Source of the DNA: a virus
Reading direction: 5' to 3' (one strand)
Length of the DNA stretch: 47,672 nt
IMG/VR virus record: IMGVR_UViG_3300035698_016237
Location: 1-47,672 of that record
Shown here: one piece after another, positions 1 through 47,672 of the stretch
Layout: every line of letters begins with the position of its first letter
Numbering within the stretch: the first letter of the stretch is position 1
Translations under genes and position numbers: made by a program
Notes under the pieces: generated by a model
The model's input: only the letters and a program-made list of their open reading frames with translations
Told to the model about the DNA's origin: nothing
Databases searched by the model: none

Positions 1-147
1 AGCCGGGGTTTCAAGTCCCCCGGTCTTTTTAGGTTTTTCATCACCGAACTCGAAGACTGGCGCGGCTTCGTTCTCTTCAAACTCAAAAGCCGGGGTTTCA
101 AGTCCCCCGGTCTTTTTAGGTTTTTCGTCATCGAACTCGAAGACTGG
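1..147 (-). repeat. 87-bp in-frame tandem repeat, left end of contig
   Basis: Unit 1 is 147-61 and unit 2 begins at 60 and runs off the window. The period is 87 bp, exactly 29 codons, so copy-number changes keep the frame. The first unit carries FDDEK where the others have FGDEK. Bases 1-75 are identical to 47598-47672, so the contig was opened inside this array and the true copy number is uncertain. Confidence 0.9.
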
Positions 148-159
148 AATGTCACTCAT
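1..159 (-). CDS. N-terminal part of giant repeat-bearing ejection protein (continues at 47672)
   Basis: This is the 5' end of the gene that continues from the right end of the window down to 43161. The ATG at 159-157 overlaps the TGA of the upstream gene (156-158) in an ATGA arrangement, which supports the start. The reading frame stays open to base 1 and is the same frame that enters at 47672. It encodes MSDIP followed by a 29-residue repeat beginning VFEF and containing KPKKTGG. Joining across the 75-bp terminal overlap gives about 1531 residues with two full repeats and one partial. The repeat is low-complexity, charged and probably disordered. The role is inferred from the neighbouring ejection-type genes. 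Confidence 0.8.
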   Translation of the reverse strand, partial: MSDIPVFEFDDEKPKKTGGLETPAFEFEENEAAPVFEFGDEKPKKTGGLETPA

Positions 160-1631
160 TTGGATACCAGACCTGACGTAATCATAGTTTTAAGATCGGT
201 ATTGGAAAGACGCCTGAAGCCCTCAATGGTTTCTTCATCGTAGCCTTTTGCTTTTGCGGCCTGCATTACAGCCACCCGAGTTTTATTCATGTCCTTCAGG
301 CCGGTTGGTCGCTCTATAACTTGGCCGTTCACCTTTTGTTTGAAGGGACCGTTGTAGATTCTCACGGCATCTCTAACAAGACGCAGGGTCTTCATCTTCT
401 TCCCAAGGCGCTCATCTGCCTCGTAAACATCACCGTATGAGCCCGACTGTCTAGCGAGAGCCACCAGTTGCATACCTTCATCGGTAAGCCTGTAACTGTT
501 AATCTTGCTTGTCGGAGAGAGCTTGCCAATACCCTGTTTCAAGGCGTTCATTGCGGCTTTATTGCGTTGAATTTCAGGGGAACTCGCATTGCCCTTGCGT
601 TGCTTGGACTCTTTCCACGCCCCTGCTTGCGCCTCAATCTGCTGTACATATTGGTTGGCATACTCTTCAATGCCGTCCTCTATGTCCTCGGTGGTGGTGG
701 GAGACTGTTGGAAGTGGCCTTTGTACCACTTGACCATGTTTTCTTTCTGCCCTTCATCTCGGGCAAGCTGTTTCATTTTCCTGATGATGCAACCCGTGTC
801 GCCGTCGCACACGTCTACGAAATGGTCAATAGGTTCTATCGGGTCCGAGATTTCACGCTCTCTCTGTGCCCCGAGCAGACTGGCTGAGTCTTTTCTCTTC
901 TCATCGGCAGTCCTTTTCTTTTGAGTCAACTTGGAATAACCAAGCCCTACATCACGCCTGTTTCGTTTGTTCATGCCCCCTTGCTTGATTTCTTCCACGC
1001 TTTTTTCATGGCTGTACTTGCTTTGAGTTTCTTGATCTTTGGCTATGCGTTCAAGCTGGGCTTGCAAGTCCTCGTGTACCATTTGACCCTGCGCCGCCTT
1101 TTGTGCCTCTCCCATCTGGGCAAGGCCAAGCGTCTTATCGGCCTTATAACGCTGGGCAATCACGTTGAACTGGTTTTCTTTTGTTGCGTCCTCGCGGGAG
1201 CGGTCGAGGTACTTATCTCTGATTCCTCGGGCATTATCAGCACCAGCCGCCGACCCCTGAATTGCACCGGCTGCACCGGGCAAGCCAGCCACGGACCCGC
1301 CTATTGCTGCTGTGACGCCGGGTATCACGGCCCCTGTTAAGATCTCTCTGATTATGTCTGCATACGCAGGCACTTGCTCTGCCTGCTTCATCGGCATATT
1401 TTCAACCATACCGATTTCACGCATGGCATCCTCTATGCTCGGGTATGGCGATTGCTGTTGTTGCATAGGAGCGTCGTATTGCAATTCGCCAACGCCCATA
1501 TCTAAAGGGGCTTGCATTTGCTGCGGATATGCCTGTTGTCCGACTGGCGCTTGAAATGGATTAGCCAAGTCACCTACAGGCTGTTCGGCTGGTTGTTGCC
1601 CGAGTAATCTTTGCATCAATAATTCCTGCAT
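156..1631 (-). CDS. Gln-rich internal virion (ejection-type) protein
   Basis: A 491-residue protein with no recognised catalytic domain. The N-terminal 60 residues are very rich in Gln and Pro. A Gly/Ala-rich hydrophobic stretch around residues 95-130 (GAVIPGVTAAIGG and following) could insert in or cross a membrane, and the middle of the protein is charged and helical. It sits between another Gly-rich virion protein and the giant repeat protein and overlaps the latter by ATGA. This matches the clusters of DNA-ejection proteins (T7 gp14-16 or P22 gp7/16/20 type) in short-tailed phages. A good Shine-Dalgarno (AAGGGGG) precedes the ATG. Function is inferred from position and composition. Confidence 0.75.
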   Translation of the reverse strand: MQELLMQRLLGQQPAEQPVGDLANPFQAPVGQQAYPQQMQAPLDMGVGELQYDAPMQQQQSPYPSIEDAMREIGMVENMPMKQAEQVPAYADIIREILTGAVIPGVTAAIGGSVAGLPGAAGAIQGSAAGADNARGIRDKYLDRSREDATKENQFNVIAQRYKADKTLGLAQMGEAQKAAQGQMVHEDLQAQLERIAKDQETQSKYSHEKSVEEIKQGGMNKRNRRDVGLGYSKLTQKKRTADEKRKDSASLLGAQREREISDPIEPIDHFVDVCDGDTGCIIRKMKQLARDEGQKENMVKWYKGHFQQSPTTTEDIEDGIEEYANQYVQQIEAQAGAWKESKQRKGNASSPEIQRNKAAMNALKQGIGKLSPTSKINSYRLTDEGMQLVALARQSGSYGDVYEADERLGKKMKTLRLVRDAVRIYNGPFKQKVNGQVIERPTGLKDMNKTRVAVMQAAKAKGYDEETIEGFRRLSNTDLKTMITSGLVSK

Positions 1632-1641
1632 GGTTTCCCCC

Positions 1642-2370
1642 TTACGCCATTCCGCCGGAAGGCATACTCACAGAACCGCCTGTGCTACCTGTGCCGCTGG
1701 TTCCTGCACCTGATGTAAACAGGGACGGGTTTGCCAGTAATGCACCAGCACCACCAGAAGCCAGCTTACCAATGCCGCCGAATATGCTACCCCACATTTG
1801 ACGCCTTGCCGCCGCCTTGAGTGCGTCTGCTTGCATCTTCGCATTCGCAAAACTGACAGCCCTTTGGTGTGCGGACTGCATAGCTTGATTCATCCCCGAC
1901 TCCCTCTGACCTTGCATACCTGCAATTTGCCCCGCCGTATTCAATTCGGCTTGACTGGCTATCTGCGCCCCCGTCTTTCGCAATTGAGAATCTTGGTCAA
2001 GCATCGACTGGACGGACTGCTGTTTCAAAGCCCCGGTCCTCGCGTACTCTTGGTTTAGCAACCGGCGCGTTATATCGCTACCGACACCGCCGACAACGCC
2101 ACTTTGAGTACGACCGGCCTTGTTTCCATACGACTTGGCCGTGTTTATGGCCCTTGCGCTTCCATAGGGAAGGCCGCTTATGAGCCAGTTATGCATATTG
2201 GGATTGGCTCTCATGGTCCTGGCAAGAGCAGATTGTTGACCTGACGTTGACTTCAGATTAGTCATGGATCGGTCGAAGTCATTGCTCTTTGAATATACAT
2301 CGTCCACTTTTGGCATTCCTGGAAAACGCTTGTCGTTTACCATTGCTTGAACACCTGAATAATCAGCCAT
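1642..2370 (-). CDS. Gly/Ala-rich internal virion protein
   Basis: About 242 residues starting at the ATG at 2370 (MADYSG), which has a strong GGAGG Shine-Dalgarno 6 bases upstream; the in-frame ATG 12 bases earlier lacks one. The middle is Gln/Ala-rich and predicted helical. The C-terminal 45 residues form a glycine-rich hydrophobic tail (SIFGGIGKLASGGAGALL) like the membrane-active tails of podovirus ejection proteins. It ends 10 bases before the next gene on the same strand. I do not recognise a specific family; the ejection-protein role is inferred. Confidence 0.72.
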   Translation of the reverse strand: MADYSGVQAMVNDKRFPGMPKVDDVYSKSNDFDRSMTNLKSTSGQQSALARTMRANPNMHNWLISGLPYGSARAINTAKSYGNKAGRTQSGVVGGVGSDITRRLLNQEYARTGALKQQSVQSMLDQDSQLRKTGAQIASQAELNTAGQIAGMQGQRESGMNQAMQSAHQRAVSFANAKMQADALKAAARRQMWGSIFGGIGKLASGGAGALLANPSLFTSGAGTSGTGSTGGSVSMPSGGMA

Positions 2371-2372
2371 AT

Positions 2373-3416
2373 CTACCTCCAAAACGTAGCGAAGACGTTC
2401 ATGGTTATTGTTTTGTTGTGGAAACTGACAAGCTTATAGCTTGCACCAGGCAGGGCATTTTCATGGTCCGGTATGTCTGGGGTTGAATCGTATGTGTCAC
2501 CGTACTTCAAAGGTAAATACCTGCCCCGCAAGGGCGGTATGATCTTAATTAAATCCCAATCGGAATAAGCACCTGATTCTATAAGCCCGGTTGTGGTTGC
2601 ATCGTAGCCCAGGAAGAAAGCCATATTCTTCAAATGCAATTTTCCTTCGCTATCAACCACAAAGCCGGATGGCGGGCAATTGTCGTAGACCCATTCACCA
2701 CCTGTGAAGACAGGGGCATCACCGCCGAAGAGCCCAAGGTAAACCCCTGGGTTAAGATAAGAAGGGTCTCCTTCGTCTGTTCTCTCGTAAATCCCTTCCG
2801 GCCAAGCCGTTTGCCATAATGTTACAGAAAAATCGTCATCTTCCTCTTCATCTTCGGCTGGAATAGGATCTTGACGAGTAACCATCTCTCTGAATTTTAT
2901 TGTAATCGTCTTGAAATCCCCGTCTTCCGAGGTACCTGTAAGACGGAAAACAGCTTCAAAGTCCCACTTCATCTCAAAGCAGATAGAAGACCTTGCCCAT
3001 GAGTATCCATCGGGCGGCGCTCCGATCTCAACATTCCAATTCCACCATTGGCGCAACGGTGCGTTGACCCAAAATGTCATTGTCTCGGGAACTTCCTGCC
3101 GAACGAAATCAACATCTTCGACAACCTTGTAATGTTCAAATAGAGTTTCTTTGCCGACGTGCGACTGTAGTTTTTGAAGCCCTGCTTTAATTGCCCTGAA
3201 GTCTGCGCCTACGCCTGCGCTCGGACCGATGAAGTTGAATTCCCCATCTGTGTAAAAGCCGGTCTTGTTTGCGAGGTTGGTTATGTTGCTCGCTGAGAGG
3301 GCAGAGAACTCACTCCCGTTCATTTGGTTTGAATGCTTGACATACCATAGGGCAAATTCGTTCCACATCTCGCGGGTGAGCGGTGTACCAGCATTTTTGT
3401 TCAAAAGAGGGTTCAC
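2373..3416 (-). CDS. Tail fibre or receptor-binding candidate
   Basis: About 347 residues. I place the start at the GTG at 3416, which overlaps the TAG of the upstream gene (TAGTG) and sits 6 bases after a strong GGAGGGG; the longer TTG start at 3437 has no ribosome binding site. The sequence is rich in aromatic residues and glycine with many predicted beta strands, and has an acidic linker (AEDEEEDDD) near residue 190. No enzymatic motif is visible. Its place after the nozzle and a small fibre-like gene suggests a tail appendage. No known family is recognised. Confidence 0.7.
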   Translation of the reverse strand: MNPLLNKNAGTPLTREMWNEFALWYVKHSNQMNGSEFSALSASNITNLANKTGFYTDGEFNFIGPSAGVGADFRAIKAGLQKLQSHVGKETLFEHYKVVEDVDFVRQEVPETMTFWVNAPLRQWWNWNVEIGAPPDGYSWARSSICFEMKWDFEAVFRLTGTSEDGDFKTITIKFREMVTRQDPIPAEDEEEDDDFSVTLWQTAWPEGIYERTDEGDPSYLNPGVYLGLFGGDAPVFTGGEWVYDNCPPSGFVVDSEGKLHLKNMAFFLGYDATTTGLIESGAYSDWDLIKIIPPLRGRYLPLKYGDTYDSTPDIPDHENALPGASYKLVSFHNKTITMNVFATFWR

Positions 3417-4012
3417 TATATCCCCCTCCTTTCCCAAACCACATCTACGTTGTATTGCAGTTTGTAATCAGTGTCCTTTGTTCGTTTGGATATGCCTGTG
3501 AGTGTGATCTTGTTGGTTGAAAAAGCAGGTTCAGCCCACATAAACATTTCTGTGGCACCTGGATTCTGAAAAACAAACCCCAATTGACAGGGGTAAATCC
3601 TGCCCTCGTAACCACTGAAACCATCGGGAGCCATAAATTCAACGTAGTTCGAGAAGGATTCCCCGTCTTTTATGATCGTGACTTCTTCTAACTGCACTTC
3701 CACTATCACCTGATATCTTTGAACTACCTTGTTGGAAATCATTCGGGCAAGCAGTTCTACTTGATTCTTGACGACGGACGGCTTTAAACCTCCAACTAAC
3801 GCATTCGGACCACAAGTGAGTTCGCCTGAGATCGTACCACCAGTGGTAGGTAGCCCGTTTGTCACAACGCTTATCGGGATTGAGGCATCAGGAGCGAGGT
3901 TCGACTGCGTTATGTTTCGCTGGTCAGCTAGAATCAATGCCAACTTAGCATTGAACACATCTGTTGTAAGTGGAGTATCATCCGACACGCGAATTTCTTC
4001 ATATGTAAGCAT
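3416..4012 (-). CDS. Small tail appendage/virion protein
   Basis: A 198-residue protein. Residues 25-75 (ILADQRNITQSNLAPDASI, then a TTGGTISGEL stretch) resemble the short repeats at the start of tail-fibre proteins, and the C-terminal half looks beta-rich. The start is coupled to the nozzle gene by a TAATG overlap at 4012, and the end is coupled to the next gene by TAGTG. A baseplate or fibre-adaptor role is inferred from context. Confidence 0.7.
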   Translation of the reverse strand: MLTYEEIRVSDDTPLTTDVFNAKLALILADQRNITQSNLAPDASIPISVVTNGLPTTGGTISGELTCGPNALVGGLKPSVVKNQVELLARMISNKVVQRYQVIVEVQLEEVTIIKDGESFSNYVEFMAPDGFSGYEGRIYPCQLGFVFQNPGATEMFMWAEPAFSTNKITLTGISKRTKDTDYKLQYNVDVVWERRGI

Positions 4013-7000
4013 TATCCCTCCTTAACCGAAGCCAGAACAGCTACTTCGTCCAGCTCGGTTGGAACCGCTTTTCCATTAAGTTCTTCTGATTTGACAGTTA
4101 TTCTCAATGTTCTACTGGTAGCGCTTGCGTCAAGGCTTCTCGAAGACCTTGCCATTAAGCTTGTATCTCCAAGCGGTGTTGATTCATCATCGAACTCCAT
4201 GAAAACCATTCCCATTTCAGGCTCTTGTTCCCGTGTTTCCTCAGTTGCAAGTATTGAGTGGAGCAACGGGCCTTCAAACGAGAACAACATCTCTTCCATT
4301 TCGTCGGTGTCGCAAGAGAGCAGTACGGAAACCCCGGACGGAGAAACAGGGGCATACAGGCTTATTTCTTCCCAAGTCTTTATTACATGCGGGTTTCCAA
4401 CATCGTAATCTTTAGATATGCGTTTTGCTGAATAAGCAATGCCACCGCTTATCGAGCTTATTGTCGAGGTTGTTTCGGCCTTAACGTAAGCGCCGTCATC
4501 GTCCTGGTAGAATTCGCCAGTATCAGGGTCAAACGAGTATCTATCACCAGGGTCGGGCAGGACAACGAATTCTTCGAGTGCCCATTTTTCGTAAGAGGTA
4601 TATGAGACCTCTTCTCCATTTTTGCGGTCGTCGTAGTCGCCAACATGGACCTTAAACAAAGATCCCATATTGACACCACCAAGGGCAATGTTGATCCAAG
4701 CGTATGTGTCACCTTCAAACTCAAAATAGCCATCGAAGGCGGTTTCTTGGGCATATTCAGGCGTACCGTGTTTCCCAGCTTCGCCGTTCCAAATACGGTA
4801 TTGATGGCAATACCACTCGAATCTGTCAAAGTTCAAAGCTATGGTCATGGTGTTCTTAGACAAATGGCTTTCGTCAAGCTGGGTATCAATCAGCAGATTC
4901 AAGTCATTTACCTTGGCATCGTAATATAGCCTTGCTGAATCAATGGCCTTCGCGGGTAACGGCATGTGCCCTGTAAAGAGGCTTTGAATGTCACCTGATA
5001 TAGTCTCAAGCCCTCCGCCGTTCAGGGCATACACGCCGGATTTGGAAACGAAGAAGACTATTCCCCTGGCAGTTGTAACGGCTCTTCTGTTCGAGATACC
5101 AATTTCGCTAGAAATTCTCCAAGGGAATTTCCCCTCACTTGAACTTGCGATCCCGTATATCGCGTCTTTAGTAAAGACGTAGACCGATATTGAACTTTGG
5201 TCTGTGGCCGTATGTTCAGGCGCAGCGACCACGGCGATCACATCGGAATCGAAAATAAAGTGATTTGAAACAGGGAAGCTTTCAGGCTCACCGTCTTTTG
5301 AGTGATAAACGACCGTGCTTTCTGTTGGGTTTCCCCACGCCCATACAACGCCGCTCTTGTCAAAGACATGATGGAGACAAGGCTTCATCAGATTGCGGTC
5401 ATCCTCAATCAGACCACCATCATCAAAGGCTTCCATGCGAGTAATCGGGCATGGTATTTCGCCAACGAAAGAGTCCTGAAGCTTATTCAGATTCCAAGGC
5501 ATTTCAACATCGGCAGTTGTCTTATAAAGATTGATACCAGTGGTGCCATAAATACTTGAGCGATTATCCGAAGCCCCGATTGGATCATACAGATAAACAT
5601 TCCCACTGAGACCACCCCAGATTGCGGCGGTTATGTCACTGTATTTCAACATCGGTCTGAGAGTTACAGGGTTCAAGCACTCATCTTCGTATCCAATGCC
5701 ACCAACGGAGGGATCGGGATAGTAGCCTTCGACCTTAACTCCATTTCCGTCAATCCAATAAGCCTCGGCCTTTATTTGCTGGTTTTCTACAGTGAGATCG
5801 TCGTACTTGTCAAAGTTCAACGGTTCGGTTGCTTGGTATGCGCCGGCGTTTTGAATACTGCATTCACAATCTGAGTACCCTGGGATAAGAGGGTAGTAGT
5901 ACCACTGATCGTGTCCGACCTTCGAACTTGCTATGGCGCGATGCATCTTGCCATCCGGCAACAAAATTTCAATTGGAATCTCGTTGACAAGACTGGTGCT
6001 CGATTCAGATAGCTCTATAATTCCGTACTGAAAGCGAACCATTGCATCAAATGGGCTGATAGGAATAACGCCAGCCAATATATGATTGAGCTTTACCCAA
6101 CAGACTTCGCCTGAATGAACATCCTCTACGGTGTACTGATAGGTTTTAGTTTCAGCAGTGGGAGCATAATGCATCCGAGAGAACGAATGCCGGTTGTCTT
6201 CGCCTTTATACGAGTACCACATATTCAAAATCTGGCCTTCGTAAAAGTTGCTTATGTCGTGTTCGGACACCAGATATGTATTTGATTCGCCACTGTGAGC
6301 AAGTGCAGACAGCCCAAGTCTGCCTACATGCTTGCAATCAAGAACCTCGTAATAGTCGTTTTTGTCGAACAATTCAACGCTTCTATCACCATCTGGCAAT
6401 TGATAGGTGCAATCAAGGTTTCCAGCAGAGAAACCACGAATTACCATCTTGGCCGGTTCGCGGGAGGGAAGGTCGTAAATATCTATATGCCCGTCAGAAA
6501 GCCGTTCTACTTCGTTTGAGATTGGAGTAGGATTACTCTCCTGTGTCTTGCTTACCAGCGTAGCGCAGAAAGACAAGTCCATACTGTTCGGCGTATCATG
6601 CTCTCTTGCAAAGTAACCATCGCTCTCGATTTCAATATTGGCTAGGTTGTGGTTGTCGTTGTTTCTTTCGCATTTCAAAAACTGCTGATTCAAAGCGTCC
6701 CATATATAGGCTCGGCCATCAATACCATTGAGCCTTGCTCCTGCGTCCGTAGTGTTCCAAGCCATGCTCGGAGACACAATTGCTTTAGGGGCATTCTGAG
6801 GCTGAGGCAGTCCCCATAATCTGCAATCGTTTTGGTCTATGATGATTGGTTCGCAGGTTCCGTTTGTGGCGTACAAGCGCCCGTCGTGTACCGACAAATC
6901 CCAATCGAAAGGAATGTCATGAAGGACATTGCCAACAAACGAGCGGTATTCGGCGTTATCCTCAAGGCCGAATACTTTCTCAAGCTCGAATCCAATTACA

Positions 7001-7320
7001 TCAGAAGAGCGTTTAAAAACCCATATGCCAGCATTATGATGGTCGCCATCCGGTATTTCACATCCGGCCACATAAATACGGCCTTCGTATTCAATCGCCG
7101 TAACCGGCAAAAAGTTGTTTTCATAATAATCAAAAAGCCGGAAGCATCCCTTCCGGCGTCTAATACCTTGTCCATTGGGACGCCAATTAAGCGACAGCAG
7201 GCACTTGTCACCTGGAATGCGACTCGGGCTATTAACCCAGTCCATACCTGCGGCAATGTTTCTGATGTATACCCCCGGCCTGTTTTCCATATCAAGCCAA
7301 GGAAACCTGTTGTCACCCAT
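4012..7320 (-). CDS. Large tail nozzle/stabilisation-like protein
   Basis: At 1102 residues this is the second-largest gene. The N-terminal 120 residues (IPGDKCLLSLNWRPNGQGIR and after) and a central block around residues 700-800 (VYVFTKDAIYGIAS, then a FFVSKSGVYAL stretch) look like repeated beta-propeller blades. This is typical of podovirus tail nozzle or stabilisation proteins (T7 gp12, P22 gp10). The rest is mostly beta-rich. It follows two small connector-like genes with almost no spacing, the order expected for a short-tail assembly. No hydrolase motif is seen. Family assignment rests on size, composition and position. Confidence 0.72.
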   Translation of the reverse strand: MGDNRFPWLDMENRPGVYIRNIAAGMDWVNSPSRIPGDKCLLSLNWRPNGQGIRRRKGCFRLFDYYENNFLPVTAIEYEGRIYVAGCEIPDGDHHNAGIWVFKRSSDVIGFELEKVFGLEDNAEYRSFVGNVLHDIPFDWDLSVHDGRLYATNGTCEPIIIDQNDCRLWGLPQPQNAPKAIVSPSMAWNTTDAGARLNGIDGRAYIWDALNQQFLKCERNNDNHNLANIEIESDGYFAREHDTPNSMDLSFCATLVSKTQESNPTPISNEVERLSDGHIDIYDLPSREPAKMVIRGFSAGNLDCTYQLPDGDRSVELFDKNDYYEVLDCKHVGRLGLSALAHSGESNTYLVSEHDISNFYEGQILNMWYSYKGEDNRHSFSRMHYAPTAETKTYQYTVEDVHSGEVCWVKLNHILAGVIPISPFDAMVRFQYGIIELSESSTSLVNEIPIEILLPDGKMHRAIASSKVGHDQWYYYPLIPGYSDCECSIQNAGAYQATEPLNFDKYDDLTVENQQIKAEAYWIDGNGVKVEGYYPDPSVGGIGYEDECLNPVTLRPMLKYSDITAAIWGGLSGNVYLYDPIGASDNRSSIYGTTGINLYKTTADVEMPWNLNKLQDSFVGEIPCPITRMEAFDDGGLIEDDRNLMKPCLHHVFDKSGVVWAWGNPTESTVVYHSKDGEPESFPVSNHFIFDSDVIAVVAAPEHTATDQSSISVYVFTKDAIYGIASSSEGKFPWRISSEIGISNRRAVTTARGIVFFVSKSGVYALNGGGLETISGDIQSLFTGHMPLPAKAIDSARLYYDAKVNDLNLLIDTQLDESHLSKNTMTIALNFDRFEWYCHQYRIWNGEAGKHGTPEYAQETAFDGYFEFEGDTYAWINIALGGVNMGSLFKVHVGDYDDRKNGEEVSYTSYEKWALEEFVVLPDPGDRYSFDPDTGEFYQDDDGAYVKAETTSTISSISGGIAYSAKRISKDYDVGNPHVIKTWEEISLYAPVSPSGVSVLLSCDTDEMEEMLFSFEGPLLHSILATEETREQEPEMGMVFMEFDDESTPLGDTSLMARSSRSLDASATSRTLRITVKSEELNGKAVPTELDEVAVLASVKEG

Positions 7321-7321
7321 A

Positions 7322-7999
7322 TCAATCCCCTGTGAACATGCTTGTTATGTCAGCATCATCAAGATCGACAAGAACCATTCTGAAGGTCTGTTCTGTGGTT
7401 TGCGGATTGAATACCCGTATGTCATTGCATTGGCCGTCCAGGAGGATGGTTTTGCATATTTGGCTTATTTCGGTCGATACATAGAATTGTCCGCTCGGCG
7501 TTCCGTCAAGTGTAGCGTCAAAGCCGACTTTGTATTCTCCAGGATCGGCGGATGCTGCTTCAATGACAAAGGACGGCTTAACCGCCAGATACTTATCGTC
7601 GTCGTCAAACTCCCCGTACACATGGAAAACGGCATTCTTGAAATCGAAAGCCTTCTTTGTGAAGCCGGTCATGTCAAAGTACAGGCAACTATTTGAGTAT
7701 TCACCAACTATCGGTGAATCGTGAGCACCCCACACGTTACCCGACGCACTGAATTGCAATAACTCCTTCGACTTGAAGAGAATCATGGTGCTTCCAGGAG
7801 TATCAGTCTGAAAATCGTCAATGGCGATTGACTCACCAGCAGGAACCACGTAGGACTGACCACGGATAATCTGCCCGGTATCACTCCAAATACAACGCCG
7901 TTCCTCATTCACATTCGATATCCCAAGACGCTCAATTGTTTCCCTTTCGGGGAATATTTTTATAAGGGCAAGATCGAGCCCTATGGTGTCGGTATTCAT
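7322..7999 (-). CDS. Structural protein between connector and nozzle
   Basis: A 225-residue acidic, beta-rich protein without recognisable motifs. It abuts the 8000-8680 connector candidate (no intergenic base) and is followed after 1 base by the nozzle gene, so the three are probably translated together. A head-tail joining or virion decoration role is inferred from position only. Confidence 0.68.
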   Translation of the reverse strand: MNTDTIGLDLALIKIFPERETIERLGISNVNEERRCIWSDTGQIIRGQSYVVPAGESIAIDDFQTDTPGSTMILFKSKELLQFSASGNVWGAHDSPIVGEYSNSCLYFDMTGFTKKAFDFKNAVFHVYGEFDDDDKYLAVKPSFVIEAASADPGEYKVGFDATLDGTPSGQFYVSTEISQICKTILLDGQCNDIRVFNPQTTEQTFRMVLVDLDDADITSMFTGD

Positions 8000-8680
8000 C
8001 TAAAACCCACTTTCATGGCCGTCAAGTTCATCGAAGAAACCTATCGCTTCAGCATGAGAAATGAAGCGTACAGAGGCGTTTTTCTGGTCTCCATGTAGTT
8101 CAAGCTGTTGATTCCAGAATCCTATCTTGTTGTTGAAATCCAGACCGGCGACGGGGTTCATATCAAGCATGGTCTGTGCAGCCGAATATGTGACGTATTG
8201 TTTGACAATATCGTTAATGGGGATCGCTGATTCGGTAGTCTCAAATCGTGGTGAGGTACATGTATACCTCATTGAGAGGACGCCTGAACTCGGGCCGTTC
8301 GTCAGCCTCAGAAAGCCGTTGTACAGCATCGCATAGGTTGAATAGTTCGGTGCCTGTTCTGCGTTATACACGGAAATTTTTGACAAAGTATCGCTACCTT
8401 CTTCCTGGACCGAGATTGTCTGGTGGTTCAAAAAGTTTTCAGGTAGCGGGTAATCAGTATCGCTGGTGATTGTCCAGTTTGCGACCAAGCTCCAATTCTT
8501 TTTGTTCACCAACTGAGCTTGGTCCATACCCTCATTTATGGCGCGGAGGATATCGTCGTCTGTAAACTTGGTGGCGTTCGGGCGTCTGTGAGGTTCCATG
8601 CTTCGATATCGCATAGGAACAACGTCCTTAATCATGTTTCGTATTGCATCAATTAGACCATTGGCGTTTACAGACCGCAT
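8000..8680 (-). CDS. Head-tail adaptor/connector candidate
   Basis: A 226-residue protein. The N-terminal part (FTDDDILRAINEGMDQAQLV, about residues 38-57) and the central LPENF segment resemble phage adaptor proteins that attach below the portal. Those proteins typically start with a helical domain listing a test for evenly spaced Asp/Glu and then a beta domain with a PLPxDF-like motif. It overlaps the preceding small gene by 13 bases and directly abuts the next. The adaptor assignment is moderately supported by motif and position. Confidence 0.7.
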   Translation of the reverse strand: MRSVNANGLIDAIRNMIKDVVPMRYRSMEPHRRPNATKFTDDDILRAINEGMDQAQLVNKKNWSLVANWTITSDTDYPLPENFLNHQTISVQEEGSDTLSKISVYNAEQAPNYSTYAMLYNGFLRLTNGPSSGVLSMRYTCTSPRFETTESAIPINDIVKQYVTYSAAQTMLDMNPVAGLDFNNKIGFWNQQLELHGDQKNASVRFISHAEAIGFFDELDGHESGF

Positions 8681-9075
8681 TGATAATACTCCTGTTTATG
8701 GGTTTGGTTCCCCTTCATATGAGACAGGAAGATTTCCATTGCATCATCAATCTTCATGTTTCGCTCGGTCTTCACCCCCCACTGTTTCAGGTACTTCCTT
8801 ATCTGCCCCAGAATCGCAAATTTGTGACGTTTCCCGTGCTGTGCTTTGAGTTTTTTACAATCTTCCTCGAAGCGCTCATGCAATGGCTGCTTGTCGTCAA
8901 ACTCCACAAACGACCTATGACATATAGCCATTCCGTCAAGCTTTGCTATCTGGCTTTCATCACCAGTAACAAACTCAAAAATCTCAGTATGCCCAACGCG
9001 ACGGACGGAGGGGATAATCCCCCCCGTCTCGCATGTGAAGTTAGTGCTTGACTGAAACGTCACGATCTTCTTCAT
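8668..9075 (-). CDS. Hypothetical virion-operon protein
   Basis: A 135-residue protein with a beta-type N-terminal half and a basic, helical C-terminal half (residues 70-135). It is unrecognised. It overlaps the upstream gene by 4 bases (ATGA-type) and the downstream gene by 13, so it is firmly part of the head operon. A head-completion role is possible but not shown. Confidence 0.65.
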   Translation of the reverse strand: MKKIVTFQSSTNFTCETGGIIPSVRRVGHTEIFEFVTGDESQIAKLDGMAICHRSFVEFDDKQPLHERFEEDCKKLKAQHGKRHKFAILGQIRKYLKQWGVKTERNMKIDDAMEIFLSHMKGNQTHKQEYYQCGL

Positions 9076-9923
9076 AGCGTTACATCCTCCGAGATGTTCA
9101 ACGCCAAGTAATTGGGGTTGTTTGTCACACCCGGCGACCCGAAGACGATCATGCTGTAGCTGATTGTTCCGTCCGGGATCAGTTCACCAGAATCCGGGAG
9201 GCCGACCATATACCGCGAGATGTCGTCTATGTGGTCGCTGTCGGGTATCACAAAGAAAGGGCATCTTTCTGCGAGTTCTAAACCAGTAGCCGTCCCCTTG
9301 TAACCCATCAGAGGTGCAGCATTGTTGCTCTGATAGAGGGTCATGCCTTCTTCTTCAGCAAGAGGCAAGCACCCTGTTAAAGGGACAAGCAGGCCAAGGC
9401 CATCACCGCATACGATTGTGATGGTCATGTTGGAAACAGGATCTTCAGCCTTTTGTGTGAACCTGATGCTTTTTATCTTTTTGACAGCGACCAAGGTCAT
9501 CACCGGGCTTGTGCCATCCAAAGTGAAGTCGTAGTTTCTCAGCCTGTCGTGGATGTCCGTGTACGAGATCGTTCCCGCGCCGACTTGAGAGGCTTTGTCT
9601 GTCGAAAAAATCAGCATCCTTGGAACGTCGGGCTGGTTGTCGATGTCCGTGCCATGGATAAAACACTCGGTATCCGCTTCGACGCTGGCGAATGTTTTTC
9701 CAAATACAGCGATAGCCGATCCCAGCTTCGGATTAACCCAAAGATGGGGTACAGGCATCGCAGACATCGCCAACAAAGACCCTATACTTTGTTGAGTAAG
9801 ATTTCCGTCTGCCCCGCTATCCAGAGAATGAGCGGCATTGTCGCCAACGACACAGGCGGCGCGATATGGATTCTCACCCTTTGCGCCTTCTCCTATGATG
9901 GGCTTCATGACATTATCATTCAT
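9072..9923 (-). CDS. Head-associated structural protein
   Basis: A 283-residue protein immediately downstream of the major capsid gene, separated from it by a GC-rich hairpin. The composition is beta-rich, with no signal peptide and no catalytic motif. This position usually holds a decoration, cement or head-fibre protein. I do not recognise the family. Confidence 0.68.
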   Translation of the reverse strand: MNDNVMKPIIGEGAKGENPYRAACVVGDNAAHSLDSGADGNLTQQSIGSLLAMSAMPVPHLWVNPKLGSAIAVFGKTFASVEADTECFIHGTDIDNQPDVPRMLIFSTDKASQVGAGTISYTDIHDRLRNYDFTLDGTSPVMTLVAVKKIKSIRFTQKAEDPVSNMTITIVCGDGLGLLVPLTGCLPLAEEEGMTLYQSNNAAPLMGYKGTATGLELAERCPFFVIPDSDHIDDISRYMVGLPDSGELIPDGTISYSMIVFGSPGVTNNPNYLALNISEDVTL

Positions 9924-9945
9924 AACTTAAGTCCTTTCAAAGAAT

Positions 9946-9970
9946 CCGACCCCGCAAGAAGCGGGGCCGG
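9946..9970 (-). terminator. GC-rich hairpin after the capsid gene
   Basis: The arms CCGACCCCGC (9946-9955) and GCGGGGCCGG (9961-9970) enclose the loop AAGAA. The single non-Watson-Crick position is a G-U pair in the minus-strand RNA. On that strand the stem is followed by ATTCTTT, so it may be a leaky terminator or an RNA stabiliser that sets high capsid expression relative to downstream genes. Confidence 0.6.
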
Positions 9971-9979
9971 ATGAGGAGG

Positions 9980-11407
9980 TTACGCAACGTCGTAGAGATC
10001 TTTGTTGGTCAATTTGTTGGTTCCAACGCTGTTGATGTTGCTGTAATTCAGCATCGAAGGTGCCTGGAAGATGATGAGACCAGCGGAGTATTCGCGGGTC
10101 AGTGCGGAGCCGACATCAGCGATAAGCAGATCGTCTTTGCCGAACTGTCGTTGATTACCGACATTCGAGACCAACTGGATATCGGATTCAGGCATATGCT
10201 TGTAACCGATATCTTTCTTGTTCACGATCATCGCCCAGTTGCCCTGGTAGCTCGGGTCCGCAGAAACCGGGTCGATGGCGATATGGATGCTCTTGAACAG
10301 CGGCGAAGGCACCAAGTCAAGGTATCCAAACGGGGTTTCCATGCGCTTGTAGGTCAAACCCGCAGCCTTGTTGATGACGTTGACGTAGCGGAAACGCTCA
10401 CGCAAGATGGCCTGCATCGTCAGTACGAAACTGTACGAACAGAACACGGTGCGTGTGTTCGAGCCGTCGTCAAACTGTGTGAAGATGGGCTCTAAGCAAG
10501 CCCAAAACTGGCCTTCGGTCATCATCGAAGGAATGACGTAGCGGTTAGTCACCAAGTCACCGAGCAAACCGCGAGTCATCGAACGGGCGTTGAGGTCGGT
10601 GTAGTTGCTTGAACGGCCATCCCACTCCGACTCCTGGAACATCAGCTTGTACATGATTCCGCGAAGGAATTCATATATTTTGCGGTCTCTGAGGTTCTTC
10701 AGGGATTCCTCGACGTTGGTGAATTTGGTCAACATCTGGCGACGGCTGTACTGAATAGCCGTTGCCTGAAGCTCAGTGTAGTTCTTCCTGAACCGACCAA
10801 TGGTCGAGTAAGACAGGTCCGGTCCCATACCGTTGTCCTGGTACGAAGAGCCTGCCAAAAGGAGCCGATGCTTGACGCCAGCGCCTACGGTCATCCCTAC
10901 CTGTTCGTCCTTCGGGTTGTGAATGACAACGGAAGCCACGCCCGTACTCGCGTTTACGGCGGTTACGCGCAACATCACACGCCCAAAGGTCGGGGTGCAT
11001 TCGGTGGTGTTGAGCTGGGCAGTATCTTCCGGCTTGAGGATCTTGATGAGACTGTTGTTGATGGGCAAGTCGATAGGAACCGTAGCCGAAAGGGTCTTGG
11101 TAGAACCTTCGCCTTCAGCCCAACTCGATTCTACGAAACTCGGGGGAATGTCATCCTCTTCGTATCCGTACTCGACGGTGGGAACCTGTTTGCTGTTGAC
11201 TCTTGCAAGCAGCAAATGACCGAGAGTGTGTCGCCACTTCCGGGTGATTTTGTTGATTCGGTAGATCTCGGTGCGACCCGGATTCTCCAAATCGAATTTG
11301 GTTGATCCATCCGGCAAAGAGTTCTCGGATATGATCCGATCCACGCCGGGGGTTAATGGAGTTCGAGCGCCAGAAATGATGCTCAGTATGTCTGTATCAG
11401 CACTCAT
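9980..11407 (-). CDS. Major capsid protein (SU10/DUF5309-like)
   Basis: A 475-residue protein placed right after the scaffold candidate on the same strand, where the major capsid gene is expected. It lacks a prohead-protease-type leader. The arrangement of an N-terminal arm, an insertion with beta strands around residues 60-190, a long helix near 210-250 and a mixed C-terminal domain fits an HK97 fold. It looks closest to the SU10-type (formerly DUF5309) capsid family. The gene ends just before the hairpin at 9946-9970. The capsid call is fairly secure; the subfamily is inferred from memory of the family's layout. Confidence 0.8.
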   Translation of the reverse strand: MSADTDILSIISGARTPLTPGVDRIISENSLPDGSTKFDLENPGRTEIYRINKITRKWRHTLGHLLLARVNSKQVPTVEYGYEEDDIPPSFVESSWAEGEGSTKTLSATVPIDLPINNSLIKILKPEDTAQLNTTECTPTFGRVMLRVTAVNASTGVASVVIHNPKDEQVGMTVGAGVKHRLLLAGSSYQDNGMGPDLSYSTIGRFRKNYTELQATAIQYSRRQMLTKFTNVEESLKNLRDRKIYEFLRGIMYKLMFQESEWDGRSSNYTDLNARSMTRGLLGDLVTNRYVIPSMMTEGQFWACLEPIFTQFDDGSNTRTVFCSYSFVLTMQAILRERFRYVNVINKAAGLTYKRMETPFGYLDLVPSPLFKSIHIAIDPVSADPSYQGNWAMIVNKKDIGYKHMPESDIQLVSNVGNQRQFGKDDLLIADVGSALTREYSAGLIIFQAPSMLNYSNINSVGTNKLTNKDLYDVA

Positions 11408-11432
11408 AGCCTATCCTTTTTTCAAGACAGGT

Positions 11433-12401
11433 CTAAAGATCCTTTATGTGCACCGTTCCTCCGTACAACTTCGACTTCACTTTATTGAACCCGTTGTTTT
11501 TGCGGGTTTTCGGCTTGTTGCTATCGCTTGTTATCGAGGGGAGGTCCGGTGGACGTGTGGTAGACCTGCGTGTTTTTCCAGTTTGTTTCGCTTGGTTAAC
11601 TTTGCTGAAAACATTCTTCAGACTTGGGCCGATCTTCTCCACGAGTGCATAGGCGGCGAACAACTTCTTTGGATTCTCAAACTTTCCGGTTCTGACTTCA
11701 TTTTCCAGTTGGGTTACTCGATCCTGAATCTCAGGCGCGACGATTCCAAACAAGTCATCGTCGCAAACATCCTGCCAATCCAGCTTTCCCGTAACCTCTT
11801 GGTACGCTTGGTCAACTGCGTTGATGCTCTGGTTGTGCTGTTGATACAGCTTTTCGGCCTGCTGTGCCTCATATTGGGCTTGCGCCAGTGCATCAACTTC
11901 AGAGATTTCCTCGGTCTCCATGATGGCGTTTTTGCGTTGCCTTATCTGTGCAAAGCTCATGGGTTCATTGGGTTGCGAATTGGTAAGTTCTTGCCTCTTA
12001 CTCAAAAGTCCTTGTTGCTGAAGTTTGAGGTTTTCATTCTCGCGCTTCAGATCAGCGTTGTTCTGGTTGACCTTCGTGGTATTGCGTTGGTGAGACTTGT
12101 TTAAATCCTCAAGCCTGCTTTCGAGTTGCCTCTTTTCTTCAAGAAGCTGCTCGACGTTAGGCTCTTCGCCTTCTTCGTCTTCTTCCTCGTCGCCTTCTTC
12201 CTCGTAGTCTTCTTCGGCTTCGCCTTCGAAGTCTTCTTGTTCTTCGACAATTGTTTCTGCTTCTGTTTTCTCGGTGATCCCATCGTTTTCCTGAAGGTCG
12301 TTATCGAATTCTTCCGATGCGCCCTCTTCAACGATTGTTCCAAGATCTACGCCTTGGCTAAGATCCTGATTGGATGCCGGGAGTTTATTGGCTCCACTCA
12401 T
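11433..12401 (-). CDS. Scaffold/capsid assembly protein
   Basis: About 322 residues from the ATG at 12401 (MSGANK), preceded by AGGAAGG; the open frame extends 80 codons further upstream but runs across the divergent promoter region. Residues 20-90 are extremely acidic (runs of E and D), residues 90-150 form a coiled coil rich in L, E, Q and K, and the C-terminal 50 residues are basic (KARR, KTRKNN-type). An acidic N-terminus, central coiled coil and basic capsid-binding tail form the classical scaffold layout. It lies directly upstream of the capsid gene. Confidence 0.78.
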   Translation of the reverse strand: MSGANKLPASNQDLSQGVDLGTIVEEGASEEFDNDLQENDGITEKTEAETIVEEQEDFEGEAEEDYEEEGDEEEDEEGEEPNVEQLLEEKRQLESRLEDLNKSHQRNTTKVNQNNADLKRENENLKLQQQGLLSKRQELTNSQPNEPMSFAQIRQRKNAIMETEEISEVDALAQAQYEAQQAEKLYQQHNQSINAVDQAYQEVTGKLDWQDVCDDDLFGIVAPEIQDRVTQLENEVRTGKFENPKKLFAAYALVEKIGPSLKNVFSKVNQAKQTGKTRRSTTRPPDLPSITSDSNKPKTRKNNGFNKVKSKLYGGTVHIKDL

Positions 12402-12427
12402 GTCTAATCCTTCCTGTGTATTAATTT

Positions 12428-12457
12428 TTGACTTATCCTGCACATATTGTGTATTAT
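12428..12457 (+). promoter_or_regulatory. Candidate sigma70-type promoter for packaging genes
   Basis: TTGACT (12428-12433) and TATTAT (12452-12457) are separated by 18 bases and point toward the zinc-ribbon gene at 12511. A Shine-Dalgarno AAGGAG lies just upstream of that start codon. The element overlaps the minus-strand promoter candidate at 12446-12475, so the two transcription units may compete. Confidence 0.5.
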
Positions 12458-12475
12458 TGCGACGTATCGTGTCAA
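12446..12475 (-). promoter_or_regulatory. Candidate late promoter for head operon
   Basis: On the minus strand a perfect TTGACA (12475-12470) lies 18 bases from CACAAT (12451-12446), directing transcription into the scaffold and capsid genes. It interleaves with the plus-strand candidate. Confidence 0.45.
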
Positions 12476-12510
12476 GTGAAAAATTTCTGTACACATCAAG
12501 GAGATAGAAA

Positions 12511-12792
12511 ATGCCCATATATGAATTTAAGTGTGTAAATTGTGGACACACCTTAGAAAAGATATTGGACGCCAATAGCGAGGAAACAATCTCGCAGGTG
12601 TGCGAGAAGTGCGGGCACATTCTGAGACTCAAGCCCTCCATTCCCGCGCCGGTTCATATGTCAGCAGACCCCAACTACAAGCCCATAATCCATGTGCCTC
12701 ACGGAAGCTACCCGACAACGGTTACGAAACGTCAAGACAGGATCGACCCGGCCTATGCGTTCAGAACGTCCAACTACGACAAAACACCATGA
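12511..12792 (+). CDS. FmdB-type zinc-ribbon protein
   Basis: A 93-residue protein beginning MPIYEFKC, the standard opening of FmdB regulatory-type zinc ribbons. CxxC pairs at about residues 8-11 and 31-34 (CVNC, CEKC) would bind one zinc. The C-terminal half is Pro-rich and has no known fold. It starts 8 bases after a strong AAGGAG and overlaps the next gene by ATGA. Small zinc ribbons of this kind occur near phage terminase genes. A regulatory or packaging-accessory role is inferred. Confidence 0.8.
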   Translation: MPIYEFKCVNCGHTLEKILDANSEETISQVCEKCGHILRLKPSIPAPVHMSADPNYKPIIHVPHGSYPTTVTKRQDRIDPAYAFRTSNYDKTP

Positions 12793-13040
12793 GTGCAACC
12801 GACGATCTTCAAAAAGCCTTGGACGGGCTTACAAGTCAGTACCTTCTCTTTCAAGCAGACAAAGCTCTGAAGGGAAAGGAGCGAGAAAACCAGCTTAAAA
12901 ATCTCAAGCTGGAAATGCAGATTGTAAAAGACTTGGCACTCATGGCAGGCAAGAGCATCGAAGGTGCCAAAGGCAGTCTCATCAAGGGGTTCGGTGATTT
13001 TGAAACCATAATCAAACTTGGTGAACAAAAGAATGACTGA
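12789..13040 (+). CDS. Small helical protein, TerS candidate
   Basis: An 83-residue, nearly all-helical, charged protein starting at the ATG at 12789 that overlaps the upstream TGA. It ends within the start of TerL (8-base overlap). A small terminase subunit is expected immediately upstream of TerL and no other candidate is visible. It is short for a TerS and lacks an obvious helix-turn-helix, so the call rests on position. Confidence 0.6.
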   Translation: MSATDDLQKALDGLTSQYLLFQADKALKGKERENQLKNLKLEMQIVKDLALMAGKSIEGAKGSLIKGFGDFETIIKLGEQKND

Positions 13041-14865
13041 AAGACTTGAATACAAAAACGTCGGTTTTGACGACATTCCATTTCAATATGGTGCCCGAGG
13101 ATTCCACAAATTTATACCGGCGAAATATATTCCAGACTGGCGCAAATTGCGCCGCAACGCCTACAACAATGCATATCAGTCGGTCAAGCGAGGCTGGTTT
13201 GCATACGCGAAGGAACATGGTTTACAGGCAAACATAGATGAATTCCAACCCCGAATCAGGGAGCTTGCCAAACTCGAATATGTAAGATGGCTTGCCCGAA
13301 ACGACCTGTATTGGTTATCGACCGAGCTACTTGGTTGCAGCGACTTCGATTATCTTCATTGGCTCCTGGCCTGCTGGCTGTATATGACTCGCAACGAAGA
13401 GTACAGAGGCGTCATTCTTCCGCGAGACACATTCAAAACGACTGAAGTAGATATCAATCACAACGTGCAGAACCTACTCCAAGACTTTGGCCTATGCACT
13501 GCTATCCTTTGCCCGTCAGAGAAGTTCGGCAAAATCAAAATCTCACAGATGATGCGCCGACACCTTACGAGCAAGAAGCTCGTGAACCTGTTTCCCCATC
13601 ATTTGAGACTAAAAAAAACGGCCTACGAAGTCTGGACGGACTTGTTTTTCTCTGTAGTCAAACCAGATAACGACCCGCGAGACGGCGCAAACTTCGAGAT
13701 CATCACCGTTGACGGAAAGGCCACCGGACATCATTTCGACGTTGGTTGCTACGACGATATTGTCCATGAGGAAAACTACGAGGAAGAAGAGCAGCGCCAG
13801 AAAGCCAAGGACAATGCTGAATTCATGGAGTTCAAGATTTCCCCGGTTCACAAGCGCCGTCCTATAAAGTCGAGGATTATTGCTTGCGACACAATCTACC
13901 ACCAAGACGATTACATGTGTGACGTTCTGATTCCAAGGCTTTGCGGTTCGGAAGAAGAGCTTGACAAGTTTATGAACAGCGAGACCGGCTATGTAAGCGA
14001 CAAGCTGTTTATGCTCCCTGCATTCACAGTCGAGAGGGGCAGAAAGTATTTCATCTTCCCCGAGCGCTTGGGGCCGGAGCGAGTAAAGCACCTGGAAGAG
14101 ACAAGTTCACCTGACAAGTTCGCCACCCAGGTCATGTGTCGGGTAATGGCTTCATCGGACAAGATGTTCCCACCGCCATACGAAAGCCGCTATTGGAACG
14201 AGATTCCATCACCACATATTAACCTGATCGGAGTCGATCCGGCTGGTGAGAAGGAAAAAGAAGGCAACGACAAGTCGGTTATCAAGTGTGCAGCCGTTGA
14301 CGGTCGAGAGGCGCTTTACGAGAAAGACAACGAAACCGGAAACTGGCGCATATACGACCTGTGCCAACGTATATGTGACATGGCGGAAAGAAATGCTCCG
14401 ATTACCGCCTGCTTCATCGAACAGACCGGCATGACCGACTACGTTGGACACCTCGAAGACGTAATGAAAGAGCGCGACATCTACTTTGATGTATATGCGC
14501 TCACGCGCCCAGGCAGTTCAGGCAGTAAGAAAAAGTGGATCAAGATACTACAGCCCTATTGGGACACAAACCGCATCTTCTTCGACCGCAGAAACGCCGA
14601 GTGCTTAAAACAAATCAGAACATTCCCCGGAAAATTCGACGACGAGCCGGACGGCTTTGCTCACATTGTCCATGGAATGAAAAAACACGGCATTCAACCG
14701 CCTGAATTCGACCACTCCGATACCCCTCAAATAGAGGACGACGGTAACAATATCCCAGTTCCGACCAGGACCGCGAGGGTGGATAACTTCAGAAATAAGG
14801 TCGCCAAGGCCAACATGCCCGAACTCGACTACAGCTTCTTGGAAGAAAGTGATGGAGAAATATAA
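13033..14865 (+). CDS. terL: Terminase large subunit
   Basis: About 610 residues, the usual size of a terminase large subunit, the ATP-driven motor and nuclease that packages DNA at the portal. The ATG at 13033 is chosen over the TTG at 13018. A degenerate Walker A (PRDTFKTT, residues about 130-137) matches the phage-type adenine and P-loop motif. A Walker B-like CYDDIV lies near residue 240. The C-terminal nuclease domain has acidic residues in GVDPAGE (about 400) and FIEQTG (about 465). The stop overlaps the portal start (TAATG). No head-to-head cos or pac site could be identified. Confidence 0.88.
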   Translation: MTERLEYKNVGFDDIPFQYGARGFHKFIPAKYIPDWRKLRRNAYNNAYQSVKRGWFAYAKEHGLQANIDEFQPRIRELAKLEYVRWLARNDLYWLSTELLGCSDFDYLHWLLACWLYMTRNEEYRGVILPRDTFKTTEVDINHNVQNLLQDFGLCTAILCPSEKFGKIKISQMMRRHLTSKKLVNLFPHHLRLKKTAYEVWTDLFFSVVKPDNDPRDGANFEIITVDGKATGHHFDVGCYDDIVHEENYEEEEQRQKAKDNAEFMEFKISPVHKRRPIKSRIIACDTIYHQDDYMCDVLIPRLCGSEEELDKFMNSETGYVSDKLFMLPAFTVERGRKYFIFPERLGPERVKHLEETSSPDKFATQVMCRVMASSDKMFPPPYESRYWNEIPSPHINLIGVDPAGEKEKEGNDKSVIKCAAVDGREALYEKDNETGNWRIYDLCQRICDMAERNAPITACFIEQTGMTDYVGHLEDVMKERDIYFDVYALTRPGSSGSKKKWIKILQPYWDTNRIFFDRRNAECLKQIRTFPGKFDDEPDGFAHIVHGMKKHGIQPPEFDHSDTPQIEDDGNNIPVPTRTARVDNFRNKVAKANMPELDYSFLEESDGEI

Positions 14866-16784
14866 TGACAATGAACAATTCCGAGCGGGACGTACTTGAT
14901 TATCATCTCAGGCTTTACAACGAATGCAAAACCAACAGACAACCCATGCATCCGACATGGAAGAGAGGAATGAATCACTGGCTTGTAAAGCATGATATCG
15001 GCAAGTGGCCCTCAAGGGTAAGGCTCAAATTGCCATACATCAACCAGTCGATTGAGCAGAACGCCAGCCGCGCCGTTCCGATTGAGCCCAACATTCACGT
15101 TGGTTCATACCTGCCTGACATGCAGGAAATCACCGAAGGAATTCAAGAGAACCTTCTTGAAGTCTGGCAAAAGAACCGGATGCCACTCCGCATCCAGGAC
15201 TATGAGAAAAGTAAATTTATCTACGGAACGACATTCGCCTTCGTCGGATACGAGCGCAAAACTCGAAAAGTAAAAAGATGGGAACCTGTTCTCGATGAAC
15301 AAGGTGAGCCCGTCATCGACTGGGAAAGAGGCGATATCGTCAAGGAGCTTGTTGAGAAAGAAGAGATCGTTCACGACTGCCCAACATTCAGGCCGGTTCA
15401 CATAGGCGACGTATGGCACTTCCCCAGCAAGGCCCAGTACATCGACGACGATGTTGAGGGAATCATCCTCAGAGTCGCTATGTCCCTGGAAGCAATGCAA
15501 GCAGCCAAGGGCGAAGACGGTAAGCCGATGTACAAACACCTTGATATGGTCAAGGAAGGGTGCCCTGAACATGTTGGAGATCTAACACGCGAACAGATTT
15601 CAGACATCGTAGGACTGGCGCACAAGGATGAAGAATCTGAAATCCTCGGGTACAACGGAAAGACCGACGACAAGAGAAAGAAAGAAGTTGTCTGTCTGCA
15701 AATCTGGCGAAACGAACGCCTCACCATCATCGCAGATGGTCATGTCCTGGTACGCGACGACGACAACCCATACGACCGAATTCCCTTCGTTATGGACAAG
15801 GATGTATCAATTCCGGGCCAACTCTACGGTAGACCGCATTGGAGATTCGTTGAAAGCCTGACTGTACACACGGATATGATTTTCAGCTTGCTCATAGAGC
15901 AACTTCACCACCTCGTTCTTCCCGCTTGGCTGTACGACAAAGAGGCAATCAAGAACGAAAACGACCTCTTCCTGCAAGCTGGCAAAGGAATCGCGGTCAA
16001 CACTCACAAGCGGCCACTCGATCAGGTTATCAAATACGTTAAGAAAGAAGCGGTCTCGCAGGATGTAATGATCGCCATCAATAAAATCACCGACATCTAC
16101 GAAGAAACCACCGGGATTACCAAGCAGGTCAAAGGCGATACCGGCGGCGCGAGACTTGCAACCGATATTGTCACCGCCAACTCAAACAGCCAACTCAACT
16201 TCGAGCATAAGCAGTTGACCACCGAAGAACTCACCTTCAATCCAATGCTCGAACGCTGGATTGACTACATGAGGAAATACTGGACTGAAGAACGATTCTT
16301 ACAGTTCTTCACCGACGATGGCCCTCAAACCTTCGTCCTCACCCCTGAACACCTCGCAATGGACTGGCATATCAAGTATGACAGCCGATCAATCGACCCG
16401 TCAAACGCAGGCGCAGCGGCCAGACAAAAGTACATCGAGATCCTCTCAGTACTTACCGGCGGCGACCCGTCCTTTATGACTTGGGTAAAGCCCAGGGCAA
16501 TTGTCAAAAGAGCATTCAAAGAAGGGTGGAAAATCCCGGACTACGAAGAATGTATAAAGACAATCGAAGAATTCCAGGAAGAACAACAGAACGCAATCAT
16601 GGAAGGGTTACTTGGAAATGAACTTGATCAAAGGGCGCAAGGAAACGGTGTTCCAGAACTCGGACCATCTCAAGCAGGTAACGGCGGAGGCGGAATTCCT
16701 GAAGGAGACAGTCAAGGATTTACAGATGCACTCGGGATGGCAAGCCCTGATGGAGAGATGTCAAACCCGTATCCAGGAGCTTAA
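14865..16784 (+). CDS. Portal protein
   Basis: A 639-residue protein following TerL with a TAATG overlap. Length, gene order and the long helical stretch near residues 395-440 (ITDIYEETTGIT and after) fit P22-like portals. The portal forms the dodecameric vertex through which DNA enters and leaves. The C-terminal 60 residues are Gly- and Pro-rich and overlap, in another frame, the gene at 16618. The portal is transcribed away from the scaffold and capsid genes, an unusual split for a podovirus-like genome. Confidence 0.85.
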   Translation: MTMNNSERDVLDYHLRLYNECKTNRQPMHPTWKRGMNHWLVKHDIGKWPSRVRLKLPYINQSIEQNASRAVPIEPNIHVGSYLPDMQEITEGIQENLLEVWQKNRMPLRIQDYEKSKFIYGTTFAFVGYERKTRKVKRWEPVLDEQGEPVIDWERGDIVKELVEKEEIVHDCPTFRPVHIGDVWHFPSKAQYIDDDVEGIILRVAMSLEAMQAAKGEDGKPMYKHLDMVKEGCPEHVGDLTREQISDIVGLAHKDEESEILGYNGKTDDKRKKEVVCLQIWRNERLTIIADGHVLVRDDDNPYDRIPFVMDKDVSIPGQLYGRPHWRFVESLTVHTDMIFSLLIEQLHHLVLPAWLYDKEAIKNENDLFLQAGKGIAVNTHKRPLDQVIKYVKKEAVSQDVMIAINKITDIYEETTGITKQVKGDTGGARLATDIVTANSNSQLNFEHKQLTTEELTFNPMLERWIDYMRKYWTEERFLQFFTDDGPQTFVLTPEHLAMDWHIKYDSRSIDPSNAGAAARQKYIEILSVLTGGDPSFMTWVKPRAIVKRAFKEGWKIPDYEECIKTIEEFQEEQQNAIMEGLLGNELDQRAQGNGVPELGPSQAGNGGGGIPEGDSQGFTDALGMASPDGEMSNPYPGA

Positions 16785-17001
16785 AGATAAGCTCGTCCAC
16801 ACAAACTCCTTCACCGAAGAAGGCAGATACTTAATCGCCCTCACACAGGGCCAAATCATCACCCTCGAATCAATGTCCGAGGAAAGAGCAGACCAGGAGT
16901 ACGAACTCGAAAACCTCACCAGACAACTACTCGATATCGCAAGGACCGAACAACTGAAGAAAGAAGCCGAAGAACAACCCGAGTCAGATCCATTCGAGTA
17001 A
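16618..17001 (+). CDS. Coiled-coil protein overlapping the portal gene
   Basis: About 127 residues, acidic and helical (a helical segment beginning FLKETVKDLQ, then GWQALMERCQTRIQELKDKL). The layout resembles small phage proteins near the portal that carry a GW-x-x-L core and a coiled coil. The ATG at 16618 places 167 bases inside the portal C-terminal coding region in a different frame; a shorter start within the overlap is possible. It is the last gene before the 900-bp regulatory gap. Confidence 0.62.
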   Translation: MNLIKGRKETVFQNSDHLKQVTAEAEFLKETVKDLQMHSGWQALMERCQTRIQELKDKLVHTNSFTEEGRYLIALTQGQIITLESMSEERADQEYELENLTRQLLDIARTEQLKKEAEEQPESDPFE

Positions 17002-17010
17002 GCCCTCAAA

Positions 17011-17040
17011 CCCCGGTCATCAGTCAAATGGTGGCCGGGG
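17011..17040 (+). terminator. Hairpin after packaging genes
   Basis: CCCCGGTCA (17011-17019) pairs with TGGCCGGGG (17032-17040) with one U-G pair. It begins 9 bases after the stop of the last packaging gene. There is no following T-run, so termination would be weak or factor-dependent. Confidence 0.45.
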
Positions 17041-17375
17041 AGCCCTGACAGACCGCCAGACCATCAGACACTATATGTGCAAGCACTTTCCCCTATAAGG
17101 TGGAAATATGCCCTCACAGCGACAGCAGGAGAGTTTTATGAAATTTTTTTGTGCACTCCAATAGCGGTCGGATAATATATACGGGCGGGGTGGGGTCTGG
17201 CAGGGGTACCCCCCCTATTGCGTCTAATTACTGTACACATTGGCCTTGGCGTTGGCTCGATACTCCCGGCAGTACACGGTAAAACCCCAGCGAATACAAT
17301 ACTTTAAGCCATAAGTGCAGATAATATATAGTTATCTACACCCAGTACGCCCAAGAATGGGAGTGCTTTTAAGCC

Positions 17376-17499
17376 GAATGTGTCAAGTTTGATTTACAGT
17401 CGTTAAAGACGATCAAGTCCTTCTCTTCCACTTCCATCCGAGAAATGCTTTCGTTTGTTCGTTGTTCTTGCCTTGAATGTGTCAAGTTGTCTTTACAGT
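17376..17499 (-). repeat. 25-bp direct repeats containing TTGACA
   Basis: Copies at 17376-17400 and 17475-17499 are identical at 22 of 25 positions, in the same orientation, 99 bases apart. On the minus strand each reads ACTGTAAA-N3-AACTTGACACATTC, so each carries a perfect -35-like TTGACA. They could be regulator-binding sites or promoter copies. Confidence 0.6.
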
Positions 17500-17645
17500 T
17501 TTGAATGTCATCCTTGCCTTGCTCGGTGTCGGGTACTGCGTACCATAGGAGAAGAGCATAAGAAGAAGCTGTTGTCCTGCCTGCTTTACAGTTTGTGCCT
17601 TGTTGCATTCTTTGTGCTCTATCTCTTATATGTTCCACGAGCTTA

Positions 17646-17769
17646 TGACAAAAAGTGTCGCTTTGCCCTGTTTTGCCTGTTTTATGACAAAAAGTGTCAA
17701 TGCTAGAGATATCATGGGCTTGCACTGCTTTCGATTGGTTTCCCTTCTTTCGACTGACAATTATTGTCA
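17646..17769. promoter_or_regulatory. Three TGACA-N5-TGTCA operator-like palindromes
   Basis: Sites are 17646-17660 (last base G instead of A), 17685-17699 and 17755-17769, the last two perfect. The first two share the spacer AAAAG; the third has ATTAT. Spacing is 39 and 70 bases. A 15-bp dyad with the half-site TGACA repeated three times upstream of a gene cluster is the pattern of repressor operators. The cognate regulator is not identified; the HTH protein at 24593 is one candidate. Confidence 0.6.
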
Positions 17770-17793
17770 ACTTGGCTTTTCTGCTGATATTAA
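17764..17793 (+). promoter_or_regulatory. Candidate early promoter
   Basis: TTGTCA (17764-17769) and TATTAA (17788-17793) are 18 bases apart and point to the ArdC gene at 17905. The -35 hexamer is the right half of the third palindrome, so occupancy of that dyad would block transcription. Confidence 0.45.
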
Positions 17794-17904
17794 TCAAACT
17801 GCTGATATTATTAACGATTGTTTACTTTGTGTACTTTGGCACGTTCTTTGCTCATGTAATTAACCGTCTGTTGATAACTGAGAGCAATTGAAGGAGAGAA
17901 TAAA

Positions 17905-18756
17905 ATGTCAAGTGTCTATGAAATCGTAACCGATGAAATATGTAAGAAGCTTGAAGCAGGCGTTATCCCTTGGAACAAGCCGTGGAATGCGATTGAAGGA
18001 TTTAACGGACTGTCAAGAACGCCTTACAACGGCTTAAATGTCCTGCTTCTTGCAGGATTACCTTACAAGGTGCCCTGTTATCTGTCATTTAATCAAGTCA
18101 AACAGTTCAAGGGGCGCGTCAAGAAAGGTGAACACGGAAACATAGTCACCTTTTTCAAGCAATACGAAACGAAAGACAAAGAGACGGGCGAACCTGTCAA
18201 GATTCCTTTACTCCGATACTACCGAGTTTTTAACATTGACCAATGTACAGGCTTGAAACTTCCAGACAAAACGCAAGCCTATATAGATGAGCAGATTGAA
18301 ATTCACGACAACAAAGAATTAAAGTCTGCAAGCGATATCTGGGAAAGCTACCAAGCCAAGCCAGAATTAAAACACGGTGGCGAAGCTGCATATTATAGGG
18401 AAGAGATCGACGCTATTCAATTGCCGGATATGTCAAGATTCCTTGACAGTTCATCATATTACGCCACCCTTTTTCACGAGGCGACGCACAGCACAGGACA
18501 TGAAAACCGCTTGAATAGACGGACCCTGAAAACCTATCACGCGCGAATAAGCGAGCGTTCAAGAGAAGAACTTGTTGCCGATATTGGCAGTGCTTTCCTT
18601 TGTCGTGAAGCTGGGATTGATACCGAAGGGACTTTGACCAATACAGCTTCTTACTGTCAAGGTTGGAGTTCATACCTTAGAAGTGACCCCAAGGCAATCT
18701 CAACAGCAGCAAGCCAGGCAACCAAAGCAGCAAAACATATCCTTGGGACTGTCTAA
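17905..18756 (+). CDS. ArdC-like antirestriction protein
   Basis: A 283-residue protein with the ArdC layout: an N-terminal ssDNA-binding domain (residues 1-110, starting with a helix and containing IPWNKPW and the RxPYNGLN segment) and a C-terminal zincin metallopeptidase-like domain. The zinc motif HEATH is at about residues 191-195, followed by the STGHENRL context typical of the family. ArdC-type proteins protect incoming DNA from host restriction and occur on plasmids and phages. It is the first gene of the early operon, with AAGGAGAG upstream of the ATG, as expected for a protein needed right after entry. Confidence 0.85.
   Translation: MSSVYEIVTDEICKKLEAGVIPWNKPWNAIEGFNGLSRTPYNGLNVLLLAGLPYKVPCYLSFNQVKQFKGRVKKGEHGNIVTFFKQYETKDKETGEPVKIPLLRYYRVFNIDQCTGLKLPDKTQAYIDEQIEIHDNKELKSASDIWESYQAKPELKHGGEAAYYREEIDAIQLPDMSRFLDSSSYYATLFHEATHSTGHENRLNRRTLKTYHARISERSREELVADIGSAFLCREAGIDTEGTLTNTASYCQGWSSYLRSDPKAISTAASQATKAAKHILGTV
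18431..18448. repeat. Inverted repeat TGTCAAG-N4-CTTGACA, copy 1
   Basis: Perfect 7-bp arms, 18431-18437 and 18442-18448, inside the ArdC coding sequence. The same arms with the same 4-base spacing occur at 19164-19181. Confidence 0.55.
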
Positions 18757-18769
18757 CCATTGCTAATCA

Positions 18770-18793
18770 ACTTCCAAGGATAGCCTTGGGAGT
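18770..18793 (+). promoter_or_regulatory. Intercistronic hairpin, copy A
   Basis: ACTTCCAAGG (18770-18779) and CCTTGGGAGT (18784-18793) form a 10-bp stem with one U-G pair and a 4-base loop. It matches the hairpin at 21592-21617 in sequence except for a compensatory pair change next to the loop. It lies between the ArdC and clamp genes. Confidence 0.6.
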
Positions 18794-18808
18794 GCAAAAG
18801 GTTGAAAA

Positions 18809-19822
18809 ATGCTAGTTAATCAAAAGTTATTGAGTAAAGCCCTTGCCATGCTTGCAAGTTGCGACAAGGTAACACTGGAAGGTGCGGGCGGCTTGACAAT
18901 GCTAATCCGTGCTAAGTTTGCAGGGCTCGACACAACAAGTCACGAAACAAGGATAACTTTACCGGCGCACAACTACCTTGACCGCGTTTCTGTCGATTAT
19001 AGAGACTTTAAAAAGCTCATAAAATCTCAGGATTGTGAAGCTGAATTATCCATATTGGATGAAAAACTAACGATTTCTCAAGGCGAATACTCTCAATCTA
19101 TTCCTTGCAAGCCTGATTATTCAGAGTTTGACCATGCCGGATATCCTGAACAGGCCGACGGATTGTCAAGTTTGCTTGACACATTGGGCAAGTATGCAGG
19201 TAAAGACGATGCAAGGGATTTTCTAAACGGTGTTTTGTTTGCGGAAAAACTGGTTTCAACTAATGGGCCCAGGCTGGTATATACTGATAATCCTGCTAAA
19301 TTGCCCGTTGAATGCATCATTCCGCGCTCTGCCTGCGTCGCTATAGCCAAGGCCAAAAGTGCCCCTGTACAATACGGTTACAGGCCGGATATGGTCTCGT
19401 TTCGCTGGCGGAATGGTTGTTATCTTGTCGAAATATCGGCTTATCCCATTGAAGGTGAATATCCAAACTGGACAATGATTGTCCCTAGTTCCAAGCCCAT
19501 CGGAGTTATCGAATACCCCGTTGAATTACTCAGGACATTTATAAAAGCATCAAAGCCGTTCTTCCGGCAAAAGGCCGCATTGAGATTGTCCGGCAACGGT
19601 CGTTTGACTGCTGAAGTCACTCACGGCGATATTGGTTCGGGCTCATGCGATTTTGGAAGCTGGCATAAATTCGATTTTTCCATTGGATTGAATGTAAATT
19701 TCTTATCTGCATTATTGCCAAAAGAAGGTGTCGTCAAATTCGATTATCACGACGACTACAGCCCTGTTGTGTACCGCGACGGGCAATTTAATCATGTAGT
19801 CATGCCCATAAAAGTTAACTAA
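18809..19822 (+). CDS. DnaN-like sliding clamp paralogue 1 (divergent)
   Basis: A 337-residue protein with the three-domain length of a bacterial beta clamp. The central block FLNGVLFAEKL followed by VSTNGPRL (residues 149-156) corresponds to the DnaN signature VATDGHRL, with the His replaced. IEGEYPNWTMIVP (214-226) corresponds to the DnaN GxFPDYxRVIP motif, and the C-terminus HVVMPIKVN to the DnaN VVMPMRL tail. It aligns along its length with the clamp at 22815, which keeps more canonical motifs. A clamp tethers polymerase and repair enzymes to DNA. The degenerate motifs suggest a specialised or regulatory clamp. Confidence 0.8.
   Translation: MLVNQKLLSKALAMLASCDKVTLEGAGGLTMLIRAKFAGLDTTSHETRITLPAHNYLDRVSVDYRDFKKLIKSQDCEAELSILDEKLTISQGEYSQSIPCKPDYSEFDHAGYPEQADGLSSLLDTLGKYAGKDDARDFLNGVLFAEKLVSTNGPRLVYTDNPAKLPVECIIPRSACVAIAKAKSAPVQYGYRPDMVSFRWRNGCYLVEISAYPIEGEYPNWTMIVPSSKPIGVIEYPVELLRTFIKASKPFFRQKAALRLSGNGRLTAEVTHGDIGSGSCDFGSWHKFDFSIGLNVNFLSALLPKEGVVKFDYHDDYSPVVYRDGQFNHVVMPIKVN
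19164..19181. repeat. Inverted repeat TGTCAAG-N4-CTTGACA, copy 2
   Basis: Perfect arms at 19164-19170 and 19175-19181, inside the first clamp gene. It shares arms and spacing with copy 1. Confidence 0.55.
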
Positions 19823-19837
19823 AAGAAAGAAGAAACC

Positions 19838-21580
19838 ATGTATGCAACTTATTCGCCAGAAGATGACAAATTGAGACTTTACCCAAACGAGCGTTTGGAT
19901 GAAGAAACTTACAAAACTGTGAAAGATGCAGGCTTTAGGTGGGCACCTAAGCAAGAATTGTTTTACGGTGTTTGGAGCCCTACAAAAGAAACCCTGCTTC
20001 TGTCCTTATGTGGGGGGAGCATTGAGGATGATGATAAAAGCCTAGCAGAACGCGCCGAAACCAGATCGGGACGCTTTGAAGAGTACAGCGACAAGCGTAA
20101 AAACGAAGCAGAATCAGTAAAAGAAGCAGTCAAAGCCCTAGCCGATGGAATACCACTCGGGCAACCTATCCTAATCGGCCACCACAGCCAGAAACGCGCA
20201 GAAAAAAACGCCCAGAAGATTACAAACGGAATGAGACGAGCCGTCAATTTGTGGGAAACTTCCCAATATTGGCAAGATCGGGCTCAATCCGCAATCGGTC
20301 ACGCTGATTATCTGCAAAGGCCGGACGTTCGCGCCCGTCGTATAAAGAAGCTCGGCGCGGGAATGCGGAAATGGGAAAGAAGCTTGAAAGAAAAAAAAAC
20401 CTATATCGAGTTGTGGAATAGTGTTGAGTTAACACTGAATGGAGCCCTGGAAATTGCAAACCATGATAGCTGTTCGGCATGTTTCCCCCTTGACAAGTTC
20501 CCTCGCAAGGACGGCGCGTCAACTTATGAAGGTAGCATGTCCTTCTGGAGTGCTTTAAAAGATGAAATAATCACACCCGAACAAGCGCGGGATTGGTCTC
20601 TCGCGTTGAAGCAAAATGCAATCCCTTATCATCAAAAATGGATTGAACACTATCAAAACCGCATCGCCTATGAAACCGCCATGCTTGGTGAATCTGGCGG
20701 AACTATCGCAGACAAAACCAAACCCGAAAAGGGTGGAGCTTGTAAGTGCTGGGTATCTAAAAGGTTCGGTGGATGGTCTTATATACATAGAGTCAACAAG
20801 ATATCGGTTTCAGTTCTCACGACTTTTGACCATGAGAAGTTCTTTTCACGAACGGTGGCCTTTGATAAACTCAAAGGCGTGATGACCAAGCAGGAAGTCC
20901 AGGACGCCCGAGACGCCTTCAAAATAATCAATGATGACAAAATGGGTTTCCAACTTTCAGAAATCCCAGTCAAACCAGCACCCAAACCAGCCGAAACAAC
21001 AGAAACCGATTTCGACAAGCTTAAAGAATCTCTTAAAGCTGGCGTCAAAACCGTTTCTGTCCCTCAACTCTTTGTAACTCCCAAGGATATAGCTTACAGA
21101 ATGGTTGATTTAATCAATGTTCTGGCAGGTCAAAGAGTGCTTGAACCGAGCGCGGGAACTGGTGCCCTGATTGACGCTGTATTGTCAAGATTTACAGGTT
21201 ACGATTGTGGGAGCCTTGTAGCTGTTGAAGTAAATCAGGCACTTGCTAAACAGCTTGAAGAGCGCAGGAACAAGACGCTTTACGCAAACGAAAACAACTA
21301 CAAGATTGTGTGTGCTGATTTCCTGCAAACCGAAGATCTCGGCAAGTTTGACCGCATTGTTATGAATCCACCTTTCATATCAGGTGATGATGTCAGGCAT
21401 ATTCGCCACGCTCAGGGCATGTTAAAGCCCAACGGGAAATTGGTTTCCCTTTGTGCAGCTGGTCCGAGACAGCAAAGAGCTTTCGAGAAGGACGCTATAT
21501 ATTATGAGGTTTTACCTACCGGGAGCTTTAAGCAGCAGGGCACTAATGTTAATGTGGCCTTGGTGGTTTTAGGAGCTTAG
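19838..21580 (+). CDS. DUF3560 / N6-adenine methyltransferase fusion
   Basis: A 580-residue protein. The N-terminal 200 residues are a DUF3560 domain, recognisable from YSPEDDKLRLYP, DAGFRWAPKQELF, PLGQPILIGHHS and PDVRARRIKKL. The C-terminal domain is a class I SAM methyltransferase with motif I EPSAGTGAL (about residues 436-444) and the amino-methyltransferase motif NPPF (510-513), which points to N6-adenine or related base methylation. Only a short linker separates them. Encoded with ArdC and the clamps early in infection, it probably modifies phage DNA against restriction. DUF3560-methyltransferase pairs are known on phages and plasmids; the exact target is unknown. Confidence 0.82.
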   Translation: MYATYSPEDDKLRLYPNERLDEETYKTVKDAGFRWAPKQELFYGVWSPTKETLLLSLCGGSIEDDDKSLAERAETRSGRFEEYSDKRKNEAESVKEAVKALADGIPLGQPILIGHHSQKRAEKNAQKITNGMRRAVNLWETSQYWQDRAQSAIGHADYLQRPDVRARRIKKLGAGMRKWERSLKEKKTYIELWNSVELTLNGALEIANHDSCSACFPLDKFPRKDGASTYEGSMSFWSALKDEIITPEQARDWSLALKQNAIPYHQKWIEHYQNRIAYETAMLGESGGTIADKTKPEKGGACKCWVSKRFGGWSYIHRVNKISVSVLTTFDHEKFFSRTVAFDKLKGVMTKQEVQDARDAFKIINDDKMGFQLSEIPVKPAPKPAETTETDFDKLKESLKAGVKTVSVPQLFVTPKDIAYRMVDLINVLAGQRVLEPSAGTGALIDAVLSRFTGYDCGSLVAVEVNQALAKQLEERRNKTLYANENNYKIVCADFLQTEDLGKFDRIVMNPPFISGDDVRHIRHAQGMLKPNGKLVSLCAAGPRQQRAFEKDAIYYEVLPTGSFKQQGTNVNVALVVLGA

Positions 21581-21591
21581 CCCTTGCCTAT

Positions 21592-21617
21592 CACTTCCAA
21601 GCGAGGGCTTGGGAGTG
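21592..21617 (+). promoter_or_regulatory. Intercistronic hairpin, copy B
   Basis: CACTTCCAAGC (21592-21602) and GCTTGGGAGTG (21607-21617) form an 11-bp stem with one U-G pair and the loop GAGG. Relative to copy A the closing pair changed from G-C to C-G on both arms, which is covariation supporting a selected RNA structure. Confidence 0.62.
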
Positions 21618-21657
21618 TCGGGAATGGTTAAATAATAGAACAAGAAAGGTAAAGAAA

Positions 21658-21876
21658 ATGCTTGACTTGACAAATAAAAAAGCAGTTGCCATTCATAGGG
21701 AATGGTTGAAAACACAATACAAATTGGTAGTTTGCCGCAATGATAAAGACTACACAACCTATCTATTAGGCAATGACAAAGAGCGGGCAAAATCAGAAGG
21801 CGATAGGCTTACCGAAAAAGCCATTGAGTTTTACGGTGGCGCGGTCAAGTGTCAATTCAATGAACCAACAGCATAA
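21658..21876 (+). CDS. Hypothetical small protein
   Basis: A 72-residue basic protein with an AAAGGTAAAG-type ribosome binding site. The N-terminal part (IHREWLKTQYKL) is helical. It is unrecognised. It belongs to a run of four small genes between the methyltransferase and the second clamp. Confidence 0.6.
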   Translation: MLDLTNKKAVAIHREWLKTQYKLVVCRNDKDYTTYLLGNDKERAKSEGDRLTEKAIEFYGGAVKCQFNEPTA

Positions 21877-21908
21877 ACAGTGAAAAGAATAGAAGAAAGA
21901 AACCTAAG

Positions 21909-22094
21909 ATGACTACAAAACGAATAGTAAGGGAATTCTTAAAGGAATATCCAGATCTTATGGACAAGGAGCGCTTAATAGATGTTCACTACGGTACAAG
22001 AGAAGGTGTTAGCCATTATCTGTACGTAGGAAAAAGAAAGTTTGAACGTCGCTATACTCCTGGATACAGGAATCATTGGTTCGTAGAAGCTTAA
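21909..22094 (+). CDS. Hypothetical small protein
   Basis: A 61-residue basic protein (KRIVREFLKEYP at the start, RYTPGYRNHWFVEA at the end), starting after an AGAAAGAAACC leader. No family is recognised. Confidence 0.5.
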   Translation: MTTKRIVREFLKEYPDLMDKERLIDVHYGTREGVSHYLYVGKRKFERRYTPGYRNHWFVEA

Positions 22095-22113
22095 AAATAG
22101 GGAAGGTAGATAG

Positions 22114-22431
22114 ATGAAAAAGAAACCAATTGAAATTGCAATCTGCGGTATTAAAAAAGCAGGGCAACAAGATGTCAATGCTTTTATATTCGGTTCATTC
22201 GGTGTGCATATGGAGAGAAGGGAACACTGGCGAGTAACCCATATTCCAACGGGAATATCAATGTCTAAAGGTTATTGTCTGGGGAAGTCTAAGGCCATTG
22301 CATATGCAAAGGAGCTTTCAAGTATCCCCGATTCAGATGTGGGCAAGTTCGCAGACTTTGACTCAGTTCCGACAATCCTCTTTGATGCAATGAAGGTTAT
22401 TTACTATAAGCATATGAGCAATCCTGTCTAA
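22114..22431 (+). CDS. Hypothetical protein
   Basis: A 105-residue protein preceded by AAGGTAG. It has a mixed alpha/beta composition and contains THIPTGISMSKG, resembling small phage proteins that describe a contextual signal in unknown early genes. No function is assigned. Confidence 0.55.
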   Translation: MKKKPIEIAICGIKKAGQQDVNAFIFGSFGVHMERREHWRVTHIPTGISMSKGYCLGKSKAIAYAKELSSIPDSDVGKFADFDSVPTILFDAMKVIYYKHMSNPV

Positions 22432-22448
22432 ACTGAAAGGTGAAGAAG

Positions 22449-22793
22449 ATGAAAGCCAAGGAGATAATCAGCCTGCTATCAGAAGAAGGTGTTATCCAAT
22501 ACAAAGAAACCAGACGCATAATCAGAAAGTTTCGTAAAGAGGAGTCAAAGGAATTGCTTGAAATGATGGACAAGCTCATCAGTCAATTGTTCAGTGATAG
22601 CAATTGTGGGAGTCCCTGGTCTTCCACTCTATATGTAATCTGGCAGTCTTGCGGCAAGTGGTTTGTTGATATCGGTGGAGAATCACCTTCAACTGGCTTT
22701 CGTTGCGGCGAGGTACCTTTCGAATGCCTTATGGACTGTTGTGTCTATGCGGCTAACGAAGCTCATGCCCGTTTTCGTTGTGGAATAATTTAA
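22449..22793 (+). CDS. Hypothetical protein
   Basis: About 114 residues from the ATG at 22449 (MKAKEI), preceded by AAAGGTGAAG; a GTG 9 bases earlier is also in frame. The N-terminal half is helical and basic, the C-terminal half Cys- and Gly-rich. It ends 21 bases before the second clamp gene. It is unrecognised. Confidence 0.58.
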   Translation: MKAKEIISLLSEEGVIQYKETRRIIRKFRKEESKELLEMMDKLISQLFSDSNCGSPWSSTLYVIWQSCGKWFVDIGGESPSTGFRCGEVPFECLMDCCVYAANEAHARFRCGII

Positions 22794-22814
22794 CAAACAG
22801 AAAGAAGAGAGATT

Positions 22815-23846
22815 ATGAAGATTGACGCCCAAGTATTTAAAAAAGTGCTGGTTTCCCTGAATGGTTGTTCGAGCATCAGCACATGCAGCGACCCGTCCGT
22901 GGTGCTTTCGTGCAATGGCGAAGACGGCTTACACGTATCCGCAGAATTCGGATGTATGGATTATATAATCAGGCATTCGATTTCTGGCTATGGCGAACAG
23001 TTTGACCAATGCGAAATCAACTATAAACGCCTGAAAGCCGTGGTTTCTGGGATTGAAGGACAAGTTGACTTGGACTTCCGGGACAATAAACTCATCCTGA
23101 AATCCGAATTCAACCACGAAATCAAAGCCTGTAAGCCTGAAAATGTCCGCGAGTTCAAGTTTGAAATGAAAGATACTCCCGTCGAATTCGATTCTCTGCC
23201 AGATATCATGCGAACGCTCGTAAAGTTTGCCGCGAAGGACGACCCGCATGTACTTCTGAACGGAATCTATTTTGAGAACGACGGTAAAAGAATCGTTGCC
23301 ACCGATGGACACAGGATGTCTATCACGGAATGCCCAATAAAGACACCAAACGCAATTGTGCCAAGGGTAGCCTGCGCTGCCCTGTCCAAAGTCAAAAGTC
23401 CCGTACAGTGCAAGTTTGGAACTGGTAGGGCATATTTCCGATATGGTGACGTTGAGGCAATTGCTCGGTATATCCCTGGCGAATACCCTGATTACAATAG
23501 GGTAATTCCCAAGGATTCGGGAGTCAAGGTGGCGATTGACGGTGGCAAGCTCCAAAGGTTTATCAAGTCATCAAAGGCATACCTCGGGCGCGACGGTGGC
23601 ATCAAACTGTACAGCGAAGGGGCGGCGATGAAAGCAAAGGCATCTTGTCCTGACCTGGGTGACGCTGAACGCGATTTGGGCGACTCCAACGGGATTGAGA
23701 TTGATATCGGACTGCAAGCAAGCTACCTCAACGAGTACCTCGAAAAGGATACCGAGCTTGAATTCAGTTACTACGGCGAGCTTTCACCTATCACGATTGA
23801 AAAGGATGGTTTCCTGCATGTCCTAATGCCTGTAAGAATTAGCTAA
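22815..23846 (+). CDS. DnaN-like sliding clamp paralogue 2
   Basis: A 343-residue protein with the hallmarks of a bacterial DNA polymerase III beta clamp: LLNGIYFENDGKRI followed by VATDGHRM (residues 161-168), PGEYPDYNRVIP (221-232) and the C-terminal VLMPVRIS. The three repeated clamp domains fit the length. It aligns with the clamp at 18809 through the whole protein (for example TLVKFAAKDD against TLGKYAGKDD). It would ring the DNA and bind host or phage replication proteins through clamp-binding peptides. No phage DNA polymerase is present in the window, so the partner is probably the host replicase. Confidence 0.85.
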   Translation: MKIDAQVFKKVLVSLNGCSSISTCSDPSVVLSCNGEDGLHVSAEFGCMDYIIRHSISGYGEQFDQCEINYKRLKAVVSGIEGQVDLDFRDNKLILKSEFNHEIKACKPENVREFKFEMKDTPVEFDSLPDIMRTLVKFAAKDDPHVLLNGIYFENDGKRIVATDGHRMSITECPIKTPNAIVPRVACAALSKVKSPVQCKFGTGRAYFRYGDVEAIARYIPGEYPDYNRVIPKDSGVKVAIDGGKLQRFIKSSKAYLGRDGGIKLYSEGAAMKAKASCPDLGDAERDLGDSNGIEIDIGLQASYLNEYLEKDTELEFSYYGELSPITIEKDGFLHVLMPVRIS

Positions 23847-23855
23847 ACTACGGTT

Positions 23856-23879
23856 AGGTGGTTGTACGGTCGGCCACCT
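23856..23879 (+). promoter_or_regulatory. Hairpin after second clamp gene
   Basis: AGGTGG (23856-23861) pairs with CCACCT (23874-23879) across a 12-base loop. It is shorter than the other intercistronic hairpins but in the same kind of position. Confidence 0.4.
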
Positions 23880-23903
23880 TCCCTTTACTGGAAAGATTAG
23901 AAA

Positions 23904-24335
23904 ATGAATAAAGCAACCTACACAGACCAGCTTGTAGAATTCTTCAACACGATACAACCAGAAGTCGAGAGCGAAGCAGATATAAAATTTGATGTTCATC
24001 CTGTTAGGATCTTCATCAAACCGGAGTACAAGGCAGGATCAGAGGCATACGAGAGCGCAAAAGTGAATCTCGCAAGCATGCTGGATGCATATCCAAACCA
24101 AAAAGAATTGAAGGGTGGCCCGAGCTACATTCATGCAGGCGCTACACTCGGAGATCAAGGGACAGCAATTAGATTCTTCCTACTCGCAGAATATTTCGGA
24201 TTGGGGAACATAATGACAGGTGCAAGGATGACAACAGCATCTAATGTTGATTCTGAATACAGTGAAACTGTAAAGAATGAAAATTCGTTGTCGTTCAGGA
24301 GTGGCCTGTTTTACCTGATGTCGAAAGGAGATTGA
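23904..24335 (+). CDS. Hypothetical protein
   Basis: A 143-residue acidic protein with mixed secondary structure (PVRIFIKPEYKAGSEAY around residue 33). It is unrecognised. It is followed after 1 base by the GTG-started gene at 24337, and its own 3' end supplies that gene's AAAGGAG. Confidence 0.6.
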   Translation: MNKATYTDQLVEFFNTIQPEVESEADIKFDVHPVRIFIKPEYKAGSEAYESAKVNLASMLDAYPNQKELKGGPSYIHAGATLGDQGTAIRFFLLAEYFGLGNIMTGARMTTASNVDSEYSETVKNENSLSFRSGLFYLMSKGD

Positions 24336-24336
24336 G

Positions 24337-24579
24337 GTGAGCGAAAACATTAAATACAAAACTATTGACGATCTGGTAGAAGCATATTTATCAAACTCAG
24401 TTCCAGAAAACGCCACATTAGAAATAGATAACGACTACGTTTCGCTGAGTCTATATGAAGAATTCGACGACGAAGGCCACGTGATACCAGTGTTGTTTCG
24501 GTGGGATGGTGGACCGTCGAGCTTGTTTCTAGTAGAGTTTATAAGAAAAATGACAGACATACAGATAGATTTTGTATAG
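24337..24579 (+). CDS. Hypothetical acidic protein
   Basis: An 80-residue acidic protein. The GTG at 24337 is the start because AAAGGAG lies 6-8 bases upstream. No family is recognised. Confidence 0.55.
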   Translation: MSENIKYKTIDDLVEAYLSNSVPENATLEIDNDYVSLSLYEEFDDEGHVIPVLFRWDGGPSSLFLVEFIRKMTDIQIDFV

Positions 24580-24592
24580 AAAGCGCAGGGCA

Positions 24593-24838
24593 ATGATTGA
24601 ATCAAAAGCATATGTAAAGGCCAAGCATCTCAAAGAGCGCCTGGGGCAGGATCGGACGTGGGCGCAGTTTGCCGAAGTCCTGGGAGTAGCAGACTCCACC
24701 ATCAGGGCTTGGAAACGTGGTCAGGAGGCCGCGCCGACCGTGATTAAATTCCTGAACACTCTTCTATGGATCACAAATAAAACCGAGCTTGAAGAGTATA
24801 CCGACGACCTTCTTGAGATCCTTGAAAGGGATTTTTAG
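24593..24838 (+). CDS. Small HTH DNA-binding protein (XRE-like)
   Basis: About 81 residues from the ATG at 24593; a TTG at 24572 is in frame but overlaps the previous stop without a ribosome binding site. A helix-turn-helix is visible in WAQFAEVLGVADSTIRAWKRG (residues about 21-41), with an acidic C-terminal helix. It ends 2 bases before the left arm-type repeats of attP. It could be a repressor for the TGACA-N5-TGTCA sites or a recombination-directing factor. The choice between these is not decidable from sequence. Confidence 0.65.
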   Translation: MIESKAYVKAKHLKERLGQDRTWAQFAEVLGVADSTIRAWKRGQEAAPTVIKFLNTLLWITNKTELEEYTDDLLEILERDF

Positions 24839-24840
24839 CG

Positions 24841-24866
24841 GCAAAATTGGGGACGATTGGGGACGA
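24841..24866 (+). repeat. Left arm-type integrase sites (tandem ATTGGGGACG)
   Basis: ATTGGGGACG occurs at 24846-24855 and again at 24856-24865, inside GCAAAATTGGGG (24841-24852). The same 12-mer and a second ATTGGGG copy recur at 25105-25130 on the other side of the tRNA-derived core. Confidence 0.65.
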
Positions 24867-24877
24867 GGGCATAAACA

Positions 24878-24905
24878 AAGGGCTTAGGAAATCTCCTAAG
24901 CCCTT
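24878..24905 (-). terminator. Terminator carried with the tRNA 3' end
   Basis: AAGGGCTTAGGA (24878-24889) and TCCTAAGCCCTT (24894-24905) form a perfect 12-bp stem with a 4-base loop. On the minus strand it lies just past the tRNA CCA end and is followed by TTTGTTTAT, fitting the host tRNA gene's terminator retained in attP. Confidence 0.75.
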
Positions 24906-24913
24906 GTTATTGC

Positions 24914-24975
24914 TGGTCGGGGCGACTGGAATTGAACCAGCGACCACCTGAACCCCATTTCGGTACGCTACCAAT
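24914..24975 (-). other. attP core: 3' part of a tRNA-Pro(GGG) gene
   Basis: On the minus strand this reads as the 3' portion of a tRNA: D-arm-like TTGGTAGCGTACC, anticodon loop with T-GGG-G, TCAGGTGGTCG variable region, T-arm loop TTCAATT between CTGG and CCAG, acceptor GCCCCG, discriminator A and encoded CCA (24916-24914). The 5' acceptor strand is absent and the 5' half of the anticodon stem no longer pairs, so it is not a functional tRNA. This is the typical product of integration into the 3' half of a tRNA gene, where phage DNA restores the host gene. Confidence 0.8.
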
Positions 24976-25104
24976 TTGGGGCATATTCATAACTGCCTGA
25001 AATGCCTACTATTCCCAGTCTAATCAATAAGTTATCTGTACTTTCAATGAGCGTCAAAATCTGCCAGTTGTGTCTGATAATGCCCCCGAATGCTCGTTTG
25101 TGTG

Positions 25105-25130
25105 GCAAAATTGGGGTCAAATTGGGGACG
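25105..25130 (+). repeat. Right arm-type integrase sites (ATTGGGG x2)
   Basis: GCAAAATTGGGG (25105-25116) is identical to 24841-24852 and is followed 11 bases on by AAATTGGGGACG (25119-25130). The repeats flank the tRNA core symmetrically, as P-arm binding sites do. The lipoprotein gene's stop codon lies 2 bases further. Confidence 0.65.
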
Positions 25131-25131
25131 C

Positions 25132-25719
25132 TCACAAAGATGGAGGAGCGAAAACACAAGAATAAATATCACCCTTCATGCCAGCAAAGAATATCAAGGA
25201 ACCACAGTCCGACAGATCGTTGAATTCGTTGTAGACTCTAAGTGAATTGCATCGCTTTTCACATATTTTCCCGTAATTGGCAAGATCCCCCCCTGCGTCG
25301 GAGCTTTGGTCTTTTCCAATCCATTCATCACAATTTAGATCGGCAGTCCCCGCGCAGTTTAAAAAGTCTCCCTGCAATCTATACCACTCGTTGCATACTT
25401 CGTGATTCTCGTTTTTTTCCAGTTCCCGGTTTATTTTATATTCCATCTCTGATTCACAGACTTCCTGCATCTTTTCGTCATAGCAGTCGTAATCACAATA
25501 TGCCTTCCCGACATCGTGACAACACCCTACATACTGACTACAGAAAGCACTTGTATCAATGTTGAAATAATCTTTATCCTCTTCTTCCTCGCTCTCTTTA
25601 TCATCCTCGCTCTCTTCATCATCGTTGTCTCGATCATCATACCAATCGTCGTCGCCCTCGCTTCCACAGGCCACAAAGATCAAGAGAAATACTGCCAGTG
25701 CCATCAATTTTGCTTTCAT
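25132..25719 (-). CDS. Cys-rich acidic lipoprotein (cargo gene)
   Basis: About 195 residues from the ATG at 25719, which has GGGAGG 7 bases upstream. The N-terminus MKAKLMALAVFLLIFVAC is a lipoprotein signal peptide with the lipid-attachment Cys at about residue 18. It is followed by a very acidic linker (residues 22-55, runs of D and E) and a domain with about 14 cysteines, including a GCC and several CxxxC pairs, probably disulfide-bonded. It is on the integrase strand, 31 bases after the integrase stop, and ends at the attP arm sites. It is a likely lysogenic-conversion gene, for example envelope modification or superinfection exclusion. The specific function is unknown. Confidence 0.75.
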   Translation of the reverse strand: MKAKLMALAVFLLIFVACGSEGDDDWYDDRDNDDEESEDDKESEEEEDKDYFNIDTSAFCSQYVGCCHDVGKAYCDYDCYDEKMQEVCESEMEYKINRELEKNENHEVCNEWYRLQGDFLNCAGTADLNCDEWIGKDQSSDAGGDLANYGKICEKRCNSLRVYNEFNDLSDCGSLIFFAGMKGDIYSCVFAPPSL

Positions 25720-25750
25720 AATTTTCCTCCCTCTGTACTTCCCTGTTACA

Positions 25751-26545
25751 TCAGAGTTTAAATCTTTGCAACACCATTCTTGCAAATTGTGAAACTTTTT
25801 TATCTGGGTGCTCAGTCATTTCCTGTGCAAGAGCTTGCAATTCACTCCCGAATGTGGCGTTGACCTGGGTTTGTAGATACTCGCTCGACATGTGGCCGTA
25901 AGTGTCAACGGTAGTGCCGATCTCCCTATGTCTCAAGATAGCCTGGGCAACCTGTATCCCTGAATTCATCATCAAATGAGATCCGCAGATATGGCGCAGA
26001 TCGTGAAACCGGAGCTTGGGAAGATAAGCTTTTCGGCAAGCTGTGTTCAACCGTTCTCCGATATCGTTCCTGTATGTCTCATAGAGCATTTGCTCAGGAT
26101 CGCTTTTTAATACTGGCTCAATGTACTTCCAGGCAACCTGGGGAATCGGTATGTACGCCACTTCCCCGGTTTTGGTCGATTTTATCTCGTCTCTTGGGTT
26201 ATCGGGCGAAAAATGCCTGTCCCTACTGCCTTCGACAAGCACCGTTCGGGCCGTACAGTCGAAGTGTCGCATCCGTAAAGCCATGATTTCGGATTTTCTC
26301 AAGCCGCAGAACGCAGCTAAGGCCAAAGCGGGTCGTGCAGATTGGGATGCGCAATTAATCATCCTATCGAGGTCGGGGATTGATACGACAGGCACGGCCC
26401 GCTTGACCCTATGCTTTTTATAGAACTCTGGAACCCGGTTTATCAAGCCCTCTTTGTGCGCCGCCGACAAGAGTATCTTGGTTATCCTTGCAGCGTGTTC
26501 CTGCTTGGCCGGAGTGTCAGTCGTAGCTATCATGCCTTTCAGCAT
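25751..26545 (-). CDS. int: Tyrosine integrase, N-terminally truncated
   Basis: A 264-residue protein carrying an intact catalytic domain: Arg in GLRKSE (R83), Lys in the KSTKTGE hairpin, HDLRH (181-185), His in LRHREIG (206) and the nucleophile Tyr in VDTYGH (216). Only the last 50 residues of the core-binding domain precede it; the arm-binding domain is missing. Upstream at 26579 a strong AAGGAGGG and ATG begin a 20-codon frame (MNIYNRLEG) typical of integrase N-termini, but out of frame with the rest. This suggests an internal deletion with frameshift. The in-frame upstream stop lies at that ATGA. It may be inactive or a deletion form. Confidence 0.7.
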   Translation of the reverse strand: MLKGMIATTDTPAKQEHAARITKILLSAAHKEGLINRVPEFYKKHRVKRAVPVVSIPDLDRMINCASQSARPALALAAFCGLRKSEIMALRMRHFDCTARTVLVEGSRDRHFSPDNPRDEIKSTKTGEVAYIPIPQVAWKYIEPVLKSDPEQMLYETYRNDIGERLNTACRKAYLPKLRFHDLRHICGSHLMMNSGIQVAQAILRHREIGTTVDTYGHMSSEYLQTQVNATFGSELQALAQEMTEHPDKKVSQFARMVLQRFKL

Positions 26546-26579
26546 CGCTTGTGCCTTCCAACCTATTGTAAATATTCAT

Positions 26580-26713
26580 GTATTAACCCTCCTTAAAATA
26601 AACACAAAAAAGCTTGACGACATGGCATAGTGTGATAAATTGATCGTAATCAATCACCATTGTACTTACATTCACGCGATGCGCTGCCAAATAAAAACTA
26701 ATGGAGCTACAAA
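26580..26713. promoter_or_regulatory. Divergent int/xis control region
   Basis: This is an AT-rich region between the integrase and the excisionase-like gene. It contains the perfect palindrome ATTGAT-CGTA-ATCAAT (26639-26654) and a TTGACG -35-like hexamer (26614-26619) toward the plus strand. Promoter assignment is tentative; the palindrome is the clearest operator candidate for the divergent pair. Confidence 0.45.
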
Positions 26714-26923
26714 ATGTCCTCAATGCTTACTCCAAAACAAGCCGCCAAGAAACTACAGTTGAGCCCTCATACAATGCGCCGATGGCGTAAGGACAACAGA
26801 GGCCCGGCGTTTATCAAATATGGCGGCACTATCCGCTACTATGAGAAAGATCTTGACGATTGGCTTGATGCACAACGCCACGATCCCAAAGTAGCACTAA
26901 CGAGCACTAAATGTCAAGATTAA
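26714..26923 (+). CDS. Excisionase-like HTH_17 protein
   Basis: A 69-residue protein with the compact MerR/excisionase-type helix-turn-helix: LTPKQAAKKLQLSPHTMRRW (residues 5-24), then a wing GTIRYYEKDLDDWL (38-51). Proteins of this form direct excision or act as small repressors. It is divergent from the integrase with the ATTGAT palindrome between them. A recombination-directionality role is inferred from fold and position. Confidence 0.75.
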   Translation: MSSMLTPKQAAKKLQLSPHTMRRWRKDNRGPAFIKYGGTIRYYEKDLDDWLDAQRHDPKVALTSTKCQD

Positions 26924-26939
26924 ACATTAGGTGGCACCG

Positions 26940-27182
26940 ATGAACACAAAAGAACACTACCAAGACTCATTCAATGCACATGTAAAGGCTATCAAGGCCA
27001 CTTTGAAAGAAAAGCATCCTGATCGGTCACAAAAATACACAAGGCAGGTAGACCTTACCCCTCTGTTTGGTCGGAGCTTCGTTGAGACCATCTTCAAAGA
27101 TATCCCGACAATCAACGGTTATGCGGTGGTGGAAGATTTTGTCCGCTACGCACTTTTAGAACACAGAAGCAAGAACGCTTAG
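26940..27182 (+). CDS. Hypothetical small protein
   Basis: About 80 residues from the ATG at 26940; AGGTGG lies 7 bases upstream, better placed than the GTG at 26931. The N-terminus is helical and basic. It is unrecognised. It leads the recombination operon. Confidence 0.55.
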   Translation: MNTKEHYQDSFNAHVKAIKATLKEKHPDRSQKYTRQVDLTPLFGRSFVETIFKDIPTINGYAVVEDFVRYALLEHRSKNA

Positions 27183-27195
27183 AAAGGCAACGAGA

Positions 27196-27696
27196 ATGAG
27201 TGAGAAATTCCTCAAAGTGGTGGCGCGACATAAACAGTCCGCGAAAACAAAGACGACATTGAGCTTCAAGCTTTACCAGCGTCTTAGCAGGTCGGAGCTT
27301 GAGGCAGTCGTCAAAGTAGAGAACTTAGAGATCGTGGAAAGCATCTACGACGAACGGGGGAGGGTTTGTAAATTAAAAGACTTTGGCCTTGAACATGCCC
27401 ACATCAAAGAGCGTATCAAAATCCGTATAGACGGCGGCGAAGAGTGTGAATTCCTTGTCTCTTGGAAGGGTATCAGAGCCAAGGCGTCAAAGGCAAAAGA
27501 CGGCGACGGGGATGTCATCATCGACATGTCAGGCTCAATGCCTGTATTCGATGAGGCACATGTGGCCTTCCTGGACTTGGCTCAGAAGGACGCAGAATTG
27601 TTGATTACCTGGGAGTCTGCACAGCAGAGCTTGCCGGGAATCAGCGAGACACAGCCGGAAGACTACCCCGAGGAACCTGTCGAGCTTGACATCTAA
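27196..27696 (+). CDS. Hypothetical protein
   Basis: A 166-residue protein with a basic N-terminal 30 residues and an acidic C-terminal tail (EDYPEEPVELDI). Predicted strand and turn segments surround GDGDVIIDMSGSM. It is unrecognised. Position between an early gene and the exonuclease suggests a recombination or replication accessory. Confidence 0.6.
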   Translation: MSEKFLKVVARHKQSAKTKTTLSFKLYQRLSRSELEAVVKVENLEIVESIYDERGRVCKLKDFGLEHAHIKERIKIRIDGGEECEFLVSWKGIRAKASKAKDGDGDVIIDMSGSMPVFDEAHVAFLDLAQKDAELLITWESAQQSLPGISETQPEDYPEEPVELDI

Positions 27697-27720
27697 CAAT
27701 AACCTGGAAGGAAAGAAACA

Positions 27721-27990
27721 ATGAGCGATACAGAAAAGAAGAACACAAAGGCAAAAGTCAACCCGCGCGTGTCGATGTATATCGTATCGGTGGCAAACCA
27801 CTCTCAAAACACGTTCAAGAGATACTCACTTGCCGCTACCAGCGATACCGGCGCGATCAATTTGGTCAAAGAGAAACGCACCGGCAAGTCTGACATATCC
27901 AGCGTCACGATCATCACGAAGGGTGAGGTTGTGCCTGTTTTGATGCCTGATGCCAAGGACAGCAAGCCCACCACGGCCAACCAACTGTAA
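27721..27990 (+). CDS. Hypothetical protein
   Basis: An 89-residue protein with a basic, probably flexible first 20 residues and a small beta-type core (SMYIVSVANHS, SSVTIITKGEV). AAGGAAAG precedes the ATG. No family is recognised. Confidence 0.58.
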   Translation: MSDTEKKNTKAKVNPRVSMYIVSVANHSQNTFKRYSLAATSDTGAINLVKEKRTGKSDISSVTIITKGEVVPVLMPDAKDSKPTTANQL

Positions 27991-28189
27991 CCCGGAGAGT
28001 TGCATAAGCTCAACGAGAGCCTTCGACCCGATAAAAACTGTTACGGGCGAACCTACGAGCAAAAGGTTCCCGCACCCGAGATGGACACCTAACCCCGACC
28101 GAGATTGCAGGGATTCCCCTTTTTCCCTGCGGTCTCTCAGAATTCATCTACTAGGTGGGTTCTGAGAGACTAATAACAAGAGAGATATC
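27991..28189 (+). promoter_or_regulatory. Structured leader upstream of the exonuclease
   Basis: These 199 bases have no plausible gene but several stem-loops: CCCG with CGGG around a 13-base loop, GAACCT with AGGTTC (9-base loop), GCAGGGA (28107-28113) with TCCCTGC (28124-28130), and the perfect 10-bp pair TCTCTCAGAA (28133-28142) with TTCTGAGAGA (28160-28169). The last ends 20 bases before the ATG. It looks like a structured 5' leader or a small RNA. Confidence 0.5.
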
Positions 28190-29161
28190 ATGTACAAACC
28201 AGATATGCCAGCCAAGGAGTACCACGCTAACGAGGCAACCAGCAGGAGCGCCCTGAGCCTGTTCGCTGAAAGCCCTTTGCAGTACAAGCACAAGATACTT
28301 GACGGGAATAGTAACGGTGTGAAGCAAGCTTTTCACGAGGGCACTTACCTGCATACCGGCCTAATGGAGCCTGACAAGCTCCCAAAACAGTTAATGACAA
28401 CAAGCACACTGTACAACTCGCAGACCTGGAGAGATACCGCACGGGACAACCCTGACAGTGTGGTGATACCCGAGAAAGAAGTTGACAAGCTGAATTCAAT
28501 TCTTCAATTTGCCGCATCTGACAAGCACGTTATCGAGATTCTGAAGGCTGGCAAGGTAGAAGAATCATTCTTCACTGAAGATCCAGTAACTAAGCTCCCA
28601 TTGAAATGCAGACCGGATATGTGGTTTGAAGGTGCGCCTTGGGATGTTGGCTTGCATTACAATTTTGGCAGTACGAACCCAGACTTCAACCTGACTGGCT
28701 ACGACAAACGATTCACGCCCCGGATAACAGTTGTCGATTGGAAGTTTATAGGGGCAGGCAGGGGAGCAAACCCTAGTCATATGCCTTCTGGTTTTGCATG
28801 GACTGTCAGAGACTATAAGTATCACTGGCAGGCCATGTGGTATCGCTGGGTTATGTCCTTGGAATTCAAGTGTGACCCGGAAGAGATCGCCTTTGTGTTC
28901 TGCATCATCTCAAAAGACGAACCTCTTCACCTTTGGTTTACAGAGCTACCTCCAATTGCGAACGACATAGCGGCACGAGAAATACGTGACAACCTGGACA
29001 AGCTGGGAATGTGCAAAAAGGCCGATGACTACCCAGCTACAGGCAAAGGAATCAACGATATGGCTACTTACATGCACTGGCTGAACTTCTTCAACTCGTC
29101 AGATGGTGACGACATAGCCAATTGTGCAACAGAAGGGATGGTCCTCAATGGAAGACTTTGA
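28190..29161 (+). CDS. PD-(D/E)XK exonuclease (RecE/DUF3799-like)
   Basis: A 323-residue protein with the layout of phage exonucleases that chew 5' ends for recombination. The N-terminus (ATSRSALSLFAESPLQYKH) is the usual helix-rich opening, EGTYLHTGLMEP follows, CRPDMWF supplies the metal-binding Asp, and VVDWKF the D-x-K of the PD-(D/E)XK core. KYHWQAMWY matches the QxxxY motif. It is followed with a 14-base overlap by the Gp3-like gene, so the pair may act together. Confidence 0.82.
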   Translation: MYKPDMPAKEYHANEATSRSALSLFAESPLQYKHKILDGNSNGVKQAFHEGTYLHTGLMEPDKLPKQLMTTSTLYNSQTWRDTARDNPDSVVIPEKEVDKLNSILQFAASDKHVIEILKAGKVEESFFTEDPVTKLPLKCRPDMWFEGAPWDVGLHYNFGSTNPDFNLTGYDKRFTPRITVVDWKFIGAGRGANPSHMPSGFAWTVRDYKYHWQAMWYRWVMSLEFKCDPEEIAFVFCIISKDEPLHLWFTELPPIANDIAAREIRDNLDKLGMCKKADDYPATGKGINDMATYMHWLNFFNSSDGDDIANCATEGMVLNGRL

Positions 29162-30083
29162 GCCTCGTGTTGAAGGCGTGAGTGATGTTGTGCGCCTGAT
29201 AGAAGCAGGAAAAATCAGGCTGGGATACAAGGCCAAAAGCAAAAATGGCAAAGAATACCCGAAAGCAGCCGATCACTTTGTGGTAAAGCACCTCCCAGAG
29301 GTCGTAGCTGTGTATGGTGAAACCCCGAAGAGCCTCGACATCTGCCTGCCATTGAACGACCTAACCAAGATTTACCCGCAAGAGCTTAGGGCATACGGCG
29401 GCAATAAGGCTCTCAAATGCCACGGGAACGGTGTAGTTGCACAGCGATACAACGATACAACCGAATCCTGGGAGCGCAGGGAAGTTTGCAGAGACGGCGG
29501 TTGCGACTGGTATACGAGCAAGAAGTGTTCCTTCGTTTCCCAGCTGTGGGTTGTGCTTCCCAAGGTTGACATGTTCAAGGCGTATCGAATCATCAGTGGA
29601 TCTTTCAACACCACCGTCAACCTGAATACCTTCTTCAAACAACTGGCAGAGACATTCAACGGGAAGATTCGCGGCATACCGATAACCCTGAAGTTGGTTG
29701 AAATAACCAACAATCCGGTAGTAAGCGGCAAGCGTATCGCCTCTCAGAACTACGTTATCGTACCGGAAGCGGGGTTCAAGGCTGACTACGAGTCTGTTTC
29801 TAACATCCTGAGCGGTGATTCTGGCTTTGTTCTTCCAGCAAGCAACCTCGCTCTTCCAGCCATAGATCCCTCAAAAGAGGTTTTAACAGACGACTCTGAC
29901 CCAACACTACCCGTACCTACCGACAGCGCACCCAACAAGGAAGAACTGGAAGACTTGTTCAAGAGGGCAAGCATGGCGATGAAGATCACCGTCAATGAGG
30001 CAAGAGAAAACTACATCGTAGGCCATGAAGGGGATATCGACTCATTTAAGGCGTCTATAGAGAAGAAAGAGGCAGGGAAATGA
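29148..30083 (+). CDS. Gp3-like zinc protein (recombination directionality/annealing family)
   Basis: About 311 residues from the ATG at 29148 (MEDFEP), preceded by AGAAGGG; it overlaps the exonuclease end. KIRLGYKAKS, TPKSLDICLP and GSFNTTVNLNTFF with IRGIPITLKLVE match the conserved blocks of the Gp3-like recombination directionality factor family, also annotated as metal-binding phage proteins. Cysteines in CHGNG, CRDGGCDW and KKCSF could bind zinc. The C-terminal 80 residues are acidic and probably flexible. In many phages this family replaces RecT beside a RecE-like nuclease. Whether it acts in integration control or strand exchange is not decidable here. Confidence 0.7.
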   Translation: MEDFEPRVEGVSDVVRLIEAGKIRLGYKAKSKNGKEYPKAADHFVVKHLPEVVAVYGETPKSLDICLPLNDLTKIYPQELRAYGGNKALKCHGNGVVAQRYNDTTESWERREVCRDGGCDWYTSKKCSFVSQLWVVLPKVDMFKAYRIISGSFNTTVNLNTFFKQLAETFNGKIRGIPITLKLVEITNNPVVSGKRIASQNYVIVPEAGFKADYESVSNILSGDSGFVLPASNLALPAIDPSKEVLTDDSDPTLPVPTDSAPNKEELEDLFKRASMAMKITVNEARENYIVGHEGDIDSFKASIEKKEAGK

Positions 30084-30319
30084 CAAAGCTCAAATGGACT
30101 GAAACGAAATTGGGCTTTAGAGCGATAGATGGGCAGTTCTTGTTCAATATTGAAAACTGCCCACACCTAGATAAAACATTCCCAATAAGACTTGAAGCAA
30201 AAATCAAGGTAGGTGTCAAAACTCTTGAAGGAGAGATAGACCAATTCGCCAGCTTTGAAGCGGCGAAGGATCACACTCAGGCCTATTTTGATGCCTTGAT
30301 CGGGGGCCGCGATGAGTGA
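30080..30319 (+). CDS. Hypothetical small protein
   Basis: A 79-residue protein whose ATG overlaps the previous stop (ATGA) and whose end overlaps the RusA gene by 8 bases. Beta-type N-terminus (KLGFRAIDGQFLF), helical C-terminus. It is unrecognised. Confidence 0.6.
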   Translation: MTKLKWTETKLGFRAIDGQFLFNIENCPHLDKTFPIRLEAKIKVGVKTLEGEIDQFASFEAAKDHTQAYFDALIGGRDE

Positions 30320-30896
30320 ACGTGTGTACAATCTTGAGGAAATCAGGCCGTTAAGCCTCAACCAAGCCTATGTCAATAACCCACGCACAGGAGGCCGTTT
30401 CCCTTCTGCTGAATTAAAAGAATTCTCAAAGCAGGTAAAAGCCGGTGTTCTGGCAATTGAGAGAGAATTGTACAAAGACGACCCCATCGACTTTACAGAA
30501 TTTGACTGCACATACATCTTCTGGTTGCCAAGGACAAACAGATTGAGTGGTTGCAAGGGAGTAAAGGGACTGAGCGACCGAGCTATGTACAACAAAGACG
30601 GCTCTCTCAGGAAGATGGACGTGACGAATATGGTCAAAACAGTCGAAGATGCAGTCTTTGAAGTCCTTTCAGATTGGAGTCTCGCGCATGGTGGTCAGGC
30701 GTTCAATGATAGCCAAGTGGTGTGTGCCAAAGAGATCAAGGCCGTTCACCCTGCCAACAAGCACGCAATAACGATCATACTTCGCCCCTATGAGCAAATC
30801 AAAGACTTAGGCAGGTACTTGTCCTACCCAACATGGACTGAGCCTTTCAGAGAAGAGTTGATTAAACAGCAATGCCCACAAGGGGTTCTGCTATGA
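30312..30896 (+). CDS. RusA-like Holliday junction resolvase
   Basis: A 194-residue protein of the RusA endodeoxyribonuclease family. The metal-binding motif is DVTNMVKTVEDAV (from about residue 103), with the following NDSQVV (132-137) containing the second acidic group. The N-terminal LSLNQAYVNNPRTGG is the usual start of the fold. It would resolve branched recombination or replication intermediates before packaging. The long N-terminal extension relative to the 120-residue E. coli protein is common in phage members. Confidence 0.82.
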   Translation: MSERVYNLEEIRPLSLNQAYVNNPRTGGRFPSAELKEFSKQVKAGVLAIERELYKDDPIDFTEFDCTYIFWLPRTNRLSGCKGVKGLSDRAMYNKDGSLRKMDVTNMVKTVEDAVFEVLSDWSLAHGGQAFNDSQVVCAKEIKAVHPANKHAITIILRPYEQIKDLGRYLSYPTWTEPFREELIKQQCPQGVLL

Positions 30897-31183
30897 GCTA
30901 CGACGAGAAATATCTCTGGAAGTCGAAGCACCTTGTCCTGAAGTGCAAGATCGAAGACATAACCGAGGATGTCATTGAAGACTTCGAGTTCGATCTCAAA
31001 TTATGGTGGAACACAGCTTCTAAGGAGTTCGATGAGGCTTTTGAGAAGCTTGGGCCAGATCATTTTGAGATAGACAACCTCACAGATGGACACGACTTCC
31101 AATTGGTCGGGATGATGTCTGACCACTGGATTGAAACTTATGAATGCGAAACATACGCGAAGGAGGAAGAGGATGAGGATTAA
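30893..31183 (+). CDS. Hypothetical acidic protein
   Basis: About 96 residues from the ATG at 30893 overlapping the RusA stop (ATGA). Very acidic, with an acidic tail (EEEDED). It is unrecognised. Its last bases supply the AAGGAGG of the next gene. Confidence 0.6.
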   Translation: MSYDEKYLWKSKHLVLKCKIEDITEDVIEDFEFDLKLWWNTASKEFDEAFEKLGPDHFEIDNLTDGHDFQLVGMMSDHWIETYECETYAKEEEDED

Positions 31184-31613
31184 AGCTTTTGAGGTGTGGA
31201 GTAAATCATCAGGAACGAGATACTTTTGCATAGACAAACGCAGTATTACCCATGATGGTTATGATTTCAAGAATCTAGGCAACTACCGATACACAATTTT
31301 ATCAATGAGTGGGAATGCCTCCGAGAGGAATCATTTAGACGACTACACCACCGCAGACCCCAATGCCGACTGGGAGGACTGTTGGAATGACAATGGAGAG
31401 AGGCACGAATATCTAGTCAACATTACTGGTGGTTTTAGTGTCAGAACCACAGGCAGAGAAAGACGCTGTTGGCATGTCACCAGTCAAGACTTCGGCAAGA
31501 CCTACTACAAAACAAACCCAAAGTTCACAAGAGAGATCAAGGGCTTAAAAGACGCCGCCGAAGCGATGCTCTCCAGTATCAAAGAGTTAGAGAAGGGAGA
31601 CGATGATGGCTGA
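31173..31613 (+). CDS. Hypothetical protein
   Basis: About 146 residues from the ATG at 31173, chosen because AAGGAGG lies 6 bases upstream; the longer frame lacks a site. The N-terminal half is a beta-rich region with SGTRYFCIDKRS, the C-terminus basic and helical (FTREIKGLKDAAEAM). It is unrecognised. Confidence 0.6.
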   Translation: MRIKAFEVWSKSSGTRYFCIDKRSITHDGYDFKNLGNYRYTILSMSGNASERNHLDDYTTADPNADWEDCWNDNGERHEYLVNITGGFSVRTTGRERRCWHVTSQDFGKTYYKTNPKFTREIKGLKDAAEAMLSSIKELEKGDDDG

Positions 31614-31653
31614 TTACAAGCAATCAATGAGAGAAATGAGAGGATTGAGATGA
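31606..31653 (+). CDS. Possible 15-residue leader peptide before the ATPase
   Basis: ATG at 31606 follows AAGGGAG by 6 bases and reads MADYKQSMREMRGLR, ending in a TGA that overlaps the ATPase ATG at 31650. Such a coupled mini-cistron could set ATPase expression. It is too short to judge by composition, so support is limited to the ribosome binding site and overlap. Confidence 0.35.
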   Translation: MADYKQSMREMRGLR

Positions 31654-33086
31654 CTGACCACCTGAAAAGAATCACAATTGAAAACCTATTGAAGATCAAG
31701 AGCGTAGATATCGACCTGTCGGCTGATATGGTCTTGATTACCGGGGCGAACGAACAGGGGAAGTCTGCCGTCCTGAAAGTAATCGAAATGATACTGAAGG
31801 GCAAAAAGGTATGGGATGAAATGCCCATCCACAACGGCGCTCGTCAAGGCAAGGCCACCCTTGAGACCGACAAATACACCGTTGAGATGGTGATTGACCA
31901 GAAAAAGTCGTCGATCAAGGTCTTGGGCGCTGATAGAATACCCGTCTCGTCGCCTGCGAAGCTGTTGAATACGTGGCTGTCTGACAATGCAGTCGATCCT
32001 ATGCGCTTCAAGGCGTTGGGCGATACAAAGGCAGGACGGCGCGAACAGGCCGAAGTCCTCAAGAGGATCGCCGGTATCGACTTCAGCGAGCTGGATGAAG
32101 AGCGTGACAAGCTCTTCAAAGCGAGGACTGAGTTCAACTCCAACCACAAGCTTCTCAAGACTCAGGCCGGAGCATATAACGCACCACCAGGGACGCCCGA
32201 TGAGTTCATTGACGTAGCGGCACTCTTAGAGCAACTCAGCAAGGCAGAAGAGAACAACCGTAAGCGCGAGACTGCCAAAAACGAGGCCGTAGGAATCTAC
32301 GAGAGCATCGAGAAAAGCCTACGTGTAGTAGAAGAGAACGATTCTAAGCGCAAAGCCGCTTCTGAAGAATTCGATTCAATCAAATATGTCAACACCGATG
32401 AGCTTTACCAAAAAATTAAAGAAGCTGAAGAGGCCAACAGCAGAAAGCGCGAGTTGGAAGTAGATATAGAAAGGCTGGAAATTTACGGTGAAGAGACGGC
32501 GGGAAATCTCACACGGGCAAGAACAAGGCGCGATATCCTGGTTGGCGAGCATGAAGATGGTGAAACCATCGACACCATCCCTCTTCAAGCACAGATTGAA
32601 TCTGCCGCAACCGTCAACGAGAACGTATCCAAAAAGGCAAAGAAGAAAGAACTCGAAGAGCAGGCAGAAAAAGCCGATAGCGCCTCGGAAGGCTGCTCAT
32701 GGGAAATAGAGAAGATCGACAATGAAAAGTTCCGTCTGCTGAATGGGGCAGACTTACCTATAGATGGCCTGAGTATTGAGGGGGATACCGTTTACTACAA
32801 CGGTTTGCCCTTAAAACAGGCCAGTGGAACTGAAGAATTGCGAGTCTCGACGGCTATCGCAATCGCGGAAATCATTAAGGGTGACAACGACGCACCCAGA
32901 TTTGTGCTCATCCAGGATGCCACGTCAATCGACACTGCAAATATGCAGGCGATTCAAGAAATGTGTTCTTCATACAGCATCCAGATCATTTGCACAAAGA
33001 TGGATGAATCAGGGGTACTCGGGATAGTGATTGAGGATGGTGAAGTCAAAGCCGTCAACGCACAAACGGACCTCTTTACCAAATAA
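31650..33086 (+). CDS. SMC/RecF-like AAA ATPase
   Basis: A 478-residue protein with Walker A GANEQGKSA (residues about 32-40) in the RecF/SbcC style, a coiled-coil middle (residues 165-350, long E/K/R/A runs) and a C-terminal ATPase lobe with the Walker B-like FVLIQDATSID (about 420-430) and a DxxN-type D-loop. It opens LKRITIENLLKIKSVDID, the usual start of this family. In phages it accompanies the exonuclease/Gp3 pair and RusA and is thought to act in DNA end processing or repair. The specific partner is unknown. Confidence 0.8.
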   Translation: MTDHLKRITIENLLKIKSVDIDLSADMVLITGANEQGKSAVLKVIEMILKGKKVWDEMPIHNGARQGKATLETDKYTVEMVIDQKKSSIKVLGADRIPVSSPAKLLNTWLSDNAVDPMRFKALGDTKAGRREQAEVLKRIAGIDFSELDEERDKLFKARTEFNSNHKLLKTQAGAYNAPPGTPDEFIDVAALLEQLSKAEENNRKRETAKNEAVGIYESIEKSLRVVEENDSKRKAASEEFDSIKYVNTDELYQKIKEAEEANSRKRELEVDIERLEIYGEETAGNLTRARTRRDILVGEHEDGETIDTIPLQAQIESAATVNENVSKKAKKKELEEQAEKADSASEGCSWEIEKIDNEKFRLLNGADLPIDGLSIEGDTVYYNGLPLKQASGTEELRVSTAIAIAEIIKGDNDAPRFVLIQDATSIDTANMQAIQEMCSSYSIQIICTKMDESGVLGIVIEDGEVKAVNAQTDLFTK

Positions 33087-33116
33087 AATTTAACTGATAA
33101 TTGAATTTGCTTTCTC

Positions 33117-33150
33117 CCCGCCGATCACTGGGGTCCGTGTGGTCGGCGGG
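33117..33150 (+). promoter_or_regulatory. Long intercistronic hairpin
   Basis: CCCGCCGA (33117-33124) pairs with TCGGCGGG (33143-33150), and TCAC with GTGG extends the stem to 12 bp around a 10-base loop. No T-run follows; GGAGG for the next gene starts 6 bases later. It probably stabilises or separates the mRNA segments rather than terminating. Confidence 0.55.
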
Positions 33151-33170
33151 AACATTGGAGGATGACGAAC

Positions 33171-33440
33171 ATGTTCTCAAATAAATCTTATACGCTTACT
33201 GATGCTGGCATTCTTTCCATGACAGTAGAGCAGATGTTTGCCGAGTTCGGAGCAGTACGGAAAAGCTTGTTCTTCTCCAGTAACCGTAGCGACAAAGAAA
33301 TAGAGGCTATGGAGAAGTATAGGTCCAAACTCTACACTCTTTTAAACGGAGCACCCAGTATCGCCGATTTTAGTGACATAGACAGGCGAGAGCTTGAAAT
33401 AGAACGAGGATTGATTGTTGAAAAAGGGAGGATGAGATGA
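33171..33440 (+). CDS. Hypothetical protein
   Basis: About 89 residues from the ATG at 33171 (MFSNKS), 9 bases after GGAGG; the ATG at 33162 directly abuts the GGAGG and is less likely. Helical, charged. Its stop overlaps the next start (ATGA). It is unrecognised. Confidence 0.58.
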   Translation: MFSNKSYTLTDAGILSMTVEQMFAEFGAVRKSLFFSSNRSDKEIEAMEKYRSKLYTLLNGAPSIADFSDIDRRELEIERGLIVEKGRMR

Positions 33441-33619
33441 CCGCTAAAGAACTCATAAAATACAGGGAAGAAGTCTGCCCATCCTGCTCTCACTACAGCG
33501 ATGAACCAAAATGCCTTGAGTGGGAGTATTTACCTGGGGAGATGATCCCAGGCCCAAACAACACCACCGTTCCATACGAGGGAATGATGCATAAAGGGCA
33601 TTGCAGGAGCTTCAAATAA
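33437..33619 (+). CDS. Small Cys-rich (zinc-binding) protein
   Basis: A 60-residue protein with CPSCSHY, PKCLEW and HCRSF giving four cysteines plus histidines in a zinc-finger-like spacing. Coupled by ATGA to the previous gene and by TAATG to the initiator gene that follows. The link to replication is by position only. Confidence 0.6.
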   Translation: MTAKELIKYREEVCPSCSHYSDEPKCLEWEYLPGEMIPGPNNTTVPYEGMMHKGHCRSFK

Positions 33620-34488
33620 TGACCGACGTTCTCACAGAGCTTACAGAACGCTTCCAGCAGGAGGAATTCGGGTATAAAACGTACATAGCTGCGGTGTACC
33701 TACTTGGCAGGCTATCTGATAAACCCCAAAGGTTTGATTACGAATATGTGTATCTCAAATTTGGGAAGCTTGTGAGCATTTCGACTATCGAAAAGACGAT
33801 AGGTCTGCTTATGAATTTAGGTATGGTCGATGGGGTAAAGATCAGTGGAAAATACAGGTACAAGCTTTCGGAAAAGTTCCGTAATTACTCCGTAATTGCT
33901 CCACATTTAGTCCGTAATTGCTCCACAATTGCTCCACAATTAACCCGTAATTGTTCCGTAATAGACAAAAACAGAAACGTGATTTCTTCAATAAAAGTGC
34001 TACCTTGCGATACGTTGGTTTCCGTAATATCTCCATCATACGTCCGTAAATATAGCATCGCTAAGTTACAAGTAACAAGTAAACAAGTAAAGAAAACAAG
34101 TAAAGAAAAAAAATCTTTACCTGAAGAACGTGTCAAAAGCATTCAGGAAGTGTTCGATTATCTGAACAAATTGTCAGGCGCATCCTACCAAGCATTCCGT
34201 AAAGACAAGATCACCCAGGATGGTAAATTTCTGAATTCATATCTGACCAAGCTCGTTAAAGGAAAAATACCTGTACGCAACTGGCGACTCACCGAGCAGG
34301 ACGCCGTGAGCTTGGTCAAGAAGACAATCGAAATCAGGTCAGAGAAAATCGATATGATTTACCTGCGACCGTCTACTTTGTGGAAATGGCAAAAGTCGGA
34401 GGGGTTTGTACAGGACTCTCTCAAGTTTGGCTGGAAGCCTGCCAGTGCGGTCGAGGATAAGCCAAAGAAAGATTTATTTGCAAAATGA
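33619..34488 (+). CDS. Replication initiator (lambda O-like role)
   Basis: About 289 residues from the ATG at 33619, with AGGAG 9 bases upstream. The N-terminal 80 residues form a winged-helix-type region (SISTIEKTIGLLMNLGMVDG), typical of phage replication initiators. The middle (residues 87-115) is encoded by the 11-bp iteron array and shows an 11-residue repeat (RNYSVIAPHLV, then RNCSTIAPQLT). The C-terminal region VFDYLNKLSGASYQAF is the conserved phage replication C-terminal domain. It is followed by DnaB with a 4-base overlap, so it probably binds the iterons and loads the helicase. Confidence 0.78.
   Translation: MTDVLTELTERFQQEEFGYKTYIAAVYLLGRLSDKPQRFDYEYVYLKFGKLVSISTIEKTIGLLMNLGMVDGVKISGKYRYKLSEKFRNYSVIAPHLVRNCSTIAPQLTRNCSVIDKNRNVISSIKVLPCDTLVSVISPSYVRKYSIAKLQVTSKQVKKTSKEKKSLPEERVKSIQEVFDYLNKLSGASYQAFRKDKITQDGKFLNSYLTKLVKGKIPVRNWRLTEQDAVSLVKKTIEIRSEKIDMIYLRPSTLWKWQKSEGFVQDSLKFGWKPASAVEDKPKKDLFAK
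33879..33966 (+). repeat. Eight 11-bp iterons: candidate replication origin
   Basis: Eight directly repeated 11-bp units start at 33879, 33890, 33901, 33912, 33923, 33934, 33945 and 33956, consensus CCRYAATTGCT (units 3 and 8 are divergent). The period equals about one helical turn, so bound initiators would line up on one face. They lie within the initiator gene, as in lambda O. Two further partial copies (TCCGTAATATC, GTCCGTAAATA) occur at about 34021-34052. Confidence 0.8.
34060..34122 (+). other. AT-rich unwinding element candidate
   Basis: About 80 percent A+T with the repeated AACAAGTAAA motif (34073-34102 region) and an A-run, immediately downstream of the iterons. A duplex-unwinding element is expected beside iterons in origins of this type. 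Confidence 0.5.
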
Positions 34489-35807
34489 ACCACGCAATCG
34501 TTGACAGAGTTCCCCCGTTTTCCAACGAAGCTGAACAGTCCGTACTCGGGGTTATCCTGCTGAACAATAACGCCATAGACAACATCCCTGACCTCAAGGC
34601 GACGCATTTCTACTACGAAAGCCATGCTTACATTTTCGAGGCAATGACCAAACTGAGCTTTGAGAACAAGCCTGTCGATCTGGTTTTGATGCAGGACGAA
34701 TTGAAAAATCAGGATCGACTTCAGGCGATAGGTGGCCTTGCTTATCTCGGAGAACTCGCTGGGTTACTTCCAACTTCGACTGGAATCAAACACTACGCCA
34801 AGATCGTCATGGAGAAGCATCAGGCCAGAAAGCTCATAAAAGCCTGCCAGGATACAATTTCAGGAATATACGGCCATCAGGACGACCTCGAAGGTGTTTT
34901 ACGTCAAGCCGAAGGCGACCTTGGCGATGCCTTGAACAACGAGACCACGAGTAATCTTGTCGATGTAGCCAGCACAATCGACTTGAATATCCAGAGATTA
35001 CAGGACATTGAACGTGGAATAATTACTCCTGGCATACCTTCCGGATTCAATAAGCTTGACGAGGTGACGCAGGGCTTTCGCGAAAGTGAGTTGATTGTAA
35101 TTTCCGCACGTCCCAGCAAGGGAAAGACCGCTTTTGTAGTAAACATCGCCGTCAATTGCGCCTTGCGCGGGTTGGGGGTCTTCTTCGCCTCGCTTGAAAT
35201 GTCAGAGAGGGAAATCAAATACAGAATGATCTACTCGCTGGCGAAAGTAAACTCGTACCGAGCCAACAAGGGATTCCTGCGCGACGATGAGTGGCAAAGA
35301 ATCATTGAAGCGACCGAGAAACTGCGGAATTGCAAGATTATCATCTCAGACAAGGCGCAGCAAACCCCCAACGAGATCCTGGCAGGCGCGAGACGAGCAA
35401 AACGCATGATGGGACGACTCGATATATGCCTCATGGATTATATTCAGATTGGAGGGCACTCAGAGCCTAAATCCGCTTCCAAGGAAAATAAGATATCGAG
35501 CATCTCAAGTGGCATGAAAAAGATGGCGAAAGATATGCGTGTCCCGGTAGTCGCTTTGTCTCAACTCAACCGAGATATCGAGAAGAGAAATGACAAGCGG
35601 CCCAAGCTTGCAGATCTGCGCGACTCGGGAGCAATCGAGCAGGATGCCGACATCGTTATCTTCATCCATCGGGAAGATAAAGTTGATGAATATGGATTTT
35701 CCGAGACTGAACTAATCGTAGCAAAAAACAGAAATGGCGGGTGCGACAGCAGGTTTGTTAATTACTTGCCGTCATACACGTTATTTCAAAACATTGGAGA
35801 AGAGTGA
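34485..35807 (+). CDS. dnaB: DnaB-like replicative helicase
   Basis: A 440-residue protein with the DnaB layout: N-terminal domain (PPFSNEAEQSVLGVILLNN and after, 1-110), linker, and RecA-type ATPase domain with Walker A ARPSKGKT (208-215), Walker B ICLMDYIQIG (about 313-322), and the LSQLNRDIEKRNDKRP and RDSGAIEQDADIVIF motifs of the family. It unwinds DNA at the fork. It overlaps the initiator stop by 4 bases and is followed by the gene at 35807 with a TGATG overlap. No phage primase or polymerase is present, so host enzymes presumably complete the replisome. Confidence 0.9.
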   Translation: MNHAIVDRVPPFSNEAEQSVLGVILLNNNAIDNIPDLKATHFYYESHAYIFEAMTKLSFENKPVDLVLMQDELKNQDRLQAIGGLAYLGELAGLLPTSTGIKHYAKIVMEKHQARKLIKACQDTISGIYGHQDDLEGVLRQAEGDLGDALNNETTSNLVDVASTIDLNIQRLQDIERGIITPGIPSGFNKLDEVTQGFRESELIVISARPSKGKTAFVVNIAVNCALRGLGVFFASLEMSEREIKYRMIYSLAKVNSYRANKGFLRDDEWQRIIEATEKLRNCKIIISDKAQQTPNEILAGARRAKRMMGRLDICLMDYIQIGGHSEPKSASKENKISSISSGMKKMAKDMRVPVVALSQLNRDIEKRNDKRPKLADLRDSGAIEQDADIVIFIHREDKVDEYGFSETELIVAKNRNGGCDSRFVNYLPSYTLFQNIGEE

Positions 35808-36181
35808 TGGCTTACGAATACACGAAGGAATCGTTTGAGTCGGCAAGGAAGAAAACCCTGGCGAGGAGGAAGAAAGTAGCTGCTGTCGAATTCCCGCACA
35901 GCGAATACGGGTTATGGTGTCAGTGCCATATATGCAAATGGGCAACTAGCGTTTACGGTTATATTCGTAGTTGCGAAAATTGCCCGGTGTTTACAATTTA
36001 TGATTGTGCTTGCATGAACATTGGTGCTTACAGAGCGGTTGTCGACGGTGGTTTTTATGAAAAAACGCGGCTCGTCAGGATTCCAAATGAACAATTAAAA
36101 GAATACGCCGCCGAAATTGTTGAACTTATCGAAGGGCTCGAAGGTTACGATCCTATCCGCGATTGCGAGGTAGAGGAATGA
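35807..36181 (+). CDS. Cys-rich small protein
   Basis: About 124 residues from the ATG at 35807 overlapping the helicase stop. Cysteine pairs WCQCHICKW and SCENCPVF and CACM suggest a zinc-binding fold. Unrecognised. The next gene starts with an ATGA overlap at 36178. Confidence 0.6.
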   Translation: MAYEYTKESFESARKKTLARRKKVAAVEFPHSEYGLWCQCHICKWATSVYGYIRSCENCPVFTIYDCACMNIGAYRAVVDGGFYEKTRLVRIPNEQLKEYAAEIVELIEGLEGYDPIRDCEVEE

Positions 36182-36354
36182 ACTACCGAGGCAAAAGGAT
36201 TACCGATAAATACTTGAAAGTGAGTGAGGAGAAGCGCTACCAGGATTTCCTCCAGGCACTCGACAATCCACCACTTCACCCGGTTCGGAGTATGGAAAAC
36301 TGGAAGACGGAACAGGTCTTGAACGAAATGAGAAACGGTGATTCTATCACCTGA
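36178..36354 (+). CDS. Hypothetical small protein
   Basis: A 58-residue basic protein (MNYRGKRITDKYLK at the start). The ATG overlaps the previous TGA. No family is recognised. Confidence 0.5.
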   Translation: MNYRGKRITDKYLKVSEEKRYQDFLQALDNPPLHPVRSMENWKTEQVLNEMRNGDSIT

Positions 36355-36372
36355 ATAGATAGGAAATAGACT

Positions 36373-36624
36373 ATGAAAAGCGAACCAATGCTCGGCCCTG
36401 TGGATATTTACAAGTTGGAGAGCCAAGTTGACTGGGTAATCTGCGGTGGTGAATCTGGACCGGGGGCAAGGCCGATGAACCCCGATTGGGCAAGGGACTT
36501 GTCAATTTCTTGTGGCTTATTAAATATACCGTTCTTCTTTAAACAGTGGGGCGGTGTACGCAAAAAAGAGGCAGGCCGTCTGCTGGACGGGCTGGAGTAC
36601 AACGAATACCCGGAGGCAAGATGA
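36373..36624 (+). CDS. DUF5131 (phage Gp37/Gp68-like) C-terminal fragment
   Basis: An 83-residue protein carrying the C-terminal signature of DUF5131 proteins: DWVICGGESGPGARPM, NIPFFFKQWGG and AGRLLDGLEY. Full-length family members are about 240 residues and begin with a CxxxC-type (radical SAM-like) N-terminal domain; here only a start at SEPMLGP remains. AGGAAATAG precedes the ATG at 36373. A small gene occupies the space upstream, so this looks like a truncated or domain-only copy. The function of the family is unknown. Confidence 0.75.
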   Translation: MKSEPMLGPVDIYKLESQVDWVICGGESGPGARPMNPDWARDLSISCGLLNIPFFFKQWGGVRKKEAGRLLDGLEYNEYPEAR

Positions 36625-37040
36625 TGGAACACTGGAAATTGTCAGATCATTTATCAACATCAGAGATGGCGTGTGAGTGTGAGTGCGGTTTCGGAACCAA
36701 CGACGGCGATGTGAGTCTGGAATTCAGAGTGGCCTTCGAGCAGTTCAGGAAGATACTTTGCGACCACTTTGAACAAGACGTTCCCATCGTCCCGTCCAGT
36801 GGTTGCAGGTGCAGGGACCACAATGCTGTAACCCCAGGTGCCGCCGCGCAAAGCAGGCATGTTCACGGAGACGCGGCGGACATGAAAGTTGTCAATCCTA
36901 AGACCGGCCACTTGATGTCAGGTGATGAGTTGTTCCCATTCGCTGAAAAGGTGAAGGGTTTTTGTCACGGTGGCATTGGCAAATGCTACTCAAACAGAAT
37001 CCATTGCGATACGAGGCCAGACGGTCCGGCGCGGTGGTAG
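36621..37040 (+). CDS. M15-type endolysin
   Basis: About 139 residues from the ATG at 36621, 4 bases after GGAGG and overlapping the previous TGA. The C-terminal domain carries SRHVHGDAAD, matching SxHxxGxAxD, and RIHCDTRP, the second zinc-binding HxD. This is the peptidase M15A D-Ala-D-Ala carboxypeptidase-like fold used to cut peptidoglycan cross-links. No signal peptide is seen, so export would need a holin. Cysteines (CECECGF, CRCRDH) are unusually frequent. Confidence 0.85.
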   Translation: MMEHWKLSDHLSTSEMACECECGFGTNDGDVSLEFRVAFEQFRKILCDHFEQDVPIVPSSGCRCRDHNAVTPGAAAQSRHVHGDAADMKVVNPKTGHLMSGDELFPFAEKVKGFCHGGIGKCYSNRIHCDTRPDGPARW

Positions 37041-37049
37041 GAGGAGAGC

Positions 37050-37808
37050 ATGAGCCACGAAACCAGTCTTCCCAAGATGACCGAGGACGAATACAACCGC
37101 GAGCTAGTAAAATTCCTGATAGATAGACGCGATAATTCTTGTCCGCATTACAGTTATGAGTTCTTCAATCATGGCGGATTGGGAGGTAGAAGATCGCCAT
37201 TCATGTCTGAACTTAGTGTGGGCCAATTACGGCCTCGTATACTTAGCTACTCTGTAGGAAAGGAAACGAAGATGGAAAAGAAAGTCAAGTTGAACCCGTT
37301 CAGCTATAGAAAGCTGGACATCGGAACCACCATCGCCCAAGTAGCAGTCGCCGTCGTCGGTGTGGTGCTGGTGGCACAGGGGAATCAAGCGGGATGGCTG
37401 GCCTTGGCTACCCTGTTGGGTGGTTCCAAAGGCAGCATCATCGAGGACTTGGCAAAGGTGGCAATCGGGAAGGGTTCCAAGAGCATCCTGTCAGTCCTGC
37501 TGATCGGGCTGGGATTGTCAACGATGGGGTGCGGCATCCAGAAAGAGTTCATCATGGATTCTGCGCTCGCGGCGGCCAAGGTTGCCCCTGAACTGATGAA
37601 CTGTGAGTCTCTGGTAGTAGGAGTAGAGTTTACCCTGGACTGGAAGGATACATCCAACCTCGGATACGGTGGGGGTATTCTGGCTGGCTGCAAGGAGTCG
37701 GATACGATGGTGGAACTCCAATGCGAGGGCTACAAAGACCCCATAAGCAGCGAAACGAAAATCCGCTGCGTACCCTTGCAGATCTGGCATCGAGGAATGT
37801 GCGAGTAA
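37050..37808 (+). CDS. Membrane protein, holin candidate
   Basis: A 252-residue protein started at the ATG at 37050, with AGGAGGAG upstream. Hydrophobic segments lie around residues 93-113 (TTIAQVAVAVVGVVLV) and 142-160 (SILSVLLIGLGLSTMGC). A second possible start with AGGAAAGG is at 37272. The C-terminal 90 residues contain six cysteines and may lie in the periplasm. It directly follows the endolysin, so holin or holin-spanin function is inferred. The position of the Cys after the second segment hints at a lipobox but does not match the consensus fully. Confidence 0.6.
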   Translation: MSHETSLPKMTEDEYNRELVKFLIDRRDNSCPHYSYEFFNHGGLGGRRSPFMSELSVGQLRPRILSYSVGKETKMEKKVKLNPFSYRKLDIGTTIAQVAVAVVGVVLVAQGNQAGWLALATLLGGSKGSIIEDLAKVAIGKGSKSILSVLLIGLGLSTMGCGIQKEFIMDSALAAAKVAPELMNCESLVVGVEFTLDWKDTSNLGYGGGILAGCKESDTMVELQCEGYKDPISSETKIRCVPLQIWHRGMCE

Positions 37809-37814
37809 CCAGCA

Positions 37815-37846
37815 ACCCCGGCGTAGGCTTCGGTCTACGTCGGGGT
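37815..37846 (+). promoter_or_regulatory. cUUCGg-capped hairpin
   Basis: A stem of about 14 bp (37815-37828 against 37833-37846) with two G-U pairs is closed by C(UUCG)G, a very stable tetraloop. No T-run follows; the Shine-Dalgarno AAGGAG of the next gene begins right after. It probably shields or sets the 3' end of the lysis mRNA. Confidence 0.6.
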
Positions 37847-37857
37847 AAGGAGAAGAG

Positions 37858-38229
37858 ATGAGCGTAAATGAGAGCGACAAATCAATTCTAGTACGCTGTC
37901 GCGGATGCTCGAAATATCTCTTCAGAGATCTTCGATATGTTATAAATAGAATTATTGAAGGGGAGCATCCTGATTGCTTCAGAAACCAGTACCTTGCTGA
38001 ACAGCCAGCCAAGGTCGAGCTTGCCGATCATAGCTGTGATGTAGGAAACCATGTTCTTGACAATCTTGAGGCTGACTGCATAACGCATTCGGGGGTGGTG
38101 GACGATGAGAATCGTCACGTAGGAAAGCGCATAGGACAAAGGGAGCTTGACATGCCTACGGATGATGAAGTATTCAACGAAGAAGAGGCAATAGACCCAT
38201 CAAAGGAGACCCGCGATGACAATCAATGA
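37858..38229 (+). CDS. Hypothetical protein, possible zinc-binding N-terminus
   Basis: A 123-residue protein with CRGCSKYLF (residues 14-22) and further cysteines (DCFRN, SCDVG, DCITH) near the N-terminus, and a very acidic C-terminus. It overlaps the integrase start by 14 bases. It is unrecognised. Confidence 0.55.
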   Translation: MSVNESDKSILVRCRGCSKYLFRDLRYVINRIIEGEHPDCFRNQYLAEQPAKVELADHSCDVGNHVLDNLEADCITHSGVVDDENRHVGKRIGQRELDMPTDDEVFNEEEAIDPSKETRDDNQ

Positions 38230-39085
38230 GCTTTGGGAGTCCTACTCGAAGTATGTATTGTGTAGGAGGAAGTACAACACCAAGAAGGCTTACAAGGGCT
38301 GCATGAGTCTCTACGTTCTTCCAAATCTCGGAAACTTCGAGGTTGATGCCGTTCAGCCGATAACCCTTGTGGAGTTTTTCAGTAGCCTTCGAGCCAAGCC
38401 AAGCACGAAGAATACAACCAAGGCGGCATTGTCCGGCCTGTTCAACTACGCCATACGTCTCAGGCTCATACTCATATCCCCTATTACCAGGGCAATCTCG
38501 ATCCCCAACACATTCAAAAAGCCGGAGCTACCGGACCTATCCGTAAAAGACATCTGGAAGTACATCGAGGCTTTACCGCCCAGGCATAGGCCGGTTCATG
38601 CCCTGGCCGCTTTTTGTGGCTTGAGGGAGAGTGAGGCTTTAGCACTTGGCCCCGATTGTGTTGATTTTGAAAACCATTTGATTCACGTCAAGAGGGCTGT
38701 AAAAAAGGCCAAATCCGGCTTTATTGTAGAAGAACCAAAGAGAGATAAGGTAAGGGTCGTCCCGATACCCGAACGTGTTCTACAGCTTCTTCCTGATCCA
38801 TCTGGCGTGTATTACTTCGCAGGCAGGGACGGGAAAGTCAAGGTCTGGTCAAACTTGAGTCGTGTAAGCAAGTCTACGTGGAAGAAAATAGGCCGGGAGC
38901 CAATGACCTTTCACATGCTCAGACATTGGTTTGCTACCCACTTACAGAAAAACAAGGCCGATACCAGCCTTGTCTCTGCGATGCTCGGACACTCAAATAT
39001 TCAAACAACAACCCGATACTACACCGACCAAAACCAAGTTACCATCAGCAACAAGGAATCAGTTCTCGATGCCTTTGTCTCGTGA
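38216..39085 (+). CDS. Second tyrosine recombinase, full length
   Basis: A 289-residue protein with an N-terminal SAM-like core-binding domain (residues 1-95) and a complete catalytic domain: Arg in CGLRESE (about 136), Lys in PKRDKVR (about 180), HMLRH (233-237), GHSNIQTTTRYYTD with His and the nucleophile Tyr (about 268). It is homologous to the integrase at 25751 (both share ALAAFCGLR) but keeps its N-terminus. AAAGGAG precedes the ATG. No tRNA or repeat-flanked site is next to it; its 3' end overlaps the convergent spanin-like gene by 27 bases. It could be the functional integrase or a recombinase for another site. Confidence 0.8.
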   Translation: MTINELWESYSKYVLCRRKYNTKKAYKGCMSLYVLPNLGNFEVDAVQPITLVEFFSSLRAKPSTKNTTKAALSGLFNYAIRLRLILISPITRAISIPNTFKKPELPDLSVKDIWKYIEALPPRHRPVHALAAFCGLRESEALALGPDCVDFENHLIHVKRAVKKAKSGFIVEEPKRDKVRVVPIPERVLQLLPDPSGVYYFAGRDGKVKVWSNLSRVSKSTWKKIGREPMTFHMLRHWFATHLQKNKADTSLVSAMLGHSNIQTTTRYYTDQNQVTISNKESVLDAFVS

Positions 39086-39403
39086 GTCGAGATAGGCACC
39101 CAAAGCTCCCTCGATGCGAGAAGTCTTTTCGTTCAACTCATCCATGCGGGTATGGATCTTTCCGAGCTTGCCGTTACTAATGCTTTTGACTTCATTTTCA
39201 ATTCGACCAAGCGTTTCACCAAATACCACCTTCGCCGCCTCGCATTCTCTGGTCTTGACGATATCGTCGTTGGCCTTGATCTCCGTGACGATTTCTTTTT
39301 TCAGTTCGGCCTTGCTTGTCCTTTTGAACATCAAAACAATGTTCGTAAACACCGCAAGGCCAGCAATCAAATTACCAATACTACTGAGCGTTAGAGCTTC
39401 CAT
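39059..39403 (-). CDS. Spanin-like single-TM coiled-coil protein
   Basis: About 114 residues from the ATG at 39403 (MEALTL), 6 bases after AAGGA. One hydrophobic segment near residues 8-27 (IGNLIAGLAVFTNIVLMF) is followed by a charged coiled coil (residues 30-110). This is the i-spanin or i-spanin-like topology. It ends the late minus-strand operon, after the methyltransferase, and converges with the integrase at 38216. A partner o-spanin is not identified. Confidence 0.55.
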   Translation of the reverse strand: MEALTLSSIGNLIAGLAVFTNIVLMFKRTSKAELKKEIVTEIKANDDIVKTRECEAAKVVFGETLGRIENEVKSISNGKLGKIHTRMDELNEKTSRIEGALGAYLDSRDKGIEN

Positions 39404-39450
39404 TGCTAATCCTTCACAGTCATACAGTTTGCAAATGCATAGATCGCCAT

Positions 39451-40539
39451 TTACTTCAACGACGGATTTTCCACTCTCCTTCTCCAAAACAGGAGATCTT
39501 GTCGCGGTATCTTCAATGACCCGTAAGAGAATATCGAAACATCAATCGGACATCTTCCTCTCACATTGATTCCGATCAAGTCAGTTGGAAGAAGGCCAAT
39601 TGGAAGAAAGCTTGGTAGAAGCTTCATGCAAACGAACCTGCAATCTTCATCGCTGGCATCCTGTTCGCCAAGATCCTTTTGCCTGATTCCAACGATATCC
39701 CCATTATCGGTGAGAATAGAAATGATGTTCTTCTCCTGGCCGAGAACCTGCATGGCTGTGACATATTCAAGGACTGTTCTTTCCTCGTATCCGATTTTCG
39801 CCCACGTTCCGTTCTCTCTCTTAAACGATGATCCGCCATCTCTCTTCACGGTGAAAGAATCCTTTTGGTCCCCGATTTCTTCAAATGGAGGAAGCTTGCG
39901 CTCAAAGTAATAAGTCACATATCCATCGTATGTTGCAGGGAATTTCTTGACGAATCTGAAAAATGGAGAAGAGTATTTTATTAGGTCATCTTCGGAATGT
40001 CCGAGCAGGATGTTCTTCTCATTGGGCCATTCTACTTTCCATCTTTTAATCAGTTCCCCGTGGCTACGATTTTCGGGGGTGAAGCACGTTTCAATTACGA
40101 GCTTGTCCTTGCACAGCGTTGCCATCTTCAGAATGTAATCGTATCGTAGGCGCGGGAAATACATATAGTGTACGCACCTGAGTGCAAGGATGAAGTCAAC
40201 CGGAGTTGTCCTAACATCCATGAAATCTTGAGCAAGAATAGCCACATCAGGAGCAATGCGTTGAACCAAGTTGGCTTGCTGTTTATTCACCTCAACGCCA
40301 ATCGCTGTTTTAACGGATTTCCACTTCTTCAAATGGAATCCTTTCCCTGTTCCAACGTCAATCATCGACTTTGGAGTCCATTTCGACCATTCGAGATGTT
40401 TCTCGTATAACTCCTCACGGGCTTTCAGGTGTCCAATTGGCTCCCACGTGTCGAGTAGGAAAGACGACGCCTGTGGATAAATCTTCTCGTCTTTCGCATA
40501 ATCAGCGAGTGATACTTTTGTAAGATCAACCTTGCCCAT
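39451..40539 (-). CDS. SAM-dependent methyltransferase with C-terminal extension
   Basis: A 362-residue protein with a class I methyltransferase domain (residues 50-200): SMIDVGTGKGFHL (motif I, about 59-71), an acidic residue in VEVN for the ribose, and FILALRCVHYMYFP. The C-terminal 150 residues are a separate beta-rich domain. The ATG has GAAAGGG upstream and overlaps the glycosyltransferase gene by 14 bases. Lacking NPPF, DPPY or a PC motif it is more like small-molecule or sugar/protein methyltransferases. With the glycosyltransferase it may decorate a virion glycan. Confidence 0.78.
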   Translation of the reverse strand: MGKVDLTKVSLADYAKDEKIYPQASSFLLDTWEPIGHLKAREELYEKHLEWSKWTPKSMIDVGTGKGFHLKKWKSVKTAIGVEVNKQQANLVQRIAPDVAILAQDFMDVRTTPVDFILALRCVHYMYFPRLRYDYILKMATLCKDKLVIETCFTPENRSHGELIKRWKVEWPNEKNILLGHSEDDLIKYSSPFFRFVKKFPATYDGYVTYYFERKLPPFEEIGDQKDSFTVKRDGGSSFKRENGTWAKIGYEERTVLEYVTAMQVLGQEKNIISILTDNGDIVGIRQKDLGEQDASDEDCRFVCMKLLPSFLPIGLLPTDLIGINVRGRCPIDVSIFSYGSLKIPRQDLLFWRRRVENPSLK

Positions 40540-42664
40540 TGTGAGTCCCTTTCATCAGTTCATTGAAATCGTCAGATATCTTTGCAGTCGAAAATCGCTC
40601 AACGCTAATCCTTGAGTTTCTCGACATGTTTTCTTTTTCATTTTGGGTTAATGATTCGAACCGTAAAGCAGCATCAGCATACTCAACAATGTGCTTTTCT
40701 TCTGACAAATAGGAATTCCTGCTACTTGTAAGAAATCCTGTTTCACCATGCTTTATCAGTTCTCTTGTCCCGGTCGATGATGTTGCTATTACTGGAACTC
40801 CACAAGCAAGGGATTCACAGACAGAACGACCAAACCCCTCAGAAAATGATGTGTGGATTGAAATATCCGAAACCGAAAGAAGCCTTCTTATATCCGATAG
40901 ATTGTACCTAATGTCTATGCGAGATTCATGCTCTTTTAAAAGAGATATCAAATCGGATGAGCATTTGTCCCGTAGAGAAACACCAGTCGCCAAGCAAAGA
41001 ATTCCGCGCCAATTCGCCGGAAGAGATTCAATTGTGTTCACAAAAGCAAAAACATCTTTTTCGGGCGACAAGCGAGTCGCATAGAAGGCGACCAAATCAT
41101 TCTCACCAATTTCGAATTTGCTTCTGAGTTCACGTTTTTCGTCTTTCGAGATTGGACAAAATCTGTTCAGATCTATTGAGTTCAGGCCATTACTTAATTT
41201 CTCAATAGGAATTCCAAACTTTCTATTTGCTGTTTCTCTTCCTTCTTTCGTGTCGCACAGAACACCATCAAACAGTTGCCCATTCTTTCCGAGATGGGCC
41301 ATTGTTTCGGAAAGCCCCATGTAAAAGGGGCTATTGCTGTTTACCGCGAAATCAGAATTAACAACATAGTAAACCGGGGCGTATGCATTGAGAGCGGAGA
41401 TGTCCTTTGTTTTGCTTTTATTCACCGGGATGACGGAAACAACAGCTTTGACATTGAGCCCATCCAACTTATGTCGCAGATCCTTTATGCCACCACTTAT
41501 TTGCTTAATTAACCCTTCTTCGTGAAGGTTATGAGTAGGGTGGATACACCAGTAATAAAGATCATAATCCCTTGATAGGCAACTCGACAACTCTTGCAAT
41601 TGAGTTTCAATCCCGCCGATATTGGAAATCGGGGAAATATATGTGGCGAAGAGAATAGACTGGCGGGTACTGGTATTTCCCTTAAGTCTCCCATCTTGTT
41701 TTTTACTCGTATTGCTGATTTTAGAAAGAATCTTCTCCCACGGCTTTACTCGCTTATCCCAAGTCCAGTTGTCAAGGATTACTTGACTACTCAATGAAAT
41801 CGCCTCTGCAAGCAAGCCTCGGTCTGCATCAATCCTCTCAATAGCCTCACGAAATGCCTCTGGCGTCCGGCGACCAACTATGTCAATCTTGACTCCATCG
41901 GCCAGCAGTTCAGGTATCACGCCTACATTAGTGCTGACAACACGGCATCCGCAAGCTGATGCCTCAAGTGCAGGGAAAGGAGCCCCTTCCGATGTGCTTG
42001 CGATCAGCAGCACATCAATTCCCCTGTACCAGTCCGGCATACTGTCATGCTGAATATTGCCGTTGGTTTGGATGTATTCAACATCCAGCCCATCAACCGC
42101 GGATCGGATGATATTCAATCCTTTAATGTCTTCATGTTTGCGATCTATGAAGCCTGGATTACCTGACCATCCAATGCGGAGCTTTCCGTTGTAGTTCGCT
42201 TCACGCTTGCCGGGATTGAACTTTTCAATATCAACTCCCGGCTGGATCGTAACAACTGGAACATCAAGTCTTTTAATGTTTTCATTATTCCTAATTCTAC
42301 TGGCGAAACGTGCGTTTTGTGGGCATATCACGGCGTAATCTATTGCCCACTGGGAAACTGTAGCGTTGGTCCAACTAAACCCTTCAGTCACACACAGCGC
42401 CGACCTGGGCTTGCTATGGGGCGCTCTCATCTTATGCCAGAATACTACGGCGGAACCGAGATCAACATTTGCATTGTTGATGTCATAACTCACCTTCAAA
42501 TCGAACCGGCCTCCCAACCTTTCAATCACCTCCTGGGCGATGAGATCAAATGCCCACTTTGGCCTATCTGGGGCAAAGGTGATACTGGCGTCTAACTGGC
42601 TTTTTTTACAAACCAACTTTTCTGCCAACATAGGAGACGGTTCAATTCTGCGTAGTCTAAACAT
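40526..42664 (-). CDS. Double GT4-type glycosyltransferase
   Basis: A 712-residue protein with two consecutive GT-B domains of the GT4 type. The first (residues about 40-335) carries the C-terminal-half motif SEGAPFPALEASACGC with the ExxxxxxxE pair. The second (about 345-705) carries SEGFGRSVCESLACGVP with the same pair. Both are family-typical nucleotide-sugar binding motifs. It is coupled to the small virion gene upstream and the methyltransferase downstream, in the late operon. It would transfer sugars to a virion protein, DNA or host envelope. Tandem GT4 domains in one phage virion operon are uncommon. Confidence 0.85.
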   Translation of the reverse strand: MFRLRRIEPSPMLAEKLVCKKSQLDASITFAPDRPKWAFDLIAQEVIERLGGRFDLKVSYDINNANVDLGSAVVFWHKMRAPHSKPRSALCVTEGFSWTNATVSQWAIDYAVICPQNARFASRIRNNENIKRLDVPVVTIQPGVDIEKFNPGKREANYNGKLRIGWSGNPGFIDRKHEDIKGLNIIRSAVDGLDVEYIQTNGNIQHDSMPDWYRGIDVLLIASTSEGAPFPALEASACGCRVVSTNVGVIPELLADGVKIDIVGRRTPEAFREAIERIDADRGLLAEAISLSSQVILDNWTWDKRVKPWEKILSKISNTSKKQDGRLKGNTSTRQSILFATYISPISNIGGIETQLQELSSCLSRDYDLYYWCIHPTHNLHEEGLIKQISGGIKDLRHKLDGLNVKAVVSVIPVNKSKTKDISALNAYAPVYYVVNSDFAVNSNSPFYMGLSETMAHLGKNGQLFDGVLCDTKEGRETANRKFGIPIEKLSNGLNSIDLNRFCPISKDEKRELRSKFEIGENDLVAFYATRLSPEKDVFAFVNTIESLPANWRGILCLATGVSLRDKCSSDLISLLKEHESRIDIRYNLSDIRRLLSVSDISIHTSFSEGFGRSVCESLACGVPVIATSSTGTRELIKHGETGFLTSSRNSYLSEEKHIVEYADAALRFESLTQNEKENMSRNSRISVERFSTAKISDDFNELMKGTHNGQG

Positions 42665-42667
42665 TGC

Positions 42668-43150
42668 TTATTCCGTTGAAAGAGAGAATGACAACGAGCT
42701 TATTTCGCCACGTTCATCATCGGACATCGTTCCACCATCCCCATAATAATAATACTCACCATCGCCTATCTCCCTGAAGCCCACCTTCACCCAGCGGAAA
42801 CCGGAGATATCCAATCCGTCTATGTTGATGGGCACGGTGGCCGGACCGCCAGTGTGTTCGTAATAGGCTGGTGCTTCGGGTAGGATCTTCAAGCCGGTCT
42901 CGGTTTCTATACCGAGAGCAAGCGGCCTGAAGCTTTCCACCTCCGCCCCTTTGCCGCTACCGTAGACCATGATTTCAAGCTTGATAACGTCCACTTTCGG
43001 CTTGTAGTCGAAAAGGATCGAAAGCTTGGAATGCATTGTCACGTCAATAGGTCGGCTCATCGTATCGGCATACAGGTGAGTCAAGGCCGTATCATCTTCA
43101 ATTTTGTGCCTGTCTTTAAGCACCTCTGAGTAGTCAAAGAAAGATCCCAT
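42668..43150 (-). CDS. Small virion protein
   Basis: A 160-residue, beta-rich protein with AGGAGGG 6 bases before the ATG. It contains EHTGGPATVPINIDGLDISG and a Tyr-rich YYYYGD stretch. No family is recognised. It lies 10 bases after the giant ejection-protein stop and 3 bases before the glycosyltransferase. It could be the glycan acceptor or a tail component. Confidence 0.65.
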   Translation of the reverse strand: MGSFFDYSEVLKDRHKIEDDTALTHLYADTMSRPIDVTMHSKLSILFDYKPKVDVIKLEIMVYGSGKGAEVESFRPLALGIETETGLKILPEAPAYYEHTGGPATVPINIDGLDISGFRWVKVGFREIGDGEYYYYGDGGTMSDDERGEISSLSFSLSTE

Positions 43151-43160
43151 GATTGCCCTC

Positions 43161-46100
43161 CTAGTTCGGGAAGTGATATAAATCTTTTAGTTCGAGTTCT
43201 TTAGGCTCTGGCATGTAGTCTTCAAGACCATGCTCCATATCGGAAAGATCGTTGTAGGTTTCGCCGGTGAAGAGCAGGAAGTTTTTCCACTCTTCCCCTT
43301 GTTCGGCCTCATATTGTGCATCGTTTATCTGGCCTTGTTCGAATTTGAATTCGATCTTATGCAAGCGGCGCAGGAATTCAGACTGTCTTTTCATCCACCA
43401 CCTAGTAAGCAAGTTCTGTTTTTCCTCATCATCCACCATACGCAACTGAACGCCCATTATCGTAGAAATGAACGCAAGGCTCGGAGGCAGTTTATACCCA
43501 CGTTTCACGTCGTACTCACTACCGCCAGTGTAGGCTTTTTTCCAGCGTTCAAAATAGTAGCCGCCCTTAACGTCGGTTCCCGGAATACCGGGCATGAAGT
43601 TGGGCATGATGTTTCTGTACGACCAAGCCAGGGTTTTCTCTATACGCTTGGGCATAGGGTCAATTTCTTCCCAAATGCGAGTACCCCAATATGGATCACG
43701 CCCTGTACTTGCCACTGCAACCGAGTTCACCAAAGGGCTTGCCGGACGTAAGAAACCAGCCAATACCCCTTGTCCGCTATCGAAGAAATCAGAGAAGGGA
43801 ATAAGGTTTCTGGTCTCAAAATACAAATCGTATTTTTCCCTATCAAGGACATCACCATCATCTGTGTATATGGCAGGGATCTTGAAGGGGAGCTTGACCG
43901 CGCCGGGACCGCGCCCACCTATGATCGAGGCTTCGGCGCGTTTGTGCTTCTTTTCTTCCTCTTCGTTGTCGGATTGCATAGTTGATGCTTCATATAGCAT
44001 CGCCACTAATGAACCCCATTTCGCCGTCTTAATGGGGTTTCGCAATGCCGCTTCTGGAACACGAGCGCCCAACTTCCATTTGAACATGAAGAACGGGTCC
44101 ATAGCCAAGCGCCATAGTCTAGCTGCGTCCGATGATTCCATATAGTCAAACATGGCCTTACGGCTTCCCATTACCGCCATGTGGGAAGCTGCGTTCTCTT
44201 CTGGCATGGTCTCTGACAGAAGCTTGAACATCCGGCCTTCGCTTACTTCCATGTTCGGGAACTTGCCCTCATAAAATTTAGTCATCTTGTCGTAGAACAC
44301 GACGAAGCGACCAAAGGCGTCAATGGAATCATAAAGCTGTATACCGGCTTCATTTACTTTCATCCCACCTTTGACAACCTCCTTGCCCATCTTCGACAAT
44401 TCTCCAATAGCGTTCCAGTGGCCGGTCTCTTCGAGGTGGTTCGTAAAGCCCTTCCAGGATTCAAACTTCTCAAGATTTTCTGCTGGTCCGAACAGTGCCT
44501 TTCTTATGTCGTCGCCAAAGACGCCGTTTGAACCGCCTCTTTTCTCGAACAGCTTGTACGTGTCGTCGCCTTCCCAATAAGACTTTGCTGCATTTCTAAA
44601 TGTTCTCCATCCTTTAGGGGCCATGAGGTTTATGCCCTCAACGTCCAACTGGTAGCCAACTGCAAAGTAGTAGTTCCGCATGAAGGTTGCAGGAGATGAG
44701 TAGAGTTTCGAGAAGCGGAAGACTTGATTTACAGTCTTTTCATAAACTCCCGTAGCGGCGTTAAGCATCTCGAACTTGTGTCCAGCAGGAGCAAAGCCCC
44801 ACATTTCCCTTATGTCGTAGTAGACATCCGGGTTTACCCAATACTCGTTTTTAGCCCAATCGCCCCACATTCCCATCTGATCGGGAGTGGATTGGAGCTT
44901 TATAAACCCTGGCTTTTCAGACAGAGAGAAATGCTTTTCACCCTTGTTTCCAAGAGTGTAAAGCTCCCTGAGCTTGTGGGCGTTGATGTTTCTAAGCATC
45001 TTATTGACTGTTGTTGGTCCCCATAGCCCTGGATCTTTTATCAAGCCTTCCTGTTGCTTGGGTGTCATCCACTTGTTCGGGTTGTCCCAAATGGTATCCT
45101 TGATGTACTCCAAGGTTTTGTCGAGCTTGCCGCCCTCGCGTACCAGCTCCCGCCCCCTGTGAATCTGCATCCTGCGTTCAGCGACTTTATTCTGAACTGC
45201 TATCGCTTCGTCAAGTGTGAATGCTTTGGACTCGTAAGGACTCAAGTTCTTCAGAATCATTTTGTGGACGGACTCTGCTGGCGCATTTGCAAACCACTGT
45301 TGAGCCTTATCTATGGGAGCGTCAAGGAAGTCGTTTTTAAGCGCCTTCTCATAAGCGAGACGGTGATTCACTGGGAGTGCTGGCTCTACGTCCGGGACTG
45401 CTTTTCTGAAATAGCTGCGGTAGCTGGCGTTCAGCTTGCCAAGATCTTCATTGAGCTTTTTAATATCTTCATTGAGTTTGCTTTTTGCATACTCATCTTC
45501 GGTGAATTTCTTCTCTTCTCTGAGTTCTGAGAGCTTTTCCCTGTTCGACTTGATTAGCTTTTTGTGCATTCGCAACTTGCTAGAATCGAGTGTGCCTACA
45601 TCCCAATAAGCCTCATCCATTTCCGACAGGGAGCGGGGATCTTCCCAGAAGGCCATCTTCTTGTTCACCTGGTTACGGGTGTTCTTTACTTTTTCCCTGA
45701 TAGGCTTTGCCCATTCGCCGCCGCGCTCCTTCAGTGAGTTCTTATCCCCCACCTTCCCCTCGGGCAGTGGCTTTCTTCCAGCCATATCTTGAGCCAAGCG
45801 GTGTTTCTCATATTCCTGATGGACATACTTGCCCTTGCCCCTGGCGTGAATGTCCTTGCTGATAATTCCTTTTTCATGCTGAATGCTCTGGTACTCATCG
45901 AGAACAAGTCGGGTGGTCTTGGCAAGGTGAAGATTTTCGCCTTCTTCGGCAAAATCTCTCATAAGCGAGAGATTTCTTTCATCGCTGTTGTGTGCCTTTA
46001 CTTTCTCAAAAACAGCTTTTTTCTTTTCAAGCTGGCTTTCAAGAAGTCTAAGCTTGCCTGGATTCTGCGCTATCTGGGCTATTCTTTTTTGCCGTGCCTC

Positions 46101-47672
46101 GGGCAAGCTTTCGTTTAGACAACGAATGTCTTGGAGGGTTTTTTGTGCCCCTGCGTCCAAGTTGCGATAATAACGACTGATAAATACATCCTGAGACCCC
46201 CGGCCCGCCCGGTCGCTGAACGCCCAAGCAAACCAAGGCTTCTTTCCTGTTTCCCTTGCCATCCCCTTTGAAAGCCTGCTTTCCATCATCTTCGTGTAGG
46301 CTCTCTCAACGGGTGCCTCGATAAACTTCGAGTAGTTTGGTCCAATCCCTTCCATGACAATATCGGCAACGCCCATGTCGGCCAGCTTGTATATGAACTT
46401 GTCCGCTATGGCCTTATCAATATCAGCGGCCTCGCAGAATATTTCCCTCGCGTCCTTCATGTTTTCGCCGGTAAGGACATTCCTTTGATGCGACCGCAAC
46501 CCCTTGACCTCGTTCTGCAACTCGACCACCTGATGTTTGAGAGCAAGCTTTTTATGGGGATCTAATTCCCTCTTGAGCGCTCCATTGGCCGTGGTGAGTT
46601 CGTTACGGGCTTTCTGCACTTCTTCTGCAATACCGATACCCCGAGCCATGGCTTCAGAGTTTCCGTTTTCCACCTCGATCTTTAATATCCTATTGGCAAG
46701 CCCCTTTTTCGTCGGGTCTTTGAATGCATCATTTAGGTCAAGATCTTCCCAGATCTTTTGCATCTTGGGTTGACGAGCCTTGAGCTTCATCTGTACCTGT
46801 TTCGGTATTGCAACCTTGATCCAAGGCATAAGCTTTACCGCGCCCACACTGGCAGGCAATAGGAACTGAGAGAGCATGAAAGCGTTTGTGAATGGCGCGT
46901 ATCCCCAACCACCGGGACGGTTCCCGTTTTCATCAACCGGTGGCGCTTTGTAATGCCAGAGGTTCTCAAACGACTGCCATACTGCACTGACCGTATCGAC
47001 CGCATATTTCTTAGGGTCGCTGATTACAGCGGTATATTGCTCATATGTCCCTTGATGGTAGAACAGATTTACCTTGACGCCTTCGATAATCTTTTCTGCG
47101 TCGCCAGCCTTCACTCCTTCAGCTACTTGTCCGATCCTCTCAGTAGTCGTTTTGTGAGGTTCAGAGTGCGCCCCAGGCATACCGCGCAATTGGTCGTAAA
47201 CGGCCAGCATCGCACCACGAGCGAGATTGGAAGGGTCAATGCCGCTTACTACCTCATTGACATTCGCAAGGGCATTGAACATGCCTACGGCGTCTTCACG
47301 AACATATTCACTACGTTCGATTTCTTCAGGTGTTTGCGGATCGGGAATGTTCATATTTACAGGAGCAGTCTGACTGTATCCGCCAAGCGCCATTAATTCC
47401 TTCGACTTTTCAGAAGCCTTTGCAGCATTCTCTCGATAGATTCTTTGCGAGTCCGCTTCTGGTTGTGGGGCTTGCGGCATTCCATTAATTATTTTCCCAA
47501 GTTCATACCCGCCTTCTGGGATAGATACGCCTTCTGACGCGCCCTGTTCATCACCGAACTCGAAGACTGGCGCGGCTTCGTTCTCTTCAAACTCAAAAGC
47601 CGGGGTTTCAAGTCCCCCGGTCTTTTTAGGTTTTTCATCACCGAACTCGAAGACTGGCGCGGCTTCGTTCTC
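43161..47672 (-). CDS. Giant ejection-type virion protein, main part (starts at 159 across the contig junction)
   Basis: This part covers 1503 codons; an internal ATG at 47480 is not the start, since the same frame is open to 47672 and continues into 1-159 across the 75-bp overlap. The N-terminus is the 29-residue acidic repeat; the body is mainly helical and charged (residues about 350-900), with hydrophobic stretches near MLSQFLLPASVGAVKLMPW and a W/F-rich C-terminal third. I see no lysozyme or transglycosylase motif. Length, helical content and gene order fit the largest internal ejection protein of short-tailed phages (T7 gp16 position). The small beta protein follows with a 10-base gap. 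Confidence 0.78.
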   Translation of the reverse strand, partial: ENEAAPVFEFGDEKPKKTGGLETPAFEFEENEAAPVFEFGDEQGASEGVSIPEGGYELGKIINGMPQAPQPEADSQRIYRENAAKASEKSKELMALGGYSQTAPVNMNIPDPQTPEEIERSEYVREDAVGMFNALANVNEVVSGIDPSNLARGAMLAVYDQLRGMPGAHSEPHKTTTERIGQVAEGVKAGDAEKIIEGVKVNLFYHQGTYEQYTAVISDPKKYAVDTVSAVWQSFENLWHYKAPPVDENGNRPGGWGYAPFTNAFMLSQFLLPASVGAVKLMPWIKVAIPKQVQMKLKARQPKMQKIWEDLDLNDAFKDPTKKGLANRILKIEVENGNSEAMARGIGIAEEVQKARNELTTANGALKRELDPHKKLALKHQVVELQNEVKGLRSHQRNVLTGENMKDAREIFCEAADIDKAIADKFIYKLADMGVADIVMEGIGPNYSKFIEAPVERAYTKMMESRLSKGMARETGKKPWFAWAFSDRAGRGSQDVFISRYYRNLDAGAQKTLQDIRCLNESLPEARQKRIAQIAQNPGKLRLLESQLEKKKAVFEKVKAHNSDERNLSLMRDFAEEGENLHLAKTTRLVLDEYQSIQHEKGIISKDIHARGKGKYVHQEYEKHRLAQDMAGRKPLPEGKVGDKNSLKERGGEWAKPIREKVKNTRNQVNKKMAFWEDPRSLSEMDEAYWDVGTLDSSKLRMHKKLIKSNREKLSELREEKKFTEDEYAKSKLNEDIKKLNEDLGKLNASYRSYFRKAVPDVEPALPVNHRLAYEKALKNDFLDAPIDKAQQWFANAPAESVHKMILKNLSPYESKAFTLDEAIAVQNKVAERRMQIHRGRELVREGGKLDKTLEYIKDTIWDNPNKWMTPKQQEGLIKDPGLWGPTTVNKMLRNINAHKLRELYTLGNKGEKHFSLSEKPGFIKLQSTPDQMGMWGDWAKNEYWVNPDVYYDIREMWGFAPAGHKFEMLNAATGVYEKTVNQVFRFSKLYSSPATFMRNYYFAVGYQLDVEGINLMAPKGWRTFRNAAKSYWEGDDTYKLFEKRGGSNGVFGDDIRKALFGPAENLEKFESWKGFTNHLEETGHWNAIGELSKMGKEVVKGGMKVNEAGIQLYDSIDAFGRFVVFYDKMTKFYEGKFPNMEVSEGRMFKLLSETMPEENAASHMAVMGSRKAMFDYMESSDAARLWRLAMDPFFMFKWKLGARVPEAALRNPIKTAKWGSLVAMLYEASTMQSDNEEEEKKHKRAEASIIGGRGPGAVKLPFKIPAIYTDDGDVLDREKYDLYFETRNLIPFSDFFDSGQGVLAGFLRPASPLVNSVAVASTGRDPYWGTRIWEEIDPMPKRIEKTLAWSYRNIMPNFMPGIPGTDVKGGYYFERWKKAYTGGSEYDVKRGYKLPPSLAFISTIMGVQLRMVDDEEKQNLLTRWWMKRQSEFLRRLHKIEFKFEQGQINDAQYEAEQGEEWKNFLLFTGETYNDLSDMEHGLEDYMPEPKELELKDLYHFPN
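47547..47672 (-). repeat. 87-bp in-frame tandem repeat, right end of contig
   Basis: A full unit (47571-47657), a partial unit 47547-47570 and the start of a third (47658-47672). Bases 47598-47672 equal bases 1-75 exactly. The last partial unit diverges into EQGASEG, the junction to the unique part of the protein. Confidence 0.9.

Follow-up and report, generated by a model that had tools for sequence, protein, structure and literature searches.

The window, i.e., the whole 47,672-bp stretch of DNA that was analysed, comprises an entire IMG/VR record and encodes two divergent sliding clamps of the DnaN type, together with a set of replication and recombination genes. The main features are:

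17905–24838, plus strand: ArdC, clamp A, DUF3560/methyltransferase, four small ORFs, clamp B, two small ORFs and an HTH protein
18809–19822, plus strand: clamp A, divergent DnaN-type beta clamp of 337 aa, exact intact ORF
22815–23846, plus strand: clamp B, divergent DnaN-type beta clamp of 343 aa, exact intact ORF
24878–24905, plus strand: strong hairpin at the operon end (-21.9 kcal/mol, z -6.5)
28190–29161, plus strand: RecE-like exonuclease (DUF3799/PDDEXK), identified by Pfam/PHROG
31650–33086, plus strand: RecF/SbcC/Rad50-like ATPase (PHROG 1499), identified by profile matches, with C-terminal NAQTDLFTK
33601–34488, plus strand: putative replication initiator, weak match to PHROG 428, ending in KPKKDLFAK
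33878–33965, plus strand: eight 11-bp iterons inside the initiator gene
34485–35807, plus strand: DnaB replicative helicase, identified by profile matches

The genes of 17905–24838, separated by gaps of -8 to 77 nt, probably form a single operon, within which both clamps would be co-transcribed. The hairpin located downstream is a probable terminator, possibly a bidirectional one. A 1.1-kb non-coding stretch with repeated GAATGTGTCAAGTT...TTTACAGT elements lies upstream of the clamp operon (16785–17904).

The contig carries an exact 75-bp direct repeat at its termini. When the ends are joined, the frame of a long minus-strand gene located at the right end continues through the junction to a start on the left end. 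The continuity of the frame is itself weak evidence, because an 87-bp (29-codon) tandem repeat encloses the terminal repeat; more weight attaches to the gene start recovered beyond the join. The genome, originally described as near-complete, is therefore probably complete, with a circular form of about 47.6 kb. At its start, this very large end-spanning gene contains the 87-bp tandem repeat (1–155 and 47511–47672), which encodes a peptide repeat of 29 residues.

Six-frame searches of the window, for which control genomes were positive, gave no match to Pol A (PF00476), Pol B (PF00136), Pol III alpha (PF07733) or the DnaG zinc ribbon (PF01807), so that the phage polymerase and primase of a T4-type replisome were not encountered. 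The possibility of a polymerase or primase hidden among the unassigned ORFs was rejected, since Pfam and PHROG scans of every large gene and the six-frame searches revealed none. Thus, the combination on which the original prediction was built, two divergent clamps in a phage lacking its own polymerase and primase, was borne out by searches with working controls. The iterons inside the initiator gene are a probable replication origin of the lambda O-like type; no homologue of the initiator itself was found in phage records. The genome also contains a weak RusA-like match, two tyrosine recombinase genes (25751–26545, minus strand, and 38216–39085, plus strand) and a Gp3-like recombination directionality factor (29124–30083). 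Neither Rfam features nor tRNA genes were found in the window.

The predicted whole-length relationship of the two clamps was recovered by BLASTP as an end-to-end alignment with 28% identity (141 bits, E 8e-44). Both proteins have significant full-length matches to PHROG 947, DNA polymerase processivity factor (3.4e-27 for A and 5.3e-36 for B), as expected from the initial assignment. The Pfam central and C-terminal clamp domains were matched in B only, and general family models scored A lower than B; with TIGR00663, the NCBIfam DnaN equivalog, A and B reached 32.9 and 88.8 bits, respectively, both under the curated cut-off of 137.65. AlphaFold2 models, obtained with an alignment of 60 clamps as input, had pLDDT 92.7 and pTM 0.89 for A and pLDDT 91.1 and pTM 0.88 for B, residues 11–50 of B being the weakest region of the two. 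In Foldseek searches each model aligned from end to end with E. coli beta (E about 1e-22, TM about 0.8). Judging from these models, A and B can confidently be predicted to be full-length three-domain beta clamps, as had been anticipated for both copies. The GC content of A (44.3%) and B (47.9%), compared to that of the window (47.4%), is uninformative as to a recent foreign origin.

Conservation was assessed in 71 columns whose residue class is shared by 90% or more of 157 clamps; domain I is the least certain part of the A/B residue alignment. The loss of the central-motif histidine in A, noted at the outset, is real: DGHR is replaced by NGPR, with the DGH aspartate changed to N152 and the histidine (H175 of E. 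coli) to P154. A retains the equivalents of D150 and R152 (D134 and R136) and has no equivalent of R24. B retains DGHR, and carries H145 at the position of R152 and Q301 at that of N320. The loss of R152, a residue required for viability in the E. coli clamp (PMC5042465), is confined to B. Overall, A and B each depart from the conserved class in 21 columns, 14 of which are common to both and 7 private to each. The equal numbers argue against a degraded A next to a normal B: A has indeed lost canonical residues, as the original prediction stated, but overall it is not more degraded than its partner. The symmetry of the divergence fits two specialised copies.

In both clamps, the residues forming the partner cleft (equivalents of E. 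coli L155, T172, G174, L177, P242, V247, V360, M362 and P363) are either retained or conservatively substituted. R24, K198, Y153 and Y154, which help loading or contact DNA, are altered in A and B alike, so that a host loader may not use the clamps efficiently. A has lost most of the acidic residues at its domain III interface; comparison of the interface charges of A and B did not discriminate between a heterodimer and homodimers.

Two maximum-likelihood trees group A and B as sisters (100/99 support), which places the duplication within the lineage of this phage. Consistently, their mutual score is 131 bits, while any other clamp found scores at most 45 bits against A and 86 bits against B. 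The two share many lineage-specific residues. Their wider placement is unsure because the stem leading to them is long. Relatives of the phage were not found among viral contigs, either in single-sequence scans with A, B, the terminase and DnaB or in a pattern scan with A/B; matches of the latter scan in genome contigs resemble chromosomal DnaN and were set aside.

In tblastn searches, no annotated phage record had a second clamp (31, 2 and 52 records, one place in each). Among 48 clamp-bearing IMG/VR records, two viral records of more than 100 kb, IMGVR_UViG_3300028379_000400 (G004) and 2627854282_000001 (G006), have two clamps each. These clamps fall in different clades and were not counted as duplicated pairs; the records possibly represent two prophages, captured host sequence or a composite.

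A different situation was found in IMGVR_UViG_3300020219_000016 and IMGVR_UViG_3300042914_003100, each of which encodes one clamp of normal size and, as an open frame of 675–745 aa, a longer product that includes a clamp region. The short and long clamps form one clade (100/100) divided by type rather than by phage, and the duplication is therefore older than the split of the two phages. Both copies were retained while diverging to about 42% identity. As a separate clade, this pair represents a duplication independent of that in the window, according to the tree. Its members are about 13–33 kb apart and differ greatly in architecture. No polymerase was detected in the two records; the PHROG 1499 ATPase is present in both, and DnaB in the 48-kb phage. 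Enlarged clamps, in phages that also encode a normal one, are located at L270 (12237–14474, minus strand) and L272 (2725–4752, minus strand); their N-terminal extension belongs to no known family, and the clamp region itself contains an insertion. As both clamps of the window look intact and the clamp gene was also doubled independently in another, unrelated group of viruses, clamp doubling is probably useful. The co-occurrence expected in related phages was thus seen as a pair kept in a different lineage, and not in close relatives of the window phage, none of which were present in the collections searched.

Potential partners of the clamps were sought among the phage proteins by the presence of Gln, two residues and Leu-Phe close to a terminus. 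The C-terminus of the ATPase, NAQTDLFTK, contains QTDLF at residues 472–476 of 478 and conforms to this Q-x-x-L-F type of clamp-binding motif; by shuffling, the total expected over the 12 C-terminal residues of every protein is 0.05 such motifs. None of about 85 aligned ATPase homologues, which usually end shortly beyond a conserved IEDG-x-V, has a strict Q-x-x-LF tail, and 50 homologue records searched whole contained a strong clamp in only two cases and a weak partial match in two more. The ATPase may be a phage client of the clamps, recruited via its QTDLF tail. The tail of the initiator, KPKKDLFAK, is clamp-binding-like, with KKDLF lacking the usual Gln.

DLF within the last eight residues occurs in 2 of 51 genes of the window compared to 6 of 3,804 genes of other viral loci (P about 0.003, post hoc). 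All six DLF-tailed genes found elsewhere belong to clamp-bearing loci; clamp-less loci, represented by 1,735 genes, contain no such tail (Fisher P 0.014, post hoc). Both tests were devised after the tails had been seen and the compared loci differ in taxonomy and host range, so that they are supportive only.

Tails of this kind were also observed near other phage clamps. DNA methyltransferases encoded at L110 (14538–18059), L119 (16292–17125) and L139 (16666–17409) have the clamp-binding-like tails GDLF, PDLF, QPSLF and QADLF, as if these enzymes were tethered to the clamp. In L113 (10636–11127) and L155 (10633–11121) the gene immediately 3' of the phage clamp codes for a protein ending in AQKDLF; the two products are similar and have no Pfam match.

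These features could be accommodated by a replisome largely borrowed from the host, in which A and B are both working clamps, supplied by one probable operon as a two-part set with divided labour and most likely assembled as an A/B heterodimer; this reading as a whole has, in our estimate, an even chance of being correct. The initiator would open the iteron origin and the phage DnaB would unwind the DNA, while the polymerase, primase and clamp loader would be provided by the host. The host loader may place the phage clamps on primers, where they would tether host Pol III and thus replace the host clamp around the borrowed replicase. Following the duplication, the clefts could have been divided between the host replicase and loader and the phage clients, such as the QTDLF-tailed ATPase. 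Of the possible assemblies, an A/B heterodimer would be the most likely, with two separate homodimers nearly as likely. The putative heterodimer is compatible with the data and somewhat favoured; such a ring is feasible, because engineered heterodimeric E. coli clamps are loaded and function with a single cleft (PMC3022782). A clamp-directed initiator also has a precedent in TrfA, which binds the host clamp via such a motif (PMC4980987). The stricter version, an obligate heterodimeric beta clamp of a polymerase-less phage that presents one face to the host replicase and another to phage clients and evolved at least twice, is tentative and somewhat less probable than not.

A and B may instead form two homodimers with different jobs, for example one in replication and the other as a platform for recombination or repair, or in late transcription, for which T4 gp45 provides a precedent (PMC2988020). 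The paralogues are only 28% identical, one of them adjoins the ArdC and DNA methyltransferase genes, the genome contains recombination genes and the clamp-tailed ATPase, and in the other lineage the paralogues are far apart and of very different architecture. However, the location of A and B in one probable operon and their shared lineage-specific residues suggest common partners, and the near absence of acidic interface residues from domain III of A could weaken an A homodimer. We regard this arrangement as a real contender of roughly one-in-three standing. Another proposal is that one copy is not a processivity clamp but a decoy or takeover factor sequestering the host loader, the replicase or a clamp-targeting defence. 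The retention in both copies of the cleft for host partners, the ArdC-type antirestriction gene in the operon and the existence of host toxins that hit the clamp, SocB (PMC9690074) and RipA (PMC12795458), are in line with it. Nevertheless, no clearly degraded copy can be singled out, the fold with its three domains is complete in A as well as B, and the clamp-binding tails of the phage proteins would be left unexplained. The 21 versus 21 symmetry argues against a normal clamp accompanied by a degraded decoy, and the decoy option raised in the original prediction is weakened to an improbable one. Least probable is a recent redundant duplicate drifting without a separate role: intact frames and folds at 28% identity require long selection, and the second lineage kept its own pair throughout its divergence.

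If the two-part clamp set with a borrowed replisome is correct, a polymerase-less phage would steer the host replicase by swapping the clamp and equipping its own proteins with clamp-binding tails. If heterodimeric, the pair would represent a natural system for studying separate roles of the two clefts of the bacterial ring.

Phage clamps without a polymerase are already known; a published phage with a duplicated clamp pair was not found in the open-access literature. Bacterial clamps are described as homodimers. The heteromers described from nature are archaeal PCNA and eukaryotic 9-1-1; for bacterial clamps, heterodimers have been described as engineered forms only (PMC9690074, PMC3022782). 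Like bacterial DnaN (TIGR00663; E. coli DnaN), A and B have the three-domain fold, the partner cleft and the C-terminal MP-[IV]-[KR]-[VI], but they are far under the equivalog cut-off, shorter, altered in several DNA-contact residues and present in two copies. The single clamps of Rhizobium phages RR1-A and 16-3 and Thermus phage Lalka27b belong to the same family, PHROG 947, but occur once per record and are about 17–32% identical to A or B. In Lalka27b the clamp adjoins genes for an O-like initiator, DnaB and primase, a layout of the replication module similar to that of the window phage. RK2 TrfA resembles the phage initiator as an iteron initiator with a clamp-binding motif (PMC4980987); its motif, however, is internal and canonical and RK2 is described with the host clamp, whereas that of the phage initiator is C-terminal and without Gln. 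Specialised duplicated clamp subunits, as proposed for A and B, are found in Sulfolobus PCNA1/2/3 and eukaryotic 9-1-1 (PMC9690074), which are trimeric PCNA-type rings with a demonstrated heteromer, while that of A and B is putative. A further parallel, the pair of 3300020219_000016 and 3300042914_003100, differs in its independent duplication, one enlarged copy and wide spacing, but shares with the window two paralogous clamps, the lack of a detectable polymerase and the PHROG 1499 ATPase.
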